Part shown: piece by piece, positions 1-64,000 of the stretch
Position numbering within the stretch: the first letter of the stretch is position 1
Layout of the letters: the number at the start of each line of letters is the position of its first letter
DNA from: Acinetobacter pragensis
GTDB lineage: Bacteria; Pseudomonadota; Gammaproteobacteria; Pseudomonadales; Moraxellaceae
Direction: 5' to 3'
Assembly: GCF_001605895.1 (NCBI RefSeq)
Contig: NZ_LUAW01000024.1
Location: forward strand, 1-64,000
Length of the DNA stretch: 64,000 nucleotides
Notes under the pieces: model-generated
Databases searched by the model: none
Seen by the model: the letters and a program-made list of their open reading frames with translations, nothing else
What the model was told of the DNA's origin: nothing
Position numbers and translations under genes: made by a program

Positions 1-774
1 CAGTAAATAATCAGTAATTAAGGTCAATTCAGCCCCATTTTCTTCATATGTAATTTCAACGCCAGCCTGTGTGTTTGCAACTGTCTTTGGCAGTACTTCA
101 AATTTAATGTCTAACTCAGTCTGTAATTCTTTTTGAGCCAGCAGTTGAAGATTTGGGCTGGTTAAGGTCCCGACTTTTCGGCTGCGTGCAAATATTGTGG
201 TTTTTACACCGAGTCTATGCATAGCCTGCGCCAGTTCTATGGCAATAACACCGCTGCCGATCACAGCTAATGATTTTGGCAAGTCGGGCAATTCAAATAT
301 ATCATCAGAAGTAATCAGCCTCTCTTTAAGTGCTGATTTCCATTGAGGATTAAATGACGGTGTTGACCCGACTGCAAGAATAAAGGCTTTGGTTTGATAG
401 GTCGAATGGTTGACTTGTATTGTATCGGCATTAATAAAAGAAGCATGTCCAGAAATTTTATGTGATGGGTTCCAGCTATTGACGTCTTTTAATGTGGCCG
501 CTGTAAAACGGTCCCGTAGGGCTCTTACATGCGGCATGACGTTTATTGTATTGATTTGAGGCTCTAAGTTTAAAGCGACTTCTGCAGCATGCTGAATATC
601 ATGCATACGATTTGCAGATGATATGAGTATTTTGCTGGGCATGCAGCCTACACGAGCGCATGTGGTGTCCCAAGGGCCATCATTGATGATAATGATATTT
701 TGAGTGTGTTTGATTGCTTCTTTATAAGCCGCAATGCCTGCCGTTCCTGCACCAATAATGATAATGTCGTACAT
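1..774 (-). CDS. FAD-dependent pyridine nucleotide-disulfide oxidoreductase (dihydrolipoamide dehydrogenase-like), 3' end cut by window edge
   Basis: An open frame runs off the left edge, giving 258 residues of the N-terminal part. The protein opens with a Rossmann dinucleotide fold (IIIIGAGTAG, residues 5-14), followed by a redox-active cysteine pair in CARVGCMPSK (Cys39 and Cys44). A second nucleotide-binding motif, IGSGVIAIE, lies near residue 165. This is the class I disulfide reductase layout of Lpd, Gor and MerA; substrate cannot be fixed because the C-terminal dimerisation domain with the His-Glu pair lies outside the window. No dehydrogenase E1/E2 genes are adjacent, so a stand-alone Lpd-like or quinone/thiol reductase role is as likely as a place in a 2-oxoacid complex. 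AAGGAG sits just upstream of the ATG. It is divergent from the lipoprotein at 920. Confidence 0.85.
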   Translation of the reverse strand, partial: MYDIIIIGAGTAGIAAYKEAIKHTQNIIIINDGPWDTTCARVGCMPSKILISSANRMHDIQHAAEVALNLEPQINTINVMPHVRALRDRFTAATLKDVNSWNPSHKISGHASFINADTIQVNHSTYQTKAFILAVGSTPSFNPQWKSALKERLITSDDIFELPDLPKSLAVIGSGVIAIELAQAMHRLGVKTTIFARSRKVGTLTSPNLQLLAQKELQTELDIKFEVLPKTVANTQAGVEITYEENGAELTLITDYLL

Positions 775-919
775 ATTGAACTCCTTGTGAATTATTAAGC
801 TAACATCACAAAACATTTCTCATGCTTTTGTTTACATAAAGCAACAACTATGATTACATATCCACCAATAAATATTTATAACTAGTTCGAAAAATTGATG
901 AGGGGTTTTGGGGATTTCC

Positions 920-2602
920 ATGACAAAGAAACAAATTGGTTTAAAATTATCAGCTATAACTTTGGCTGTATTGCTTGCTGGCTGCGGCGGCGGTGGCAGT
1001 GACGGTTATTATAATTCAGATTCTTCTAATAATGGTTCGACTGGCAATGGCTCTGATACCGGTAATGGGCAAGAAAATACTGTTATTTCAGAGAAGTATT
1101 TCTTAGAAATACAAAGCAGTAAGCCTACTGTGGATGTAACCGGTGACGAGGTTGATGTTACTTTACGATTGGTTGATGAAAATGGAGGTGGAGTGAAAGA
1201 AAAGTCACTTAGCTTAATTTTAGATCAAGCAGTTCGTGATAAAGGTTTATCTAATAATGGGGCATCGGTAAAAATTACAGATGAAAATGGTTATGCTAGC
1301 TTCAAACTTTCTTTTAAGCCATCTGTTTCAGTAGACTTGATTAATGACTTACTTGCTAATGGCTTAAATATTTCTGCATCATATACAGATGAGAATAATT
1401 CTAAAGCTATTCAAAATTTGAATATTCGTGTTATCAATAATGGTTCAGATGCTACAACACCTGCATATAATTTGACAATGAAGTCAAATAAACAGTTATT
1501 AAGTGTTAAAGGCGGAGATGCAATTATTACCGTTCAAGCTGTTGATAATGATGGTGCAATTGCATCAGCTAAAGATGTTGTTTTAAAAATTCTAAATCCT
1601 ACGGGTTCTGGCGCAATAATACTTAATAGTAAAGCTGTTACGGATACAGTGGGTATCGCTTCTTTTAATATCAGTATTCAGAATGGTCTTACCGCTTCTC
1701 AGCAAGCCGCATTGATTGATCAAGGTATCATTTTACAGGCATCAATTATTGATGCTAATGGTAATGAAACTTTACAGAATTTAGTTGTACGAGTAACGAA
1801 CTCAGAAGGAACTGAAGCTACTCCAAACCTATCGTTTGGTAGAACTGCAAAATTGGCTTCAGTGAATTCAGATTTGGATTATGAGGAAACGATGTCTGTA
1901 CGGGTAGTGGATAAAGATGGTAATGCAATTGATAATGAAGATTTCACAATTGAATTAAGTGTTGTCGATAAAAAGTCTGGCCACTATGTATTGGGCAAAA
2001 ATTACAAAGCATCCTTTGAGATTGATAAGAAAAATATATCGGATGATATTACTGATTTAAAAACAAATCAGACAGATCTAACGGCAAGAAAAAGTGTACT
2101 GAGTGCAAAAGATCCAGCTTCGCTCACTGTCGCTGAAAGTACTGAATTGACTAGTATTAACAAATCTTTAGCGGATTTACTGAGCCAAATTAAAGAAAAA
2201 GAAAACAAACTTTTAGGACTGAATAATTATTCAATAGCTTCACGTTATCAATTCGCATGTATTGCACAGCAGAATTTAATGGATATTGCTACTGCTATTA
2301 ATGGAGATGCTATTCAAACAATAAGTGGCAATCGTTATACTGCAACGACAGATAAATCGGGACAATTTAAATTTAATATTAGTTATTTTAAAACCTATGC
2401 TACTTGGCAGACTGTACGTATTAATATTAAGTCAGCTACAAATAATTTTCCTAATCTAAATGTGTCTTATGATTATCCATTGAGCTTGCTTCAGTCTGAC
2501 TTTGATGCAGAAACGGTTCAACCCTTTGACATGAGTCCATATAATACAAATTCTACGCAATCACCGTGCTCGGAAAGTAAGCCTTGGGCAAATTTATTGT
2601 AA
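920..2602 (+). CDS. Surface lipoprotein with tandem Ig-like (Big_1-type) domains and a coiled-coil segment
   Basis: I place the start at the ATG at 920, behind GGGGATTTCC, rather than at an in-frame TTG 12 bases upstream. The 560-residue product has a signal peptide ending in lipobox LLAGC, then a Gly/Ser/Asn-rich linker. At least three repeated beta-rich units follow, each opening with a pattern like VTLRLVDENG, ITVQAVDNDG or MSVRVVDKDG, as in invasin/intimin-type bacterial Ig domains. The last unit is interrupted at about residues 370-440 by a Lys/Glu/Leu/Ser-rich stretch that looks like a coiled coil. Two cysteines flank the end region. It is probably an outer-membrane, surface-exposed adhesion or stalk protein; no ligand can be inferred. 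It is clearly more AT-rich than its neighbours, and a UUCG-loop terminator follows. Confidence 0.75.
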   Translation: MTKKQIGLKLSAITLAVLLAGCGGGGSDGYYNSDSSNNGSTGNGSDTGNGQENTVISEKYFLEIQSSKPTVDVTGDEVDVTLRLVDENGGGVKEKSLSLILDQAVRDKGLSNNGASVKITDENGYASFKLSFKPSVSVDLINDLLANGLNISASYTDENNSKAIQNLNIRVINNGSDATTPAYNLTMKSNKQLLSVKGGDAIITVQAVDNDGAIASAKDVVLKILNPTGSGAIILNSKAVTDTVGIASFNISIQNGLTASQQAALIDQGIILQASIIDANGNETLQNLVVRVTNSEGTEATPNLSFGRTAKLASVNSDLDYEETMSVRVVDKDGNAIDNEDFTIELSVVDKKSGHYVLGKNYKASFEIDKKNISDDITDLKTNQTDLTARKSVLSAKDPASLTVAESTELTSINKSLADLLSQIKEKENKLLGLNNYSIASRYQFACIAQQNLMDIATAINGDAIQTISGNRYTATTDKSGQFKFNISYFKTYATWQTVRINIKSATNNFPNLNVSYDYPLSLLQSDFDAETVQPFDMSPYNTNSTQSPCSESKPWANLL

Positions 2603-2603
2603 A

Positions 2604-2633
2604 TAAAAAACAGCGCTTCGGCGCTGTTTTTTT
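2604..2633 (+). terminator. Intrinsic terminator after the Ig-like lipoprotein
   Basis: Stem AACAGCGC / GCGCTGTT closed by a TTCG tetraloop and followed by a T tract. It starts two bases after the stop codon. The A tract on the other side could also let it stop transcription of the opposing operon. Confidence 0.9.
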
Positions 2634-2659
2634 ATTGCGTGTGGGGCTTTAATAAATAA

Positions 2660-2764
2660 TTAAATTGAAGTCCCAACACTCACGCCAACGGTGGGGCGGA
2701 CATTCATAGAGCTGCAGCCGCAAACAGCAAGCGTGCAGATTACAATCAGCAGTAATTTATTCAT
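2660..2764 (-). CDS. 34-residue small lipoprotein, translationally coupled to the DUF442 gene
   Basis: This short frame begins ATGAATAA, so its start overlaps the stop codon of the upstream phosphatase-like gene, an arrangement that favours coupled translation. The product opens MNKLLLIVICTLAVCGCSS: a two-residue basic N-terminus, a hydrophobic core and a lipobox-like VCGC followed by Ser-Ser. The mature part would be only about 18 residues, rich in Val and Gly (VRPTVGVSVGTSI). It resembles the many tiny Gly/Val-rich lipoproteins of Moraxellaceae and Pseudomonas; no function is known to me. The noncanonical Cys at lipobox position -2 lowers confidence in lipidation. It is the last gene of a three-gene minus-strand operon. 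Confidence 0.6.
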   Translation of the reverse strand: MNKLLLIVICTLAVCGCSSMNVRPTVGVSVGTSI

Positions 2765-3179
2765 GCAGTAAACCTTGGGCTTTAGCCTGATTGAACAGCG
2801 AAGAAGAGCGTGAGCCGCTTTTACAAACCATCAGAATGGGTTTGGGCAGCTCATTATAATATTTGGCAAACTCTGCTACGTCTGTTTGAGAAATTTTACC
2901 GCTGATCACCGGCTGGTAAATGACGCTGACATGAGATTTTTCAGCGATGCTGCGAAGCTCATTGACGGTCACTGTATTTCCCAGCTCTTGATCTGGCCGG
3001 TTAACAATCACGGATTTAAAGCCTTGCTGCTTTAACAGTGAATTGAATTTTTCAGCTGTCATCTGTCCAGCTGCGCTCGCATTATTGTTCAGGACAATGC
3101 TGTCATTTTGAGCCAGAGCCGGTACAGAAAAGAGCAGGGCTACACTGAAGAATAAGCTTGGGATGACGCGCTTAGTCAT
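2757..3179 (-). CDS. Periplasmic DUF442 / TIGR01244-type phosphatase-like protein
   Basis: The 140-residue product has a cleavable signal peptide (cut near VPALAQ) followed by a beta-lactamase-hydrolase-like (BLH, DUF442) domain. The CX5R phosphatase loop CKSGSRS near residue 118 provides the nucleophilic Cys and phosphate-binding Arg of dual-specificity phosphatases and related sulfurtransferases. It is a close paralogue of the gene immediately upstream: both share INNRPD/VNRPD, VYQPV and a NELPKPxLMxC block, so the pair looks like a tandem duplication in which one copy gained a signal peptide. Its start overlaps the upstream stop by 8 bases (ATGACTAA). Substrate unknown; related proteins are linked to sulfide metabolism or biofilm traits in other bacteria. 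Confidence 0.8.
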   Translation of the reverse strand: MTKRVIPSLFFSVALLFSVPALAQNDSIVLNNNASAAGQMTAEKFNSLLKQQGFKSVIVNRPDQELGNTVTVNELRSIAEKSHVSVIYQPVISGKISQTDVAEFAKYYNELPKPILMVCKSGSRSSSLFNQAKAQGLLHE

Positions 3180-3507
3180 CCAGCAAATCCATTTGTTTTG
3201 CCAGCTGATACAGATTGTTTGAACGGTTGCCTGTACGGCAGAACATTAGAACTGGTTTTGGCAGTTCATTAAAATGATTGGCAAATGTCCGGACATCCAG
3301 CTCATTGATTTGACCAGCAACAACAGGCTGATATACATAATCAATGCCGGCTTCCCGAGCGGCTTCTTCAATTTGAGCACTGGTTGGCTGCTCTGGTCCG
3401 CCTTCCATATCAGGGCGGTTGTTTATAATGGATTTAAAGCCCTTTTCAACAACCTGGGTTACATGTTCAGGGGCGATTTGACCTGCAAAGCCAACATTTT
3501 CGCTCAT
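3172..3507 (-). CDS. Cytoplasmic DUF442 / TIGR01244-type phosphatase-like protein
   Basis: I use the ATG at 3507, which has AAGGAGTG six bases upstream, in preference to an upstream TTG at 3528 lying before that ribosome site. The 111-residue product is a single BLH/DUF442 domain with phosphatase loop CRTGNRS near residue 88. It has no signal peptide, unlike its downstream paralogue. It is the first gene of a coupled operon (cytoplasmic copy, periplasmic copy, 34-residue lipoprotein). The function is presumably dephosphorylation or sulfur transfer using the loop cysteine; the sequence alone does not decide which. Confidence 0.8.
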   Translation of the reverse strand: MSENVGFAGQIAPEHVTQVVEKGFKSIINNRPDMEGGPEQPTSAQIEEAAREAGIDYVYQPVVAGQINELDVRTFANHFNELPKPVLMFCRTGNRSNNLYQLAKQMDLLDD

Positions 3508-3630
3508 TCTGTCACTCCTTAATTTCAAAAATACAACTATGCTTTATGATAGCATTAAGCACCGATATGCGTTTGATGTATTGAAATTTTTATAAACAAT
3601 TATAACCATTCAATAATGCATGGAGTACGT

Positions 3631-4533
3631 ATGCATGCTTATACAGTCGAACCTCTGTATGTAAAAAGCGGACAAGACGTTATTGCCGCAGATTTTTACC
3701 GGCCAAAGACGGAACATAAGTCTGGCGTAATTATTATGGCACATGGCTTAGCCTGCTTACGGCAGTTCAAGCTTGTTCAATTTGCGAAGCGGTTTGCGCA
3801 GGCGGGCTATGCAGTTGTGCTTTTTGATTACCGTTATTGGGGCGGCAGCACAGGACGCCCGCGGGAGCTGGTTTCAATTCAAGCGCAGCTGGAAGACTGG
3901 CGAACCATGCTGATGCATGTCGCGCAGCGAAAATCGATAGACAGCCGGAAAATTGTGCTGTGGGGCATTTCCTTAAGCGCGGGCTATGTTTTAGATATTG
4001 CTTCAGAAAATAAAAACATTCAGGCTGTAATCGCCTTAAATCCTTTTGTTGATGGGGCGGAGAGCGCCAAGCAATATCCGCTGGCGCTGCTGCCGAAAGC
4101 TTTAAAAATTTCCAGCCAGGATTATATGGGGGCTAAAGTCGCGATGCTTCCCCGAACACTGCCTGTGGTGGCTGAATCTGATCAGGAACTGTGCTTTGTC
4201 GCCGCTGCTGATGCATATCAAGGCTATCAATCCATCCTGCATCCTGATTGCTATTGGAGCGGTGAAATTCCTGCACGGGTTTTTTTTAATTTAATCCGTT
4301 ACCGGCCGATTCAAAACCTCAGGCGGATTGCCGTCCCAGTTTTATATATAGCATCGCGGCAGGACAGCATTGTGCCTTTGGAAATCAGCCGGGAAGCGGC
4401 GACCAATATTGCGCCTTATGTCGATTATAATGAGTGGGAAATGCAGCATTTTGATATTTATCATGGAAAATGGTTTGAAAAAGCGGTCGCTGTTCAATTA
4501 GACTTTTTAAATAAGCATATTGGAGATGGCTAA
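3631..4533 (+). CDS. Alpha/beta-hydrolase (serine hydrolase family)
   Basis: The start at 3631 is preferred because GGAG lies five bases upstream; an ATG at 3616 precedes that site. The 300-residue product shows an oxyanion-side MAHGLACLRQ motif, the nucleophile elbow WGISLSAG (serine of GxSxS type rather than the more usual GxSxG) and late residues that could supply the acid (SRQDSIVP) and histidine (MQHFDIYHGKW). The FDYRYWGGSTGRPRE block is typical of the dienelactone-hydrolase / X-Pro-peptidase-like branch. Substrate unknown. The stop codon abuts the trxC start directly (TAAATG), so the two are one transcription unit. Confidence 0.8.
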   Translation: MHAYTVEPLYVKSGQDVIAADFYRPKTEHKSGVIIMAHGLACLRQFKLVQFAKRFAQAGYAVVLFDYRYWGGSTGRPRELVSIQAQLEDWRTMLMHVAQRKSIDSRKIVLWGISLSAGYVLDIASENKNIQAVIALNPFVDGAESAKQYPLALLPKALKISSQDYMGAKVAMLPRTLPVVAESDQELCFVAAADAYQGYQSILHPDCYWSGEIPARVFFNLIRYRPIQNLRRIAVPVLYIASRQDSIVPLEISREAATNIAPYVDYNEWEMQHFDIYHGKWFEKAVAVQLDFLNKHIGDG

Positions 4534-4965
4534 ATGATTGTTGTTTGCCCGAACTGTGGCGCTAAGAACCGTGTGCCTGAAGATAAACTTTCAGCAAGCC
4601 CTGCATGCGGACAATGCCATCAAAATTTAATTCCGCTTGCGCCGATAGAATTAAATGAACAGAATTTCAGCAGCTATATCACCAGCAGTGATTTGCCTAT
4701 TTTGATAGATTTATGGGCAGAATGGTGCGGTCCTTGTAAAATGATGGCGCCGCATTTCGCTCAGGCAGCAAAGCAGTATCCGAATGTAGTCTTTGCCAAG
4801 ATCAACACGGAAGAGAATCCGCGCCTGAGCAGCGCTTTTAACGTTCGCAGCATTCCTACACTGGTTCTAATGAATAAAACCAATGAAATTGCTAGAATAA
4901 GCGGTGCGTTGCGATCCAGCGAACTGCAGCAGTGGCTGGATCAACAATTAACTGCCCATCAATAA
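4534..4965 (+). CDS. trxC: Thioredoxin 2
   Basis: The 143-residue protein has the two parts typical of TrxC: an N-terminal zinc-binding segment with two CxxC pairs (CPNC at residues 5-8 and CGQC near 29-32) and a thioredoxin fold with active site WCGPCK near residue 64 and the cis-proline loop RSIPT. It reduces disulfides in the cytoplasm and is often linked to oxidative stress. The gene follows the hydrolase with no gap and precedes the acyl-CoA thioesterase by 18 bases, suggesting a three-gene operon. No OxyR site was recognised by eye. Confidence 0.95.
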   Translation: MIVVCPNCGAKNRVPEDKLSASPACGQCHQNLIPLAPIELNEQNFSSYITSSDLPILIDLWAEWCGPCKMMAPHFAQAAKQYPNVVFAKINTEENPRLSSAFNVRSIPTLVLMNKTNEIARISGALRSSELQQWLDQQLTAHQ

Positions 4966-4983
4966 TCAGGGCTTGGAGTTCAA

Positions 4984-5403
4984 GTGTCAGATTCTCATGT
5001 AAAACCGGAGGGAACGCTTTCCCTTCAAACCATCGCAATGCCTGCAGATACTAACTGGAGCGGCGATGTCTTTGGCGGATGGATTGTGTCACAGATGGAT
5101 TTGGCGGGTGCAATTCACGCTGAACGTTTCAGCAAAGGGCGCTGCGCGACAATTTCTATTAATCAAATGACATTTTTAGTGCCGGTGAAAGTCGGTGATG
5201 TCATCAGCTGCTATACAAAGATTTTGAAAGTCGGAAATACCTCAATTCAAATGCAAATTGAAGTGTGGGATAGCCATGACAGTTCACGTGACCCCATCCG
5301 TGTGACTGAAGGCGTATTTACCTTTGTTGCCGTTGATGTCAAAGGCGCTAAGCGTCAGATTCCAGATGAAGCAAAAGAAAAGTTTGCAGCTAAAATCGCT
5401 TAA
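4984..5403 (+). CDS. yciA: Acyl-CoA thioesterase, YciA type
   Basis: Translation starts at GTG 4984 after TTGGAG. The 139-residue single hotdog domain carries the family signature TNWSGDVFGGWIVSQMD, in which the Asp and Gly-Gly pair form the active site entrance, and the ISINQMTFLVPVKVGD block of hexameric YciA/ACOT-like enzymes. It hydrolyses a broad range of acyl-CoAs to free acid and CoA in the cytoplasm. It ends the hydrolase-trxC-thioesterase unit and is followed by a very strong bidirectional terminator. The symbol rests on family resemblance. Confidence 0.9.
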   Translation: MSDSHVKPEGTLSLQTIAMPADTNWSGDVFGGWIVSQMDLAGAIHAERFSKGRCATISINQMTFLVPVKVGDVISCYTKILKVGNTSIQMQIEVWDSHDSSRDPIRVTEGVFTFVAVDVKGAKRQIPDEAKEKFAAKIA

Positions 5404-5411
5404 ATGACTTG

Positions 5412-5461
5412 TACAGCAATAAAAAAAGCCAGTGAGTAAACTGGCTTTTTTTATTGCTGTA
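5412..5461. terminator. Bidirectional intrinsic terminator between convergent genes
   Basis: A 22-bp perfect inverted repeat (TACAGCAATAAAAAAAGCCA with its complement) around loop GAGTAA. The A and T tracts lie on both sides of the GC core, so it can stop the thioesterase operon and the opposing lipoprotein gene. Confidence 0.9.
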
Positions 5462-5503
5462 TTTATATTCTGTCTATTCAGCAAACAATGATTTTGCCTT
5501 CAA

Positions 5504-5995
5504 TCAGAACATGGTATTGCTGTTGGCGCTTTCAGCAGGAACATCTTGCTGCACATCCCAGTGTTCTACAATTTTGCCATTTTCAAGACGGAAAATATCA
5601 ACAATAGCAGTGCCTTGATCTTGCGCATGCTCTGTCGAATGCACATGCAAAAAGACCAGATCGCCTTCGGCAGCGGCCCGTTTAATGATGCTTTTCGCTT
5701 CTGGATGGTCCTTAAAGTGCTGGGTAAAGAAGTTCACAAAAGGCGCTTTTCCATCGGGCACATGTGGATTATGCTGAATATATTGAGCGCCAATATAGCG
5801 GTCTGCATAGCTTTTCACCTGATGCTTTAAAAATACGCCTTCATAGAAGTCGATCACAATTTGTTTATTCTGTTCAGCTTTTGCCTGAGCGGTATTTGCT
5901 GCTGATGCTGCTGTATTTGAAATAGGATTTTGACTGCATGCAGAAAAAAGCAGGATAGAAACGAGCAAGGCGGATGCCAAGATTATTTTTTTCAT
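5504..5995 (-). CDS. SnoaL/NTF2-like lipoprotein
   Basis: The 163-residue product begins with a lipoprotein signal peptide (LLFSAC lipobox). A single SnoaL-type NTF2 fold follows: VIDFYEGVFLKH, YIQHNPHVPDGK and a C-terminal VDIFRLENGKIVEHWDV strand pair. Secreted members of this family are often annotated as predicted ester cyclases or polyketide-cyclase-like; the cone-shaped cavity binds small hydrophobic ligands, and real cyclase activity is not implied. It is monocistronic between two terminator-like hairpins and convergent with yciA. Confidence 0.85.
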   Translation of the reverse strand: MKKIILASALLVSILLFSACSQNPISNTAASAANTAQAKAEQNKQIVIDFYEGVFLKHQVKSYADRYIGAQYIQHNPHVPDGKAPFVNFFTQHFKDHPEAKSIIKRAAAEGDLVFLHVHSTEHAQDQGTAIVDIFRLENGKIVEHWDVQQDVPAESANSNTMF

Positions 5996-6092
5996 GAGGA
6001 TGTTCGATATGTTTGGAATATCCAGCTATGCTGAGCTGCCGCTTGATTTCAATCTAGAAGCATTGTGTTTTATTCGAGTGCTATTACAGTAA

Positions 6093-6124
6093 AAATAAAA
6101 CTTACCTAAAGGTAAGTTTTATTT
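6093..6124 (-). terminator. AT-rich hairpin terminator downstream of the DUF4442 gene
   Basis: Perfect repeat AAATAAAACTTACC / GGTAAGTTTTATTT with a TAAA loop. It lies 28 bases past the stop codon of the minus-strand gene and has T runs on both sides. Confidence 0.75.
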
Positions 6125-6151
6125 ACATTTTTATAAAAACCCGCTAAGCAT

Positions 6152-6661
6152 TTACGGCTTTGATTTTTGCAAATGCGACTTTGATACCCAAGCCCAAAGC
6201 ATTTCGCATTTTACCGGCGCTTCACCGGATTCATCGCTGATGATTACGGACACCAGAGTTTCGCCTTTATCTGTGCTTTGCATCAGCTGCTGCTGCTCCG
6301 CTGTCAATTCAGCAACCGCTTTCATGGCGCCTTTGCTGGGGCGCTTAAAATCAGCTTTTATGCTTTTAATCAGCACAATAGCGCTGTCCGGCACATTCAT
6401 CGCTGTGACAAAACCGGTTGCCGTTTCTGCAATCAGCAGCATGGCGCAGGCATGGACTTGCCCGATATGGTTTTGCATGGCTTTATGATTGGCAAGACTG
6501 ACCTTGACCAGTGATGGCGTCACTTGTTCATAGCGGATTTTGGCTGTGCCGACCATGGGCACAATGCGCCCAAAGGCTTTGGACCATAGCGCAGTGCGGA
6601 TGCCCTGCGGAAATTTAGATGTGGTTTGCACCAGTCTGGATAAGCGGTTGCGCTGCGCCAT
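6152..6661 (-). CDS. DUF4442 hotdog-fold protein (thioesterase-like)
   Basis: The 169-residue protein matches the DUF4442 type of hotdog protein. Basic N-terminal helices are followed by IRYEQVTPSLVKVSL, the HIGQVHACAMLLIAETATG helix-containing core and the IKADFKRPSKGAMKAVAEL strand pair. These families hydrolyse or bind acyl thioesters; the substrate here is unknown. It lies 30 bases downstream of yajQ on the same strand and is probably cotranscribed with it. Confidence 0.75.
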   Translation of the reverse strand: MAQRNRLSRLVQTTSKFPQGIRTALWSKAFGRIVPMVGTAKIRYEQVTPSLVKVSLANHKAMQNHIGQVHACAMLLIAETATGFVTAMNVPDSAIVLIKSIKADFKRPSKGAMKAVAELTAEQQQLMQSTDKGETLVSVIISDESGEAPVKCEMLWAWVSKSHLQKSKP

Positions 6662-6691
6662 GTGTCCCTCTGCTTGGCAGAGTTCTCTGCC

Positions 6692-7180
6692 TTAATCTTT
6701 AAAATTGTTGAACTGTAACGGCACGCCAAATTGCTGTTCTTTTAGGAACGCCATAATTTGCTGCAATGTATCGCGTTTTTTATCCGTTACTCGGATTTTA
6801 TCGCCTTGAATAGAAGACTGCACTTTAATGCCGCTTTCTTTAATGGCTTTATTAATTTTTTTTGCAGTATCGGAGTCAAGTCCATCTTTCAGTTTAATCA
6901 CTTGAATGACATTTTTACCTGAAGCGGTCATTTTTTGCGGGTCAAGCGCTTGGATATCGACTTTACGCTTAAAGAAATGTCCTTCCAGCATGCTGTATAC
7001 TTGTTCGCACTGGAAATCACTTTCTGTAGAAATTTTGATTTCTTTGTTTTTTTCATTCAGTTCAATCGAAACATCCTGACCGCGGAAGTCAAAACGGGTC
7101 GCGATTTCTTTTTGAGTATTCTGAACTGCATGATTTACTTCAAAAACTTCTAATTCTGAAACAATATCAAAAGATGGCAT
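6692..7180 (-). CDS. yajQ: YajQ family nucleotide-binding protein (UPF0234)
   Basis: The 162-residue product is a full-length YajQ. It starts MPSFDIVSELEVFEVNHAVQN and contains TRFDFRGQDVSIELNEKNKE, the VIKLKDGLDSDTAKKI segment and a C-terminal RVTDKKRDTLQQIMAFLK helix, forming two RRM-like folds. Family members bind nucleotides, cyclic di-GMP or RNA; in Xanthomonas and Pseudomonas a YajQ protein acts as a c-di-GMP effector. It is the first gene of a two-gene minus-strand unit and is divergent from the rhodanese gene. Confidence 0.93.
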   Translation of the reverse strand: MPSFDIVSELEVFEVNHAVQNTQKEIATRFDFRGQDVSIELNEKNKEIKISTESDFQCEQVYSMLEGHFFKRKVDIQALDPQKMTASGKNVIQVIKLKDGLDSDTAKKINKAIKESGIKVQSSIQGDKIRVTDKKRDTLQQIMAFLKEQQFGVPLQFNNFKD

Positions 7181-7271
7181 GGATTAGACCTTTACAAATG
7201 GAAAGAATATCTGAGATGCTAGGGATGTTTTCTTCATTTGCCAAGTGTTGTTTACATCAAAGGAGTGCACA

Positions 7272-7586
7272 ATGATCCGTAAGCAAGAAATTACAACATT
7301 TGAGTTCCCAGAAAATGCGATTATCTGGGATGTACGCGATTCAAATGCTTATTCTGAAGCACATGTTAAAGGCGCTGTGAACCAGCCAATTAGCGGTCTT
7401 TCAGAAAGCAGCCTAACTCAGGTGTCGACGGATCAGCCCATTTACATTTTATGTGGTGGCGGAAGCAAAGCGCCACGTGCAGCTGAGAAATTAGAGGGTT
7501 TTGACAGCTCACGTGAATATGTCATTTTAATGGGCGGCACACGCGCCGCTCGTGATGCAGGCTTGCCCCTAGAGCAGGGCAGCTGA
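7272..7586 (+). CDS. Single-domain rhodanese-like protein
   Basis: I start at ATG 7272 because AAGGAG lies eight bases upstream; a longer frame from 7245 would bury this site. The 104-residue product is one rhodanese fold with IIWDVRDSNAYSEAHVKGAVNQP near the N-terminus and the active-site loop ILCGGGSKAPRAAE. The loop cysteine is present, but the usual arginine at its end is lysine. It probably carries sulfane sulfur in the cytoplasm. It is monocistronic with its own terminator. Confidence 0.85.
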   Translation: MIRKQEITTFEFPENAIIWDVRDSNAYSEAHVKGAVNQPISGLSESSLTQVSTDQPIYILCGGGSKAPRAAEKLEGFDSSREYVILMGGTRAARDAGLPLEQGS

Positions 7587-7587
7587 G

Positions 7588-7613
7588 GAAAAAGCGCCGC
7601 AAGGCGCTTTTTT
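7588..7613. terminator. Intrinsic terminator between rhodanese gene and mnmC
   Basis: AAAAAGCGCC / GGCGCTTTTT stem with a GCAA tetraloop, starting two bases after the rhodanese stop. Its symmetrical A and T tracts can also serve mnmC from the other side. Confidence 0.9.
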
Positions 7614-7656
7614 ATGGCCTATCAAAAAAAAGCAGCGCAATCATTCATGCCGATGA

Positions 7657-9573
7657 TTACAGCTCGGATTTAAAATAAGGCTTCTTGGCTTTAATCTTTT
7701 TCTGAAAACGCTGCGCACTCAGTTTTTTCAGCAATACTGATGGAATCGGGCAGGCTTCTCCCAAGACTTGCGCCGCGATAACTTCACTGCATAAAGGCGC
7801 GTAGAGGAATCCTTTCGAACCTAAGCCGGCAAAAGTATAAATTTCCTGATCATTCTGCATTTTTCCCAGCACAGGGAAGTAATCCTGAGTTTGCGCGCGC
7901 ACAGATGCCCGCCCTTGCCAAGTGTCGGGTGCTGGCAGAGATTGCGCATAGGCAGGAAAAACACTGTGGATAAGTTCGTAGTTATGCACATGGTCTTCCA
8001 GCAGCACCGCATCATCACTGCGGTTTGGATAAAATGATGCGCCCAGAATCAAATGTTCTGCATCCAGCTGCATGCAGTAGCCGCCATAGCTGTAAGCGGT
8101 ATCTTGCGGGAGTGGCTGCGCTGTATTGCTGACCCAGCTGACTTGCCCGCGGATGGGCTTCAGGGCAGGATATTGCGTGAAGAACTGAGCGCTGTGACGG
8201 GCGGCGCAGACAATAGCATGATCGTAGTCTCCTAAACGCTGATCCGCCTGAAAGAGCGCAATAGGAGCGGCAGCCTGTAAAGAGCATGCCGGCTGAATTT
8301 GCGTAATTTCGGCTTGCCGAAATTGAATCAGCGGATGCCGCAGGATTTGATCACGCAATTGGTGCGGATATACCGCGCCAGCCAGCTTTAAATTTAAGCT
8401 GGGATAAGGGGAGGCAAAACTGCTTTCTTGCGCTGTTTCTGCCTGCAGAATGCCTAGCGGATACTGTGCAGCTAAATCTAGCAGCTCTTCCGCTTTTTTC
8501 AGCGCCAATTGGCGGACTTGAATGGGCCGGAAGGCTGTAAATTTGGCATAGTGCCGCAGGGCATATTGCCATGTCAGAGTCATCAGATGATCTGCGCTTT
8601 GCGCGATGGGACAGAGCTTCGGATTTAAAAGCGCGAGAGGATTGCCTGATCCGCCCGCCAAAGGCGCTGACTGGTCATAGAGGGTGATCTGATGGCCGCG
8701 CTGAGCAAAAGCCCAGGCGCAGCTTAGGCCTGCGATACCCGCGCCCACGATCGCAATGCGGCGCTGTTTAAAAACAGGCTGAGCGTTTAACTGAGTTTTT
8801 TTTTGAGCGTTGGCTTCATCTGCCGGCTGGCTATCCGTTTCAGGCGGAAGCCAAATACCTTTCAGCATTTCACGCTTATGAGCAAAACCGCGCGGACGCG
8901 TAATGCTGATGCCATGCTGTTTTAAGCCGCGCTTCAGCACGCCTGCGACACTGAATGATGAAAACGTGGTGCCGATGCCCGACAGGTACACAATGTTGCT
9001 GAGCACATTTTCTTCCCACATATCCGGATTGCAGGCTGGTGCAAAACCATCCAGAAACCATGCATTGATTTGCTGGGTACGCTCCATGGCAGGGAAAACG
9101 TCATGCGCATCGCCCAGCCAAAGATCAAGAGCAAAGCGCTCATCTGGAAAATTTAAACGGTGGCAGCCTGCAATCGGCAGCGGATACTGCTCAATCAGCT
9201 GCTGCGCCAAAGGCTGCAGTTCAGGCCATGCATTCAGGGCCCGGATTAAATCGGCTTTAGACAGCGGAAATTTTTCGACTGAAACCGCATGCAGCCGGCT
9301 GTGATTGTCTGGACGCACCTGCTGCCACAGCTGCCACAGCGCCAAAATATTCAGCCCTGTGCCAAAGCCGGTTTCACCGACACTGAAGTATTCAAAATCC
9401 TGCAGCTGCGCGAGCCGTTCAGGCAAATCATTGCCGTTTAAAAACACATGGCGTGTTTCTTGCAAGCCATTGTCTTTGGAAAAATAGGTATCGCCAAATT
9501 GTTTAGAGAGAGGGATCTCTATACTGTCGATAATTTTCCATTCGAGATCGGCAGTTTGAATTGCATCAGCCAC
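7657..9573 (-). CDS. mnmC: Bifunctional tRNA 5-methylaminomethyl-2-thiouridine synthase
   Basis: The 638-residue protein joins two enzymes that finish mnm5s2U34 in tRNA. The N-terminal methyltransferase half shows FSVGETGFGTGLNIL and the WFLDGFAPACNPDMWEE block. The C-terminal FAD oxidoreductase half begins near residue 272 with IAIVGAGIAGLSCAWAFA and has the late FAGLGSKGFLYAPL motif. The oxidase domain removes the carboxymethyl group of cmnm5U and the methyltransferase then adds a methyl from SAM. Length and domain order match family members. It is followed by no coupled gene. Confidence 0.96.
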   Translation of the reverse strand: MADAIQTADLEWKIIDSIEIPLSKQFGDTYFSKDNGLQETRHVFLNGNDLPERLAQLQDFEYFSVGETGFGTGLNILALWQLWQQVRPDNHSRLHAVSVEKFPLSKADLIRALNAWPELQPLAQQLIEQYPLPIAGCHRLNFPDERFALDLWLGDAHDVFPAMERTQQINAWFLDGFAPACNPDMWEENVLSNIVYLSGIGTTFSSFSVAGVLKRGLKQHGISITRPRGFAHKREMLKGIWLPPETDSQPADEANAQKKTQLNAQPVFKQRRIAIVGAGIAGLSCAWAFAQRGHQITLYDQSAPLAGGSGNPLALLNPKLCPIAQSADHLMTLTWQYALRHYAKFTAFRPIQVRQLALKKAEELLDLAAQYPLGILQAETAQESSFASPYPSLNLKLAGAVYPHQLRDQILRHPLIQFRQAEITQIQPACSLQAAAPIALFQADQRLGDYDHAIVCAARHSAQFFTQYPALKPIRGQVSWVSNTAQPLPQDTAYSYGGYCMQLDAEHLILGASFYPNRSDDAVLLEDHVHNYELIHSVFPAYAQSLPAPDTWQGRASVRAQTQDYFPVLGKMQNDQEIYTFAGLGSKGFLYAPLCSEVIAAQVLGEACPIPSVLLKKLSAQRFQKKIKAKKPYFKSEL

Positions 9574-9624
9574 GGCTCAGCCTTTTACATGGTTACAGGT
9601 ACAAAAATGAGAGCTTGCAGCGGC

Positions 9625-10116
9625 TTACCATTGACGGCGGCGCTTGGTGTAGACATAGCTGGCGATCAAAAATCCCAGCAATACGCCGACCGCAATAGTG
9701 GCTGCGCCATACAGGAACATCTGCGCGCTGCGTTCACTTTGCAGCACCTGCACTTGAACGCCCAGATTATCATTTTTCAGCTGCAGTTCCTGATTTTGCG
9801 ATAAGGCTTCTAAATTGGCTTTTTCCAGCTGCTGCAGGCGCGAGTGCTGATCTTTGACCAGCGCTTTAATTTTGGCATCCTGCAAGACTTTATTCTTTGC
9901 CAATTGTTCAGCGGTTAAGGGTTTTTCTTCCGCCAATAACGCATTGGGGTTGCCGGCTGCGGAAACAGGCAGAATTTTAGGTTTATTCGCCGGCAGCGGT
10001 GTTGAAGTCGTTGCTTGCGCAGCAGGGGCTACAGCAGGAGCAGGAGAGGGTTCAACCGCCCATACAGTGGTACAAAGAATTGAGAGGCCCAGTAAGCTGG
10101 AAACAACGGCGCGCAT
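9625..10116 (-). CDS. Secreted or membrane-anchored coiled-coil protein of unknown function
   Basis: The 163-residue product has a signal peptide (cleaved near TTVWA), an Ala/Pro/Thr-rich segment to about residue 55, then a heptad-rich helix from about 80 to 130 (LKNDNLGVQVQVLQSERS). It ends in a single membrane span (AATIAVGVLLGFLIASYVY) and a basic tail KRRRQW. This is the overall shape of TIGR04211-type proteins without the SH3 domain. A periplasmic coiled coil anchored in the inner membrane by its C-terminus is the simplest model. It lies 5 bases downstream of yciI in an apparent yciB-yciI-this operon. No function recognised. Confidence 0.6.
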   Translation of the reverse strand: MRAVVSSLLGLSILCTTVWAVEPSPAPAVAPAAQATTSTPLPANKPKILPVSAAGNPNALLAEEKPLTAEQLAKNKVLQDAKIKALVKDQHSRLQQLEKANLEALSQNQELQLKNDNLGVQVQVLQSERSAQMFLYGAATIAVGVLLGFLIASYVYTKRRRQW

Positions 10117-10121
10117 GTCAC

Positions 10122-10424
10122 TTATCCTTTAGGAAAGGCTTTGTTGAAAGGTTTTACGTCAATATGGCCGTAAACCCCTTCTTTAAGGAACGGTTCTTCT
10201 TGAAGCCAGTCATCCAAAGCTTCGCGAGAATCAAAATCGACAATAATTGTACTGCCGTAAAACCCGGCTGCTGGATTGCTAGGATCTTTTGGCATTGCGC
10301 CAGCAACGACTAAGCGGCCTTCATCATCCAGTTTTTGCAGGCGTTCCAAATGCTGCGGGCGCACTGCAAGGCGTTTTTCAACTGTACCTTCATTATCTGT
10401 ACATGTTACAACGAAAAATGGCAT
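10122..10424 (-). CDS. yciI: YciI family protein
   Basis: The 100-residue protein is a YciI/DGPF-type ferredoxin-like fold: a first strand FFVVTCTD, conserved RPQHLERLQKLDDEGRLVVAG, and STIIVDFDSREALDDWLQEEPF near the C-terminus. YciI proteins have a conserved His-Asp pair in the pocket and are presumed small-molecule enzymes or binding proteins; function in vivo is not established. It lies between yciB and the coiled-coil protein, an arrangement echoing the E. coli yci neighbourhood. Confidence 0.92.
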   Translation of the reverse strand: MPFFVVTCTDNEGTVEKRLAVRPQHLERLQKLDDEGRLVVAGAMPKDPSNPAAGFYGSTIIVDFDSREALDDWLQEEPFLKEGVYGHIDVKPFNKAFPKG

Positions 10425-10452
10425 GTGATTTCTCTAAATTTTACCGAAAGTT

Positions 10453-11064
10453 TTATTCAGAAGTCTTAAAGTATTTACGCAAGACAATAAACTGAATAAT
10501 GATAAAGGAAAACATCACGATCATGTCACCAAATGCGGTGAATTCGCCCCAATATTTTCCGCCGGCATATAAATAGGCAAAGAAAACATGCAAACTGGAC
10601 ATGACGACAAACATGGCCGCCCATGCATAGTTCAGCTTGATCCAGCCACGGTCGGTTAAATCCAGCACTGGGCCAAATAAGCGCTTAATCAGCGGCTTTT
10701 TATCTTTACCGAACCATGGTGACAGCAGGAATGCGCCCGCAAAGACCAGATTAAGCAAAACAGCTTTTAAACGGATATAAAAGTCATCGCTGAGCATTAA
10801 GGTAATGCCGCCAAAAATAACGGTCATAAACAGCACAATCCATTGCTGCTTATCTAAGCGGAATTTCTGAATAAAGAACAAAGCGCCGTAAACCACAAGC
10901 ATGGAAATGATCAGGCCAGTGGTTGCGACAAGAATATTATTATTATCGACACCGCCGGCAGAGCCGATCAATTGCAGCAAGGGATGATCAGTATCTTTGG
11001 GGTCTACAGTTTTATATAAATAAAAGAAAATAATGAGTGGCACAAAGTCTAAAAGTGCTTTCAT
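10453..11064 (-). CDS. yciB: Inner membrane septation protein A
   Basis: The 203-residue integral membrane protein begins MKALLDFVPLIIFFYLYK and has five or six hydrophobic segments, with FDRGWIKLNYAWAAMFV-like and TFGDMIVMFSFIIIQ-type blocks (here DRGWIKLNYAWA, AFGDMIVMFSFI). This is the YciB/IspZ family, required in Shigella for normal septation and linked to cell-envelope synthesis in E. coli. It is the first gene of the minus-strand operon with yciI and is divergent from the PHP gene. Confidence 0.95.
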   Translation of the reverse strand: MKALLDFVPLIIFFYLYKTVDPKDTDHPLLQLIGSAGGVDNNNILVATTGLIISMLVVYGALFFIQKFRLDKQQWIVLFMTVIFGGITLMLSDDFYIRLKAVLLNLVFAGAFLLSPWFGKDKKPLIKRLFGPVLDLTDRGWIKLNYAWAAMFVVMSSLHVFFAYLYAGGKYWGEFTAFGDMIVMFSFIIIQFIVLRKYFKTSE

Positions 11065-11110
11065 GTTAGAGTATCTGGTATCTGATCAAATAAATGACAT
11101 AGTATAAGTG

Positions 11111-11962
11111 ATGCACGGCGTAGATTTACATACACACAGTAATATTTCTGATGGAACTTTGTCTCCAGAACAGCTGGTGCGTGCGGCCAAAGAAATTGGC
11201 ATTCATACCCTTGCTCTGACTGATCACGATACGATGGATGGCTTAACCCAAGCTGAAGATATTGCTGAAGAAGTAGGCATTACGCTTGTTTCCGGCGTTG
11301 AAATTTCCAGCCAATGGTCGCGCCCTGCGACCAAAAAGAGCTATGGCGTGCATATTGTGGCGCTGAATATGCAAAATCCAGCACCGCTTTTGGCGCTGTT
11401 AGAACAGCAAAAGCAAATTCGGGCAATCCGCGCCAAACAGATCTGTGATTTATTGATCCCATTGATTGGTGAGGATATTTATGCTGATGTCATTGCAAAA
11501 GTTGACGGCATTCCAGACCGGGTGACCCGAACCCATATTGCTAAAGTCTTGGTTGAAAAAGGCTATGTCAGCCGCCCGCAGCAGGCTTTTGACAAATACA
11601 TAAAAGAAGGCAAAAAGGCTTATGTTAAATTTGATGGCCTGGGGCTGGAAGAAACTATTCAAGTGATTCATGCCAGCAGCGGTTTTGCCGTGCTGGCGCA
11701 TCCGACCCGTTATGATTTATCCGCGACCAATATTCGCTATCTGATCGAAATCTTTGCTCAATTCGGCGGCGATGCTGTTGAGTTGCCGCCGGCGGTGGAG
11801 CCGCTGGGAACACGGCAAATGGTGGACCGCATGATTGCGGAACATGGATTGAAAGTATCAGTCGGCAGTGATTTTCATGGCGGCAACATGCCGTGGATTA
11901 AATTAGGGAACATTCCCCGTGTAAATGAGGGGCAAACAGGCATTTGGGAAAGTTTTCGTTGA
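11111..11962 (+). CDS. rnm: PHP-domain phosphoesterase (RNase AM / TrpH family)
   Basis: The start is either GTG 11108 or the adjoining ATG 11111; I use the ATG. The 283-residue protein carries the polymerase-and-histidinol-phosphatase metal centre: HTHSNISDGT near the N-terminus, LTDHDTMDG, SGVEISS and the late GSDFHGG. The E. coli homologue (YciV, RNase AM) is a 5'-3' exonuclease acting on short RNAs and 5' ends of 23S rRNA and also cleaves 3',5'-phosphoadenosine-type substrates. It is divergent from yciB and has its own terminator. Confidence 0.88.
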   Translation: MHGVDLHTHSNISDGTLSPEQLVRAAKEIGIHTLALTDHDTMDGLTQAEDIAEEVGITLVSGVEISSQWSRPATKKSYGVHIVALNMQNPAPLLALLEQQKQIRAIRAKQICDLLIPLIGEDIYADVIAKVDGIPDRVTRTHIAKVLVEKGYVSRPQQAFDKYIKEGKKAYVKFDGLGLEETIQVIHASSGFAVLAHPTRYDLSATNIRYLIEIFAQFGGDAVELPPAVEPLGTRQMVDRMIAEHGLKVSVGSDFHGGNMPWIKLGNIPRVNEGQTGIWESFR

Positions 11963-11974
11963 TTTTTGATACCC

Positions 11975-12006
11975 TAAACCCTCCTTTATAAAGGAGGGTT
12001 TTTCCT
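11975..12006 (+). terminator. Intrinsic terminator after the PHP gene
   Basis: AAACCCTCCTTTATAAAGGAGGGTTTTT: an 11-bp near-continuous palindrome with a CCCTCC/GGAGGG core followed by five T residues. Confidence 0.88.
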
Positions 12007-12067
12007 CCCTGAATGAGTTTCAAGCATTGCTTTAAAACGAAATGCAAGAAAGGGAGGCGCAGAGGGA

Positions 12068-12979
12068 TTATAGAAGATTATTGTCCTGTGCCTGAATCGG
12101 CGGCGGTGTCGGTTTGCCCAGTGTACCCAGCAATTCAATTTCAATGGTGCGGACCATGGAATCCAGCGGCAAGTCATTGCTTTGCGTGCCGAAAGGCTCT
12201 TCAATTTCTGAGCTGAGCGCATCCAATCCTAAAAAGGTATAGGCCAGAATACCGACCAGCAGCGGGGTGGCTAAACCTAAAGTCGAACCCAAGCTGAACG
12301 GCAGCATAAAGCAGAAAAAATACACCGTGCGGTTCAGTAGCACTGAATAGGCGAAGGGCAGCGGCGTGGTCGCAATGCGGTCACAGCCTGTTTGCACCAT
12401 GCTGAGCTCCATCACATGCTGATTCATTTGCGCATAAATAATGTCTGAAATCTCGCCGTCCTTGAGGGACTGCATCAGTTCCCATTGAATCAGGCTCAGG
12501 GTGTATTGCGGGGCATTGGCCTGCTGATACAGCTGTGTCAGGGCTTGCTGGCTCATGCCGCTGGTCTGCACCAGCTCTGTTGGATTGGCAGTTTGATGGC
12601 GCAGGCGGTCACGGAGCACATTAGCAAAGACAATGACATGCTGAATGACCCGTTCACGGCGGCCTTGGCTGAGCATGCGGCAGTCGCGGTCAAAATGGCG
12701 TGAATTCGCAATTAAAATTCCCCACAGGCGGCGGGCTTCCCACCAGCGGTCATAGCAGGCAGTGTTTTTAAAGCCTAAAAAAATAGACAGCACGACGCCA
12801 ATCAGTGTAAAGCCGACCAGCGGCAATTCAGGGAAATGGAAAATATTGATATAGGACAGCCCGCCAATCACGGCAGACAGCAGCATGACAAAGCCTAACG
12901 GAGGCAAAACTTTGGGCAAAATTGTACCGCGCCATGAAAACAGCAGCTTAAATATACTGGGTTGGTCACGCACAATCAT
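12068..12979 (-). CDS. Bestrophin-like membrane channel (UPF0187)
   Basis: The 303-residue protein has an N-terminal cytosolic helix, then membrane spans (VLPPLGFVMLLSAVIGGLSY and PLVGFTLIGVVLSIFLGF). The bestrophin hallmark NTACYDRWWEARRLWGILIANSR follows, with a further membrane pair near residues 210-245. It ends in the LSSEIEEPFGTQSNDLPLD block. Bacterial homologues (KpBest) form pentameric ion channels, cation-selective in the studied case. It is monocistronic; physiological ion unknown. Confidence 0.93.
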   Translation of the reverse strand: MIVRDQPSIFKLLFSWRGTILPKVLPPLGFVMLLSAVIGGLSYINIFHFPELPLVGFTLIGVVLSIFLGFKNTACYDRWWEARRLWGILIANSRHFDRDCRMLSQGRRERVIQHVIVFANVLRDRLRHQTANPTELVQTSGMSQQALTQLYQQANAPQYTLSLIQWELMQSLKDGEISDIIYAQMNQHVMELSMVQTGCDRIATTPLPFAYSVLLNRTVYFFCFMLPFSLGSTLGLATPLLVGILAYTFLGLDALSSEIEEPFGTQSNDLPLDSMVRTIEIELLGTLGKPTPPPIQAQDNNLL

Positions 12980-13048
12980 GTGATAAATATCTTTATAAAT
13001 TATTTGGACTGATCTTCATGTCTGCTCAGGCCTTTGTCAATATATGAT

Positions 13049-13750
13049 TTATATAGAATTCAGCGGGCTGATCAGGCGGTGTTCGGCAAAGGAAAAATGG
13101 CCCTCTGCGGAAATAATGCAATGATCAATCAAGCGGATTTCCAGCAGGCTGCAGGCGCGCTGAATCTGCTGGGTCAGATCAAGGTCCGCAGTCGAAGGCT
13201 CGGCTTTGCCAAAAGGATGATTATGCGCGATTACAACCGCACTGGCATGCTGCTGTATGGCATAGCGCAGCAGCTGATTGATAGAAATTTCACAGCTGTT
13301 GATTGATCCGAAAAACAGTTTTTTAAAGTTTATCTTTCTTAAATGTGCATCAAGGCACAGCACGCCAAAGACCTCCTGAGTTTCTGCTAAAAACTCAAAA
13401 CGCAGGAAATTCATCAGCTGAACCGAGGTATCCAGCTGCAGTGAGGTTTGGCTGAATTGATGCGCAATATAGCGTTTTCCAAGTTCTTTCACTGCCATCA
13501 GCTGTGCGTACTTGGTCGCGCCGATGCCATGAAATTGGCTTAAATCTTCAAGCTTGGCATCCAGAATAGGGCTGAGGCTGCCGAAATGCTGAATCAGCAA
13601 GCGCGCCAATTCAACGGCAGAATGCTGCTGAGAACCGGACCTTAAAAAGATCGCCAGCAGTTCTGCATCAGATAAACTTTGTGCGCCTTGGCGCAGCAGG
13701 CGCTCACGCGGGCGCTCTTGTTCTGGCCAATGTTTAATTGAGAAATTCAT
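13049..13750 (-). CDS. radC: DNA repair-associated protein RadC (JAMM family)
   Basis: The 233-residue product has an N-terminal helix-hairpin-helix-like region (RERLLRQGAQSLSDAELLAIFLRSG) and a C-terminal JAMM/MPN-like metalloprotease fold with HNHPFGKAEPSTADLDLT. Catalytic His-x-His and the distant Asp are all present. The old repair phenotype was reassigned, so function is uncertain despite the name. It is divergent from coaBC, the usual neighbour of radC in gammaproteobacteria. Confidence 0.95.
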   Translation of the reverse strand: MNFSIKHWPEQERPRERLLRQGAQSLSDAELLAIFLRSGSQQHSAVELARLLIQHFGSLSPILDAKLEDLSQFHGIGATKYAQLMAVKELGKRYIAHQFSQTSLQLDTSVQLMNFLRFEFLAETQEVFGVLCLDAHLRKINFKKLFFGSINSCEISINQLLRYAIQQHASAVVIAHNHPFGKAEPSTADLDLTQQIQRACSLLEIRLIDHCIISAEGHFSFAEHRLISPLNSI

Positions 13751-13862
13751 GATTTTTAGACTTTTTTATTATCAGTATCGTGGGTTTTTCCACGTTGAAT
13801 CTTGGGTAAGGGCATATTTAATGCTATTGTGAGCGCCACTGCAACAGATAGGTAGCCTGTTC

Positions 13863-15137
13863 GTGAGTTTTGATTTAAGTGTAATTCCAAACAAAAATAT
13901 TATTGTGGCTGTTACGGGCGGTATTGCTGCCTATAAGAGCGCTATTTTAGTCCGCCGCTTAAAAGACGCAGGTTTTGATGTGCGTGTGGTGATGACGGCA
14001 GGCGCGCAGGCCTTTATTACACCGCTGACTTTTCAGGCGCTTTCAGGCAATTCAGTGCATACTGAACTGCTGGACCCAGAAGCCGAAGCCGGCATGGGGC
14101 ACATTGAGCTGGCGCGCTGGGCGGATTTAGTGCTGGTGGCACCGGCAAGCTGCGACACCTTGGCGAAATTTGCTGCAGGTTTGGCAGATGATTTGCTGTC
14201 GACTTTGTATTTAGCGACCAAAGCGCCGGTATGGGTTGCGCCTGCAATGAACCAGCAAATGTGGGCCGCCAAGGCGACACAGCGCAATTTGAACACGCTG
14301 ATTGAAGACGGCGTGCATGTGATTATGCCGGATGCGGGTTCACAGGCTTGCGGTGATGTCGGTTTAGGCCGGATGCCTGAACCTGAAGATCTTGCACAGC
14401 AAGTGACAGAATATTTCCACCGCGCGCAGCGTGCAATTGCGGAAAAATTTGGCCAGCTGGCAGGCAAGCATGTGGTGATTACCGCTGGCCCGACGCGTGA
14501 GTCCATTGACCCGGTACGCTATATTTCCAACCACAGCACGGGCAAGATGGGCTTTGCTTTAGCCGCAGCCTGCTATGCTGCGGGCGCAAAAGTAAGCTTG
14601 ATTGCAGGGCCCGTCAGCTTAGATACGCCAAATGGTGTGCGCCGTATCAATGTCAAATCTGCCATGCAGATGCTGGAACAGAGCATGGATCAGCTGGAGA
14701 AAGGCTGTGATATCTTTATTGCCACGGCGGCGGTTGCTGATTACCGCGTGGCGCAGGTGGCGGAACATAAAATTAAAAAAGCCGGCGATGAGCTGCATGT
14801 CGCGCTGGTGAAAAACCCGGATATTGTGGCCACAATTGCGCAGCAGGAAAAGCGCCCGTTTATGGTGGGATTTGCTGCAGAAACCCGCAATATAGAAGAA
14901 TATGCTGCGGGCAAGCTGGTGGCGAAAAAGCTGGATATGATTGCCTGCAATGATGTATCGCGTCCGGATATCGGATTCGCTTCCGATGAAAATGCCATGA
15001 TTGTGTTCTTTGCCGAACAGTATCACCTGCCGCAGCGCGATTTGGAAAAAGCCTCGAAGCAGGAGATTGCGCAGCAGCTGGTTGAAGCCATTCATGATGC
15101 GCTCCACTATGATCCGCGGGACGCAGATCTGGATTAA
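13863..15137 (+). CDS. coaBC: Bifunctional phosphopantothenoylcysteine decarboxylase / phosphopantothenate-cysteine ligase
   Basis: Translation begins at GTG 13863. The 424-residue protein fuses CoaC and CoaB. CoaC is the FMN flavoprotein half, with VTGGIAAYKSAILVRRLKDAG, the PAMNQQMW substrate motif and the GSQACGDVGLGRM flap with catalytic cysteine. CoaB is the CTP-dependent ligase half starting near residue 200, with VVITAGPTRESIDPVRYISN and the dimer-motif region ATAAVADYR. It converts phosphopantothenate to phosphopantetheine in two steps of CoA synthesis, relevant here because the downstream polyketide ACPs need CoA for their prosthetic arm. Confidence 0.97.
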   Translation: MSFDLSVIPNKNIIVAVTGGIAAYKSAILVRRLKDAGFDVRVVMTAGAQAFITPLTFQALSGNSVHTELLDPEAEAGMGHIELARWADLVLVAPASCDTLAKFAAGLADDLLSTLYLATKAPVWVAPAMNQQMWAAKATQRNLNTLIEDGVHVIMPDAGSQACGDVGLGRMPEPEDLAQQVTEYFHRAQRAIAEKFGQLAGKHVVITAGPTRESIDPVRYISNHSTGKMGFALAAACYAAGAKVSLIAGPVSLDTPNGVRRINVKSAMQMLEQSMDQLEKGCDIFIATAAVADYRVAQVAEHKIKKAGDELHVALVKNPDIVATIAQQEKRPFMVGFAAETRNIEEYAAGKLVAKKLDMIACNDVSRPDIGFASDENAMIVFFAEQYHLPQRDLEKASKQEIAQQLVEAIHDALHYDPRDADLD

Positions 15138-15297
15138 GCCGCGTTTATATTGAAAACTGAAGCCTTTAACCAAAATGCAGCGATTCCGTTGCATTTTTTA
15201 TGCATTTTCATCTATGTTTAATGCTGAGTATGCAAGATTAAAAAACCAATACATCCGCCTAGCCACAGGTTTAAACGATCTTAAAAAGGACATCCAT

Positions 15298-15675
15298 ATG
15301 ATCAAAAAAACTTTAGCCACAGCCATGTTTTCTGTACTGCTGTCATTCAGCAGCATGAGTTTTGCCGATACGCTTGAGCATAATATGCAGGCGCTGGGTA
15401 AAAATTTTAAAGCCTTTAATAAAGCCGGCAATCAGCAGGATGCGCAAAAGGCGCTGGATCAGATGAGATCAGCGGCTATGGATGCAAAAAAAGTAAAACT
15501 GAAAACCAAAGATGCCAAAGCGCCGAGTTCAGATATGCTGTTTGATCAATTGGTGGCAGAAATTGATAAGACCAGCGCTTTGGTGAAGGCCGGACAATTG
15601 GATCAGGCCAAAGCGCAAGGCAAAAACATTGCAGCCGTTAAAGACCGAGGGCATGCAATTTACAATAAGCAGTAA
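15298..15675 (+). CDS. cybC: Periplasmic cytochrome b562
   Basis: I start at ATG 15298, behind AAAAGGACATCC, since an upstream frame has no ribosome site. The 125-residue precursor has a signal peptide cleaved after MSFA. The mature protein is a predicted four-helix bundle in which the two haem ligands of E. coli cytochrome b562 both line up without gaps: Met7 (DTLEHNM) and the C-terminal histidine (KDRGHAIYNK), 20 residues after a conserved Gly. It presumably carries non-covalent haem b in the periplasm; partner unknown. It has its own terminator. Confidence 0.85.
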   Translation: MIKKTLATAMFSVLLSFSSMSFADTLEHNMQALGKNFKAFNKAGNQQDAQKALDQMRSAAMDAKKVKLKTKDAKAPSSDMLFDQLVAEIDKTSALVKAGQLDQAKAQGKNIAAVKDRGHAIYNKQ

Positions 15676-15767
15676 GGCTGTACAGCAGCTGAATTCATCC
15701 GTATAAAATAAGATGAAGCTTCATTGTAGAAGTGCAGATGATTTCCTGAGGCATTCAATTCAAAATT

Positions 15768-15803
15768 AAAAAAGCCAGCGGATGAATCCGCTGGCTTTTT
15801 TTC
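15768..15803. terminator. Bidirectional terminator between cybC and dusA
   Basis: AAAAAAGCCAGCGGA / TCCGCTGGCTTTTTTT with a TGAA loop. It lies about 90 bases past cybC and 15 bases past the dusA stop, so it serves both convergent genes. Confidence 0.92.
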
Positions 15804-15817
15804 TTGCAGTGCAATAA

Positions 15818-16840
15818 TTACAGTGAAGATTGATATTCCTGCGCTTCATCTTCTGCACGGCGCAGGGTGGCCTTCATGTTGAGAATGGCATTTTCAATAT
15901 CTTTTAATGTTTTTGCATTGCCGCCGCTGAGCGCCTGACGCCATTTGCGTGCGCCTGGCAAATTCTGAAACAGGCCTAAAATATGGCGGGTGATAATCGA
16001 CAGCGGAGCGCCTTCAGCCACGCGCTGAGCAATGTACGGCATCATCTGATCTAAAAGATCAAAGCGGTCCGGCGCTTCTAAATGCCACAATTGGTCCAAT
16101 TCTGCCAGCAGATAGGGATTATGATATGCCTCTCGGCCAATCATTACGCCGTCGACATGCTGCAGGTGCTGTTGGGTTTCAGCAAAAGTTTTAATGCCGC
16201 CGTTAATTTCAATCATTAAGTGTGGACGATCCTGCTTTAAGCGGTAAACGTCTTCATAGCGCAGGGGCGGAACATCACGGTTTTCTTTGGGGGATAAACC
16301 TTTTAACAGGGCAATCCGCGCATGCACAATAAAATTGTCACAGCCGGTTTTCGCTACAGTATCCACAAAGTGCAGCATCTCTTCATAGGACTGCATCTCA
16401 TCAATGCCGATACGGTGTTTTACGGTGACTGGAATATTTACAGCATTGCGCATTTCGGCAATACACTCAGCCACGAGATCCGGCTCTGCCATTAAGCAGG
16501 CGCCAATTTTATTGTTCTGCACGCGGTCGCTTGGGCAGCCGACGTTTAAATTCACTTCATCATAGCCCCAGTCCTGTGCCATTTGCGTACAGGTGGCTAA
16601 GTCTTTTGGGCTTGAACCGCCCAGCTGCAGTACAATGGGGTGCTCTTCTTGATTGAAATCCAAATGGCGTTTGGCATCGCCAAATAAAATTGCACCAGTT
16701 GTCACCATTTCGGTATACAAAATTACGTTGGGATTAAACAGGCGTGCAAAAAAGCGGTAATCTTTGGTGGTCCAATCCATCATCGGGGCGACACTGATGC
16801 GCGGTTGAAGTTTATTTTCAATGGCCGTGAGATTCATCAT
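15818..16840 (-). CDS. dusA: tRNA-dihydrouridine(20/20a) synthase
   Basis: The 340-residue protein is a TIM-barrel flavoenzyme with ISVAPMMDWTTKDYRFFARLF, the catalytic-cysteine motif NLNVGCPSDRVQ, the KHRIGID phosphate loop and the DusA-type HARIALLKGLSPKENR block. It reduces uridines 20 and 20a of the tRNA D-loop using FMN and NADPH. The C-terminal helical tRNA-binding domain is complete. Two ATG codons are adjacent at the start (16840 and 16837). It is monocistronic. Confidence 0.96.
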   Translation of the reverse strand: MMNLTAIENKLQPRISVAPMMDWTTKDYRFFARLFNPNVILYTEMVTTGAILFGDAKRHLDFNQEEHPIVLQLGGSSPKDLATCTQMAQDWGYDEVNLNVGCPSDRVQNNKIGACLMAEPDLVAECIAEMRNAVNIPVTVKHRIGIDEMQSYEEMLHFVDTVAKTGCDNFIVHARIALLKGLSPKENRDVPPLRYEDVYRLKQDRPHLMIEINGGIKTFAETQQHLQHVDGVMIGREAYHNPYLLAELDQLWHLEAPDRFDLLDQMMPYIAQRVAEGAPLSIITRHILGLFQNLPGARKWRQALSGGNAKTLKDIENAILNMKATLRRAEDEAQEYQSSL

Positions 16841-17184
16841 TAAAAATTACGCCTCGATTAAACAGAAAAAATAGGATTGGCTGAGCCTGAAGAAGAGAAT
16901 GCGATTCAAGAGGAACAGAAAAGCCTGTTCAAAATCGGAGGCCATACTATCATAAAATCATCATTTTTTTCCCAGTTTTATTGCCGGCTTATTCTCTCAA
17001 GCTCTGCGCTCATACTGGACTGAGTTTGCTTGCAATTATTCTTACTGGAGTCATAAGCTTAGCAAGCGATTGATTATATGGGTTTCATTTACACACCTTA
17101 GAGCAAGGTTTTTCTTTTCATCTTAATCTTTTATAATTTAAGCCGCTTTATTTTTTGCCTTTGCAATTTCACCTCCCGAGATTT
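16841..17184. other. 344-bp divergent intergenic region between dusA and the MTHFR-like gene
   Basis: I see no coding frame with a ribosome site. The only recognisable element is a TATAAT at 17132-17137, about 48 bases ahead of the plus-strand ATG, with a poor -35. The rest is AT-rich and presumably holds both promoters. Confidence 0.5.
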
Positions 17185-18585
17185 ATGCCTTTATTTTATA
17201 ACTGCCTGAAAGAGCGCCAGTTCTGCTTTTTGATTGAATATTTGCCTGCGGTAAAGCCGGCTGTTCCGGCATGTTCTGAGCTTGCCGGTTTCCCTGCATT
17301 TATGACTTTGGCTGACCGGGTTCAGTCGGATGATGACCTTGCGCCTTTAGATGCGGCGGTACATTTTCCAGAAGCAGATCCGCTGCTGCACTATTCCGGT
17401 AAAGGGCGGGATATTGCAGAATTTGAAACTTTTTTAGAGCAGGCGAAGGCAAAAGGGCACAGCAGCCTGCTGCTGCTGAGTGGAGATAAGCTGAAAAAGC
17501 ACAATGACGGGGCTGAAAACGCTGCGCTGCGCAGCCGTTATTTAGAGTCCGTGAATATGGTGATGGCGGCCCGCCGTGATCCGTTCTTTAACATTGGCGT
17601 GGCGTTTAATCCGTTTAAATATGCGCAGGCTGAACGTGATGCGCAGTATTTTAAATTGCAAAAAAAGCTCAAAGCGGGTGCGGATTATATCATTACGCAG
17701 TTGGGTTGCGATTTAGATGCTTTGAAGCTTGCCAAGCAATTCTTGGATGAAAAACACTATCGGCCGCCCATTTTAGCCTGCGTTATGCCTTTAACTTTTT
17801 CCCGGGCTAAATTCATGGCGCGTCAAAAAGTCGCCGGTATTGTGCTGACCCCACATGTGCTGCAATTGCTGGAACAAGAGCATGTACAGGATAAGCATCT
17901 GGCAGAATGCAAGGTATACGAACGCTGCGCTTTGCAGATTTTAATTTGCCGGCATCTGGGTTTTGCCGGTGTGCATTTGTCAGCGTGCCACAAGGCTGAT
18001 GAGCAGCAAAAACTGACAGAAGCATTGTTCCGCCTGCAAAGCCTAAGCTTGAATGAATGCGAACAGCGCTGGCAGGCATTGTGGCAGCTGGAAACAGGGA
18101 AGGAGCTGCAGCCTGAAGTAAATAGTGTGAACCATGCTGCGCCCATTTCTCATGTAATGAAATATAAGCAAATGCATGCCATGCATGAACTCATGTTCAG
18201 TTCAAGAATTGCCAAAGGCGTGGGCAGTTTAATTTTTAATGCAAAACTGTGGAACAGGCCTCTTGCGGAAGAAGCGCTGCTGAAAACGGAATTTATCAGC
18301 AAGCACAGTGTGGTGGGCTGTGAAAGCTGCGGTCAATGCAGGCTTGGAGAAACGCTGTATATTTGCCCTGAAACCTGTCCCAAAGGCTTAGCCAATGGGC
18401 CTTGCGGCGGAACGCATTTAGACCGCTGTGAATTTGGTGACCGTGAATGCATTCACTCAGTCAAAGCCCGATTGGCGAAAGCTGTTCATCAAACCGATAT
18501 TCTGAAAATGGAATTGATTCCAAGCGTAGCAATTGAAACCCGCAATACCAGCTCTTGGAAAAATTGGTTTAAAACGCAGGCTTAA
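17185..18585 (+). CDS. Methylenetetrahydrofolate reductase-like protein with C-terminal MTHFR_C cysteine domain
   Basis: I use ATG 17185; a TTG 30 bases upstream extends the frame without support. The 466-residue product has a MetF-like barrel in its first ~300 residues (FCFLIEYLPAV, DAAVHFPEADPLLHYSGKGRD, SLLLLSGDK, NIGVAFNPFKYAQ, QLGCDLDALKLAKQFLDEK). The C-terminal module has eleven cysteines between about residue 377 and 425 (CESCGQCRLG, CPETCPKGLANGPCGG, CEFGDREC), which matches the PF12225-type MTHFR_C domain. This domain occurs in acetogen-type and one-carbon enzymes and could bind zinc or iron-sulfur. It is probably a divergent folate-dependent oxidoreductase; the reaction is unproven. 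It is monocistronic. Confidence 0.8.
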   Translation: MPLFYNCLKERQFCFLIEYLPAVKPAVPACSELAGFPAFMTLADRVQSDDDLAPLDAAVHFPEADPLLHYSGKGRDIAEFETFLEQAKAKGHSSLLLLSGDKLKKHNDGAENAALRSRYLESVNMVMAARRDPFFNIGVAFNPFKYAQAERDAQYFKLQKKLKAGADYIITQLGCDLDALKLAKQFLDEKHYRPPILACVMPLTFSRAKFMARQKVAGIVLTPHVLQLLEQEHVQDKHLAECKVYERCALQILICRHLGFAGVHLSACHKADEQQKLTEALFRLQSLSLNECEQRWQALWQLETGKELQPEVNSVNHAAPISHVMKYKQMHAMHELMFSSRIAKGVGSLIFNAKLWNRPLAEEALLKTEFISKHSVVGCESCGQCRLGETLYICPETCPKGLANGPCGGTHLDRCEFGDRECIHSVKARLAKAVHQTDILKMELIPSVAIETRNTSSWKNWFKTQA

Positions 18586-18791
18586 GCGGCGCTGCTGATT
18601 CAGCGCGGTATTCGGGTGCCGTTTTAATTGAGTAAGTCCTGCATTTGCATTGAAAGTTGACTCAATGCGCCATTTTAAAATCAGATGGATATCCGTCTGA
18701 AATAAGTGCATAACAATGAATAAATTATTAATATTCTTAAAGATGGATCTTAAAAATTATAAATCTATACAGCTGAAAATAAGGGATGGAT

Positions 18792-19202
18792 ATGTATAAA
18801 GCTTTTTGTGGGATTGGTCTGGCGGCCTGTCTTATTTTTACATCAGGATGTTCTGTGGTGATGGTAAGCAAGCAGCCGACCAAGAAAAATACACAGATGA
18901 TTCAGCAAGGTATATCCAGAAACATGGTGGTGGCCGAGTTTGGCGCGCCAGTGACCTCTGAATATAAAAATGGAAAACGCTACGAAATTTACACATTTAC
19001 TCAAGGTTACTCGACAGCAAGCAAAATTGGGCGCGCTTTTTGGCATGGGGCGGCAGATGTTGCTACGGTTGGCTTATGGGAGCTGATCGGCACTCCCGCA
19101 GAAACCGTTTTTAATGGTAAAAAAATGTCCTATGAATTGGTTTTTGATGAAAAGGACCAGCTGGAAAGCTATCAGCATTTAATCATGGAAACGCCAAATT
19201 AA
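18792..19202 (+). CDS. Small lipoprotein with BamE/SmpA-like domain
   Basis: Start at ATG 18792 is favoured by AAGGGATGG spacing, although an in-frame ATG lies two codons earlier. The 136-residue product has a lipobox FTSGC followed by a BamE-like fold: IQQGISRNMVVAEFGAPVTSE and YEIYTFTQGYS, then an amphipathic GRAFWHGAADVATVGLWELIGTPAE stretch containing Gly and Ala residues that may touch membrane. It is not the BamE of the outer membrane assembly complex but shares its fold. Function unknown; monocistronic with terminator. Confidence 0.75.
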   Translation: MYKAFCGIGLAACLIFTSGCSVVMVSKQPTKKNTQMIQQGISRNMVVAEFGAPVTSEYKNGKRYEIYTFTQGYSTASKIGRAFWHGAADVATVGLWELIGTPAETVFNGKKMSYELVFDEKDQLESYQHLIMETPN

Positions 19203-19240
19203 GCGGCCTGCTGGTGACAAATACCCTTAACCGAGATACT

Positions 19241-19273
19241 GAAAACAGCCGCATTAAAGGCTGTTTTTTTTTG
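19241..19273 (+). terminator. Intrinsic terminator after the BamE-like lipoprotein
   Basis: AAACAGCC / GGCTGTTT stem around GCATTAAA, followed by nine T residues. Confidence 0.85.
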
Positions 19274-19395
19274 ATCAAGCCACTTAGAGAGGAGATCAGC
19301 GTTTTGAGCGGAAGGTGGAATTATTACGCAGTCTTCGGTGCCAAAATCCATTGATTCGGACTTGTTTTCGAATTTGAAAAGTGCTTAAATTTAAT

Positions 19396-19409
19396 TGAAC
19401 AATTGTTCA
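19396..19409. promoter_or_regulatory. TetR operator candidate O1, upstream of the tetR gene
   Basis: TGAACAATTGTTCA is a perfect 14-bp palindrome, 29 bases before the tetR start. It shares the half-sites TTGAAC and GTTCA with a second site downstream of the gene, with the same four-base spacer length. Confidence 0.75.
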
Positions 19410-19438
19410 GTAAATTGCATAAAAGAGTAAAGTATTTA

Positions 19439-20050
19439 ATGTCCCGTGCCGATCAAGCTCAAGAAACCAAACAAAAATTGCTGGATGCAGCGCTTGCGCT
19501 GTTTGCGGAACAAGGCTACAGCAAAACGTCTATTCGCGCCTTGGCGCGCCGGGCAGGGCTGTCGGACGGTATTTTGTACCATCATTTCCCTGACGGAAAG
19601 CAGGAAATATTTTCTGTGCTGATGGCGCAAGGCGTGCAGCAGGCGCTGTCAGTGTTGAACAAGGTGAATCATGATTTAGAACAGGCGCCGTTGGCCGATG
19701 TGCTGAATACGCTCTGCGAAATGAGTGTGGCGCTGTTTTCCAAGCATCGTGAACTGCTGAAAATTATGATGCGTGAAAGCGAAAATATGCAGCTGAATGA
19801 AATTCATATGATCAGCGCACTGTTTGAAACCCGCGAGCATTGGCTGGCGGATTTATTGGCGCAGCGCCATGAACAGGGGAATGTCCGGCTGATGGATTTC
19901 AGCCTGGCCGCGCAGCAATTTATGGCTTTGAATTTACAGTATGGTCTGGCTGGGCTGTTTAACCTGAATATCGGCTGCGATATGGCCAGCCCTGAAACCC
20001 GCGCGCAAATGATTGCCCAGACTGTAATGCTGTGGTCGCCAGCAGGCTAA
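19439..20050 (+). CDS. TetR/AcrR family transcriptional regulator
   Basis: The ATG at 19439 is used; an upstream TTG would overlap the operator. The 203-residue protein has an N-terminal helix-turn-helix (TKQKLLDAALALFAEQGYSKTSIRALARRAGLSDG with ILYHHFPDGKQ) and an all-helical ligand domain. Family members repress neighbouring genes until an inducer binds. Matching palindromes stand on both sides of the gene, at 19396 and 20067, so it likely represses itself and the downstream membrane-protein gene. Inducer unknown. Confidence 0.9.
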   Translation: MSRADQAQETKQKLLDAALALFAEQGYSKTSIRALARRAGLSDGILYHHFPDGKQEIFSVLMAQGVQQALSVLNKVNHDLEQAPLADVLNTLCEMSVALFSKHRELLKIMMRESENMQLNEIHMISALFETREHWLADLLAQRHEQGNVRLMDFSLAAQQFMALNLQYGLAGLFNLNIGCDMASPETRAQMIAQTVMLWSPAG

Positions 20051-20066
20051 AAAATTTAAGTATTGA

Positions 20067-20082
20067 TTGAACGAATGTTCAA
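20067..20082. promoter_or_regulatory. TetR operator candidate O2, upstream of the DUF457-like membrane gene
   Basis: TTGAACGAATGTTCAA has perfect 6-bp inverted half-sites around GAAT, identical in half-site to O1. It lies 17 bases past the tetR stop and 18 before the next start codon, between two tightly spaced genes where no operator would otherwise be expected. Confidence 0.75.
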
Positions 20083-20100
20083 TTAAAATTGGAGCTGAAT

Positions 20101-20775
20101 ATGTATTTTGGACATTTTGCAGTCGGTATGGCGCTGAAAGCCAAATATCGCGATGTGCCTTTGGTGCCGATTATTTTAGGTGCAGGCTTTTTGGATGTAA
20201 TTAACGGCACTTTAGTGGCGCTCGGCATTGAAAAGGTGACGCCGAATTTGCAGGCCTTGCCGTATTTGTATTTTGATTTGACGTTCATTGACTGGGATCA
20301 TTCCCTGCTGATGGCAGTCATTTGGTCATTGTTCTGGGGCGCATTTTTCCTTAAAGATAAGCGGATTGCGGCTGTAGCGGCGTTGTCCTGCTTCTTGCAT
20401 TTTGCTGCAGATCTGCCTATGCATAATGTAGACATGGCGCTGTATCCTTATGCACAGCAATACTTAGGTTTAGGGCTATGGGGGAAATGGGGCGTTTGGT
20501 CTTGGGTCTTTGAAATCGGTTTTGCTGCCGCTTTATTGGCTTATGCCTATGTACAGCATGCCAAAGCAGGAGAGAACATTGCTTGGCAGCTGTGCTTTAT
20601 CGGGCTGCTTGCACTGCAAATGTCGCCGTGGACGTCACCGATGAAGCATGTGGCCATGCTGGCAGAACCTTATGCTTCTGTGGTTCATGGCCTCTTGGTC
20701 GCCGTGGGTTTTATTGTGCCGACGGTGATTCTGGCTTGGCTGTATAAAAGAAGTGACCGCTTAAAAAGCGCTTAA
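20101..20775 (+). CDS. Multi-pass inner membrane protein, DUF457/YdjM-like
   Basis: The ATG at 20101 follows TTGGAGCTGA. The 224-residue protein has about six hydrophobic spans. It retains the polar motifs FGHFAVGMALKAKYRD, FIDWDHSLLMAV and LHFAADLPMHNVD, that is, the Asp/His residues seen in YdjM-type predicted membrane-bound metal-dependent hydrolases. Direct control by the adjacent TetR is suggested by operator O2. Its substrate is unknown; a role in envelope stress or detoxification would fit a TetR-controlled gene but is a guess. Confidence 0.65.
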   Translation: MYFGHFAVGMALKAKYRDVPLVPIILGAGFLDVINGTLVALGIEKVTPNLQALPYLYFDLTFIDWDHSLLMAVIWSLFWGAFFLKDKRIAAVAALSCFLHFAADLPMHNVDMALYPYAQQYLGLGLWGKWGVWSWVFEIGFAAALLAYAYVQHAKAGENIAWQLCFIGLLALQMSPWTSPMKHVAMLAEPYASVVHGLLVAVGFIVPTVILAWLYKRSDRLKSA

Positions 20776-20840
20776 TCTAAAAGTAGAAGCCTCATCAATG
20801 GTAGGCTTCTGCGGAATAAGTTTTACTCTGTTAGAGAATC

Positions 20841-21269
20841 TTACTTTAATCTATTCCCGTCCTGATCAATAATGACCTCGCCGTCTTCTTTGCTGAGTGC
20901 GCCCAGCTGGGGAGCCGGCAAAATATCCAATACAAGCTCTGATGGCCTGCACAGCTTAACTCCCAGCTCAGTCACGACAAATGGACGATTGATTAAAATA
21001 GGATATTCAATCATGAAATTTATTAATTGCTCATCTGTCCAATGCGGCTGATCTAATTTCTGGGTTTCATAAGGTTCAACATTCTTACGCAGCGCTTCAC
21101 GTACCGAGAGCTTCGAATTTTCAATTAAATGGACTAACTCCGCTTTATTGGGCGGAGTTTTCAGGTATTCAATGACTTCCGGTTCTTGTCCTGTATTCCG
21201 AATCAAAGCCAATGTATTCCTTGACGTTCCGCACGCAGGGTTATGGTAAATCCGAATCTTTGATGACAT
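20841..21269 (-). CDS. arsC: Arsenate reductase, glutaredoxin-dependent (R773 type)
   Basis: I start at ATG 21269, giving 142 residues; a longer frame would run into arsR's promoter. The motif IYHNPACGTSRNTLALIRN places the catalytic cysteine near residue 12, and RPFVVTELGVKLCRPSE provides the arginines that bind arsenate. The enzyme reduces As(V) to As(III) with glutathione and glutaredoxin. It is divergent from arsR-acr3 instead of lying in the same operon, with 82 bases between the starts. Confidence 0.93.
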   Translation of the reverse strand: MSSKIRIYHNPACGTSRNTLALIRNTGQEPEVIEYLKTPPNKAELVHLIENSKLSVREALRKNVEPYETQKLDQPHWTDEQLINFMIEYPILINRPFVVTELGVKLCRPSELVLDILPAPQLGALSKEDGEVIIDQDGNRLK

Positions 21270-21302
21270 GAAATTTGCGCTCTTCTCGACAGTCTTGTAT
21301 TT

Positions 21303-21331
21303 ATATATGGATATGCGTATATTCGCAATAG
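21303..21331. promoter_or_regulatory. Probable ArsR operator in the arsC-arsR divergent promoter
   Basis: The intergenic region contains ATATGCGTATATTCGCAATA, an imperfect inverted repeat (TATGCG ... CGCAATA) of the kind ArsR/SmtB dimers bind. It lies about 20 bases from the arsR start and 40 from arsC, so one site could control both directions. Identified by eye. Confidence 0.5.
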
Positions 21332-21351
21332 TAAATATTTTGAGATCAATC

Positions 21352-21672
21352 ATGGATCAAGCTGATTTCTTCAAGTGTCTTTCCGACCCGACCCGTTTGG
21401 ATATTTTAAAGCTCATTTTGGCTAGGGCGAATGTCTGCGTTTGTGAGATCACTGCGCAATTGCAACTGAATCAGCCAAAGATTTCCCGGCACTTGGCATT
21501 GCTTCGGAACTTTTCCATTCTGCTGGACGAGCGCAAAGGGCAATGGGTGTATTACCGATTGAACCCGAATTTACCGGCATGGGCAAATGCAGTTCTGGAT
21601 GTTCTGAAAAATCAAATTAATGAAGCGCCTAACCGCATTGACTCTTCTATTTCAATTCAATGCGGGCAATAG
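21352..21672 (+). CDS. arsR: ArsR family arsenic-responsive repressor
   Basis: The ATG at 21352 gives a 106-residue winged-helix protein ([27 protein letters not shown] ... [13 protein letters not shown]). The Cys-Val-Cys pair in the alpha-3 region is the As(III)/Sb(III) sensor of the classical ArsR type; a third ligand is not evident nearby. It represses the ars promoters until arsenite binds. The acr3 start lies one base after the arsR stop, so the two are co-translated. Confidence 0.93.
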
Positions 21673-21673
21673 C

Positions 21674-22708
21674 ATGTCCGCATCGAAGCTCTCATTCTTA
21701 GACCGCAACCTCACGCTATGGATTTTTATTGCGATGGCGCTGGGGGTCAGCATTGGCCTTTTCTTTCCTCAGGCCGCTGTGGCTTTAGATCAGCTAAGTA
21801 TTGATTCAGTGAATATTCCTATTGCGATTGGGCTGATTCTGATGATGTATCCGCCGCTTGCAAAAGTGGACTATGCCGCTTTGCCGCAAGTGTTCAAGGA
21901 TAAACGTACGCTGACATTATCTTTGGTTCAAAATTGGCTGATAGCGCCTTGCTTAATGTTTGGGTTGGCGATTATTTTCCTGCATTCCTATCCTGAATAC
22001 ATGACCGGTTTGATCCTGATCGGGCTGGCTCGATGCATTGCCATGGTGCTGGTATGGAATGGCCTTGCATGCGGCGATGACCAATATGTCGCGGCTTTGG
22101 TTGCGTTCAACAGTATTTTCCAAATTCTGTTTTTTAGTACCTATGCTTGGCTGTTCCTGACATTCTTGCCGCCATTTTTTGGAGTTGAAGCGCAAGTCAT
22201 TCATGTAAGTTTTTGGACGATCACGCATGCGGTACTCGTGTATTTAGGTATTCCATTCTTGCTCGGTTTTTTGACCCGTTTGATCTTGGTCAAGCAAAAA
22301 GGCCTGGTTTGGTATCAGACTCAGTTTATTCCGAAAATTAGCCCGATTAGCCTTCTTGCGCTTTTGTTGACGATTGTCGCCATGTTTAGCCTGAAAGGCG
22401 GTGAAGTTGTAAGCCTGCCTTTGGATGTGTTGAGAATCGCCATTCCTCTGACGATTTATTTTATGGTGATGTTCTTCCTGAGCTTCTTTATGAGCAAATG
22501 GATGGGAAATGATTATTCAAAGACCACAGCAATTTCATTTACCGCAGCAGGGAATAATTTTGAATTGGCGCTTGCGGTGGCTATCGCAACTTTTGGATTA
22601 GCTTCACCTGTAGCATTTACAACGGTTATTGGCCCATTGGTAGAAGTTCCCGTGCTTATTGCATTGGTCAGTGTTTCATTGTGGCTGCGAAAGAATTTTA
22701 GACACTGA
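21674..22708 (+). CDS. acr3: Arsenite efflux transporter, ACR3 family
   Basis: The ATG at 21674 follows the arsR stop by one base. The 344-residue protein has ten predicted membrane spans and the ACR3 conserved elements [32 protein letters not shown] (with the essential cysteine) and [20 protein letters not shown]. It exports the As(III) anion or hydroxide using the proton gradient. Together with arsR and the divergent arsC it makes a complete minimal arsenate resistance set. Confidence 0.95.
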
Positions 22709-23068
22709 GAATTTTTAAAATCAGCATCATGCGCTACTATGAAATGCTGAAGCCGAAATAACGCGCCCATTCAGGAGGTTTTGCCATCAATTGAATACAT
22801 GGCAATTTACAAAAGCGGCTTTTTGTCTGTTCTTGACTGATTGCGATGCATTATGAGTCCAGTCCCAGTCATTTAAATCAGGAATCGCATGACTGCTTAA
22901 ACAGCACTAATTAAACCTAACTAAAGTCGAATGCTATTTAATTTGATGAAATATAATAATAAAATTAAATTTAGACTGCTTAGGCGCCTTTTCGCCTGTT
23001 TTAAGATTGGGTATTGCGGTAAAAAATTTAAGCTGCACAGATCAGAACAATAAATAAGGAAGAAGAAC
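22709..23068. other. 360-bp intergenic region without recognisable genes
   Basis: No frame with both a ribosome site and a plausible product was found; the longest start-to-stop stretches are a dozen codons. A weak GC hairpin, TAGGCGCCTTTTCGCCT near 22982, is followed by a modest T run. No clear terminator follows acr3. Confidence 0.4.
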
Positions 23069-23707
23069 ATGATGTTGCTGGAAGAAATTTTTAAAATAAA
23101 TAAAGCGGATAATACGGAGGCATTTAATTTGCGCATTCAGCGCGGCCTCAGCTGGCTGAAAAAGGCCAATGATTTGCATAATGATTTAGATCTGCAGTAC
23201 ATCAGTTTATGGGTTTCCTTGAATGCTGTATATGCACAGGATGCCGCTCCGTTTGAACAAGGCCTGCAGTCATTTTTGCAAATGCTGTTTCAAAAGGACG
23301 CCGAGGGAAAATTAGAGCGGATTGTTTGGGAAAAATTCAGCCAGCCGGTGCAGGCGCTGCTGAATCAAAATCACCTTCATCAAGATTTTTGGGATTTTCA
23401 GAATAAAAAAATGACTTTGGCGCGGTGTCAGGCCGGCTTGGCGCAAGAAAAGCGCGACTGCCGCGAAGCCATGACGCGCCGTGATACTGGCGCCTTATTA
23501 ACTTTGCTGTTTGGCCGGCTCAAAGCCCTGCATCATCAGCTTGTGCAAGGCGGTGTAAGCTATGGCAGCGCCATGAACCGCAAATATCTGCAGGACAGCT
23601 GCAATGTGCTTGGCGCATTGATGCCGGTCATTATTTTACTGCTGCTGGAAAATGCGCAGGCGATGGATTTGGGAAACCCGTTCTATCCGTCCGCGCAAGT
23701 GTGCTAG
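23069..23707 (+). CDS. HEPN-fold protein with a substituted catalytic motif
   Basis: ATG 23069 follows AAGGAAGAAG. The 212-residue all-helical protein resembles the single-gene HEPN family whose members I recall as carrying LRNQLVHGGATW, where R-x4-H is the RNase active site. Here the same place reads LHHQLVQGGVSYGS, followed by the matching NRKYLQDSCNVLGALMPVII and PFYPS tail. Thus the catalytic Arg appears as His and the His as Gln. The N-terminal FNLRIQRGLSWLKKAND and YISLWVSLNAVYA blocks agree with the family. It may be a regulatory or decaying HEPN protein. No antitoxin-like partner is adjacent. Confidence 0.6.
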   Translation: MMLLEEIFKINKADNTEAFNLRIQRGLSWLKKANDLHNDLDLQYISLWVSLNAVYAQDAAPFEQGLQSFLQMLFQKDAEGKLERIVWEKFSQPVQALLNQNHLHQDFWDFQNKKMTLARCQAGLAQEKRDCREAMTRRDTGALLTLLFGRLKALHHQLVQGGVSYGSAMNRKYLQDSCNVLGALMPVIILLLLENAQAMDLGNPFYPSAQVC

Positions 23708-23716
23708 CAGCTGGGC

Positions 23717-24916
23717 TTAGCGCTGTTTGCGCTGAACTTGGCGCCGATAATAGCCTTGATCCAGCAAAGCGAAAAAAGCCGCCGCGGCAATTAATCCCAG
23801 CCCTGTCAGGCAAACTGTTGCCCAGCCGCCATGATGCCATGCATAAACCCCTAATGCAGAACCGCAGGCGCCGCCAATAAAGTAAGCGGTCATATAAATA
23901 GAATTAATGCGTGAACGGGCTGCTGGGTTCAGCTGAAAAATAATGTTCTGATTGCAGCTGTGCACCATCGCTAAGCCGAGGCTGATAAGTCCGTAGCCAA
24001 GGGTATAGCTGATCAGGGAATGGCCGCCAAGATAGAGCAGCAGCCAGCTCAAAGCCATAATTGAACAGCCGGCCCAAGTCAGTTTGGCATTGTAGCCGCG
24101 GTCAGCCCATTTTCCGACCCATTGCGTAGACAGCGCGCCAAAGACTCCAATCAAGGTCAGCACGCCCACCCAAACATCCGCCAAAGAAAAGGGCGGCGCA
24201 GTCAGCAGCATGGCAATGGTCGAAAATAGAATACTCATGGCGGCAAATACGCAGCCGCCGATGAAAGCGCGGTACACCAAGCGCCGTTCTTTCTGCAGCA
24301 GCTGGCCCATTGATCTGAAGATGCTGCTGTAGCTCATCCGCGTGGTGCTGACATGCGGCAGCTGGCGCATCAAAATGGCGGCGATCACCAGCATGAGGAT
24401 GGTGCTGAGGATATAAATCATCTTCCAGTGAATTAAATTCGACAGCAGGCCAGAAAGGCTGGTAGAAAGCAAAATGCCCACCAGTAAGCCGCTCATAAGG
24501 AATCCGACTGTTTCACCAATTTTTTCGGGACGCACGGCAAGGGTAACCAAGGGAATCAGAATCTGCGCGGCAACAGAAAATAAACCGGCAATAATTGTGC
24601 CGGCCCACAGCATCGGCAAGTTCACGGACAAAGCGCAAATGCCTAAGCCAATGGCTGCCCCCAGCATTAATAGCGGAATAAATTTAGTCTTATTTACAAT
24701 ATCGCCCAAAGGAACAATAAACAGCAGCCCTAGGGCATAGGACATCTGTGCAAAGGTGACCGTTAACGCCACTTGAGATTGAGGCGCATGAAAGCTGTGC
24801 TGGATAGAGCTGATCAGCGGCTGGCAATAGTAGTTGGCGCCTGCGCATAGGCCGCAGGCAACGGCCATAAGCATGAGCAAGGCTTTATTGTGGCTGATGT
24901 CCATAGGTGTATTCAT
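23717..24916 (-). CDS. Major facilitator superfamily transporter, SoxR-linked
   Basis: I choose ATG 24916, which has AAGG upstream and follows the ridA-like stop by one base. The 399-residue protein has 12 predicted spans and the MFS loop GDIVNKTKFIPLLMLG between spans 2 and 3. It resembles the multidrug/sugar-efflux branch. Coupling to ridA and the SoxR promoter suggests export of redox-active or electrophilic compounds; no substrate is known to me. Confidence 0.88.
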   Translation of the reverse strand: MNTPMDISHNKALLMLMAVACGLCAGANYYCQPLISSIQHSFHAPQSQVALTVTFAQMSYALGLLFIVPLGDIVNKTKFIPLLMLGAAIGLGICALSVNLPMLWAGTIIAGLFSVAAQILIPLVTLAVRPEKIGETVGFLMSGLLVGILLSTSLSGLLSNLIHWKMIYILSTILMLVIAAILMRQLPHVSTTRMSYSSIFRSMGQLLQKERRLVYRAFIGGCVFAAMSILFSTIAMLLTAPPFSLADVWVGVLTLIGVFGALSTQWVGKWADRGYNAKLTWAGCSIMALSWLLLYLGGHSLISYTLGYGLISLGLAMVHSCNQNIIFQLNPAARSRINSIYMTAYFIGGACGSALGVYAWHHGGWATVCLTGLGLIAAAAFFALLDQGYYRRQVQRKQR

Positions 24917-24917
24917 G

Positions 24918-25322
24918 TTAATCCTTGCCGGGTTGTATCTGGCAATATGCTGTTGCTTCAATCTCGATCTGCATGCCGGCCAAAGCCAGACAGGGTACTG
25001 GAATTAAGGTGCATGCAGGAAATCCTTGGTCTGTCCAAAGCTGCTGCATCCGTTGAATCAGAAGCTGATGTTTCTGCGGATTATAATCGGTGATTAACAC
25101 TCTGAGCACCGCAATATCTTGAAGCTGTGCATCGGCTGCCTGCAGCGCCAGCTGGAGATTTCTGAAGGCTTGATGCAGCTGCTGTTCAAAATGTTCAGGC
25201 AGTTGTCCTTGGGAATTTTCACCGCCTTGGCCAGAAATATGCACAACTTTTTGCATCTGGCGGATAACCGCTACGTGACTATACCCATAAGGCTGAGGAT
25301 TATACAGTGTGTCCGGGTTCAA
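24918..25322 (-). CDS. RidA (YjgF/YER057c) family protein
   Basis: The 134-residue protein has the Rid fold: YSHVAVIRQMQKVVHISGQGG, FRNLQLALQAADAQLQDIAVLRVLITD and PCLALAGMQIEIEATAYC. The arginine that binds the carboxylate of imines in RidA (the RVQVFVKD-type position near 105) is not obviously present; the segment reads PVPCLALAGM. So it is more likely a Rid subgroup protein than archetypal RidA deaminase. It is the first gene behind a SoxR-type promoter, so it is expected to be induced by redox-cycling agents. Confidence 0.85.
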   Translation of the reverse strand: MNPDTLYNPQPYGYSHVAVIRQMQKVVHISGQGGENSQGQLPEHFEQQLHQAFRNLQLALQAADAQLQDIAVLRVLITDYNPQKHQLLIQRMQQLWTDQGFPACTLIPVPCLALAGMQIEIEATAYCQIQPGKD

Positions 25323-25396
25323 AAATGTACGTACGGTATGGATGAAGCGCTATTGCAGCTCGGCATATTTTTTCTTCATAAGCATCGAATTTTGTT

Positions 25397-25427
25397 AGTA
25401 TCAAAGCTCAAGTTAACTTGAGGTCAA
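25397..25427 (-). promoter_or_regulatory. SoxR-controlled promoter of the ridA-MFS operon (SoxR box)
   Basis: CTCAAGTTAACTTGAG at 25407-25422 is a perfect 16-bp palindrome matching the core of the known SoxR box. On the minus strand it lies between -35 TTGACC and -10 GATACT, with a 19-bp spacer. That overlong spacer is the hallmark of SoxR/MerR-activated promoters. It reads toward the Rid gene, with soxR starting just 12 bases beyond it. Confidence 0.92.
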
Positions 25428-25434
25428 GAAGAAG

Positions 25435-25923
25435 ATGCCGGAATCTGAAAATGTTTGGCTGAACATCGGTGAGCTGGCGGCCCGAAGCGGCGTCAGTGTC
25501 AGCGCGCTGCGCTTTTATGAAGAAAAGGAGCTGATTTGGAGCACCCGCACTTCGGGCAATCAGCGGCGTTATCCGCGTTCCATGCTGCGCCGTGTGGCGA
25601 TTATTAAAATTGCGCAGCAGGTCGGCATTAGTCTGCAGCAGGTCCATGCCGCTTTTGAGGCGCTGCCGAAACATAAAGCTGCGGCCAAATCGGACTGGCA
25701 GAAGATGTCGCAGCGCTGGCAGCAGCAATTAGATCAGCAGATTATTCATTTATTGCAACTCCGCCTGCAGCTGGATCAATGTATTGGCTGCGGCTGCCTG
25801 TCGCTTAAACAGTGTCCGCTGCGCAATCCGGATGATCAGCTGGGGCAGGATTCTGCCGGCGCGCATTTTCAGCAAGTCCTGATGAATTTAAACAATATTA
25901 CGGCAGACAGCTCAGAAGGCTAA
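25435..25923 (+). CDS. soxR: Redox-sensing transcriptional activator SoxR
   Basis: The 162-residue MerR-family protein begins with a helix-turn-helix (NIGELAARSGVSVSALRFYEEKEL), followed by the dimerisation helix. The [2Fe-2S] cluster motif CIGCGCLSLKQC provides four cysteines spaced C-x2-C-x-C-x5-C, exactly the SoxR pattern. Oxidation of the cluster by superoxide or redox-cycling drugs activates the target. No soxS is present; the divergent target is the ridA-MFS operon. It may also control itself, since its start is 13 bases from the box. Confidence 0.96.
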   Translation: MPESENVWLNIGELAARSGVSVSALRFYEEKELIWSTRTSGNQRRYPRSMLRRVAIIKIAQQVGISLQQVHAAFEALPKHKAAAKSDWQKMSQRWQQQLDQQIIHLLQLRLQLDQCIGCGCLSLKQCPLRNPDDQLGQDSAGAHFQQVLMNLNNITADSSEG

Positions 25924-25951
25924 AAGCCGGTGCAGTCTGTCCATACATGCA

Positions 25952-26878
25952 TTAGCTGGACAGCTTCTTCTTAGAGATGGTAATCATCAGAACACCTATG
26001 ATATTCAGCAGGCAGCCGAACCATTGCATCATATTCAGATGTTCATCTAAAAACGCGACGGCCAGTAAAATGGTTAAAATTGGGCCAATAGAGGCAATCA
26101 TTGCAGATTGCGCTGCGCCCAAGCGGGCAATGCTTTGCATCATCAGAATAGTCGGCAGTACGGTGACAAAGAAGCCCAGCGCAGCGCCATAGCCCCAGAT
26201 ACTGAGCGGCAGCTGCTGAAGCAGATGCAGCGGTTCAGGCACCGCCAAGCAAAAATGCACCAAGGTGCCCACGCAGGCAATGCTCAGCGCCAAGCCGTTA
26301 TAATGCCAAGAACCGAATTTCATAATGAGTTTAGGCGTCATCAATAAATAGGATGCAAAAGCCACGGCACTGGCGAATACCAGGCTGGCGCCCAGCCAGA
26401 AATTGCTTTCATGCGGGGTGTGGCTTTGTTCCTGCAGCATCACAATGACGGTTCCGCCGTAGCTGAGCGCAATCGCGAAAATGCTTTGCAGGCTCAGCCG
26501 TTGCTTGTAGATCATGCTGGATGCAATGACGGTCAAGGTTGGATATAAAAATAAAATAATCCGTTCGAGTGACGCGCTGATATACATTAGGCCTTTAAAG
26601 TCCAGCCAGCTGGCAAAATAGTAGCCCAATAGGCCGGCAAGAATCAGAAGCAACCAGTCTTTTAAATGGATATCTGCATAGCTTTTACGGCTGAACCACG
26701 TGATCAGCAGAAAAAATGGCAAAGCGCAGCTCATGCGGAGCGCCATCAGAACAGTGGCATCGACTTGAGGCGACAGCGCATAGGCTTGTTTAATAAAAAT
26801 GGCTTTGGTGCTGAACAAGAACGCGGCGCAAATTGCGCAGAGCGAGCCTAACTGAGTCCGTGTTAAAAATAGCGGCAT
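25952..26878 (-). CDS. DMT superfamily (EamA) transporter
   Basis: The 308-residue protein has ten predicted spans in two EamA repeats. Typical motifs are ALRMSCALPFFLLI and SLERIILFLYPTLTVIAS in the first half and AAQSAMIASIGPILTILLA with FLDEHLNMMQWFG in the second. Members export amino acids, purines or drugs, or import metabolites; nothing here identifies the substrate. It is convergent with soxR, only 28 bases apart. Confidence 0.9.
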   Translation of the reverse strand: MPLFLTRTQLGSLCAICAAFLFSTKAIFIKQAYALSPQVDATVLMALRMSCALPFFLLITWFSRKSYADIHLKDWLLLILAGLLGYYFASWLDFKGLMYISASLERIILFLYPTLTVIASSMIYKQRLSLQSIFAIALSYGGTVIVMLQEQSHTPHESNFWLGASLVFASAVAFASYLLMTPKLIMKFGSWHYNGLALSIACVGTLVHFCLAVPEPLHLLQQLPLSIWGYGAALGFFVTVLPTILMMQSIARLGAAQSAMIASIGPILTILLAVAFLDEHLNMMQWFGCLLNIIGVLMITISKKKLSS

Positions 26879-27801
26879 CTTCTTATCATTCTTGCAGAAG
26901 CTTTATTGCCGGACAGTATAAAAGCTGCCGTTTAAAAGTTGAAATGTAAAATAATCATAGGGGCTATTCCAAAAAGGCATAGGAAAATATAAGGGTTTTA
27001 TCGGTATTCAATTGAATAGGGTCATCAACAGCAGGGTTTCATCCGCAATTAAGATCATTAAGGCACTGGTTTTGAAGTATTAATTTAACCTTGGGTGTTC
27101 AGGTTGAATATTAAATATCTATTTATGCACCAATATGATGCGTTTGAGCGGCGAGATCAACAAACAGTCAGAGGTTCATCATGGTGCAAAATATTCAAAA
27201 AAATATTTTTTTATTAATTTTTTATCTAATTAGACTTAAGGAGCATAAGAAAAATGAATATAAAACGCCCAAATGAATAAATTGCTGCCAAATAAGGACC
27301 GCCACAGGATATTGGCAGAATTGACACAAAAGACCATATTTTAGGTCAAATCCGGCAGACGCAAAAACCAGATTTATTGTCAGCAAAGCCAATGCTGGAG
27401 TAAGGGGCTTTTGAATGCACTGCATTAGATAGGGGTTGGGGGTATTTACAACGGCAGCGCTGATCGTTGTTGATAGGACGAACTTGTCAGAATCATCAAC
27501 CCCTTCGGCTGCGATAGCCAATTTGTGCCAAATCTGATGAAAAAATAGCAATCAAGATTCGATAAAAAATCAATTTTGCATAAAAAATATTCATACCATT
27601 AAAAATAAAAATGAATAAGTACTTTATCACATCATAATTTTTATGAATCATCAGTTCAAAATATGGGTATTTATTAAATAAATATTGGGTGGTAATTTAA
27701 AAAAGTTCCATTAGAATCCAAAAATTCAACAAGAACACACCTGAGGGGAGGCATCGTTTTTTACGGTGCTTACTTAAGAAAAATTAGCTTGAGGAACGCT
27801 C
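26879..27801. other. 923-bp gene-poor region upstream of the pnt operon
   Basis: This is the largest stretch without a convincing gene. A 109-codon minus-strand frame exists at 27222-27551, but it has no recognisable family and no good ribosome site. An imperfect palindrome is centred near 27459, with ACAACG and CGTTGT arms around the 8-bp palindrome CAGCGCTG. A leader hairpin, AGGCATCG / CGGTGCTT, lies at 27749-27771, just before pntAA. It may hold the pnt promoter, a small RNA or the decayed remains of a gene. Confidence 0.4.
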
Positions 27802-28929
27802 ATGCAGATCGGAATTCCAGCCGAAACTGTCGTCGGTGAAAATCGCGTCGCTGCGACGCCAGAGACAGTAAAAAAGTTGATCAGCGCTGGTCATAATGTA
27901 GTTATCGAACGCGGTGCAGGTGTTAAAGCTGCCTATATCGATAGCGCATATGAACAGGTTGGCGCCAAAATTACAGATGATGCTTATACCGGCAGTCAAA
28001 TTATTTTGAAAGTTCGCTCGCCGCAAGGCAGTGAAATTCAAAAGCTTGCGCCAAACAGTTCAGTCATTGCAATGTTTGACCCATACCGCAATCCAGAGCT
28101 AGACCAATTTGCGGCTCAGCAAGTGTCTGCATTTGCGTTGGAACTTTTGCCGCGGACTTTATCCCGCGCTCAAAATATGGATGTGCTGTCGTCTCAGGCG
28201 AACTTGTCAGGCTATAAGTCTGTGCTTTTGGCAGGGGCTGAGTATCAGCGCATGTTCCCAATGCTGATGACGGCTGCCGGTACAGTGAAGCCTGCGCGTG
28301 TCGTGATCATGGGCGTCGGCGTAGCTGGCCTGCAAGCGATTGCAACGGCAAAACGTTTAGGCGCAGTTGTCGAAGCAACTGATTTGCGTCCTACAGCGCG
28401 TGATCAGGTTGAGTCTCTGGGCGGTAAATGGCTGGATGTGCCAATGTCGCCGGAAGAGCAGCAAAAAGCTGCTGATGCCGCTAAAAATGGCTATGGCTGG
28501 ATGCCGGGTGAAGACTATATCCGTGATCAGGCGATCATTGTGGATAAAGCGGTATCCAATGCCGATATCGTGATTACCACTGCATTGCTGCCGGGTCGAG
28601 ATGCGCCGCGCCTGATTAAGGCGGAAACCGTTGCCAAAATGAAACCGGGTTCAGTCATTTTAGATATGGCTGTAGAAACCGGCGGCAACGTGGAAGGTTC
28701 AAAATGCGGTGAGACGGTATTTACTGAAAATGGCGTGAAAATTTTAGGCATTCCGAACTTGCCGTCTACCGTAGCCACAGAAGCGTCGGCACTGTATGCG
28801 CGCAACGTTTTTAATTTCTTAGATACGCTGTTTGATGCGGATAAAAATTTCGCGATTAATCCAGAAGAAGAAATTCAAAAAGCCCTTCTAGTAACTCATA
28901 GCGGCCAAGTCCTGCTGAAGCGTGGTTAA
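27802..28929 (+). CDS. pntAA: NAD(P) transhydrogenase subunit alpha part 1 (NAD-binding)
   Basis: The 375-residue protein begins [23 protein letters not shown], typical of the alanine dehydrogenase/PntA domain I, and has the nucleotide-binding motif [22 protein letters not shown]. It binds NAD(H) on the cytoplasmic side. In this organism the alpha subunit is split: PntAA holds the nucleotide domain only, with membrane spans encoded by the next gene. The three-gene operon is a proton-translocating transhydrogenase supplying NADPH. Confidence 0.96.
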
Positions 28930-28940
28930 GGAGAGTCATC

Positions 28941-29261
28941 ATGGTTGAAACTATTACTATTTTCGTCTTAGCCATCTTCGTTGGTTACTACGTGGTTTGG
29001 GGTGTTACCCCTGCATTGCATACACCGTTAATGGCGGTGACCAATGCGCTGTCTTCGATTATTGTGGTCGGTGCAATGCTGCAGACTGTGGGCATTCCGG
29101 GCTTGGTCGAAGCGAATGTGCAGTTCCAAAGCATTAATGTTGTTAGCGTATTAGGTGCCGTCGCTGTGTTTTTGGCAAGCATCAATATTTTCGGCGGTTT
29201 CGCAGTTACAGCGCGCATGCTTGAAATGTTCAAGCCGAAGCAAAAGAAAAAAGAGGGCTAA
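28941..29261 (+). CDS. pntAB: NAD(P) transhydrogenase subunit alpha part 2 (membrane)
   Basis: The 106-residue hydrophobic protein has four predicted spans ([58 protein letters not shown]) and ends in a basic cytosolic tail. It supplies the alpha-side part of the proton channel. It sits 11 bases after pntAA and 3 before pntB. The split alpha chain is the usual form in several Proteobacteria. Confidence 0.95.
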
Positions 29262-29264
29262 GAC

Positions 29265-30719
29265 ATGGAATTTATTCGAGAATATGCGGATTGGTTCTAC
29301 CTGATTGGCGCCGTGCTTTTCATTCTGACTTTACGCGGTTTATCTGGCCCTAAAACTGCCATTCAAGGTAACCGCTACGGCATGATCGCTATGGCGATTG
29401 CTGTGATCACGACCTTTTTTGTGGCGGATCACCCGGTTGTTTGGATGATTGGCGGCGCTATGGTATTGGGTGCTGTGGTGGGTATTGCCCGCGCACGGAC
29501 TGTTCCAATGACGCAAATGCCGGAAACTGTGGCGCTTATGCACTCTTTGGTGGGTTTGGCCGCGGTTCTGATTGCCATTGCTGCCATTTTGCATAACAAC
29601 CAATTGACTGCGCTATTTGCAGAAAATGAAAGCGCCTTAACAGCGGCGGGCGTACAGCATGCGCATATGAGCAGCGTTCATTTGTTTGAACTGTTTGTCG
29701 GCTGTTTTGTGGGTGCGATCACGTTTACTGCCTCTGTATTTGCTTATGGCAAATTGGCTGCGAAAAAGTGGGCGAAAACCATTTCAGGCGCATGGGTGAA
29801 ACCGGTTCAGGCGTTGATCTTTCTGGCGATGCTGGCCTGCGGTATTTACTTTTTCACGACGGGCAATATGAATGCATTCTGGGCAATGACCGCGCTTGCG
29901 CTGGCATTTGGCTGGGTGTGGATTGCGCCAGTTGGCGGCGGCGATATGCCGGTTGTGGTTTCGCTTTTGAACTCATTCTCGGGTTGGGCAGCGGCAGGCA
30001 TTGGTTTCACGCTTGAAAACAATATGCTGATTGTTGCAGGCTCACTGGTGGGGTCATCAGGCGCGATTCTGTCTTACATTATGTGCAAAGCGATGAACCG
30101 TTCAATCATCAACGTACTGTTTGGTGGAGCCATGGGCGGTACTGCGGTGGCTGCAGCGGATAAAGGCGAGCAAGCGCAGCGCAACCACCGTTCAGGTTCT
30201 GCGGATGATGCAGGCTTCCTGATGTCAAATGCGGACAGCGTTGTGATTGTGCCGGGTTACGGCATGGCGCAAGGCCGTGCGCAAAATGCGGTGAAAGAAC
30301 TGTGTGAAATCTTAAAAGAGCAGGGTGTTAAAGTCCGCTTTGCGATTCACCCTGTTGCCGGCCGTATGCCGGGCCACATGAACGTACTTTTGGCTGAAGC
30401 AGACGTGGCGTATGAAGACATCTTAGAGATGGATGAGATCAACTCAGACTTCCCTGCAACGGATGTAGTTTTGGTGATTGGCGCGAATGACGTGGTCAAC
30501 CCAGCAGCCAAAGATGATCCGACATCGCCAATTTACGGCATGCCGATTTTGGAAGCGCATAAAGCGCGGACCATTATGGTGATCAAGCGCTCTATGGCGA
30601 CTGGCTACGCGGGCTTAGACAATGACTTATTCTACAATGAAAAAACCATGATGATTTTTGGTGATGCGAAGAAAGTGGTCGAAGATATGACCAAGGCAAT
30701 CAATGGCGGCGGTCACTAA
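29265..30719 (+). CDS. pntB: NAD(P) transhydrogenase subunit beta
   Basis: The 484-residue protein has eight or nine membrane spans in its first half, then a C-terminal NADP(H)-binding domain. That domain has VVIVPGYGMAQGRAQNAVKEL, FAIHPVAGRMPGHMNVLLAEA and VLVIGANDVVNPAA as conserved blocks. It couples hydride transfer from NADH to NADP+ to inward proton flow. It is the last gene of the operon, followed by a terminator 40 bases on. Confidence 0.97.
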   Translation: MEFIREYADWFYLIGAVLFILTLRGLSGPKTAIQGNRYGMIAMAIAVITTFFVADHPVVWMIGGAMVLGAVVGIARARTVPMTQMPETVALMHSLVGLAAVLIAIAAILHNNQLTALFAENESALTAAGVQHAHMSSVHLFELFVGCFVGAITFTASVFAYGKLAAKKWAKTISGAWVKPVQALIFLAMLACGIYFFTTGNMNAFWAMTALALAFGWVWIAPVGGGDMPVVVSLLNSFSGWAAAGIGFTLENNMLIVAGSLVGSSGAILSYIMCKAMNRSIINVLFGGAMGGTAVAAADKGEQAQRNHRSGSADDAGFLMSNADSVVIVPGYGMAQGRAQNAVKELCEILKEQGVKVRFAIHPVAGRMPGHMNVLLAEADVAYEDILEMDEINSDFPATDVVLVIGANDVVNPAAKDDPTSPIYGMPILEAHKARTIMVIKRSMATGYAGLDNDLFYNEKTMMIFGDAKKVVEDMTKAINGGGH

Positions 30720-30756
30720 GCCCCGCCTAAGCTGTTCAATGCCATATACTGAAGTT

Positions 30757-30784
30757 ATAAAAACCGCCTACGGGCGGTTTTTTG
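30757..30784 (+). terminator. Intrinsic terminator of the pnt operon
   Basis: AAAACCGCC / GGCGGTTTT stem with a TACG tetraloop and a T tract. Confidence 0.9.
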
Positions 30785-30889
30785 ATGGACGGCATTTAAT
30801 GCAGCTGCTGAATGTCATTATTCAACAGCTTCATTATTTGAGCTATTATCTGGCTCAACCTTAGCCAATTCACATGGATGAATAGCTAA

Positions 30890-31309
30890 TGGAACTTAGA
30901 CAGCTTGCTGGCAGCTGTTGTGGTCGGCATTTCCATTCTTGCAATTTTTACTGCTTTTCCAGCGCTAAATTGGCTGGTAAATCATACGACCTTTACCAAT
31001 TTGTTGATTGTTTTATTGTACTTTTCATTTTTCTTTGGTATGTACAACGGCAGTATGGTTGCCACTTTGGCGGAATCAATGCCGCCGCGTGTACGTACCG
31101 TTGGGTTTTCTCTGGCCTTCAGTTTAGCGACGGCGCTCTTTGGCGGTGTTACGCCAATGATGAGCACTTATCTGATTGAACGAACAAGCGATTCCAGCAT
31201 GCCCGCACTCTGGCTGATGTTTGCGGGGACGTGCAGTTTGTTGGCAAGCCTTTATTTGTGCAAGCGTTTGCCAAACCGCAAACGGATGTATCAGGAAACC
31301 CGTATTTAA
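30890..31309 (+). pseudogene. Truncated remnant of an MHS-family (citrate/tricarballylate-type) MFS transporter
   Basis: The frame is open from 30890, just after an in-frame TAA, to 31309, encoding only about 140 residues. The translation matches the C-terminal third of MHS symporters: FGMYNGSMVATLAESMPPRVRTVGFSLAFSLATALFGG and the last membrane span before a basic tail KRLPNRKRM. The N-terminal eight spans, about 900 bp, are missing, and pntB with its terminator precedes it directly. No ribosome site fits the first usable starts. It is a deletion remnant, unlikely to make a working protein. Confidence 0.85.
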
Positions 31310-31346
31310 TAGTTCCAACTCATCAATGGATTCATTGCCAATGATG

Positions 31347-31370
31347 TCAACCGCCTAAGGGCGGTTTTAT
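31347..31370 (+). terminator. Intrinsic terminator after the transporter remnant
   Basis: AACCGCC / GGCGGTT stem with TAAG loop followed by TTATCTTTTC. The core is nearly identical to the pnt terminator 590 bases upstream. Confidence 0.8.
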
Positions 31371-31582
31371 CTTTTCTGGGCTTAAATGATTAAAATGCAG
31401 CTTATATTTACCCATCTTTGGTGCAGGCTGCGCGCTGGCAAGGCTTTTAATACAGTAGAGTTGAAAATGTAAGAGATTGAACTTTATGAATATTTTAAGC
31501 GATAAAATTTGAAGTAAAAGGCAGATATTGAACATGCTCCCGCATCAGAATGGAATGATCATGTAATAGTTCAAATTAATTG

Positions 31583-31598
31583 TGGCACTGATTTTGCT
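31583..31598 (+). promoter_or_regulatory. Sigma-54 (RpoN) promoter of amtB
   Basis: TGGCACTGATTTTGCT fits the -24/-12 consensus TGGCAC-N5-TTGC with the invariant GG and GC ten bases apart. Predicted transcription start is near 31609, leaving a leader of about 20 bases that contains the ribosome site TTGGGGGGA. This implies nitrogen-limitation control through NtrC. Confidence 0.88.
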
Positions 31599-31628
31599 AA
31601 TCATGAATCATCCTTGGGGGGATCATTC

Positions 31629-32957
31629 ATGAAAATAAAAGCAATGCTAATCGGGCTGCTGTTCATTTGCGCGGCGCCTGCGATAGCTGCAGAAAATACT
31701 GTTCAAAATATTCAAAACATCCGTATTTCATTAGACAGTGTTTGGGTCATTTTAGGGGGGATTTTAGTTTTTTTTATGCAGGCAGGATTTGCTCTGATTG
31801 AAAGCGGCTCAGTGCGCAGTAAAAATACCGTCAATGTGCTGATGAAAAACTACATGGACACTTGCCTAGGCGGGCTGGTGTTTTGGCTGATTGGCTTTGG
31901 CATTATGTTTGGTGTGAACCAGAGCGGCTATATTGGACAGAGCCATTTTGCGCCGAATGATCTGGATGACTGGAACTGGAATTTGCTGTTTTTCCAAATG
32001 ATGTTCGCTGCCACGGCAACCACCATTGCCAGCGGCGCGATGGCGGAGCGGATCCACTTTGTGGCGTATGTGGTGAGCGCGACAATTGTCAGCGGCTTAA
32101 TTTATCCTGTGTTCGGCAGCTGGGCATGGGGCAGCCTGTTTGGCGGCGAAGGCTGGTTAAAGGCTTTGGGCTTTATCGATTTTGCCGGCTCGACGGTTGT
32201 GCATTCGATTGGCGGCTGGGTCGCGCTGGCGGGGATACTGGTTTTAGGTCCGCGTCTTGGCCGCTTTGGCCGTGATGGAAAAAGCCATTATTTACCGGGG
32301 CATAATTTACCTTTGGTGGCGCTGGGCGGCTTCATTTTGTGGCTGGCTTGGTTCGGCTTTAATGCAGGCTCAACGATTCAAGCCAATGTCAGCATTGGCC
32401 GAATTGCGCTGAATACCCATTTGGCAGCCTGTGCTGCTGCAGCCGCGTATATGGTGCTGTGCTTGGTCCGTAAAAAAGCTATTTTAATCCGCAGCACCAT
32501 CAATGCCTCTTTGGGCGGTTTGGTGGCGATTACTGCTGGATGCGCCAGCATGACGCCGGTTTTTGCCATTTGCACCGGCCTGATTGCTGGCTTGCTGGTC
32601 AGCGTTGTGCCTGCTGTTATGGAAAAAATGAAAATTGATGATGTTGTGGATGCTGTTGCGGTACATGGGTTCTGCGGCGCTTGGGGCACAGTTGCGGCGG
32701 GAATATTCTTTGAGCAGAACATGTTCAATGGTGCAATTATTTCCATACAGTGTTTAGGCGTCATGACTGCTTTTCTTTGGGGATTTGGCGTGGCTTTTGC
32801 GGTCTTTAAGGTGCTGGATAAGCTGCTGGGCGGCCTGCGGGTCAGCAAGCAGCATGAACAGCGCGGGCTGGACTACACCGAACATGCAGAGCTATCTTAT
32901 CCTGAGTTTCAGAAAGATGTCACTTTTGAAACAGATGGCATAACCAAGCGTCATTAA
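31629..32957 (+). CDS. amtB: Ammonium transporter AmtB
   Basis: The ATG at 31629 lies after a G-rich ribosome site. The 442-residue precursor has a signal peptide (cleaved near AIAAE) and eleven spans. Key elements are present: the conserved aspartate region FIDFAGSTVVHSIGG, FGFNAGSTIQANVS and VHGFCGAWGTVAAGIF with the second pore histidine. It moves NH4+/NH3 across the inner membrane under nitrogen limitation. Unusually for Proteobacteria no glnK is next to it; its PII partner must be encoded elsewhere. A conserved unknown gene follows 24 bases downstream. Confidence 0.95.
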   Translation: MKIKAMLIGLLFICAAPAIAAENTVQNIQNIRISLDSVWVILGGILVFFMQAGFALIESGSVRSKNTVNVLMKNYMDTCLGGLVFWLIGFGIMFGVNQSGYIGQSHFAPNDLDDWNWNLLFFQMMFAATATTIASGAMAERIHFVAYVVSATIVSGLIYPVFGSWAWGSLFGGEGWLKALGFIDFAGSTVVHSIGGWVALAGILVLGPRLGRFGRDGKSHYLPGHNLPLVALGGFILWLAWFGFNAGSTIQANVSIGRIALNTHLAACAAAAAYMVLCLVRKKAILIRSTINASLGGLVAITAGCASMTPVFAICTGLIAGLLVSVVPAVMEKMKIDDVVDAVAVHGFCGAWGTVAAGIFFEQNMFNGAIISIQCLGVMTAFLWGFGVAFAVFKVLDKLLGGLRVSKQHEQRGLDYTEHAELSYPEFQKDVTFETDGITKRH

Positions 32958-32981
32958 TCTAAGAGCCGTCAGGAGGAGCGC

Positions 32982-33605
32982 ATGATGAGCACTGAAGTTT
33001 TGAATTTAATGCAGCGCCGCCAAGCGATAGAGCGCGGCCTGCAGCAGTATTTTGATGGCACTATGCTGGAACGGGTTTTAGGGCATTGGGAGCAGCAGTA
33101 CAGTGAAAAGCCAGCATTTGTTTTAAACCGTTTTCTTAGTGAGATCTGCACCACAGAAGAGCTGCGCTATTACCGCAAGGACATGCTGCGCCAAGTGCTG
33201 TATGAATTATCTGAATTGGAAAAACAGGAATTGATGCAGGGCAGGCAGAGTAAGAAACAGGAACGGGCTGAAGAAGTCCTGATTTCTGGAGAAATTACCG
33301 ATGCATTCAGCCAGTTTCTAGCTTATATCCTGCAGGCGGTTTCAGTAAAAGATTTGGACGATTTTGAACAGGAAATTAAACAGCACTTGGCGGGAAATGA
33401 GGTGGCAATAGGTTTAAATGAACGGATCAGCGTGCCCGAATTTGCTGTACAGCTGCCGGTGTCGAGCTATGCATCCATCATTACGGCGGTATATGAAATA
33501 TTTTGTGAATTTTATGGCCCTATGCGCGCAGATCAAGTCTATGCGCAAACTAGACTGAAAATTAAAACCCAATTTCCGGAAGTTGATCTGCATCAGCTGC
33601 TGTAA
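32982..33605 (+). CDS. Uncharacterised soluble protein downstream of amtB
   Basis: A strong ribosome site, AGGAGGAGCGC, precedes tandem ATG codons at 32982 and 32985. The 207-residue product has no signal peptide or membrane span and looks mostly helical, with a charged middle region (ELEKQELMQGRQSKKQERAEE) likely to be a coiled coil or linker. The C-terminal half, from SYASIITAVYEIFCEFYGPMRADQVYAQTR, looks like a small helical domain. I recognise no family. It is 24 bases after amtB and has a shared terminator, so it is probably nitrogen-regulated with it. Confidence 0.7.
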   Translation: MMSTEVLNLMQRRQAIERGLQQYFDGTMLERVLGHWEQQYSEKPAFVLNRFLSEICTTEELRYYRKDMLRQVLYELSELEKQELMQGRQSKKQERAEEVLISGEITDAFSQFLAYILQAVSVKDLDDFEQEIKQHLAGNEVAIGLNERISVPEFAVQLPVSSYASIITAVYEIFCEFYGPMRADQVYAQTRLKIKTQFPEVDLHQLL

Positions 33606-33615
33606 AAAATGCAGC

Positions 33616-33655
33616 TATAAAAAAAGCGGTCAAAATTGACCGCTTCTTTTTTATC
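33616..33655. terminator. Bidirectional terminator between the amtB unit and rsfS
   Basis: AAGCGGTCAA / TTGACCGCTT with an AA centre, flanked by A and T tracts. It lies between convergent genes that end 57 bases apart. Confidence 0.92.
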
Positions 33656-33661
33656 TTTTGC

Positions 33662-34093
33662 TTAAGCTACAGACTCAGGGGCTGTACGCCAAAGGCTTTC
33701 TAAATCATAGAATTTTCGGGCTGCCGGCAGCATAACGTGCACAACAACAAAACCGAGGTCAATCAGAATCCACTCAGCATCACGTTCGCCTTCAACACCA
33801 ATAGGACGGAAGCCAGCTTTTCGGGCTTCTTCAGCAACATTGTCTGCAAGAGATTTAATATGGCGGGTAGATGTACCGCTGGCAATCACGATTGCGTCAG
33901 ATACATTACTGATTGAGCTGACATCCAGCTCAACAATTTCTTTTGCTTTTACATCTGCAAGTGCTTCACGTACAACTTCAAGACAAGCCTGTACGTCTTT
34001 CTTTTGGGTATTGAGAGTTAGGTCGTGAGAATTAGAAGCGCTGGGCGATGGTTCTAAATTCATGGAGGGTATGATTTCCTGACAATTATTCAT
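33662..34093 (-). CDS. rsfS: Ribosome silencing factor
   Basis: The 143-residue protein contains the complete RsfS/Iojap domain: ALADVKAKEIVELDVSSIS, DAIVIASGTSTRHIKSLADNV and GDAEWILIDLGFVVVHVM-type strands (here ERDAEWILIDLGFVVVHVMLP). It binds ribosomal protein uL14 and blocks subunit joining when nutrients run short. The first ~30 residues are not conserved; an internal ATG at 34063 is a possible alternative start. Confidence 0.95.
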   Translation of the reverse strand: MNNCQEIIPSMNLEPSPSASNSHDLTLNTQKKDVQACLEVVREALADVKAKEIVELDVSSISNVSDAIVIASGTSTRHIKSLADNVAEEARKAGFRPIGVEGERDAEWILIDLGFVVVHVMLPAARKFYDLESLWRTAPESVA

Positions 34094-34153
34094 GCTCTAA
34101 TATAGCTGTTTTGGCGACGAATTTCAAATCAGCGCTTAAATCAGGCCTGAAGA

Positions 34154-34933
34154 TTATGTGAAGTATTTGTCTTTCCAAGCAAAAGTATTTTCAGAAGCTT
34201 GGCTCGGACGGTATTCTGCAGCTGTATAGCCCGCATAGCGGCTTTGCTTCAGCCAGCTGAATATCGGTGCATAATCTATTTTTCCGGTGTCTGGCTCTTG
34301 GCGGGCAGGGCAATCGGCAAATTGAATATGTCCAATAAAATCAATATTTTCTTCCAGCCCTTCTAAAATATTTTCCCCCATCATGGCCATGTGGTAACAG
34401 TCATATTGCATTTTTAATGCAGGATGTCTAACCGCTTCTAAAATCTCTTGCGCCTGGGCGATATTTTGTATCAAAAAACGCGGCATATCCGTGCCGTTAA
34501 TCATTTCAAATACAGGCTGAATGCCGTGCGCGCTGAACATTTGACAGGCCATTTTTAGATTGGAAGAAAGAGTGTTGAGGCAAGGGAGCAGATCAGCATC
34601 CTGAGGCTGCCGGCCGGCCAAAATATTCACGCTCGGGACATGCAGCGCATTGGCGTAAACAATGGCTTGATCAACAGCTTGGCGGAATTCAATCTCTTTG
34701 CCGGGAATGCCCGCCAAACCGTTGCCGCCTTGCATTAAATCGCCTGCAGGCGCATTGATCAGGCAAAGGGTCAAATCATGCACCGTCAGCTGGGTTTGAA
34801 TCTGCTCAATGCTCAACTCATAAGGAAACTGAATTTCAACATGGCTGAATCCCTGCGCGCGCGCCAGAGCAAAACGTTCAATCAGCGGCACTTCGGTAAA
34901 AATCATGGAGAGATTGACAGCGAGTTTGATCAT
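34154..34933 (-). CDS. hyi: Hydroxypyruvate isomerase family protein
   Basis: The 259-residue TIM-barrel protein begins MIKLAVNLSMIFTEVPLIERF. It has glutamates expected to bind the metal in PVFEMINGTDMP and near the C-terminus in GYTAAEYRPS, plus the conserved QYDCYHMAMMGE block. It interconverts hydroxypyruvate and tartronate semialdehyde. It is 38 bases downstream of a beta-hydroxyacid dehydrogenase gene of the tartronate semialdehyde reductase type, which uses the same metabolite. No glyoxylate carboligase (gcl) is present in the window. Confidence 0.85.
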   Translation of the reverse strand: MIKLAVNLSMIFTEVPLIERFALARAQGFSHVEIQFPYELSIEQIQTQLTVHDLTLCLINAPAGDLMQGGNGLAGIPGKEIEFRQAVDQAIVYANALHVPSVNILAGRQPQDADLLPCLNTLSSNLKMACQMFSAHGIQPVFEMINGTDMPRFLIQNIAQAQEILEAVRHPALKMQYDCYHMAMMGENILEGLEENIDFIGHIQFADCPARQEPDTGKIDYAPIFSWLKQSRYAGYTAAEYRPSQASENTFAWKDKYFT

Positions 34934-34971
34934 GCATGACTCCTTGTACGGCAGGGGGAAAATTCAGCTTA

Positions 34972-35847
34972 TCAGGATTCTTGTTTTTCTACATGCTGAA
35001 TTACAGTGGCGAGATCTTTTTCTGCAAAACCATTGGCTTGATGATGCTGCAGCTGCTGCAGCGCCAGCTCGGCAACAGGAATCTGCAGCTGATGCGATGC
35101 CGCCAGCTGAAGGGCATTGTTCAAATCTTTTGACAAGGTTTGCACTTTCCACTGTACGGGTTCAAATGTATGTGACGCCATGCGGGGCGCTAAAATTTGA
35201 AAGGGTTTGGAATCCGCAAATCCGCCAGCCAGCGCTGGGGCAAGCAGGGCTGTGTTGACACCAGCCTGACCCGCTAAGGCCACCGCTTCAGCAATTAAGG
35301 TACTGTTGGCTGCAACAATCAGCTGGTTGCAGATTTTAGTCGCTTGGCCTGTGCCTGAATCTCCCATGCGGGTAACGCGCTGTGACAGAACATTATACAT
35401 TAGCGTTAAATCTTGAATGGTTTGCGCATTGCCACCAGCGAAAATGACCAGCGTGCCTTGCTCAGCGCCGGCTGTGCCGCCGGAAACCGGGGAGTCAATC
35501 CAAATAATATTTTTCTGCTGAGCTTGCTGCGCCAGCAGATGCGTTTGTGCAACAGAGAGGCTGGAAAAATCGACAATGACCTGATGGGCTTGTAAAAAAG
35601 GCTCAATTTGCGCATACACAGAAGCCGCTGCCTTATCGTCCGCCAAGCAGGTCAGAATGAGCGGATATGCTGCAATATCTTTGAGGGCCAGCTGAGCTGC
35701 GCCAAGGCCGACCAATTCGTCACATGCGCTTGCGGTGCGGTTCCAGACAGCAACCTCAAATCCTGCTTGAATTAAGCGGGCGGCCATGCGGCTGCCCATC
35801 AGGCCCATGCCTAAGAATGCAATTTTGCTGCTGCGGTCAAAATTCAT
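34972..35847 (-). CDS. NAD-dependent beta-hydroxyacid dehydrogenase (tartronate semialdehyde reductase-like)
   Basis: The 291-residue protein has the N-terminal Rossmann motif IAFLGMGLMGSRMAARLIQAG, the substrate-binding DSPVSGGTAGAEQGTL and catalytic lysine in GQATKICNQL. These are the four signature elements of the 3-hydroxyisobutyrate / tartronate semialdehyde reductase family. GlxR or GarR activity is suggested by the downstream hyi gene, but 3-hydroxyisobutyrate or 2-hydroxy-3-oxopropionate are equally possible substrates from sequence alone. Confidence 0.88.
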   Translation of the reverse strand: MNFDRSSKIAFLGMGLMGSRMAARLIQAGFEVAVWNRTASACDELVGLGAAQLALKDIAAYPLILTCLADDKAAASVYAQIEPFLQAHQVIVDFSSLSVAQTHLLAQQAQQKNIIWIDSPVSGGTAGAEQGTLVIFAGGNAQTIQDLTLMYNVLSQRVTRMGDSGTGQATKICNQLIVAANSTLIAEAVALAGQAGVNTALLAPALAGGFADSKPFQILAPRMASHTFEPVQWKVQTLSKDLNNALQLAASHQLQIPVAELALQQLQHHQANGFAEKDLATVIQHVEKQES

Positions 35848-35934
35848 GCTGTCCCTCTGCTTTATATTGTCAATTTTGCCGTCAGCAGATTTTTAAATTT
35901 TGCTGACTTTTTCGATTGGCGAATGATATGTATT

Positions 35935-36723
35935 TTACTGATACTGACGCGGTAGAAACTGAACTTCTGGGTTCTTGTCTTTTTTTCGCGCCAGTTTGCT
36001 GTTTTTGCCCAGCAGCAGTTTTAACTGCCAGATTTTTTCTAGGCGCAGTGATTTATTGGGAGAATGCTCCATGGCATCCAGTACACGCTTGACCGCTGCC
36101 AGCGCATCAGGGGAGCGGTTCAGCATTTCGGCGGCCAAAGCTTGCGCCTGTGCCAGCGGTGATTCAGCCAAATGCGTCACCAAGCCAATGTCTTTGGCAT
36201 AGCGGGCGTCAAAGATGCGCGCTGTCAGTGACAGCTCTTTGGCTAAATCCAGTCCAATAATGCCTTTGATCGAACGGGTCAGGCCCATATCCGGCACGAG
36301 CCCCCAGCGGCTTTCCATAATGGACATTTGCGTGTCTGGATGGGCAATGCGGATATCCGCCGCCAAAGCCAGCTGCATGCCTGCGCCAAAACAAAAGCCT
36401 TCAACGGCTGCAATAACCGGAACAGGCAATTCCTGCCAGACTAAGAAAGCTTTCTGAAAAAGGCTTTGCCCTGGTTTGATTAGTTCCCATGCGGCATAGG
36501 CGGTATTTTTCGGATCGTTTAAATCGGACAGGTCAATACCGGCGCTGAAGACCTGCGCCTCACCGGTCAAAATAACGCAGCGGATTGAACGGTCTTTTTT
36601 AATTAAATTGGCCATACGCACCAGTTCTTTGAGTAACGCAAAGCTCATTGCATTGCGTTTATCCGGGCGGTTCAACGTGACTGTCGCAATGCCGTTATTT
36701 TTTTCCAGTTTAACCAGTGCCAT
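35935..36723 (-). CDS. Enoyl-CoA hydratase/isomerase (crotonase) family protein
   Basis: The 262-residue protein shows the crotonase fold with VTLNRPDKRNAMSFALLKEL, FSAGIDLSDL (the first oxyanion strand) and AAVEGFCFGAGMQLALAADIRIA (the second). The catalytic acid position after MSIMESRWGLVPDMG carries an Asp in the PDMG segment, as in isomerase-like members. Substrate cannot be set. It precedes the glxR-hyi pair on the same strand by 87 bases and may share a transcript. Confidence 0.88.
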   Translation of the reverse strand: MALVKLEKNNGIATVTLNRPDKRNAMSFALLKELVRMANLIKKDRSIRCVILTGEAQVFSAGIDLSDLNDPKNTAYAAWELIKPGQSLFQKAFLVWQELPVPVIAAVEGFCFGAGMQLALAADIRIAHPDTQMSIMESRWGLVPDMGLTRSIKGIIGLDLAKELSLTARIFDARYAKDIGLVTHLAESPLAQAQALAAEMLNRSPDALAAVKRVLDAMEHSPNKSLRLEKIWQLKLLLGKNSKLARKKDKNPEVQFLPRQYQ

Positions 36724-36855
36724 ATGTGAAAACTCTTATTTTTGACTTGTTTGAGCATAGCATGCGGCATGAATCTATTCATGACAGGGCAGTCACAATT
36801 TGCTGCATGCCGGCCGCTGCTGCGCTCAAAAATGACGTGCTGCCGCGGCTCTGCT

Positions 36856-39666
36856 TTACTGTTCTAATTTATTCAGAATTTGCTGCGAAGCATGCCGCAC
36901 TTGCGCAATCACGGTTTTGAGTTCATCTAAGCGGTTTAAAATTTCATGTACAAATGTTTCGTCCGCTTTTCGGCGTTCTTTGCGCAGAGTGGAGACAAAC
37001 TGCTCAAAGCCGCCAGTAGCCTCTTGCAGTGCAGGAGCCCCGACATAGCGGGTGGCGCCGTACAGGCGGTGCAGCACATGCTCAAGCTGCGGATAATCTT
37101 CCAGTTCAATCAGCTGTTCGATTTCATGCAGTTCCTGTTCAAAACTGTCGTTCAGCATTTTCAGCAAATCAGTGGCTAAATCTTCTTTATTGGCCGCTAA
37201 ATGCAGGCTTTGCTGCCAATCCAGAATTTTCGGGTCAAGCGCATCGATGACTGCTGTGCGTTCAAGCGCTGGAACTTTTTTGAAGCTCTCTGTGGTCCAA
37301 TGGGTTAAAATCTGAATGATTTGATCCATTTGAATCGGCTTAGTGACATAATCATCCATGCCGACCTGCAGCAGCTTTTTCTTTTCATCTGACAGTGCAT
37401 GCGCCGTCAGCGCAATAATCGGCAGGCGCTTATGATTTTCAAAAGTTGACTCCAGTGAACGGACGGCGCGTGTGGTATCTACACCCGACATCACCGGCAT
37501 CTGAATATCCATGAAGACCAGATCAAAGCCCTTTAGCCCGTGTTCATAGCGCGATTGAATCACTTCAATGGCTTCCTGTCCGCTCAGCGCTTTGGTCGTG
37601 GTGACATTCAGCTCGGACAGCAACGCTTCAAGCACAATCAGGTTGGGCAGATGGTCATCCACGGCCAAAATATGCAGGCCTTGCCCGTTGAAGTCTTCAT
37701 GCTCTTCTGCATCAAATAAAGGTTGATTGCCCAATAACTGAATCAGTGCGCTGCGGCTCAGCGGCTGATACAGCGGGCGCGCGCGGTATTCCGCCAGCAT
37801 GTTGGGGTCGAGCAGCATTTGATAGCCGTAAACCGCCAAATTTCCGGTATAGCGGGTGCGGATTTCTTTCAGCATGGCCTCAGTATCGCCGCTGTGGTCG
37901 ACAATCAGCCATGTATTTTCAGCATGCTTCAACTGATTTAAACGGCTGAACAAATCTAAAATGGACTGCGCTTCAATATGCTGTACGGCATAATTTTCTA
38001 AATAATGGCGCAGCACATTTGCGGTAGCCGGGTGGGCTAAATAAGACACCACCTGAATATTATCAAACTGCGGCAATGCCGTTTCTTCTTGATCTTCATC
38101 CACCGTAAACATGGCTGTGAACCAAAAGGTTGAACCTTTTTCGGTAGGTGCGCGCTCTTGATTGTCTTCAAAGCCAATTTGACCTTGCATCAGGCTGACC
38201 AGCTGTTTTGAAATGGCCAAGCCTAAGCCTGTGCCGCCAAATTGACGGGTCACTGACGCATCGCCTTGCGAGAAGGACTCAAACAGTTTTTTACGGTCTG
38301 TACCGCTCAGGCCAATGCCGCTGTCCTGAACGCTGAAATGCAGCAGGCATTGCCCAATGTCATCGTGTTCAATGCGCACGCGGACAATGATTTCACCGTC
38401 GGGTGTAAATTTGATGGCATTCGAAATCAGATTGGTCAAAATCTGCTTAAAGCGCAAAGCATCGCCAATGATGTGTTTCGGCACATTGTCCGCATAATAG
38501 AAAGTCATGTTGATGTGCTTTTGCGCCGCCAGCGGCGACAGCATGTCCATCACATCAAATATGGCTTCTTCTAAATCAAACGGGGCGGTTTCCAGCTCCA
38601 GTTTGCCGGCATCAATTTTGGAGAAATCCAGAACATCATTGATCAGCGCCAATAAATGCGCAGAAGATTTGCGGATGGTTTGCAGATACAGATTCTGTTC
38701 ATTGCTGAGGTTGCCTTGACGCAGCAGCAAATGAATAAAGCCGTCAATACTGTTCAGCGGTGTGCGCAGCTCATGTGAAATATTGGCCAAAAATACTGAT
38801 TTAGACTGGTTGGCATGAATCGCTTGGTCGCGCGCCTGACGGTAGGTGATGTTTTGAACTTCTAAGGTATCTAAAGTCCTGCGCAAGTCATCTTCAGTCT
38901 GTTCGGTGTGTTCCCGCAGTTCCAAAAAGCTGAAATGCAGGCGTTTGACCACATTGGCGATGTCGCGCTGAAGCAGCCGCAGTTCTCCGGTACTGTTGAT
39001 AATCATGTGCTGATCTAAAGTGTCAGCATTCAGGCGCTGCAGCTGCATGCGGATTTCATACATCGGCGCAATCCAGCGCCGTGAATAAAAGTTCAAGCAC
39101 AGCAAGAGCAGCAGCAAGGTGAGTAAACCTGTCGCGACCAACACAATCAGAACGCGGTAATGCGCAATTTCTAAGGGCTGATTATCCAGTTCAACCAGCA
39201 GCCAATAGGGCGTATTGGTTTCATCACTGATTTTTGATGCGTAAACATTGCTTTTATTAAATCGGATAGGGCCGATAAAGTTGGCTTTGGTGTTGATTGC
39301 GGGCCATGTTTCTTGTTCTTCTGGACCGATATTCAGCCGATTAATGCCTTTGCTGTCGATAATCGCTGCGCGGTTCAGATGCTTTTCGTTCAGCATGCTT
39401 TGCACGCTGGCGCGCGCCTGATCAAATTGCCACGGGGAATGCAGTAAAATATTCAGCGCATTTTCAGCTGTGGGCTGGTAGCGGGTTAAAATGGCGATCG
39501 CCATTTGACGCTGTTCCGCTTTGGCGGCATTCGAAGTTTCAGTCATTACCAAAGCTGCGCCGACACAAGCCAAAATCGTGATCGGCACAAAAATCAGTGC
39601 AATCAATTGTCCATAGGCATGGTTTAAGTGCAGGCGTTTAAAAAGCTTTTTGTTGATATTTGACAT
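36856..39666 (-). CDS. gacS: Hybrid sensor histidine kinase GacS/BarA
   Basis: The 936-residue protein has the full GacS order. Two membrane spans (about residues 19-41 and 170-195) bracket a periplasmic sensor, followed by a HAMP domain and the histidine kinase core (FLANISHELRTPLNSIDGF with phosphate acceptor His). Next come an ATPase with GGTGLGLAISK, a pseudo-receiver region, a receiver with phospho-acceptor Asp in LVFMDIQMPVMSG, and a C-terminal HPt domain with His in LHRLYGATRYV. It feeds phosphate to GacA and thereby to Rsm small RNAs. It stands divergent from cysM, as in Pseudomonas and Acinetobacter. Confidence 0.95.
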   Translation of the reverse strand: MSNINKKLFKRLHLNHAYGQLIALIFVPITILACVGAALVMTETSNAAKAEQRQMAIAILTRYQPTAENALNILLHSPWQFDQARASVQSMLNEKHLNRAAIIDSKGINRLNIGPEEQETWPAINTKANFIGPIRFNKSNVYASKISDETNTPYWLLVELDNQPLEIAHYRVLIVLVATGLLTLLLLLLCLNFYSRRWIAPMYEIRMQLQRLNADTLDQHMIINSTGELRLLQRDIANVVKRLHFSFLELREHTEQTEDDLRRTLDTLEVQNITYRQARDQAIHANQSKSVFLANISHELRTPLNSIDGFIHLLLRQGNLSNEQNLYLQTIRKSSAHLLALINDVLDFSKIDAGKLELETAPFDLEEAIFDVMDMLSPLAAQKHINMTFYYADNVPKHIIGDALRFKQILTNLISNAIKFTPDGEIIVRVRIEHDDIGQCLLHFSVQDSGIGLSGTDRKKLFESFSQGDASVTRQFGGTGLGLAISKQLVSLMQGQIGFEDNQERAPTEKGSTFWFTAMFTVDEDQEETALPQFDNIQVVSYLAHPATANVLRHYLENYAVQHIEAQSILDLFSRLNQLKHAENTWLIVDHSGDTEAMLKEIRTRYTGNLAVYGYQMLLDPNMLAEYRARPLYQPLSRSALIQLLGNQPLFDAEEHEDFNGQGLHILAVDDHLPNLIVLEALLSELNVTTTKALSGQEAIEVIQSRYEHGLKGFDLVFMDIQMPVMSGVDTTRAVRSLESTFENHKRLPIIALTAHALSDEKKKLLQVGMDDYVTKPIQMDQIIQILTHWTTESFKKVPALERTAVIDALDPKILDWQQSLHLAANKEDLATDLLKMLNDSFEQELHEIEQLIELEDYPQLEHVLHRLYGATRYVGAPALQEATGGFEQFVSTLRKERRKADETFVHEILNRLDELKTVIAQVRHASQQILNKLEQ

Positions 39667-39820
39667 GATGCAAGCAGTTTATTCCTTATGCACCGCATAT
39701 TAGCATGGATTATTTGAAACTGACTGCGCTTTAATCACTTTCGCGAAAAAGCCCGTTCAAATGGGTGCAGGAAAAGTCATTTTTTCATACAATAGGCGCA
39801 CCTCGATATAGGTGCGAATA

Positions 39821-40741
39821 ATGAGTAACACATCCACTGATTTTCAAGCAGACGAATTTTTGTTAGACCACTATGTAGGAAAAACTCCTTTGGTGCGTCT
39901 GCAGCGTCTGGCAAGTCACACTCAAGCAACAGTATTAGCCAAGCTGGAAGGCAATAACCCTGCAGGTTCTGTCAAAGACCGGCCAGCCTATAATATGATT
40001 ATGCAGGCGGAAAAACGCGGGCAAATTAAACCGGGCGATACGTTGATTGAAGCGACAAGCGGAAATACAGGGATTGCTTTGGCCATGGTGGCAGCCATGC
40101 GCGGCTATCAGATGAAGCTGATTATGCCCGCCAGTTCAAGCCAAGAGCGTAAAGACGCGATGCGTGCTTATGGCGCAGAGCTGATTGAATCTTCCAGCAT
40201 GGAAGAAGCCCGCGATATGGCGGCGCAAATGCAGCAGGATGGCGTGGGGCTGGTGCTGAATCAATTTGGCAACCCAGATAATTCAGAAGCGCATTATTTA
40301 ACGACCGGGCCTGAAATTTGGCAGCAGACGGGCGGCAAAATCACTCATTTTGTCAGCTCTATGGGGACGACCGGCACCATCATGGGCATTTCAAAGTATT
40401 TGAAAGAACAAAACCCGGATGTGCAAATTGTCGGCCTGCAGCCGTCAGAAGGCTCGAATATTGCCGGTATCCGCCGCTGGCCGAAAGAATATCTGCCGAC
40501 TATTTTTGATCCGTCGCGTGTAGACCGCATTATGGATATTCCGCAAATTGAAGCGGAAAAAACTGCACGCAAATTGGCGCGCACGGAAGGCATCAGCGCA
40601 GGAACATCTTCAGGCGGCGCAGTCTGGGCGTCTATTAAATTGGCAGAAGAAAATCCAGATGCGGTGATTGTCTGCATCGTGTGTGACCGCGGTGACCGCT
40701 ATTTATCCACCGGCCTTTTTTCTGTGGTTGATCCGGAATAA
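39821..40741 (+). CDS. cysM: Cysteine synthase B (O-acetylserine sulfhydrylase)
   Basis: ATG 39821 is used because AGGTG stands 7 bases upstream; a GTG at 39812 overlaps that site. The 306-residue protein has the PLP lysine in NPAGSVKDRPAYNMI, the asparagine loop EATSGNTGIALA and the GTTGTIMGISKYLKE phosphate-binding segment. These features favour CysM over CysK. It makes cysteine from O-acetylserine and sulfide or thiosulfate. It begins the cysM-exonuclease-rlmD-relA run. Confidence 0.95.
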   Translation: MSNTSTDFQADEFLLDHYVGKTPLVRLQRLASHTQATVLAKLEGNNPAGSVKDRPAYNMIMQAEKRGQIKPGDTLIEATSGNTGIALAMVAAMRGYQMKLIMPASSSQERKDAMRAYGAELIESSSMEEARDMAAQMQQDGVGLVLNQFGNPDNSEAHYLTTGPEIWQQTGGKITHFVSSMGTTGTIMGISKYLKEQNPDVQIVGLQPSEGSNIAGIRRWPKEYLPTIFDPSRVDRIMDIPQIEAEKTARKLARTEGISAGTSSGGAVWASIKLAEENPDAVIVCIVCDRGDRYLSTGLFSVVDPE

Positions 40742-40776
40742 TTGAATTCTGACTAGCCTCAGGAAAGAGAGTACTT

Positions 40777-41595
40777 ATGCGTTTACCTGTATTAACTTTT
40801 GATATCGAAACCTTGACCGATCTAAAATCGGGGGCGCATTTGTATGGCTTGGATTTGCCGGAAACAGATCTGGAAGCGGCATTGGCCAAATTGCGCCGTC
40901 AGGAATCCGGAACGGATTTTCAGCGCCTGCCTTTGCATGAAATTGTCTGCATTTCGGGATTATGGCTGGATGAAAACGGCATGCGGATGTTTTCTTTCAG
41001 CCGTGAACATTACAGCGAAGCCGAAATTTTAAGTAAATTCTTATCTATTTTTGATAAGCGCCATCCGACGCTAGTCAGTTGGAATGGTTCACAATTTGAT
41101 TTGCCGGTTATCCTGTTCCGCGCCATGTATCATGGACTTTCTGCACCAAGTTTATTTGATCAGGGCGAGATTGATACGCAAAAGCGCTATAATAACTATC
41201 AGAACAGATATCACCACCGGCATGTCGATTTAATGGATGTGATGGCCATGTTTCATGGGCGGCATTTTTTAAAGCTGGATGACGCCGCGCATTTGCTGGG
41301 CTTTCCCGGCAAGCGCGGTGATGGCGCTTACCATGTGCCTGAATATGTCCGCACGCAGCAGTGGCAGGCTTTGACCAGCTACTGTGAAGGCGATGTGCTG
41401 AATACTTGGCTGATTTACCTGCGCTGGCTGCTGCTCAAAGGCCAGCTGCAATTGATAGATCATCAGCATCTGGTGCAAAGCACGATTCAGTATCTGCAGA
41501 CTCTGCCGCAGCATGCTGAATTTTTATCGGTCTGGCGTGAAAGTTCACAGCAGACTGAATTCACTCAATTTGATTTTCCATCTCCCACACATTAG
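40777..41595 (+). CDS. PolB-like 3'-5' exonuclease family protein
   Basis: The 272-residue DEDD-type exonuclease has its Exo I motif in LTFDIETLTDL, Exo II in LVSWNGSQFDLPVILFRAMYHG and Exo III in TSYCEGDVLNTWLIYLRW. It is the stand-alone proofreading-type domain often labelled 'predicted 3'-5' exonuclease related to the exonuclease domain of PolB'. It acts on nucleic acid ends, but the role is undefined. It lies 35 bases after cysM and 6 before rlmD. Confidence 0.9.
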   Translation: MRLPVLTFDIETLTDLKSGAHLYGLDLPETDLEAALAKLRRQESGTDFQRLPLHEIVCISGLWLDENGMRMFSFSREHYSEAEILSKFLSIFDKRHPTLVSWNGSQFDLPVILFRAMYHGLSAPSLFDQGEIDTQKRYNNYQNRYHHRHVDLMDVMAMFHGRHFLKLDDAAHLLGFPGKRGDGAYHVPEYVRTQQWQALTSYCEGDVLNTWLIYLRWLLLKGQLQLIDHQHLVQSTIQYLQTLPQHAEFLSVWRESSQQTEFTQFDFPSPTH

Positions 41596-41601
41596 GTCAG
41601 C

Positions 41602-42999
41602 ATGAAACATAAAGCCAAGCCCGCAAAAGCCCAGCAGCCCAGTTATATTTTTAAGGTTGAGTCGCTTTCACATGAGGGGCGAGGCATTGCGCATTACGGG
41701 TCGCATCCTGACCATCCGCTCGAAAAGCACGGCAAAAAAGTATTTATCCGCTATGCCTTGCCGGGCGAAACCGTCTGCGCGCGCATTACCCATACAGCAA
41801 AACGCTTAGAAGAAGCTGACAGCATTGAGCTGCTGAGCGCTGCCTCTGAAATGCGGACTGAGCCGGCCTGTCCGCATTTTGGCGTATGCGGCGGCTGCAA
41901 TATGCAGCATATTCATGCCGATGAGCAAATCCGCTTAAAGCAGGATGTGCTGAAGTCGCATTTATCCCATTTTGCAGGCTTGGAACCAGAAGAATGGCTG
42001 GCGCCTTTACGTTCTTCACGTGAAGATTACCGCCGTAAAGCGCGCATTGGCGTGCGCTATTTGCCGCAAAAAGACAAATTGATTGTCGGATTTCGTGAAA
42101 ATTCAAGTAATCAGCTGACCTCAATTGACCGCTGTTTGGTGCTGGACCAAAAATTTGGCCCTATCACGGATTTAAAACAGTTAATCCAAAGTCTAAAAGG
42201 CAAAGGGGCTGTCGGTCATATAGAATTGGCGATGGGTGATCAGGATGTTGCCTTGGTAATCCGCCAGACAGAAAAATTATGTGACGCAGATGTCAACCAA
42301 TTACAGCAGTTTGCGTTACAGAAAGGCTGGCAATTGTATTTGCAGCCTGCGGGGCCTGACAGTTTAGTCCGCGCCGATGGCCAGAGTTCAGACATGCGCC
42401 TGCATTACCGTTTGGATGAATTTAATGTCGATTTTGCCTTTAATCCATTGGATTTTACGCAGGTGAATTCAACAATAAATCCGCAAATGGTCAAGCTGGC
42501 ATGTGAATTGCTTCAATTGAAGCAAGGTGAACGGGTTTTGGATTTATTTTGCGGATTAGGAAATTTCTCTCTTCCGCTCGCGCGCTGTGTTGGTGCGCAA
42601 GGCGAAGTCATTGCGGTAGAAGGCAGTGAGGAAATGGTTCAGCGCGGTGCGGAAAATGCTGCAAACAACGGCATCGGCTGGCTGCGCTTCTATTCACAAG
42701 ATTTAACAAAAGACTTTTCGCATCATTCTTGGGCAAAAGAGGGTTTTGATGCATTATTGATTGATCCTCCGCGTTCAGGCGCAGAAGAAATTATGCATTA
42801 TGTGCCCAAATTTGGTGCAAAAAGAATAGTCTATGTTTCATGTAATCCAGCAACTTTGGCTCGAGATGCTGGAATATTGGCGCAGCAAGGCTATCTGCTG
42901 AAAAAAGCTGGCGTGATGGATATGTTTACGCATACCGGTCATGTCGAATCGATTGCATTGTTCGAACAAGATAATAAGCCGAATGATTGTAAGTTATAA
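41602..42999 (+). CDS. rlmD: 23S rRNA (uracil(1939)-C(5))-methyltransferase
   Basis: The 465-residue protein has an N-terminal TRAM domain ([19 protein letters not shown]), the [4Fe-4S] cysteines in [14 protein letters not shown] and the SAM motif [17 protein letters not shown]. The catalytic [10 protein letters not shown] (nucleophilic Cys) is followed by a C-terminal [17 protein letters not shown]. It methylates U1939 of 23S rRNA. It is followed by relA 27 bases later, a common arrangement. Confidence 0.97.
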
Positions 43000-43026
43000 T
43001 GAAGAGTAAAAAAGTAGGAGTAGGGT

Positions 43027-45330
43027 ATGGTCACAGTGCGTGAACAGCTCCCGGGGCGTTTAAATGAACTGTCTCAGGAAGCGACTGTAGAACATGCCGA
43101 TCAAGCATTGCATGATTTGGCGGAATGGCTGGATCGTGTGCGCGGCTTACTGGGGGTACCCCTCAAGCAGCTTGAAGAAGTTGCGCGTTTAACCTTGCAA
43201 AGAGAGTTAGACTCTACGGTCAACCACCGTTCCAATACCTTTTATACCGGTATTGAAATGGCGGATATTTTGGCGCATCTGCATGTCGATGAAGATACGC
43301 TGTCCGCTGCAATGCTTTACCGCTCTGTGCGCGAAGGCGTCATGCCTTTAGACGAAGTGCTGACAAAATTCGGAGAACAAGTGCACAGCTTGGTCAAAGG
43401 CACTTTGGCGATGGGTAAGCTTTCTGAGCTGATTGAACAGAATAAACGCTTAGAAGATCACTTTAATAATAATCAGCGTGAGCACCTGAGCGGCATTTAT
43501 AAAATGCTGATTTCGGTTACTGAAGATGTCCGGGTTGTACTGATTAAGCTGGCGGAGCGGACGTATGCCCTGCGTGAACTGACGCAGGCATCCCGGGAGC
43601 GTCAAGAGCGTGTTGCCCGTGAAATTCTAACCATTTATTCGCCATTGGCGCACCGTTTAGGGATTGCGCAGCTGAAATGGGAGCTGGAAGATTTAGCGTT
43701 CCGCTACTTGGCGCCAGAACGCTATAAAGAAATTGCATCTCTGCTGAATGAAAAACGTTTAGAGCGTGAGCAGTATATTCAGTTTGTGATTGATAAATTG
43801 CGCACTGAGCTGGCTGAGCACGGCATTGAAGCTGAAATTAACGGCAGGGTGAAGCATATTTATTCGATTTATCGAAAAATGAAAAGCAAAAACCTGAGCT
43901 TTGATCAGCTGTATGATATCCGCGCAGTCCGTGTGCTGGTCAAATCTGTTCCTGAATGCTATCACTCCTTAGGCATTGTGCATCAAATTTGGCGCCATAT
44001 TCCGCATCAATTTGATGACTATATTACCAATCCGAAAGCCAATGGATACCGTTCACTGCATACTGCCGTGATTGCGGAAAATAAATCATTGGAAGTTCAG
44101 ATCCGTACCAAAGCGATGCATGAAGAAGCAGAGCTGGGGGTATGTTCGCACTTCAATTATAAAGAAGGCGGCAAGCAGACCGATCAGTCATTCAATCACC
44201 GCTTGCATTCGTTGCGCGCCGTACTTGAACACTATCAAGAGCGCAATGACGCCAGCGCGCATAAAGATGATGAATCTGAAGAGAATTTTGAGCAAATTCA
44301 AGATTTTGAAGGTTTTGAAAAAATTTATGTGTTCAGCCGGGACGGAGATATTAAAGAACTGCCACGCGGTTCTACGGTATTGGACTTTGCTTATCACGTG
44401 CATACCGAAGTCGGAAACAAGTGTTATGCAGCGCGGGTCAATCAGCGTTATGTGCCTCTGACCTATACCTTAAAAACAGGTGAACAAGTTGAGATTTTAA
44501 CCAAGAAAGACCGTGAGCCAAACCGTGATTGGCTGGTCAATTCTTTGGGTTATATTAAAACTTCGCGTGCGCGTGACAAGCTGCGCCACTGGTTCAGGCA
44601 GCAAGACCGCAGCAAAAACCTGGAAGTGGGCCGTGAAATTCTGAATAAAGAACTGTCGCGCTTGGCCATTCATCCAAAAAGCATTGATTTGAATGATTAC
44701 TGCAATCACTTCAATGTGAAAACGGGTGAAGATATTCTGATCAGTCTGGTCAGCGGTGATGTCAGCCTGCATTCATTAATGAATCAGGTGAACCGCCATA
44801 TGCATCTGGATCAGGATGAACCTGAACTGGTGTTGAAACCTGCATTGAATCCGCGCGCCAGCCATACACTGTCTGCGCACGGCATTTTAATTGACGGCCT
44901 GGATAATGTGGAACTGCATGTTGCTCAGTGCTGTCAGCCTGTCCATGGTGAGTCGATTGCTGGGTATATTACTTTAAACCGCGGGGTGAGTATTCATAAG
45001 GTAGCATGTCCAGATTATGTGCGCATGATTACGCAGGAACCGGAACGCGCTGTTGAAGCCGATTGGGAAATGCAGCCGACTCGGGGTCAAAGCGTGCAGA
45101 TTGTGGTGGAAGCTTATGACCGCCGCGGCTTGCTGAAAGATCTGACTCAAGTGATTTTCTCCGATCAGATCAATATCCGGCAGGTCAATACCATCTCAGA
45201 AGCTGACGGTATCGCCAATATGAAACTGCTGATTGAAGTGAAAGGTTTGGCGCAGCTGTCGCGTTTGCTGGCCCGTTTAGAGCAGCAGCCGGGAATCATC
45301 AGTGCGCGCCGCTTGATTCAAGGCAGTTGA
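43027..45330 (+). CDS. relA: (p)ppGpp synthetase I
   Basis: The 767-residue protein is a monofunctional RelA. The N-terminal hydrolase-like domain has lost the HD metal site (segment HVDEDTLSAAMLYRSVREGVM). The synthetase domain shows RVKHIYSIYRKMKSK, SFDQLYDIRAVRVLV and EVQIRTKAMHEEAELG. TGS begins at FEKIYVFSRDGDIKELPRGS, followed by a zinc-finger-like CCQPVHGESIAGY and a terminal ACT domain. It makes (p)ppGpp on stalled ribosomes. It has its own terminator, which separates it from the APE cluster. Confidence 0.97.
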   Translation: MVTVREQLPGRLNELSQEATVEHADQALHDLAEWLDRVRGLLGVPLKQLEEVARLTLQRELDSTVNHRSNTFYTGIEMADILAHLHVDEDTLSAAMLYRSVREGVMPLDEVLTKFGEQVHSLVKGTLAMGKLSELIEQNKRLEDHFNNNQREHLSGIYKMLISVTEDVRVVLIKLAERTYALRELTQASRERQERVAREILTIYSPLAHRLGIAQLKWELEDLAFRYLAPERYKEIASLLNEKRLEREQYIQFVIDKLRTELAEHGIEAEINGRVKHIYSIYRKMKSKNLSFDQLYDIRAVRVLVKSVPECYHSLGIVHQIWRHIPHQFDDYITNPKANGYRSLHTAVIAENKSLEVQIRTKAMHEEAELGVCSHFNYKEGGKQTDQSFNHRLHSLRAVLEHYQERNDASAHKDDESEENFEQIQDFEGFEKIYVFSRDGDIKELPRGSTVLDFAYHVHTEVGNKCYAARVNQRYVPLTYTLKTGEQVEILTKKDREPNRDWLVNSLGYIKTSRARDKLRHWFRQQDRSKNLEVGREILNKELSRLAIHPKSIDLNDYCNHFNVKTGEDILISLVSGDVSLHSLMNQVNRHMHLDQDEPELVLKPALNPRASHTLSAHGILIDGLDNVELHVAQCCQPVHGESIAGYITLNRGVSIHKVACPDYVRMITQEPERAVEADWEMQPTRGQSVQIVVEAYDRRGLLKDLTQVIFSDQINIRQVNTISEADGIANMKLLIEVKGLAQLSRLLARLEQQPGIISARRLIQGS

Positions 45331-45342
45331 TAAAAGTTCTGT

Positions 45343-45374
45343 ATTAAAAAGCCTGCGGAATGCAGGCTTTTTAT
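45343..45374 (+). terminator. Intrinsic terminator of relA
   Basis: AAAAAGCCTGC / GCAGGCTTTTT with GGAAT loop, followed by a T run, 13 bases past the stop. Confidence 0.92.
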
Positions 45375-45446
45375 CCTTTAGATTCTGCAGTAACGAAGTC
45401 TTAAATAAACCTAAATATATGATATTAAGAAAGTTCAACTTATTTT

Positions 45447-45476
45447 TTGTAAAAAAAATATCGCCGGTGCTATAAT
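45447..45476 (+). promoter_or_regulatory. Probable sigma-70 promoter of the aryl polyene cluster
   Basis: TTGTAA at 45447-45452, 18-bp spacer, then TGCTATAAT (extended -10, perfect TATAAT at 45471-45476). It lies 48 bases before the first ape gene start, in an AT-rich stretch just after the relA terminator. No operator was recognised. Confidence 0.7.
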
Positions 45477-45524
45477 TCGCAAAAATATGACACTCGAATT
45501 GAAAAGGGTAAGGAAATACTGCGC

Positions 45525-46148
45525 ATGGTGCTAATGAATGTGTCTCGGCTGACGATTAGCCGGGCAGATAGCGTATTTCCTGCTTTAGAGCACATTCCGC
45601 CGATGCAGCGCCGCCGCTTGTCTCAATTGGCGAAGCTGGCGTTGAATAGCGCTATGCAGGCGCTGGACGGGGCTCAAGCTGACTATATTGTATGGGTGTC
45701 ACAATATGGCGATGAGTCGAAAACCCTAAAAATATTAGAAGATGTGCTGAATGATCAAACGCCGTCGCCGACTCAATTCTCGACTTCAGTACACAATGCG
45801 GTTTCCGGCTTATATTCTATTTTATGCCAGGATGCCGCGCCAGCCACCAGTTTGGCGGGTTCATGGCGTGATGGATTGATTGAAGCCTATGCTTGGTTGA
45901 AAACAAACCCGGAAGCCCGTCAGGTTCTGCTGGTGTATTACGATGAGGCGTTGCCTGAAATCTATATTGAGCATCAGCCATTTCCCGTTTTTGCAATGGC
46001 GGCTTTGGTGTCATTAACGCCGGCAAATTTAGCATTCCAGCCGGGCAGTTCTGATACTGAAACAGCATATTTTAAACAGGCTTTAAACTTTTACGACTTT
46101 TGGCAGCATGACAGCCAAAGTGAATGCGGCGCGTGGACCAAATGCTGA
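45525..46148 (+). CDS. apeC: Aryl polyene chain-length-factor-like ketosynthase homologue (ApeC-type)
   Basis: The 207-residue protein is half the length of a normal ketosynthase and matches the Ketoacyl-synt_2 / ApeC type. The KS catalytic-cysteine position, expected in a TACSSG-like element, here reads HNAVSGLYSI with Val in place of Cys, so it cannot form an acyl-enzyme. In characterised APE systems ApeC forms a heterodimer with the active KS ApeO. It starts the operon of some 20 genes, behind AAGGA. ATG 45534 is an alternative start. Confidence 0.8.
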   Translation: MVLMNVSRLTISRADSVFPALEHIPPMQRRRLSQLAKLALNSAMQALDGAQADYIVWVSQYGDESKTLKILEDVLNDQTPSPTQFSTSVHNAVSGLYSILCQDAAPATSLAGSWRDGLIEAYAWLKTNPEARQVLLVYYDEALPEIYIEHQPFPVFAMAALVSLTPANLAFQPGSSDTETAYFKQALNFYDFWQHDSQSECGAWTKC

Positions 46149-46942
46149 AATTCAATGACCTTAAGAAAAAAGCCAACTATGCATGGCGCGTAGGGGCAAC
46201 CGGATTCAGCTTTGCCAGTTTTGGCGTGGGCGGTGTGGCCATCGGCGGTTTAATTGCGCCTTTGGTCCGGCTGAGTACCCAAGCCCCCGCACTGCGCACA
46301 CAGCGTACGCAAAAAATCATTAAGCACAGCTTTAAAGGCTTTACCGAAATGATGGTGAAACTGGGCATTATGACCTATGAGGTCGAAGGCTTGGATAAGC
46401 TGCAGCGCAGCCATCAGGAATTGGTCATTGCCAACCATCCGACGCTGATTGACGTGGTGGTTTTAATTGGTTTAATGGAACAGGCGAATTGTGTTGTGAA
46501 GCAGGCGCTGTGGTCAAATCCATTCACCAAAGGCCCGGTGCAAAGTGCAGGCTATATTTTAAATGCCGGCTCTGAACAGTTTATTCAGGACTGCGTGCAT
46601 AAACTGCAGCAGGACAAAGCGGCGTCATTGCTGATTTTTCCTGAAGGCACGCGTACAGCCAAAGATGCGCAGCTGAATGAATTTCAGCGCGGCGCAGCCA
46701 ATATTGCGCTGCGTGCGGGTGTGCCGATACGGCCTGTACTGATTACATGTACACCATCTACACTGACAAAAAATGAAAAGTGGTATCACATTCCAGAACA
46801 GCCGTTTCATATTCAAGTGAAAGTGCTGGATGCGGTTCGAGTGGAAGACGTATTGGAGGATGTTACAGTCAATCCAAAAAATGTACGTCTGTTAAATCAA
46901 CAATTACAGCGGTTTTTTAACCAAGAGTTATCCTTAAAATGA
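46142..46942 (+). CDS. apeD: 1-acyl-glycerol-3-phosphate-type acyltransferase (ApeD-type)
   Basis: I use ATG 46142, which overlaps the apeC stop (ATGCTGA); an ATG at 46124 is the alternative. The 266-residue LPLAT protein has an N-terminal hydrophobic helix, the HX4D acyltransferase motif in ANHPTLIDVVVLI and the FPEGTRT motif at residue ~175. It is expected to transfer acyl chains at the inner membrane while the polyene is anchored to a lipid-like head. It overlaps the first ACP gene by the ATGA of 46939. Confidence 0.85.
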   Translation: MLKFNDLKKKANYAWRVGATGFSFASFGVGGVAIGGLIAPLVRLSTQAPALRTQRTQKIIKHSFKGFTEMMVKLGIMTYEVEGLDKLQRSHQELVIANHPTLIDVVVLIGLMEQANCVVKQALWSNPFTKGPVQSAGYILNAGSEQFIQDCVHKLQQDKAASLLIFPEGTRTAKDAQLNEFQRGAANIALRAGVPIRPVLITCTPSTLTKNEKWYHIPEQPFHIQVKVLDAVRVEDVLEDVTVNPKNVRLLNQQLQRFFNQELSLK

Positions 46943-47199
46943 GCAATCTTGCTGATGAATTAAAGCAAATGATTATTGATGTGCTTGCCCTTGAAGACAT
47001 TAGTATTGACGATATCGACACAGACGCGCCTTTATTCGGCGACGGTCTAGGTTTGGATTCAATTGATGCTTTGGAATTAGGTTTGGCATTAAAGAAGCGC
47101 TACGGCATTCATTTGAATGCAGAGTCAGCAGAAACCAAAGAACATTTTAAGTCAATTCAAAGCTTGGTGGCTTTGGTTGAAGCACAGAAAACAGCATAA
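46939..47199 (+). CDS. apeE: Acyl carrier protein, aryl polyene pathway (ApeE-type)
   Basis: The 86-residue four-helix ACP has the phosphopantetheine serine in GLGLDSIDALELG and an acidic helix II. The overlapping ATGA start couples it to the acyltransferase. One of two different ACPs in the cluster, used to carry growing polyene and lipid intermediates. Confidence 0.92.
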   Translation: MSNLADELKQMIIDVLALEDISIDDIDTDAPLFGDGLGLDSIDALELGLALKKRYGIHLNAESAETKEHFKSIQSLVALVEAQKTA

Positions 47200-47208
47200 G
47201 AGGTTGCT

Positions 47209-47457
47209 ATGCTTGCACAAGAAACTGTTTTAGAAAAATTGCGTGAATGGATGGACGAGCTGTTTGAAATTGCGCCTGAAGATGTTCAGCTGGAATCAAA
47301 TTTAGCTTCTGACTTGGATGTGGACAGTATTGATGCGATTGATTTGGTCGTGAAAATTAAAGAACTCACCGGCAAGCAGGTCAATCCTGAAGACTTTAAA
47401 AATGTCCGTACCGTTCAGGATGTGGTTGCTGTTATTCAGAATATGTCTGCTGAATGA
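47209..47457 (+). CDS. apeF: Acyl carrier protein, aryl polyene pathway (ApeF-type)
   Basis: The 82-residue ACP has the pantetheine serine in SDLDVDSIDAIDLVVKI. It is clearly different from the first ACP (about half identical around the serine). Two ACPs in a row are characteristic of APE and type II polyene systems. Confidence 0.92.
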   Translation: MLAQETVLEKLREWMDELFEIAPEDVQLESNLASDLDVDSIDAIDLVVKIKELTGKQVNPEDFKNVRTVQDVVAVIQNMSAE

Positions 47458-48008
47458 ACGCGGTTTTAAAAGGGATAGCCGTCATCGGATTGATGCTCTA
47501 TCCCTTTTTTGTCGGATACGGTTTAATGCATGGCCAATTTGTTTGGGTCAGCGCGTTATTGATTGCCTTGGGCGTGATCCGGCTGTTCAGTAAAGGCAAT
47601 GCTTTGCTGTGGCCGCTGACCGGTTTTGCCATACTCTGCGGCGGCCTGAGCCTGATTTTAAAAGACCATGCCTGGCTGAAACTGTATCCGGTATTTATGA
47701 ATATCGGCGCTTTGATTATTTTTACAATGACTTTAGTTAAACCGCCCTCCATGATTGAGCGTTTTGCTCGTTTGGCAGAGCCAGATTTGCCGCCGGAAGG
47801 GGTAGCATGGACGCGTCAAGTGACTAAAGTCTGGTGCGGTTTTTTTTGTGTAAATGCAGCCATCGCGCTGATGACGGTTTTTTTTGCCCCAATGAAAATT
47901 TGGGTGCTGTATAACGGTTTTATTGCATATGTGCTGATGGGAATTCTGCTGCTGGGCGAGTTTCTGCTGCGCAAGCGCCAGCAGCGGCTGCATCAGATGC
48001 AAAAATAG
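47454..48008 (+). CDS. apeG: Inner membrane protein, COG4648-type (ApeG-type)
   Basis: The 184-residue protein has four to six hydrophobic segments (GIAVIGLMLYPFFVGYGLM, FGVNAAIALMTVFFAP-like, YVLMGILLLGEFLL). A soluble loop near residue 95 carries IERFARLAEPDLPPEGVAWTRQVT. Such proteins are fixed members of APE clusters but have no assigned activity. ATGA overlap couples it to the preceding ACP gene. Confidence 0.8.
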   Translation: MNAVLKGIAVIGLMLYPFFVGYGLMHGQFVWVSALLIALGVIRLFSKGNALLWPLTGFAILCGGLSLILKDHAWLKLYPVFMNIGALIIFTMTLVKPPSMIERFARLAEPDLPPEGVAWTRQVTKVWCGFFCVNAAIALMTVFFAPMKIWVLYNGFIAYVLMGILLLGEFLLRKRQQRLHQMQK

Positions 48009-48065
48009 CTGTTTTAATACAACATTTACTCCAGATATTAGAAATACGGTTTAGAAACAAATTTT

Positions 48066-49727
48066 ATGTCTTGTCATTTTCAGCACCATTTAAATTCTTC
48101 GCGCACACTGTGCATTCATGCGGATTTGCACCTGATCACTTTTCAGGATTTTTGGCGCGATGCTGCTGAACAGGCGGTGCAGATCAGCCAGCTGAATGAA
48201 CCGGTTTGGGCGCTGTGGGAACAAGACAGTTATGAGTTTTTAGTGCTGCTGTTTGCCGCACTGCAGGCCGGCAAGCAAGTGCTGCTGCCGCCGAACCGTG
48301 TCAGCGATTTAGAAAATGAGCTGTCCGGACAGAAAATTTATTTTCTAAAGCGTTTGCCGCTGACCGCAGATACCCCTCAAAGTGCATTCACTTTTGATGA
48401 TGCATTTTTAAGCCAAGCGCAGGTGTATTTTTATACCTCGGGTTCTACAGGGCAGCCGAAAAAAATTCCGCGCACACTGCAGCAGCTGTTTAATGAAGTT
48501 TGCGGTTTGGACTCCAGCTTTGCTTTGCCTGAGCAAGCCGTGGCGATTGCAACGGTCAGTCATCAGCATATTTATGGTTTACTGTTTAAATTGCTGTGGC
48601 CTTTGGCCAGCGGGCGCAGTTTCTATCAAAGCCAAGTGGCTTTTCCTGAAGATGCCGCCGATATTCAAAAAAAGATTGCACATTTGAATGTGCCGAATTA
48701 TGTGATTTCCAGTCCAGCTTTGTTAAAGCGGTGGACGAAAGATGTGGTCCTGCAGGATTGCATAACCGTGTATTCCTCTGGCGGCAAGCTGGATTCAGGC
48801 GTTCGCCCATTTCTGAATAGGCCAATTACCGAAGTGTTCGGCAGCTCTGAAACTGGCGGCATTGCCTACCGTCAGGCAGATGAGGCATTGTGGATGCCTT
48901 TTGCCAATGTCGATATTCAGACCGCAGCGCAGCAGGAATTGGCAGTGAAAACCAATCATGCGTTCAGCAATGAATGGATTCTGACGGGCGATAAAATTGA
49001 GTTGATCGAGGCGGGAAATCCAAAGAGCCTATTTCGCTTGCTGGGCCGCTTAGACCGCATTATCAAGCTGGAAGAAAAGCGCCTGAGCCTTGATGCAGTA
49101 GAAGCCAAAATTGCCGAGCTGGATGCTGTGCAGCAGTGCCATGCGCTGGTGTATGAAAAAGATCACCGTCAAATTTTAGCGGCGGTTGCCGTGCTGAGCG
49201 ATGAGGCGCGTCTGGATTTACAGCAAAAAGGCAAAGCTGCATTTACGGCAGAGCTGAAAAAGCGCTTAGCCGAAAAACTGGAAAGCATTGCCATTCCGCG
49301 CCAGTGGCGTTTCTTAACGCAAATGCCGCAAAATTCCCAATCAAAATTGAATCAACAGTATTTAAAATCCTTATTTCAACCGATGCATTTGCCCGTGGTT
49401 TTGGCGCAGCAGCGCCAAGAAGAGCAGATCGCTTACCGATTGGAGTTCACTCCTGAGCTGGCGTGCTTTCAAGGGCATTTTCCGAATTTTCCTATTTATC
49501 CCGGTGTTGGCCAAATCGGTTTTATTCAGTATTTTGCCAAGCAGCATTGGACGGATTTACTGTGGTGCAATGGCTTTGAGCAGCTGAAATTCCAAGATTT
49601 AATTCGGCCTTATCAATGTGCAGATTTGTCCTTAAGCCGTAAGGCGCATAAAGTGAGTTTTGAGCTGAAAAATCAAGGGAAGACCGTGGCCTCTGGGCGT
49701 TTATTGTTTAACGTGTCGGATGCTTAA
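48066..49727 (+). CDS. AMP-dependent acyl ligase fused to a hotdog dehydratase-like domain (ApeH-ApeI fusion)
   Basis: The first ~430 residues form an ANL adenylation domain: VYFYTSGSTGQPKKIPR (P-loop), VFGSSETGGIAYR and GRLDRIIKLEEKRLS before the hinge. A C-terminal hotdog domain of about 115 residues follows, with CFQGHFPNFPIYPGVGQIGF as in FabZ/ApeI dehydratases. The catalytic His is present in GHFP. The acid normally 14 residues later (Glu in FabZ) is Gly here. The ligase half probably activates the aryl starter as acyl-AMP and loads it on an ACP. In the recalled order, separate apeH and apeI genes occur at this place. Confidence 0.85.
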   Translation: MSCHFQHHLNSSRTLCIHADLHLITFQDFWRDAAEQAVQISQLNEPVWALWEQDSYEFLVLLFAALQAGKQVLLPPNRVSDLENELSGQKIYFLKRLPLTADTPQSAFTFDDAFLSQAQVYFYTSGSTGQPKKIPRTLQQLFNEVCGLDSSFALPEQAVAIATVSHQHIYGLLFKLLWPLASGRSFYQSQVAFPEDAADIQKKIAHLNVPNYVISSPALLKRWTKDVVLQDCITVYSSGGKLDSGVRPFLNRPITEVFGSSETGGIAYRQADEALWMPFANVDIQTAAQQELAVKTNHAFSNEWILTGDKIELIEAGNPKSLFRLLGRLDRIIKLEEKRLSLDAVEAKIAELDAVQQCHALVYEKDHRQILAAVAVLSDEARLDLQQKGKAAFTAELKKRLAEKLESIAIPRQWRFLTQMPQNSQSKLNQQYLKSLFQPMHLPVVLAQQRQEEQIAYRLEFTPELACFQGHFPNFPIYPGVGQIGFIQYFAKQHWTDLLWCNGFEQLKFQDLIRPYQCADLSLSRKAHKVSFELKNQGKTVASGRLLFNVSDA

Positions 49728-49742
49728 GATGAGAGCAAGAGA

Positions 49743-50477
49743 ATGAAACACTGTGTTGTAATTCCAGTCTATAACCATCCGCACTATTTGGAAGCGCTGG
49801 TGGCGCATCTGAATGCTTTCAATTTGCCTATTATTCTTGTGAATGACGGCAGTGATGCGGCCTGTACGGCCTTGATTCATCAGCTGGCGGCTCATGATCC
49901 GCTGGTGGATTTGGTTGAGCATGCACAGAATCAAGGCAAGGGGCAGGCTGTGATGACAGGGCTGCAGCATGCCTTCAAGCAAGGCTATAGCCATGCGCTG
50001 CAGCTGGATTCTGACGGCCAGCATGACTGGAATGATGTGCAGCGTTTTTTAGATGCCTCTCAGAAACATCCTGACGCCATGATTATTGGCCAGCCAGTGT
50101 TTGATGCATCCGTGCCGAAAAAGCGCCTGTATGGGCGCTACGCCACGCATATTTGGGTCTGGATCAACAGCCTATCATTTGAAATTAAAGACAGTATGTG
50201 CGGTTTTCGGATCTATCCGCTGGAGCAAACGGTCAAAGTGCTGAATAGCGCTAAATTTCAGCCGCGCATGGGTTTTGATTCGGAAATTCTGGTGCGTCTG
50301 AAATGGGACAATGTGCCTTTTGTGAATGTGCCGACGCGGGTGATTTATCCTGAAAACGGCATTTCACACTTCAATGTTTGGCGGGATAATTTGGGGATGG
50401 CGCGCGCACACAGCCGCTTATTGGGCGGCATGCTGCTGCGCTTGCCTAAGCTGCTGTATCAGAAAGTGAAGAACTAA
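49743..50477 (+). CDS. Family 2 glycosyltransferase (ApeJ N-terminal-type)
   Basis: The 244-residue GT-A enzyme has VIPVYNHPHYLEALVAHL, IILVNDGSD and the metal-binding LQLDSDGQHD (DxD-like), plus a RIYPLEQTVKVLNSAK segment. Its length suggests a DPM1-like or polyprenyl/lipid head group glycosyltransferase. In other APE clusters a glycosyltransferase and an HtrB-like acyltransferase are one fusion (apeJ); here they are two genes, two bases apart. Acceptor is probably the lipid anchor. Confidence 0.85.
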   Translation: MKHCVVIPVYNHPHYLEALVAHLNAFNLPIILVNDGSDAACTALIHQLAAHDPLVDLVEHAQNQGKGQAVMTGLQHAFKQGYSHALQLDSDGQHDWNDVQRFLDASQKHPDAMIIGQPVFDASVPKKRLYGRYATHIWVWINSLSFEIKDSMCGFRIYPLEQTVKVLNSAKFQPRMGFDSEILVRLKWDNVPFVNVPTRVIYPENGISHFNVWRDNLGMARAHSRLLGGMLLRLPKLLYQKVKN

Positions 50478-50479
50478 GC

Positions 50480-51409
50480 GTGTCAGAAAAAAATATGCCC
50501 AAATGGAGCGCCATGAAAGAGCGTGGCGGCATGCTGCCGCTGATGCTGATGCTCGGCTTTTACCGTTTGGGTGGACGCTGGCTGTGCAGGCTGGTGCTGT
50601 ATTTTGTGATTTTATGGTATTGGCTGTTTTCCAATACTGTACGTCAGGCATCACTGCTGTATCTCAAAAAACTGCATCATTTTGCAGGAACAGATTCACC
50701 CTTTGAGTCTGAACCGCATATGGGCCAGACCTATACGCATCTCATGCAATTTGGTGAATGCATTTTGGATAAGGTGGAAGGCTGGCTGGGCAATGTTGCC
50801 GAGCAGGAACTGCAATTGCATGGTCATGAGCATTTCCGCGAGCATTATCAAAAAGGCGCAGTGATTGTGGTGTCGCATTTTGGCAACATTGAGCTGCTGC
50901 GCGCGGTGAAGTCTGAGCATGCGCAAAAAATCAATGTGCTGGTGTATCAAAAGCATGCCACTAAATTCAATGCATTTCTAAAAAAGCTGAATGCGCATGC
51001 CGATGTGAATTTGGTTTCAGTGGATGAATTAGGGATTGAGACTGCATTAATTCTGCAGGATAAGCTGGATCAGGGCGAATGGGTGATTGTGGCGGCAGAC
51101 CGTGTGCCAGTGCAGTCTGGCCGCGTGCAGCCTGTAGAATTCTTAGGAGAACAGGCGCTGTGGCCGCAAGGCGCATGGATTCTTGCCAGCTTATTGAAAG
51201 CGCCCGTGCTGGCTGTGTTTTGCTATCGGATGCAGGATCATTTTGAAGTGCATATTCATCAGGTTGCCGAGCAGCTGAACTGGCCGCGCAAAACGCGCAT
51301 GCAGGCCATGCAGCAGACGACTCGGCAATATGTGCAATTGCTGGAACAGCACTGCATGCGCGCGCCGTATCAGTGGTTTAATTTTTATAATTTTTGGAAT
51401 AAAGGATAA
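50480..51409 (+). CDS. LpxL/HtrB-type lysophospholipid acyltransferase (ApeJ C-terminal-type)
   Basis: The GTG start at 50480 follows the glycosyltransferase by two bases. The 309-residue protein has an N-terminal hydrophobic segment (LCRLVLYFVILWYWLF), the HX4E motif in VVSHFGNIELLRA and a RVPVQSGRVQPVEFLGE region typical of lipid A late acyltransferases. It probably acylates the polyene's lipid headgroup, adding an acyl chain from ACP. Confidence 0.85.
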   Translation: MSEKNMPKWSAMKERGGMLPLMLMLGFYRLGGRWLCRLVLYFVILWYWLFSNTVRQASLLYLKKLHHFAGTDSPFESEPHMGQTYTHLMQFGECILDKVEGWLGNVAEQELQLHGHEHFREHYQKGAVIVVSHFGNIELLRAVKSEHAQKINVLVYQKHATKFNAFLKKLNAHADVNLVSVDELGIETALILQDKLDQGEWVIVAADRVPVQSGRVQPVEFLGEQALWPQGAWILASLLKAPVLAVFCYRMQDHFEVHIHQVAEQLNWPRKTRMQAMQQTTRQYVQLLEQHCMRAPYQWFNFYNFWNKG

Positions 51410-51414
51410 GTCTT

Positions 51415-52938
51415 GTGTTAACGATTGGGGAAACACCGCTCAGCATTGAAGACGTTATAGCTGTCGCGCGCAAAGAAAAATCAGTGGCTTTGCCGGCTTC
51501 CGCAGAATGGCAGGCATTGATCCAGCGCGGTGCCGATTTTCTTGATCAGCTGCTGCAAGACGAAGGCGTGATTTATGGCGTGACCACCGGCTATGGCGAT
51601 TCCTGTCTGGTAGAAATTCCGCCGCATCAAGTCAATGAGCTGCCGCTGCATTTGTCGCGTTTTCATGGCTGCGGCATGGGGCAGAATCTGGATTTAATTA
51701 CCGCACGCGCAGTGGTTGCGGTACGTTTATGCTCGCTGGCGCGCGGTTATTCGGGCGTCTCGCATGCTTTGCTGCAGCGTTTGGCGTGGATGCTGAATGA
51801 AGATGTGATTCCAGTCATTCCATCGGAAGGCTCGGTCGGCGCCAGCGGTGATTTAACCCCATTGTCCTATATTGCCGGCGCGCTGGTGGGTGAGCGCGAT
51901 GTGTATTACCAAGGCAAGATTGTACCGATTGCCGAAGTGTATGCAGAAAAAGGCATGCAGCCTTTGGTGATGCGTCCCAAAGAAGGCTTGGCGCTGATGA
52001 ACGGTACAGCAGTCATGACCGCCATCGCCTGCCTGAACTATAAAAAAGCAGAACAGATTTCCCTGACCAGCACCATGGTGACGGCATTGAATGTCTTGGC
52101 GCTGCAAGGCAACCCGAGCCATTTTGATGAAGTGCTGTTTGCGCAAAAACCGCATGCGGGGCAGCAGCAAATTGCGGCGCAATTGCGTGTTTGGCTGAAC
52201 AGTGAAGTGCAGACGGCGCATCAAAGTTCGCGCCTGCAGGACCGCTATTCGCTGCGCTGTGCGCCGCATATTATTGGCGTGTTTGAAGATTCAAAAGTGT
52301 GGCTGCGCCAGTTTATTGAAAATGAACTGAACTCCAGCAATGACAATCCGCTGATTGACCCTGTGAATTTGCGTGTGCTGCATGGCGGGCATTTTTATGG
52401 CGGCCATATTGCGCAAGCCATGGACAGCCTGAAAATCATGATTGCCAATATCGCAGACTTGATGGACCGCCAGCTGGCGCAATTGGTGGACTACAAAATG
52501 AATAACGGCCTGCCGCGCAATTTGACCGGTTCAAGCCCAGAGCGCCTGCCGTTAAATCATGGCTTTAAAGCCGTACAGATCGGAGTTTCTGCTTGGACTG
52601 CAGAAGCGCTGAAACAGACCTTATCGGCATCAATTTTTTCCCGTTCAACAGAATGCCATAATCAGGACAAAGTCAGCATGGGCACTATTGCCGCCCGCGA
52701 TGCCAGCCGCGTGATTATTTTAACCGAACAGGTCATGGCGGCGCTCAGCTGCGCAGCGGTTCAGGCGGTCAAGCTTAAAGGCGCGGATACAGAACTCAGT
52801 CCTGTATTAACAGCATTTAAACACTGGGTGCTTCAGAGCTTCAACTATGTAGAGGAAGATCGCCCTTTACAGAACGAACTGCAGGCGCTGGTCAACCGGT
52901 TTGAAAATTTAGAACTTTTAAACAGCATTGCTGTATAA
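51415..52938 (+). CDS. MIO-type aromatic amino acid ammonia-lyase
   Basis: The 507-residue enzyme is a HAL/PAL/TAL superfamily member. The MIO-forming tripeptide Ala-Ser-Gly lies in SVGASGDLTPLSY. Other conserved elements are YGVTTGYG, a late NQDKVSMGTIAARDA and SSNDNPLIDP. The selectivity dipeptide, aligned without gaps from HLSRFHGCGMG, is Phe-His rather than the Ser-His of HutH or the Phe-Leu of plant PAL. It deaminates an aromatic amino acid, probably Tyr or Phe, to an aryl acrylate. As no chorismate lyase is present, it is a natural source of the aryl starter. GTG start. Confidence 0.9.
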   Translation: MLTIGETPLSIEDVIAVARKEKSVALPASAEWQALIQRGADFLDQLLQDEGVIYGVTTGYGDSCLVEIPPHQVNELPLHLSRFHGCGMGQNLDLITARAVVAVRLCSLARGYSGVSHALLQRLAWMLNEDVIPVIPSEGSVGASGDLTPLSYIAGALVGERDVYYQGKIVPIAEVYAEKGMQPLVMRPKEGLALMNGTAVMTAIACLNYKKAEQISLTSTMVTALNVLALQGNPSHFDEVLFAQKPHAGQQQIAAQLRVWLNSEVQTAHQSSRLQDRYSLRCAPHIIGVFEDSKVWLRQFIENELNSSNDNPLIDPVNLRVLHGGHFYGGHIAQAMDSLKIMIANIADLMDRQLAQLVDYKMNNGLPRNLTGSSPERLPLNHGFKAVQIGVSAWTAEALKQTLSASIFSRSTECHNQDKVSMGTIAARDASRVIILTEQVMAALSCAAVQAVKLKGADTELSPVLTAFKHWVLQSFNYVEEDRPLQNELQALVNRFENLELLNSIAV

Positions 52939-52953
52939 GCACAGGATATTGCC

Positions 52954-53373
52954 ATGCATGCAGATGTCATCATTGACGTGCCTTTTCATGATGTGGATAC
53001 CATGAACGTGGTCTGGCACGGACATTATTTAAAATACTTTGAGATTGCGCGCTGCAAGCTGCTGGATCAATTTCACTATAACTATACGCAAATGCGCGAT
53101 TCCGGCTATGCATGGCCGGTGATTGAAAGCCATGTCCGCTATGTGCAGGGCATTGAATTCGAGCAAAAAATCCGTGTTCGGGCTATTTTGAAAGAGTGGG
53201 AAAACCGCCTGAAAATAGAGTATCAAATTTTTGATGCCTTATCCGGCAGAAGGCTGACCAAGGGCTACACCACGCAAGTAGCGGTGCAGATTTCAACACG
53301 TGAAATGTGCTTTCAGTCACCTCAGGTTCTGTTTGACTGCCTGAATGCATGGCCTGAATTTAAAGCGGAGTAG
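52954..53373 (+). CDS. apeK: 4-hydroxybenzoyl-CoA-type hotdog thioesterase (ApeK-type)
   Basis: The 139-residue single hotdog has the 4HBT/YbgC catalytic segment FHDVDTMNVVWHGHYLKYFEIAR, where the Asp and His-Gly form the active site. It may release, edit or unload ACP-bound intermediates. It follows the ammonia-lyase and precedes the LolA-like gene by three bases. Confidence 0.9.
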   Translation: MHADVIIDVPFHDVDTMNVVWHGHYLKYFEIARCKLLDQFHYNYTQMRDSGYAWPVIESHVRYVQGIEFEQKIRVRAILKEWENRLKIEYQIFDALSGRRLTKGYTTQVAVQISTREMCFQSPQVLFDCLNAWPEFKAE

Positions 53374-53376
53374 AAT

Positions 53377-54012
53377 ATGATTCTTCAGCACTATCGATCT
53401 TTTATGCTTTGTGTCACTTGCTCAGCCGCAATGTTCACGCCGGCAGTTCATGCGCAAAATGCAGAATTGAAGCAGATTTTCAGCCAGCTGGGCGCAGTGC
53501 CCATGGTTCGTGCCCATTTTGAACAGCAGAAAAAATTAGCTTCTTTGAATAAGACTTATGTGTCGAAAGGCGAAGTGCTGTTCAGCAAGAATCTAGGCGT
53601 GCTGTGGCAGATTCAAAGCCCTGTCAAAGCGGATTTAGTGGTCACACCGCGCAAGCTGGTGCAGAAAACCCAGCGAACGTCCAGCCAAATTGAAGTGGAT
53701 AAAACGCCGTATGGCTCTGTAGCGACGATGTTTTTGCAGCTGATGTCTGGCAATGAAGCCGCGCTGGCGAAAAATTTTAATGTGGTTTCTGCTAACTATA
53801 GCCCGGCGCAGTGGAATGTTGTGCTGACGCCGAAAAGCAGCCTGTTTAAAAAACTGTTTGTCCGTGTCGATGCACAGGGGCAGCGTTATGTAGAGCGCAT
53901 CGCTATTCAGGAAAAAGCCAATAACAGCACGGTCATCCGTTTCAGCCAGCAAAGCACCCAACCTCAATCTTTAACGGCGGCGGAAAATGCGCTTTTCCAA
54001 TTGGCAAAATAA
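53377..54012 (+). CDS. apeL: LolA-like periplasmic carrier protein (ApeL-type)
   Basis: The 211-residue product has a signal peptide (cleaved near PAVHAQ) and a LolA-like half-barrel: VRAHFEQQKKLASLNKTYVSKGEVLFSKN, VLWQIQSPVKADLVVTP and a VDAQGQRYVERIAIQ strand. It probably shields the hydrophobic polyene lipid across the periplasm. It overlaps the following MMPL gene by 26 bases. Confidence 0.85.
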   Translation: MILQHYRSFMLCVTCSAAMFTPAVHAQNAELKQIFSQLGAVPMVRAHFEQQKKLASLNKTYVSKGEVLFSKNLGVLWQIQSPVKADLVVTPRKLVQKTQRTSSQIEVDKTPYGSVATMFLQLMSGNEAALAKNFNVVSANYSPAQWNVVLTPKSSLFKKLFVRVDAQGQRYVERIAIQEKANNSTVIRFSQQSTQPQSLTAAENALFQLAK

Positions 54013-56311
54013 ATTTACCGCCATTTGGCTGGCTTTTCTTTGCATCATTGCTGTGGTTTTAGGCGCGGCATGGCTGCATAAAGATATTCACATTCAGACC
54101 AACATTTTTGCGCTGCTGCCGGAAGCGCATCAGAATGCCGATCTTGAGCGCGCGCAGCAATACGTCAGCGATCAGCTGAATGACAAAGTTTTTGTGGTGC
54201 TGGATGCCAAAAATGATCAGCAGTTAGCACGGGCTACAGCTGCGCTGAAAATACAGGCGGATCAGAGCGATTTATTTCAGCCTGTACAGCCGCAGCTGGA
54301 TTACGACAAATTTTCCCAAGCGCTGTATCAGCACAAAGCTGGACTGCTGGCGGAAAATGACCGGACGCTGCTGGCGCAGCAGGACTATGCGGCCTTGAGC
54401 GAGCAGAGCCTGCTGCAGCTGATGAGCCCCGGCATGCCGGTAACTGCAGATCTGCTGCAGCAGGACCCTTTGCTGCTGTTCCCGCGCTACGCCATGGGCT
54501 TAAGCGCGCTGCAGGGCAGCTCGGATATCAATCTTGAGCAAGGCTTTGCCACCATTCGAGATGATCAAGGCATTTCCCGTTTGATGGTGCTGCAGCTGAA
54601 AAGCAGTCCATACAATATTGAATATCAGGAACAGACGGCCGCCTTTATTCAGCAGATGAATCAGCAGTTCAGCCAGCTGCAGGTCAAGCCGCACTGGACT
54701 GGGACACTGCTGTTCGCGCAATTCGGCACCAACTCGGCTAAGGAAGAAATATCCACCATCGGTGTGGGTTCAACCCTCGGCATTTTGCTGCTGGTTTGGT
54801 TTGGCTTCCGCTCTGTCCGCCCGATGCTGACTGAAATGGTCGCGGTCGGTACCGGCAGTTTGGTGGCCTTTGCCGTGACCTACTGGATTTTTGGCGAAAT
54901 CCATTTGATGACGCTGGTATTTGGCGCCAGCCTGATTGGCGTCTGCGTCGATTTCTCCTTTTACTTTATGGCGATGCAGTCGCAGCATCGGCATTTGGAC
55001 GGATTTGCTGTCCTTAAGCCGCTGCTGCCCAGCCTGTTTGTCGGGTTGATGACGACCTTGCTGGCCTATGTGGTGCTGAGCTTTACGCCCTTTCCCGGCT
55101 TTAGGCAGATTGCTGTGTTTTCGATGGTCGGCCTGAGCGCAGCGTGGATCACCAGTATTTTATTGCTGCCGCGTCTGCCGGCATTGAATGCTGAACCCGC
55201 GATACGGACGTTAAGCTTCATAGGCAAAGCGCGCCATTATGTACAGGCGCGTAAGCCTTTGCGCTATGCCATGATGACAGCAATTTTACTGGTCACAGGC
55301 AGCAGCTTATTGTTTCTGAAAAGCAATGATGACATTCGTAATCTGCAAAGCATGGATCAATCCTTAAAGCAGGAAGATCAATATGTACGCTCCCGTTTTA
55401 TGCAGCAGCAGGGCAGTGACTATTTTGTCGTGCGCGGCCAAACTCCGGCCGAATTACAGCGCAATGAACAGCAGCTGCTGACGCAGCTTTCTGTTTTGCA
55501 GCAAAATGGCAAGCTGGATGGCGTTCAGGCTTTAGGCCAATGGCTGCCGCCGGTACAGCAGCAAAAGCAGGATATTGCAATGCTGCAGGCCATACCTCAG
55601 ACAGCATTAACCGAATATGCAAACGCCCTGCAGCTGCATCCAGCGGATGTGCTGCGTTGGCAAGCCAGCTTAAAAGATCAGCCTGTACTGACGGATGCGC
55701 TGTTTAAGCATCATCCCTTAAGCTTTTTGCAAATGAGCCCAACCGAACGTCTGGTGATGCTGCAGAATGTGCATGATGTGAATGCAGTACAGCAGCTCAG
55801 CCATGCCAATGCGCAGCTGCTGCGCCCCGTGAATCAGCTCTCTGAACTGTTTAAGCAGCATCGGGAACATGCGCAGCGCCTCTTGATCATTGCTTTGGTC
55901 ATTTTAGCCATTGGCTTAGGCCTGATGTATGGGAAAAAATCCATCTTCCCGCTGGTGCTGCCGGTTAGCATGGCGCTGATGACGGCCTTTGCGATTCAGG
56001 TATGGCTGGGTGTCGAGATTAATCTGTTCAGCATCATGGGCACTTTTCTGATTATCGGAATTGGGGTGGACTATGCGATTTTTTACCGTCACGGGCATGA
56101 TCATCCGCAAGTGGTCGGCATGGCGCTGTTCCTGTGCATGATGTCGACATTTTTCGGATTTGGCTTACTGTCATTCAGCCATACTTACGCCATACACAGC
56201 TTTGGCTTAACCGTGCTGCTGGGCGTCATTTTTTCATTTATTTACGCCACACTGTTTACATCCTCTGATGCAAAGCATGCTGTGGTTCAGCAATATCAGC
56301 CAAAGCGCTGA
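53987..56311 (+). CDS. apeM: MMPL/RND-family exporter (ApeM-type)
   Basis: The 774-residue protein has about 12 spans in two repeats, each with a large periplasmic domain. Characteristic elements are FGASLIGVCVDFSFYFMAMQS in the first repeat and IIGIGVDYAIFYRHGHD in the second, where the Asp/Tyr-Ala-rich helix IV residues couple proton movement. It is expected to move the finished aryl polyene lipid from the inner membrane. It overlaps apeL by 26 bases. Confidence 0.92.
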   Translation: MRFSNWQNKFTAIWLAFLCIIAVVLGAAWLHKDIHIQTNIFALLPEAHQNADLERAQQYVSDQLNDKVFVVLDAKNDQQLARATAALKIQADQSDLFQPVQPQLDYDKFSQALYQHKAGLLAENDRTLLAQQDYAALSEQSLLQLMSPGMPVTADLLQQDPLLLFPRYAMGLSALQGSSDINLEQGFATIRDDQGISRLMVLQLKSSPYNIEYQEQTAAFIQQMNQQFSQLQVKPHWTGTLLFAQFGTNSAKEEISTIGVGSTLGILLLVWFGFRSVRPMLTEMVAVGTGSLVAFAVTYWIFGEIHLMTLVFGASLIGVCVDFSFYFMAMQSQHRHLDGFAVLKPLLPSLFVGLMTTLLAYVVLSFTPFPGFRQIAVFSMVGLSAAWITSILLLPRLPALNAEPAIRTLSFIGKARHYVQARKPLRYAMMTAILLVTGSSLLFLKSNDDIRNLQSMDQSLKQEDQYVRSRFMQQQGSDYFVVRGQTPAELQRNEQQLLTQLSVLQQNGKLDGVQALGQWLPPVQQQKQDIAMLQAIPQTALTEYANALQLHPADVLRWQASLKDQPVLTDALFKHHPLSFLQMSPTERLVMLQNVHDVNAVQQLSHANAQLLRPVNQLSELFKQHREHAQRLLIIALVILAIGLGLMYGKKSIFPLVLPVSMALMTAFAIQVWLGVEINLFSIMGTFLIIGIGVDYAIFYRHGHDHPQVVGMALFLCMMSTFFGFGLLSFSHTYAIHSFGLTVLLGVIFSFIYATLFTSSDAKHAVVQQYQPKR

Positions 56312-56329
56312 AGAAGAAGGTACAGTGCA

Positions 56330-57628
56330 ATGGGCGCTATCCAGCAAACAGACGTTTTGATTATCGGTGCAGGGCCATCAGGCAGTTCAGCAGCAGCGCT
56401 GCTTCGCCAAAAGGGCTATCAGGTTACGGTGATTGAAAAACAGTATTTTCCGCGGTTTTCAATTGGCGAATCATTATTGCCGCAAAGTATGGTCTTTTTG
56501 GAAGAAGCGGGCTTATTGGAAACGGTCCGTACGCATGTCGATGAATGCGCCTTTCAGTTTAAAAATGGCGCATCCTTTTTAAAAGGCAAGCAGCGCAGTT
56601 TCTACGATTTTACTCAAAAATTTTCAGAAGGGCCGGGCACAACATGGCAAGTGCGCCGTGCCGACTTTGATCATCTGCTGGCGCAGCAAGCGCAGAAAAT
56701 GGGTGCAGATGTCCATTTCGGCCATGAAGTCAGCGCTGTGGATGTGGAATCAGCGCATCCCGTATTAACGGTAAAAAATGAGCAGGGTCAAGACTATCAA
56801 ATTCAGGCCAAATTTTTGCTGGATGCCAGCGGTTTTGGCCGGATTTTGCCGAAATTTTTAGACTTGGAGAGCCCGTCAGATTTTCCGGTGCGCCGTGCAG
56901 TGTTCACCCATATTGAAGACGGCATTTTAGATGATCCTGAATTTGACCGCGAAAAAATCTTAATTGCAGTGCATGAAAAAGATCCGCGCGCTTGGTATTG
57001 GCTGATTCCGTTTGCTGATGGCCGTTCATCATTCGGTATAGTAGCGGAGCAGGACTTTTTTGAAAAATACGGCTATGACGGCAGTGCGGATTATGATTTA
57101 GAAGCGCTGCAGAAACGTATTTTGGCAGATGATGACAGCTTATCCCATGTGCTGCGCAATGCAAAACATGATACACCGGTGCGCACATTGGTCGGTTACT
57201 CTGCGGATGTCAAGCATTTGGCTGCGCGTAATTATGCGCTGCTGGGCAATGCGGGCGAATTTCTAGATCCGGTGTTTTCTTCAGGCGTGACGATTGCGCT
57301 GAAATCTTCAAGTTTGGCTGTTCCATTGGTCGATCAAGCGCTGCAGGGGCAGCCGGTTGACTGGATGGAGCAGTATGAAAAACCGCTGCGCAATGGCATT
57401 CAAGTGTTCCGCGCCTATGTTGAATCTTGGTATTCAGGTGAATTTCAGGATGTGGTATTTTCTAAAAATCAGGATGAGAAAATCCGCCGCATGATTGCAT
57501 CGCTGCTGGCAGGCTATGCCTGGGATACATCCAATCCAATTTACCGCAACGCGAAACAGCGTTTAAGCACTTTGGCGGAGTACTGCCGTGAAGACCTGCA
57601 TAGAGAACCGCAGACCGATGGAACCTAA
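56330..57628 (+). CDS. Flavin-dependent halogenase-like oxidoreductase
   Basis: The 432-residue FAD protein begins VLIIGAGPSGSSAAALLRQKG and has the GESLLP motif and the WYWLIP element that marks flavin-dependent halogenases (WxWxIP). A lysine in FQFKNGASF lies where PltA-like halogenases place the catalytic lysine that forms the haloamine/HOX. The C-terminal GNAGEFLDPVFSSG is the late FAD-binding block of this family. It may halogenate the phenyl ring, or may be a related hydroxylase; the family also contains geranylgeranyl-reductase-like oxidoreductases. It lies within the APE operon, 19 bases after the exporter. Confidence 0.75.
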   Translation: MGAIQQTDVLIIGAGPSGSSAAALLRQKGYQVTVIEKQYFPRFSIGESLLPQSMVFLEEAGLLETVRTHVDECAFQFKNGASFLKGKQRSFYDFTQKFSEGPGTTWQVRRADFDHLLAQQAQKMGADVHFGHEVSAVDVESAHPVLTVKNEQGQDYQIQAKFLLDASGFGRILPKFLDLESPSDFPVRRAVFTHIEDGILDDPEFDREKILIAVHEKDPRAWYWLIPFADGRSSFGIVAEQDFFEKYGYDGSADYDLEALQKRILADDDSLSHVLRNAKHDTPVRTLVGYSADVKHLAARNYALLGNAGEFLDPVFSSGVTIALKSSSLAVPLVDQALQGQPVDWMEQYEKPLRNGIQVFRAYVESWYSGEFQDVVFSKNQDEKIRRMIASLLAGYAWDTSNPIYRNAKQRLSTLAEYCREDLHREPQTDGT

Positions 57629-58184
57629 GCTGCCTTTAAAAATCGCCAGTATAATTTTGGCCAGCGCTGTCCTGTGCAGCGGCTGTCAAAGCTTAGTGCC
57701 GAAAGCGCAAGGCTTGACTGCGGTGCATTGGATTGCACAGCGCTATCAGCGGCAGGATCAGATTGAAGTGCAGTGGAAAACACAGAGCTTCAGTTTTTTG
57801 CTGTATCAGCAGCAGAACGGTCAGCAGCTGGAGATGCTGGCCCTGAGTCTGACAGGGCAGCAGCTGTTTAAGCTGAGCTTTGACGGGCAGCGGGTAAAAG
57901 TTGAACAGCATATTGAGCAAATGAAACTGCTGCCTTTTGAATATGTCGCGCGCGATTTGCTGTATGCAACGTATCCGGATTTTGCGGCATTGCAGGAAGG
58001 GCAAGTCTTTGCTGAGCAAAAAAATGCTGAGCAGACTATTTATATTCAGCAGCATCCAGTATTAAGAATTGTGCAGCAGAATCAGGCTATTGAGCTGAAT
58101 AATTTGCAGGTGCCTTATCAGATGTTCATTAGCCCAGTCAGCAATACATTGGAAAATGATGGGGACAGTCATGACCCAAGATAA
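57618..58184 (+). CDS. apeN: DUF3261 lipoprotein of the aryl polyene cluster (ApeN-type)
   Basis: I use ATG 57618, inside the overlapping end of the flavoprotein gene (ATGGAACCTAA); a GTG at 57588 is the alternative. The 188-residue product has a lipobox in VLCSGC and a mainly beta-sheet body with many Gln residues. DUF3261 proteins are near-constant in APE clusters and are probably outer-membrane partners of LolA/MMPL delivery. Mechanism unknown. Confidence 0.8.
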   Translation: MEPKLPLKIASIILASAVLCSGCQSLVPKAQGLTAVHWIAQRYQRQDQIEVQWKTQSFSFLLYQQQNGQQLEMLALSLTGQQLFKLSFDGQRVKVEQHIEQMKLLPFEYVARDLLYATYPDFAALQEGQVFAEQKNAEQTIYIQQHPVLRIVQQNQAIELNNLQVPYQMFISPVSNTLENDGDSHDPR

Positions 58185-59373
58185 ATCATTCATCGGCCAG
58201 CTGGCCGTCGGCATTCAATATAGTGCCGCGCTGTCTGCGCTTGGACAGAATGCATCAGAGCTGAAAAGCGCGCTGACACAAGCTGAAAACACGCTGTCTG
58301 CACGCAGTGATTTAATTGCCGGGCGCAGCGTTTGGGTTGGGGCATATCCGCATTCATTGGTCAGCGCTGTGCCGGAATCTCTGCATGAAGAAGATTCACG
58401 CAATTTGCGCTTGGCTTTAAGTGCTTTAGCGCAAATCGAAACGCAGATCCGGGCGTATACCTCGCCATTCTCTAAGCAGCGCTTGGCAGTGATTTTAGGC
58501 ACATCGACTTCAGGTATTGCGGATAATGAGGCTGCATTAAAAGCGCATTTTCAGCAGCAGTCTCAGGCGCAGGTGCCGCATCAAAAACAGGAAATGGGCA
58601 GTTTAGCCAAGGCTTTGCAAAAGTATTTAGGTTGGGAAGGCGCGGCTTATACAATTTCTACCGCCTGTTCGTCCGGCGCTAAAGCCATGGCGGCAGGACA
58701 GCGCCTGCTGAATGCAGATTTAGCTGATGCAGTCTTGGTTGGCGGTGTGGATACCTTGTGCAAGCTGACTTTAAACGGCTTTGATAGCCTGGAAAGTCTA
58801 TCCGGCAGCATTTGCCAGCCATGCGGCGCCAGCCGTGACGGCATCAATATTGGCGAAGCGGCAGGCCTGTTTTTATTGTCTAAAGAACCTGCGCCTGTCA
58901 TGCTGCTGTCCAGCGGTGAGTCGATGGATGCTTGGCATATTTCTGCGCCGCATCCGCAGGGGAAAGGGGCGGCAGAGGCGATGAAAAAGGCCTTGGATGC
59001 TGCTGGTTTAGGTGCGGATGATATTGGCTATTTGAATTTGCACGGCACGTCAACGCCGCAAAATGATGCGATGGAAGTTAAGGCTGTGCAGACCGTATTT
59101 TCAGACTGCAAGGTGGCCATCAGCAGCACCAAGCATAAAACCGGGCATTGCCTTGGCGCGGCAGGCGCCATTGAGGCTTTTATTTGCCAGCAAGTTTTGC
59201 AGGATCAGACTTGGCTGCCGCTGCATCATGCCGGTGAACTGGATGCAGATTTGGCGGATCAGCATTATGTGCTGGACAGCCGGTTGCCGCAGCCGATACG
59301 CTATGCCATGAGCAATTCTTTTGCCTTTGGCGGAAGCAATATCAGTTTAATTTTGGGAACCGTTTCGCCATGA
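58171..59373 (+). CDS. apeO: Beta-ketoacyl-ACP synthase (ApeO-type)
   Basis: Start at ATG 58171 is preferred, with GGGGACAGTC upstream; two earlier in-frame ATGs lack a site. The 400-residue KS has an intact triad: Cys in ISTACSSGAKAMA, His in NLHGTSTPQNDAME and His in KHKTGHCLGAAG. It is likely the main elongating KS, paired with the inactive ApeC homologue. It overlaps the lipoprotein gene by 14 bases. Confidence 0.9.
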   Translation: MTQDKSFIGQLAVGIQYSAALSALGQNASELKSALTQAENTLSARSDLIAGRSVWVGAYPHSLVSAVPESLHEEDSRNLRLALSALAQIETQIRAYTSPFSKQRLAVILGTSTSGIADNEAALKAHFQQQSQAQVPHQKQEMGSLAKALQKYLGWEGAAYTISTACSSGAKAMAAGQRLLNADLADAVLVGGVDTLCKLTLNGFDSLESLSGSICQPCGASRDGINIGEAAGLFLLSKEPAPVMLLSSGESMDAWHISAPHPQGKGAAEAMKKALDAAGLGADDIGYLNLHGTSTPQNDAMEVKAVQTVFSDCKVAISSTKHKTGHCLGAAGAIEAFICQQVLQDQTWLPLHHAGELDADLADQHYVLDSRLPQPIRYAMSNSFAFGGSNISLILGTVSP

Positions 59374-59807
59374 TGGATGCCGCAGAGTTTATTCCGCATC
59401 AAAAGCCGATGGTCTTTGTCGATCATCTGCTGGAAGCCAATGACGAATTTGCGGTTGCCGAACTGCAGATTACTTCTGAGCTGATGTTTTGTGAGGCAAG
59501 CGGGCTGCCGACTTGGACCAGTATTGAATTGATGGCGCAGACCATCAGCGCTTATGCAGGGCATAAAGGGCAAGGCAAAGGCTTGCCGCCAAAAATCGGC
59601 TTTTTATTAGGAACCCGTAAAATGCAGCTGCCGTGCGCTTATTTTGCTTTGGGCAGTACGGTAAGGATTCGGGTCGAGCAGAGTTATCTGCATGAAGGCT
59701 TAGGGCAGTTCAGCTGCCAAATTGAATATCAAGAACATCAATTCAGCGCCATGCTTAGCGTATTTGAGCCTGAAAATATGAATGACATGATTGGGATGCA
59801 CGCATGA
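59370..59807 (+). CDS. apeP: 3-hydroxyacyl-ACP dehydratase-like hotdog (ApeP-type)
   Basis: The 145-residue hotdog protein has His in FIPHQKPMVFVDHL and the acidic residue in TWTSIELMAQTISAYAG. In the characterised pathway ApeP and ApeI dehydratases form a heterodimer; here the ApeI-like partner would be the C-terminal domain of the ligase at 48066, which lacks its acid. ATGA overlap joins it to apeO. Confidence 0.85.
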   Translation: MMDAAEFIPHQKPMVFVDHLLEANDEFAVAELQITSELMFCEASGLPTWTSIELMAQTISAYAGHKGQGKGLPPKIGFLLGTRKMQLPCAYFALGSTVRIRVEQSYLHEGLGQFSCQIEYQEHQFSAMLSVFEPENMNDMIGMHA

Positions 59808-60529
59808 GCAGAAGAATTTTAGTAACAGGATCCAGCCGCGGCATTGGCAAGGCGATTGCCTTTGAATTGGCAAAAGCCGGTTTTGATGTGACGGTACATG
59901 CGCGTTCCAGACAGCAGGACGCTGAACAGGTGGCAGAGGGCATTCAGGCCTTAGGCCAAGCCAGTCATGTGCTGATGTTTGATGTGAATGACCGTGAAAA
60001 TATTGCTGCGGTTTTAGAGCAGGATATTGCGCAGCATGGCGCATTTTATGGTGTGGTACTGAATGCCGGCTTGACTCGGGACGGCGCTTTTCCTGCACTG
60101 ACTGATGAGGATTGGGATGATGTCGTTTCGACCTCGCTGAACGGTTTTTACAATGTGCTGAAACCTTTGACAATGCCGATGATCCGCCTCAAGCAGGGCG
60201 GACGCATTGTGACTTTATCTTCTGTATCCGGGCTGATGGGCAACCGCGGCCAAGTGAATTACAGTGCCGCAAAAGCAGGCTTAATTGGCGCAACCAAGGC
60301 GCTTGCGCTTGAATTGGCTAAGCGCAAAATTACCGTAAACTGTGTGGCGCCGGGCTTGATTGAAACTGAAATGGTCACCGAAGAAGTGAAAGAGCATGCA
60401 TTGAAAATGATTCCGATGCAGCGCATGGGGCATGCTGATGAAGTGGCGAAAGCTGTCAGATTTTTATGCAGCGATGATGCCAGCTACATTACCCGTCAAG
60501 TGATTTCGGTAAATGGAGGCCTGATCTGA
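59804..60529 (+). CDS. apeQ: 3-ketoacyl-ACP reductase, SDR family (ApeQ-type)
   Basis: The 241-residue short-chain dehydrogenase has NADPH motif TGSSRGIGKAIAFELAKAG, catalytic Ser in SSVSGLMGN and the YSAAKAG Tyr-Lys pair. It is FabG-like and reduces beta-keto intermediates during polyene elongation. It overlaps both neighbours by an ATGA or TGATG, in keeping with strict stoichiometry. Confidence 0.93.
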   Translation: MSRRILVTGSSRGIGKAIAFELAKAGFDVTVHARSRQQDAEQVAEGIQALGQASHVLMFDVNDRENIAAVLEQDIAQHGAFYGVVLNAGLTRDGAFPALTDEDWDDVVSTSLNGFYNVLKPLTMPMIRLKQGGRIVTLSSVSGLMGNRGQVNYSAAKAGLIGATKALALELAKRKITVNCVAPGLIETEMVTEEVKEHALKMIPMQRMGHADEVAKAVRFLCSDDASYITRQVISVNGGLI

Positions 60530-61749
60530 TGAAGCGCGTTGCAGTCACCGGCATGTCAGGCATTACCTCTTTGGGCGAAACAGCTGATCAGATTTTTGAA
60601 CAGTTTAGCCAAGGGAACAGCGGCATCCGCTATATGCCGGATTGGGAGATCTATACGGATCTGCGAAGCAAATTGGGCGGGCCAGTAGAATCATTTACAA
60701 TTCCAAAGCACTTTAACCGTAAAGTGACGCGTGGTATGGGGCGTGTCGCTCTGATGTCTGTAGTTTGCGCGGAAAAAGCTTTAGAAGATGCTGGGCTGCT
60801 GCAGGACGCTATTTTAACAAGCGGTGAAACAGGGGTTGCTTTCGGTTCATCTGCGGGCAGTGTAAATGCCGTGCGGGAATTCGGCGCAATGCTGATTGAT
60901 AACAATATGAATCAGCTCAATGCAACCACATATATCCGCATGATGTCGCATACCAGCGCGGTAAATATGACAGTCTATTTTGGCTTGAAAGGCCAGACTT
61001 TGCCGACTTCCAGTGCATGCACTTCGGGTTCAATGGCGATTGGACAGGCTTATGAAGCGATCAAATACGGCAAGCAGACGGTGATGATTGCCGGGGGCGC
61101 AGAAGAATTAAGCGCAGCCGGTTCTGCTGTCTTTGATGTGCTGCTGGCGACCAGCACGCGCAATGACCGCCCGGAAACAGCACCGCGGCCTTTTGATGCT
61201 GACCGCGACGGTTTGGTGGTCGGTGAAGGCGCTGGCTGCCTGATTTTAGAAGAATATGAACATGCCAAAGCGCGCGGCGCTAAAATTTATGCAGAAATCA
61301 TCGGTTATGGCACAAATACAGACGGTCAGCACGTAACGCGGCCCGATTCAGAAATGATGGGACGCTGTATGCAGCTGGCGCTGAAAGATGCGCAAGTTGA
61401 TGCAACAGCGATTGATTATGTGAATGCCCACGGCACATCGACAGATCAAGGGGATATTGCAGAATCGCAGGCGACCGCGCGGATTTTGGGCAAGAAGCCG
61501 ATCAGCTCTTTAAAAAGCTATTTTGGCCATACGCTCGGGGCATGCGGCGCCATTGAAGCATGGCTGAGCATTGAGATGATGCACCGCAATGTTCTGGTGC
61601 CGACTTTGAATTTAGATGAACTTGACAGCGCTTGCGGTGATTTGGATTATATTGTCAAAGAGATGCGTTCAGCAGAAACGCAAATCATCATGAGCAACAA
61701 TTTTGCTTTTGGAGGCATTAATACCTCCTTAATTTTAAAACGTGTCTAA
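60529..61749 (+). CDS. apeR: Beta-ketoacyl-ACP synthase (ApeR-type)
   Basis: The 406-residue KS has Cys in PTSSACTSGSMAIG, His in VNAHGTSTDQGD and His in SYFGHTLGACGAIEA. It is a second, complete KS; in characterised systems ApeR supplements the ApeO/ApeC complex, perhaps in starter or early elongation. Starts within the stop of apeQ. Confidence 0.92.
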   Translation: MKRVAVTGMSGITSLGETADQIFEQFSQGNSGIRYMPDWEIYTDLRSKLGGPVESFTIPKHFNRKVTRGMGRVALMSVVCAEKALEDAGLLQDAILTSGETGVAFGSSAGSVNAVREFGAMLIDNNMNQLNATTYIRMMSHTSAVNMTVYFGLKGQTLPTSSACTSGSMAIGQAYEAIKYGKQTVMIAGGAEELSAAGSAVFDVLLATSTRNDRPETAPRPFDADRDGLVVGEGAGCLILEEYEHAKARGAKIYAEIIGYGTNTDGQHVTRPDSEMMGRCMQLALKDAQVDATAIDYVNAHGTSTDQGDIAESQATARILGKKPISSLKSYFGHTLGACGAIEAWLSIEMMHRNVLVPTLNLDELDSACGDLDYIVKEMRSAETQIIMSNNFAFGGINTSLILKRV

Positions 61750-61767
61750 TTGGACGAGGGTAGAACA

Positions 61768-62202
61768 ATGTTATTAAAAAATATGTGTGCAGCGGCAGCA
61801 TTGGTGTTTGGCGGGACGACTGCGGTATTTGCGGCAGATACGATGCATGACTTTAATTTTAAAGAAGCGGTAGACCGCGCTGTTGCAGATGGCGCGCTGG
61901 ACGGTTCGGTAAAATTTTATTTGGCGGGAACCAAGTCTGGCGGCAAAGTGATTCAAAAAGGTTTGGTGACCAATAAGAAAACCAACGGTTTTGCTAAATC
62001 TGCCGAAAGTGCTTGTGATCATGTGCTGCGTTCAGCGCTGATCCAATTCCAAAATACAGCAAAAGCCAAGGGCGCCAATGCAGTAACAAATTTGGTCAGC
62101 TTTTATAAGTCGAATGAAACCCGCAGCGCGACTACTTATCAGTGCGCAAAAGGTACAGCAATTGCGGGTGTTGCGCTGAAAGGCGATATTGTTAAATTTT
62201 AA
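61768..62202 (+). CDS. Small secreted two-cysteine protein in the aryl polyene cluster
   Basis: ATG 61768 is preferred over TTG 61750; GAGGGT lies upstream. The 144-residue product has a signal peptide cleaved near AVFAAD. The mature domain has a single disulfide-capable pair (Cys in SACDHVLRS, Cys in TTYQCAKG), short alpha/beta elements and a C-terminal TAIAGVALKGDIVKF strand. It resembles YbjQ/heavy-metal-binding-like small domains by feel only. Databases often call homologues 'excinuclease ABC subunit A', which the sequence does not support. Conserved place between apeR and the PPTase suggests a periplasmic accessory role in transport or assembly. Confidence 0.6.
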   Translation: MLLKNMCAAAALVFGGTTAVFAADTMHDFNFKEAVDRAVADGALDGSVKFYLAGTKSGGKVIQKGLVTNKKTNGFAKSAESACDHVLRSALIQFQNTAKAKGANAVTNLVSFYKSNETRSATTYQCAKGTAIAGVALKGDIVKF

Positions 62203-62251
62203 GTAGGCGTTAAGTCTATTCATCGAGCTGAGAGAACATGCTGAGAGCAGA

Positions 62252-62908
62252 ATGTCTAAGTTAAGAACGATTCAAATCTGTGTGCATGCCTTGTCTCAGC
62301 TCGCGCCGCTATCGCGTGATGATTTTTCTGATATGCGCGCTTATCAAGCCTATAAAAAGCAGCGGATTTACCAGCAGCGCAATCAGCATCTGAGTGAGTT
62401 CAGCCAGCAGCGCATACAGGATGCTGATTTTGCGCGTACTGAGTTTGGCAAGCCGTATCTTAAAAACTTGCCTGAAATAGCATTTAATCACTCCCATAGC
62501 CAGCAGCATTATGCTTTAGCGTTAAGCCGGAGCATGCAGGATATTGGGGTGGATGTAGAGGATTTAGCGCGGAAAGTGCGTTTTGACGCTCTGGCGCGCC
62601 ATGCCTTTCATCCGTGTGAATTGGCGCTGTGGGAATGTTTAGAAGAGCCGCAGGACTATTGGTTTAAAGTGTGGACGACCAAAGAGGCGATTTTGAAAGC
62701 TTCAGGCTTAGGCATCCGCATGAGTTTAAATGAATTGAATACGCAAGTGCATCCTGAACAAAATGGCGGTATCTGCAGCCATCCGGATTTAGGCACATTT
62801 GCTTATCAAAACTTTCAGCTGGCGCATATTATGCTGACGGTCGCGTGGCGCACTGAGCTGTCTTGCGCAGGTTTTTCCTTTCCGAATATCCAGCTGATTC
62901 AATTTTAG
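62252..62908 (+). CDS. apeB: 4'-phosphopantetheinyl transferase, Sfp-type (ApeB-type)
   Basis: The 218-residue protein has the Sfp/HetI motifs: IGVDVEDL with the acidic metal ligands and KVWTTKEAILKASGLG near residue 150. It transfers the pantetheine arm from CoA to the two APE ACPs. It ends the cluster, 50 bases after the secreted protein gene. In other clusters apeB sits near the front instead. Confidence 0.92.
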   Translation: MSKLRTIQICVHALSQLAPLSRDDFSDMRAYQAYKKQRIYQQRNQHLSEFSQQRIQDADFARTEFGKPYLKNLPEIAFNHSHSQQHYALALSRSMQDIGVDVEDLARKVRFDALARHAFHPCELALWECLEEPQDYWFKVWTTKEAILKASGLGIRMSLNELNTQVHPEQNGGICSHPDLGTFAYQNFQLAHIMLTVAWRTELSCAGFSFPNIQLIQF

Positions 62909-62968
62909 ATTTTTGCATAGGCTGTGCATATTCAATATTTCAGGCACGTCTATGTGAATTTGAAAATA

Positions 62969-63000
62969 TAAAAAAACCCATCCGAGGATGGGTTTTTTTC
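62969..63000. terminator. Bidirectional terminator between the APE cluster and secF
   Basis: AAAAAACCCATCC / GGATGGGTTTTTTT with GA loop. It lies between the convergent PPTase and secF genes. Confidence 0.93.
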
Positions 63001-63011
63001 AGCGCTATAGC

Positions 63012-63989
63012 TTAGCGCGGGATTTCATTTTCTTCTTCAAATTCAGGCTTCACTTGTACAATAAAGTCTTGACGGTTCAGGCCGCGCCATAAGGCAAAGG
63101 CTGTACCGATATAAATCGAAGAATAAGTACCGACGAACACACCAATAAACATCGCAACAGAGAACCAGTGCAGACCGTCACCGCCTAAGAACATCATTGC
63201 AAGGACAACCAGCAATAGCGTTGCAGAGGTATGAATGGTACGGCGCAATGTTTCAGTTAAGGCAATATTGACGATTTCCAGCGGTTCTGCCCCGCGGATT
63301 TTCCGGAAGTTTTCCCGGATACGGTCAGATACCACAATGTTATCGTTCAATGAGAAACCGAGCAGCGCCAAAATAGCTGCCAATACGGTTAAGTCGAACG
63401 GCCATTGCATCATGGCGAATACGCCCACTGTCACAAGTACGTCATGCAGCAGTGAAAGTACGGCCCCGAGTGCCAGTTTGAATTCAAAGCGGATCGTGAC
63501 ATACACCAGCATCAGCAGCATGGCCAGCGCTACAGCGCCGCCAGAACGGACGTACAGTTCGTTGCCGACTTGACCGCCGACAACATCGACTTTATGCACT
63601 TCAGCCTTGTTGCCCGGCAACTGCACTGCAGTGGTGATTTCTTTGGTTAAGTCAGCCGCTTCAGCATTTTCCTGAACCGGCATACGCACCATCAAATCAC
63701 GGTTAGACCCTAAAGTCTGAACCACAGAATCCTTAAAGCCCGCTTTGGCTAAAGCCGCATTCACATCGGATGCCTTTACCGGCTGGCTGTAATTCAATTC
63801 TGCGGATACACCGCCAGTAAAGTCTAAACCGAGGTTAAGGCCTTTGGTGGCAATAAAGAAAATACTGGCCACCGTTAATATGATTGAAATCACTGCCGCA
63901 GGCAAAGAAATCTTCATAAACGGAATGATGCGCTCATCATCTGGGCGGCCGTATTTCTTTTGTTTCAGTTGAGTATTTTCAGTCATCAT
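63012..63989 (-). CDS. secF: Protein translocase subunit SecF
   Basis: The 325-residue protein has six membrane spans and the conserved LDFTGGVSAELNYS segment after span 1, and the late ALLGFSLNDNIVVSDRIREN block of SecF. It uses the proton gradient with SecD to aid late protein export. AAGGAG lies at the right edge just before tandem ATG codons (63989 and 63986). secD is probably next, beyond the window. Confidence 0.97.
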   Translation of the reverse strand: MMTENTQLKQKKYGRPDDERIIPFMKISLPAAVISIILTVASIFFIATKGLNLGLDFTGGVSAELNYSQPVKASDVNAALAKAGFKDSVVQTLGSNRDLMVRMPVQENAEAADLTKEITTAVQLPGNKAEVHKVDVVGGQVGNELYVRSGGAVALAMLLMLVYVTIRFEFKLALGAVLSLLHDVLVTVGVFAMMQWPFDLTVLAAILALLGFSLNDNIVVSDRIRENFRKIRGAEPLEIVNIALTETLRRTIHTSATLLLVVLAMMFLGGDGLHWFSVAMFIGVFVGTYSSIYIGTAFALWRGLNRQDFIVQVKPEFEEENEIPR

Positions 63990-64000
63990 AGATCTCCTTA

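Follow-up and report, generated by a model that had tools for sequence, protein, structure and literature searches.

An aromatic-type ammonia-lyase in the aryl polyene operon of Acinetobacter pragensis and its predicted role in starter supply

The aryl polyene (APE) operon of Acinetobacter pragensis includes a gene whose product is probably an ammonia-lyase acting on aromatic amino acids, most likely a tyrosine ammonia-lyase (TAL); the enzyme would provide 4-coumarate (or cinnamate) to be loaded by ApeH as the APE starter. The operon lies in the window (the whole stretch of 64,000 nucleotides analysed), which is a contig of a 3.7 Mb genome whose nearest named matches are Acinetobacter, at 96% identity. 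The evidence consists of the gene, its operon and its conserved position there, its active-site letters, its place in a tree, and two ApeH residues associated with the lyase; from these we infer the substrate and product of the enzyme and a preference of ApeH for 4-coumarate.

The original prediction placed an ammonia-lyase with an Ala-Ser-Gly MIO triad inside an APE cluster, and both points were borne out by the open reading frame, its profile match and the surrounding operon genes. The frame has a GTG start and encodes 507 aa with no internal stops. The PF00221 profile matches it full-length (residues 9-469) at 521.4 bits against a cut-off of 27.3, and this score together with the triad at residues 143-145 assigns the protein to the MIO aromatic amino acid lyases. 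Tyr54 and Lys385 are further active-site letters, and the predicted structure has a pLDDT of 84.7. Around the lyase, a same-strand gene run at 45525-62908 (+) constitutes the APE operon, identified by the run of ApeC, E, F, G, H, I and K-R, by Pfam matches that include PF22817, and by synteny with A. baumannii VB31459 and E. coli (Table 1). The ApeI part of the ApeH-ApeI fusion scores 27.4 bits, just below the cut-off of 28.5.

Table 1. Features of the lyase and of the APE operon. Ape letters were given by position and by similarity to the E. coli operon; residue coordinates in the lyase are 51415 + 3 x (residue - 1).
Feature	Position	Strand	Basis or remark
ApeC-like chain length factor (Ketoacyl-synt_2)	45525..46148	+	
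ApeD-like acyltransferase	46124..46942	+	
ApeE acyl carrier protein	46939..47199	+	
ApeF acyl carrier protein	47209..47457	+	
ApeG-like membrane protein (Pfam IspA)	47454..48008	+	
ApeH-ApeI fusion: starter adenylation/acyl-ACP ligase (AMP-binding) + dehydratase	48066..49727	+	
ApeH Leu173	48582..48584	+	follows motif SHQHIYG
ApeH Gly265	48858..48860	+	inside motif GSSETGG
Family 2 glycosyltransferase	49743..50477	+	N half of E. coli ApeJ
LpxL-type acyltransferase	50480..51409	+	C half of ApeJ
MIO aromatic amino acid ammonia-lyase, APE-operon lyase clade	51415..52938	+	ORF, PF00221, tree
Selectivity dipeptide Phe83-His84	51661..51666	+	within block LSRFHGC
MIO-forming Ala-Ser-Gly, residues 143-145	51841..51849	+	
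Gln417 (Glu in HAL)	52663..52665	+	alignment; rule from PMC3992019
ApeK-like thioesterase	52954..53373	+	
ApeL LolA-like carrier	53377..54012	+	
ApeM-like RND-type transporter	53987..56311	+	profile matches under cut-offs; synteny
FAD-dependent oxidoreductase, halogenase-like	56330..57628	+	
ApeN (DUF3261)	57588..58184	+	
ApeO ketosynthase	58156..59373	+	
ApeP dehydratase (PF22817)	59370..59807	+	
ApeQ ketoreductase	59804..60529	+	
ApeR ketosynthase	60529..61749	+	
150-aa protein without Pfam match	61750..62202	+	present in most of the Acinetobacter APE operons compared
Phosphopantetheinyl transferase	62252..62908	+	

The APE operon of E. coli CFT073 (apeA-R; PMC8253772) has the same ketosynthase, reductase, dehydratase, ACP and transport genes, but has no lyase between ApeJ and ApeK, includes the methyltransferase ApeB, and encodes ApeH and ApeI separately rather than fused. 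The operon of A. baumannii VB31459 (L113) has the same gene order as that in the window, with a lyase 84% identical, and is located after der/EngA. The A. baumannii GC2 operon is described as following EngA, the der product, and as encoding ApeI fused to ApeH, so that this fusion is common to the GC2 operon and to the one here (PMC8041823).

In a 51-row tree that included HutH, PAL, TAL and aminomutase sequences, the APE lyases formed a single clade (100/100), sister to a BagA-like enzyme of Pseudonocardia (100/97) and separated from HutH by a split supported at 88/85; the deeper order is unsure, since Anabaena PAL and several further sequences sit on long branches. The enzyme also departs from the HutH signature of Ser-His plus Glu, which is present in all 12 HutH-like rows of the alignment and in P. 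putida HAL; it has Phe-His and Gln417, and a figure legend in PMC3992019 gives Glu as the mark of HAL and Gln as that of TAL/PAL. Tree and active-site letters support an aromatic-type enzyme rather than a histidine-type one.

The LSRFHGC block aligned without gaps to LVLSHAA of P. putida HAL (Ser-His), LVHHLAS of Rhodobacter TAL (His-Leu), LVWFLKT of Anabaena PAL (Phe-Leu) and LVRSHSA of Streptomyces tyrosine aminomutase (Ser-His). The dipeptide comparison made in the original prediction holds for HutH and for Rhodobacter TAL; Phe-Leu, which had been attributed to plant PAL, was seen in the bacterial enzyme of Anabaena, the alignment being without a plant sequence. The description of Phe-His as unusual had to be dropped. 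FH is the rule in the clade, occurring in 12 of the 16 members found in 369 gammaproteobacterial genomes, with YH in the other four (the members score at least 722 bits, and the match that follows them 340), and it already appears in PMC5651878, where YH or FH is reported for most matches of two of three database searches and is termed TAL-like. ASG and NQDKVS were present in all 111 retrieved lyase loci, a set in which some genomes are counted twice, and FH in 110 of them, so Phe-His is more than chance; the exception is the YH of Lysobacter niastensis (L108). For the 80 named lyase loci the figures are 79 FH and one YH.

The same letters bear on the choice between tyrosine and phenylalanine. 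TALs have His at the first selectivity position (PMC3992019), and since the Acinetobacter lyase has Phe83 there, phenylalanine may be the substrate. Were the enzyme a PAL, it would release cinnamate, and the head group of the pigment would be unsubstituted or would gain its hydroxyl at a later stage, for which the FAD-dependent oxidoreductase present in the operon is one candidate. Phe at the first position and Lys385 are both as in Anabaena PAL (residue 385 is Met in Rhodobacter TAL and P. putida HAL), the His89Phe substitution makes Rhodobacter TAL an enzyme for Phe (PMC9002059), and Phe-Leu is the dipeptide of Pseudonocardia L159, the closest sequence outside the clade in the tree. On the other side, every aligned member of the APE-lyase clade has His at the second position, a residue that PMC5651878 links to the strict TAL activity of BagA while calling FH possibly intermediary. 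The BagA/FevW TAL model NF041222 is moreover the best NCBIfam match of the lyase, at 410.7 bits, well under its cut-off of 1000; BagA shares the second-position His, whereas the known TAL motif is YH (PMC5651878) and the motif here is Phe-His. The ApeH pocket letters described below are likewise shared with 4-coumarate ligases, though they do not separate coumarate from cinnamate. A PAL is an unlikely reading on this evidence, and a TAL is the assignment we prefer.

The lyase was found in 75 of 149 Acinetobacter genomes (at 73% identity or more), every time with APE genes, and all 76 lyase loci in this set have a strong apeP match less than 10 kb away. Among the 369 gammaproteobacterial genomes, apeP is on the same contig in 16 of 16 lyase genomes, within 8 kb in 15 and at a distance of about 56 kb in G397. 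Seven genomes of G397's order (G683, G708, G739, G751, G762, G764 and G798) have the lyase on a contig other than that of ApeH or more than 100 kb away from it, and contig breaks may be behind part of these cases. Lyase-less records also occur: 17 genomes of the 369-genome class sample, read by eye, have ApeP without lyase, and a strong ApeP without lyase was found in six of the 149 Acinetobacter genomes (G097, G076, G113, G131, G143 and G144). In G097 and G076 the APE operon is otherwise complete, with the acyltransferase gene directly abutting the thioesterase gene and no substitute gene at the lyase's place; the G113 record is a 5.2 kb contig, and G131, G143 and G144 have only a small ApeI/ApeP/PPTase-like locus in the 20 kb examined. 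An extra CoA-ligase-like gene lies between ApeN and the oxidoreductase in G076. A tree of ApeR needs seven lyase gains or losses, at least three of them on supported branches. The lyase is a conserved yet optional APE module.

Presence of the lyase goes with two residues of ApeH. Columns that discriminate lyase from lyase-less operons numbered two in ApeH, one in ApeQ, and none in ApeR, ApeO or ApeK. In 66 near-family ApeH rows, Gly265 and Leu173 were the top two of 411 columns by discrimination, Gly265 being present in 50 of 50 lyase rows and 4 of 16 lyase-less rows. The Leu173-Gly265 pair occurs in 66 of 67 Acinetobacter lyase operons, the other having a gap at 173, and position 173 is Val in the lyase operon of Marinobacter persicus (L105). 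When detection was widened, 13 of the 15 lyase-less ApeH proteins differed from Leu-Gly. In later genomes, examined after the Leu-Gly rule had been seen, the pair was present in 49 of 49 lyase genomes (48 plus G555) and absent from 49 of 51 lyase-less loci (45 of 47, plus G530, G535, G582 and G584); 42 of those 47 have Glu-Ser in ApeH proteins of distant types and so amount to few independent cases. Leu-Gly is also found in ApeH of the seven genomes whose lyase lies far from it or on another contig. Leu-Gly without a lyase was seen in G097, G234, G815 and G745 (the loci of the last two being on contigs of 11.8 and 4.2 kb) and in the megaplasmid APE locus of C. metallidurans CH34, where the megaplasmid locus alone was considered. 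A tree-controlled comparison of independent pairs (77 rows, columns 173 and 265 left out of the tree) gave six supported pairs, of which about three went with the lyase, none against it and three showed no difference (median p 0.25, not significant). Among the 60 best of 400 columns in the same pairs, columns 257, 265, 173, 236 and 238 lead; 257 is in the stretch preceding GSSETGG, and 236 and 238 are in the stretch reading YSSGG here. The link between the predicted ApeH pocket and the lyase is a new point, and makes the starter choice testable.

Leu173 and Gly265 were placed in the pocket by the register of their motifs with 4CL residues (Tyr239, Ala243 and Gly334 of Pp4CL1, along with Pro337 of the poplar and Asn256 of the Arabidopsis enzyme), and not by structure; PDB searches with ApeH returned no 4CL alignment. 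Among PYP-type 4-coumarate-CoA ligases or homologues, Gly265 was found in six of six, and position 173 was Leu in four and Ile in two. The 4-coumarate-CoA ligase of the Indioceanicola PYP operon (L164) scores 343 bits (cut-off 334.7) and has Leu and Gly, like ApeH of the lyase operons. The five homologues combine Gly with Leu (three) or Ile (two); the four that were scanned score 258-294 bits, below the cut-off of 334.7, and one of the five adjoins an annotated pyp gene. The TAL of the Indioceanicola operon itself has the dipeptide His-Leu and falls with the Rhodobacter enzyme in the tree. Thr and Ile occupy the two positions in E. coli ApeH, for which loading of 4-hydroxybenzoate is predicted (PMC8253772). 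In a model of the plant 4CL Pp4CL1, the neighbouring residues Tyr239, Ala243 and Gly334 line the hydroxycinnamate pocket, and the G334A substitution abolishes activity, which its authors explain by a reduced pocket size (PMC5239791). A small residue at ApeH position 265 would suit a longer C6-C3 acid, and the agreement of both letters with 4-coumarate ligases would fit loading of 4-coumarate or cinnamate. The overall likeness of ApeH to 4-coumarate ligase (TIGR02372, 85 bits) was rejected as evidence because the proteins of lyase-less E. coli (75 bits) and G097 (84 bits) score alike.

In the route that we propose, the lyase would convert L-Tyr to 4-coumarate (or L-Phe to cinnamate), ApeH would adenylate the C6-C3 acid and load it onto ACP, and ApeO/C, R, Q and I/P would extend the loaded starter to the aryl polyene. 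Because 4-coumaroyl-ACP corresponds to 4-hydroxybenzoyl-ACP after one finished extension cycle, the route would enter the usual APE chain after its first round of extension, with no need for new PKS chemistry. That both starters would lead to the same kind of chain would explain how operons could acquire or shed the lyase without their other genes having to be remodelled, and also why 4-hydroxybenzoate works in vitro.

Supply of cinnamate or coumarate as starter, the core of the original prediction, is the best reading of an aromatic-type enzyme that belongs to an APE operon, and the ApeH residues agree with it; the further claim, that this supply takes the place of the 4-hydroxybenzoate route, is not sustained. 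Enzymes of A. baumannii, whose operon is of the same type, made an APE-like chromophore in vitro from 4-hydroxybenzoate, the product formed with 4-hydroxybenzoyl-ACP1 absorbing at 450-460 nm (PMC8041823). The A. baumannii APE system accepts 4-hydroxybenzoate according to that report, and 4-hydroxybenzoate is taken to be its starter (PMC8041823, PMC8358021). The lack of a chorismate lyase nearby, which had been offered in support, is no evidence, since ubiC is elsewhere in the genome (C14:70454-70882) and the E. coli APE operon, whose predicted starter is 4-hydroxybenzoate, also lacks a chorismate lyase (PMC8253772). A XanB2-type chorismatase (TIGR04444) had no match in the genome, which has no bearing on ubiC.

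The presence of ubiC and the use of 4-hydroxybenzoate in vitro would also fit an accessory lyase, with 4-hydroxybenzoate drawn from the ubiquinone pathway as the main starter of the pigment and coumarate as an extra or alternative one. The complete lyase-less operons of G097 and G076, and the repeated gain or loss in the ApeR tree, are in keeping with such a role. It is set against the constant association of the lyase with APE genes in Acinetobacter and the difference in ApeH pocket between most lyase and lyase-less operons, and we think it rather improbable. The preferred reading, with coumarate as the starter, can be carried further, to a general reading that we put forward with even confidence as a whole. 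Proteobacterial APE operons would comprise at least two starter types, readable from ApeH. Type 1, with a Leu/Gly pocket and a lyase in the genome, would be primed by 4-coumarate derived from tyrosine; type 2, with Thr or Ser combined with Val, Ile or Ala, would be primed by 4-hydroxybenzoate; and a third group, with Glu combined with Ser, Ala or Gln, may start from a different benzoate. Type 1 would take in Acinetobacter, A. baumannii GC2 among them, with 4-hydroxybenzoate a surrogate there, and the chain of its pigment would start with the side-chain carbons of tyrosine.

The proposed logic follows the way flexirubin synthesis begins in Chitinophaga pinensis, with the TAL FlxA and the 4-coumarate-CoA ligase FlxY (PMC3992019); there too, a lyase and an aryl acid ligase belong to an aryl polyene cluster. 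The systems differ in several respects. The Acinetobacter lyase has Phe-His and scores 345.4 bits with the FlxA equivalog NF053541 against a cut-off of 700, and by score is not a FlxA equivalog; the operon here is of the Proteobacterial APE type, with GT2/LpxAT; and FlxY makes a CoA ester (PMC3992019), whereas the ApeH of Xenorhabdus loads ACP directly (PMC8253772). The chemistry and the dipeptide are ordinary and the gene is well conserved, yet the lyase goes unmentioned in the proteobacterial APE literature consulted. The word 'lyase' has no occurrence in the main texts of PMC8041823 and PMC8358021, and we noticed no paper on a lyase in proteobacterial APE operons among the matches listed, most subscription journals being outside their scope. 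If the lyase route is true, many Gammaproteobacteria feed their APE pigments from tyrosine, like flexirubin makers. The starter given to the A. baumannii enzymes in vitro would then have been a substitute, and reading two positions of the ApeH sequence would help to predict the starter type.

Other enzymes of the MIO family fit less well, and no NCBIfam model matched the lyase at or above its own cut-off. The best single PDB matches were to Streptomyces tyrosine aminomutase (252 bits), which would suit an aminomutase whose beta-amino acid caps or starts the molecule. The aminomutase (TAM, PAM) models score only 305.9, 326.3 and 195.9 bits against cut-offs of 501, 800 and 1250, the tree does not join the APE lyase to either of the two aminomutases included, and the APE starters named in the literature consulted are aryl acids, all of which makes this reading very unlikely. 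A histidine ammonia-lyase drawn into the operon by chance is the least probable reading: HutH profiles do score 385-396 bits, slightly under the best family, but the hutH equivalog stands at 385.3 bits against a cut-off of 539.15, Phe83 and Gln417 replace Ser and Glu, neither urocanase (PF01175, 0 matches) nor a second PF00221 gene was found in the 99.99% complete genome, and of the 149 Acinetobacter genomes, 57 of which have a HutH-like gene, 35 hold that gene and the lyase as separate genes.

The APE operon does not occupy one fixed site in the genus Acinetobacter, as it follows a relA-like gene in the genome of the window and some close relatives but der in the A. baumannii VB31459 operon (L113). 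The replicon carrying the latter is deposited as a 1.02-Mb 'plasmid unnamed1' (CP035931.1), but probably represents a chromosomal fragment, because genes for histidine-tRNA ligase, bamB, der, and secB surround the operon. Acinetobacter rathckeae EC24 has two copies of the operon on a single contig (L087 and L088), which are equally identical to the window for each gene compared.

The FAD-dependent oxidoreductase gene recurs in many of the compared operons, whether or not the lyase gene is present; against the CmlS profile the window's protein scored 153 bits, the cut-off being 900. In the lyase-less operon of genome G076, a gene that by eye is CoA-ligase-like lies between apeN and the oxidoreductase gene. 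A 150-aa protein encoded 3' of apeR is conserved in most of the Acinetobacter APE operons compared.

Acinetobacter genomes also encode a third group of PF00221 proteins, in which alignment showed the MIO triad to be absent (VGY vs VGASGD in the others) and Ser/Thr-His and Gln-Glu-Asp to be retained. In the tree, which included three rows of this group, their companion was HutH. PDB matches of the L121 member include, more distantly, ergothionase (6s7j).

Coordinates of genes in the window and in retrieved loci (L)
Feature	Location	Remark
relA-like gene preceding APE operon	window 43027-45330	APE operon starts at 45525
FAD-dependent oxidoreductase	window 56330-57628	halogenase-like profile matches
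150-aa protein	window 61750-62202	no Pfam match
CoA-ligase-like gene, 551 aa	L118:12124-13779 (G076)	assigned by eye
MIO-less PF00221 gene, third group	L121:9950-11512	
MIO-less PF00221 gene, third group	L122:9693-11261	
MIO-less PF00221 gene, third group	L123:9280-10806	
MIO-less PF00221 gene, third group	L125:4899-6449	
MIO-less PF00221 gene, third group	L126:3332-4858
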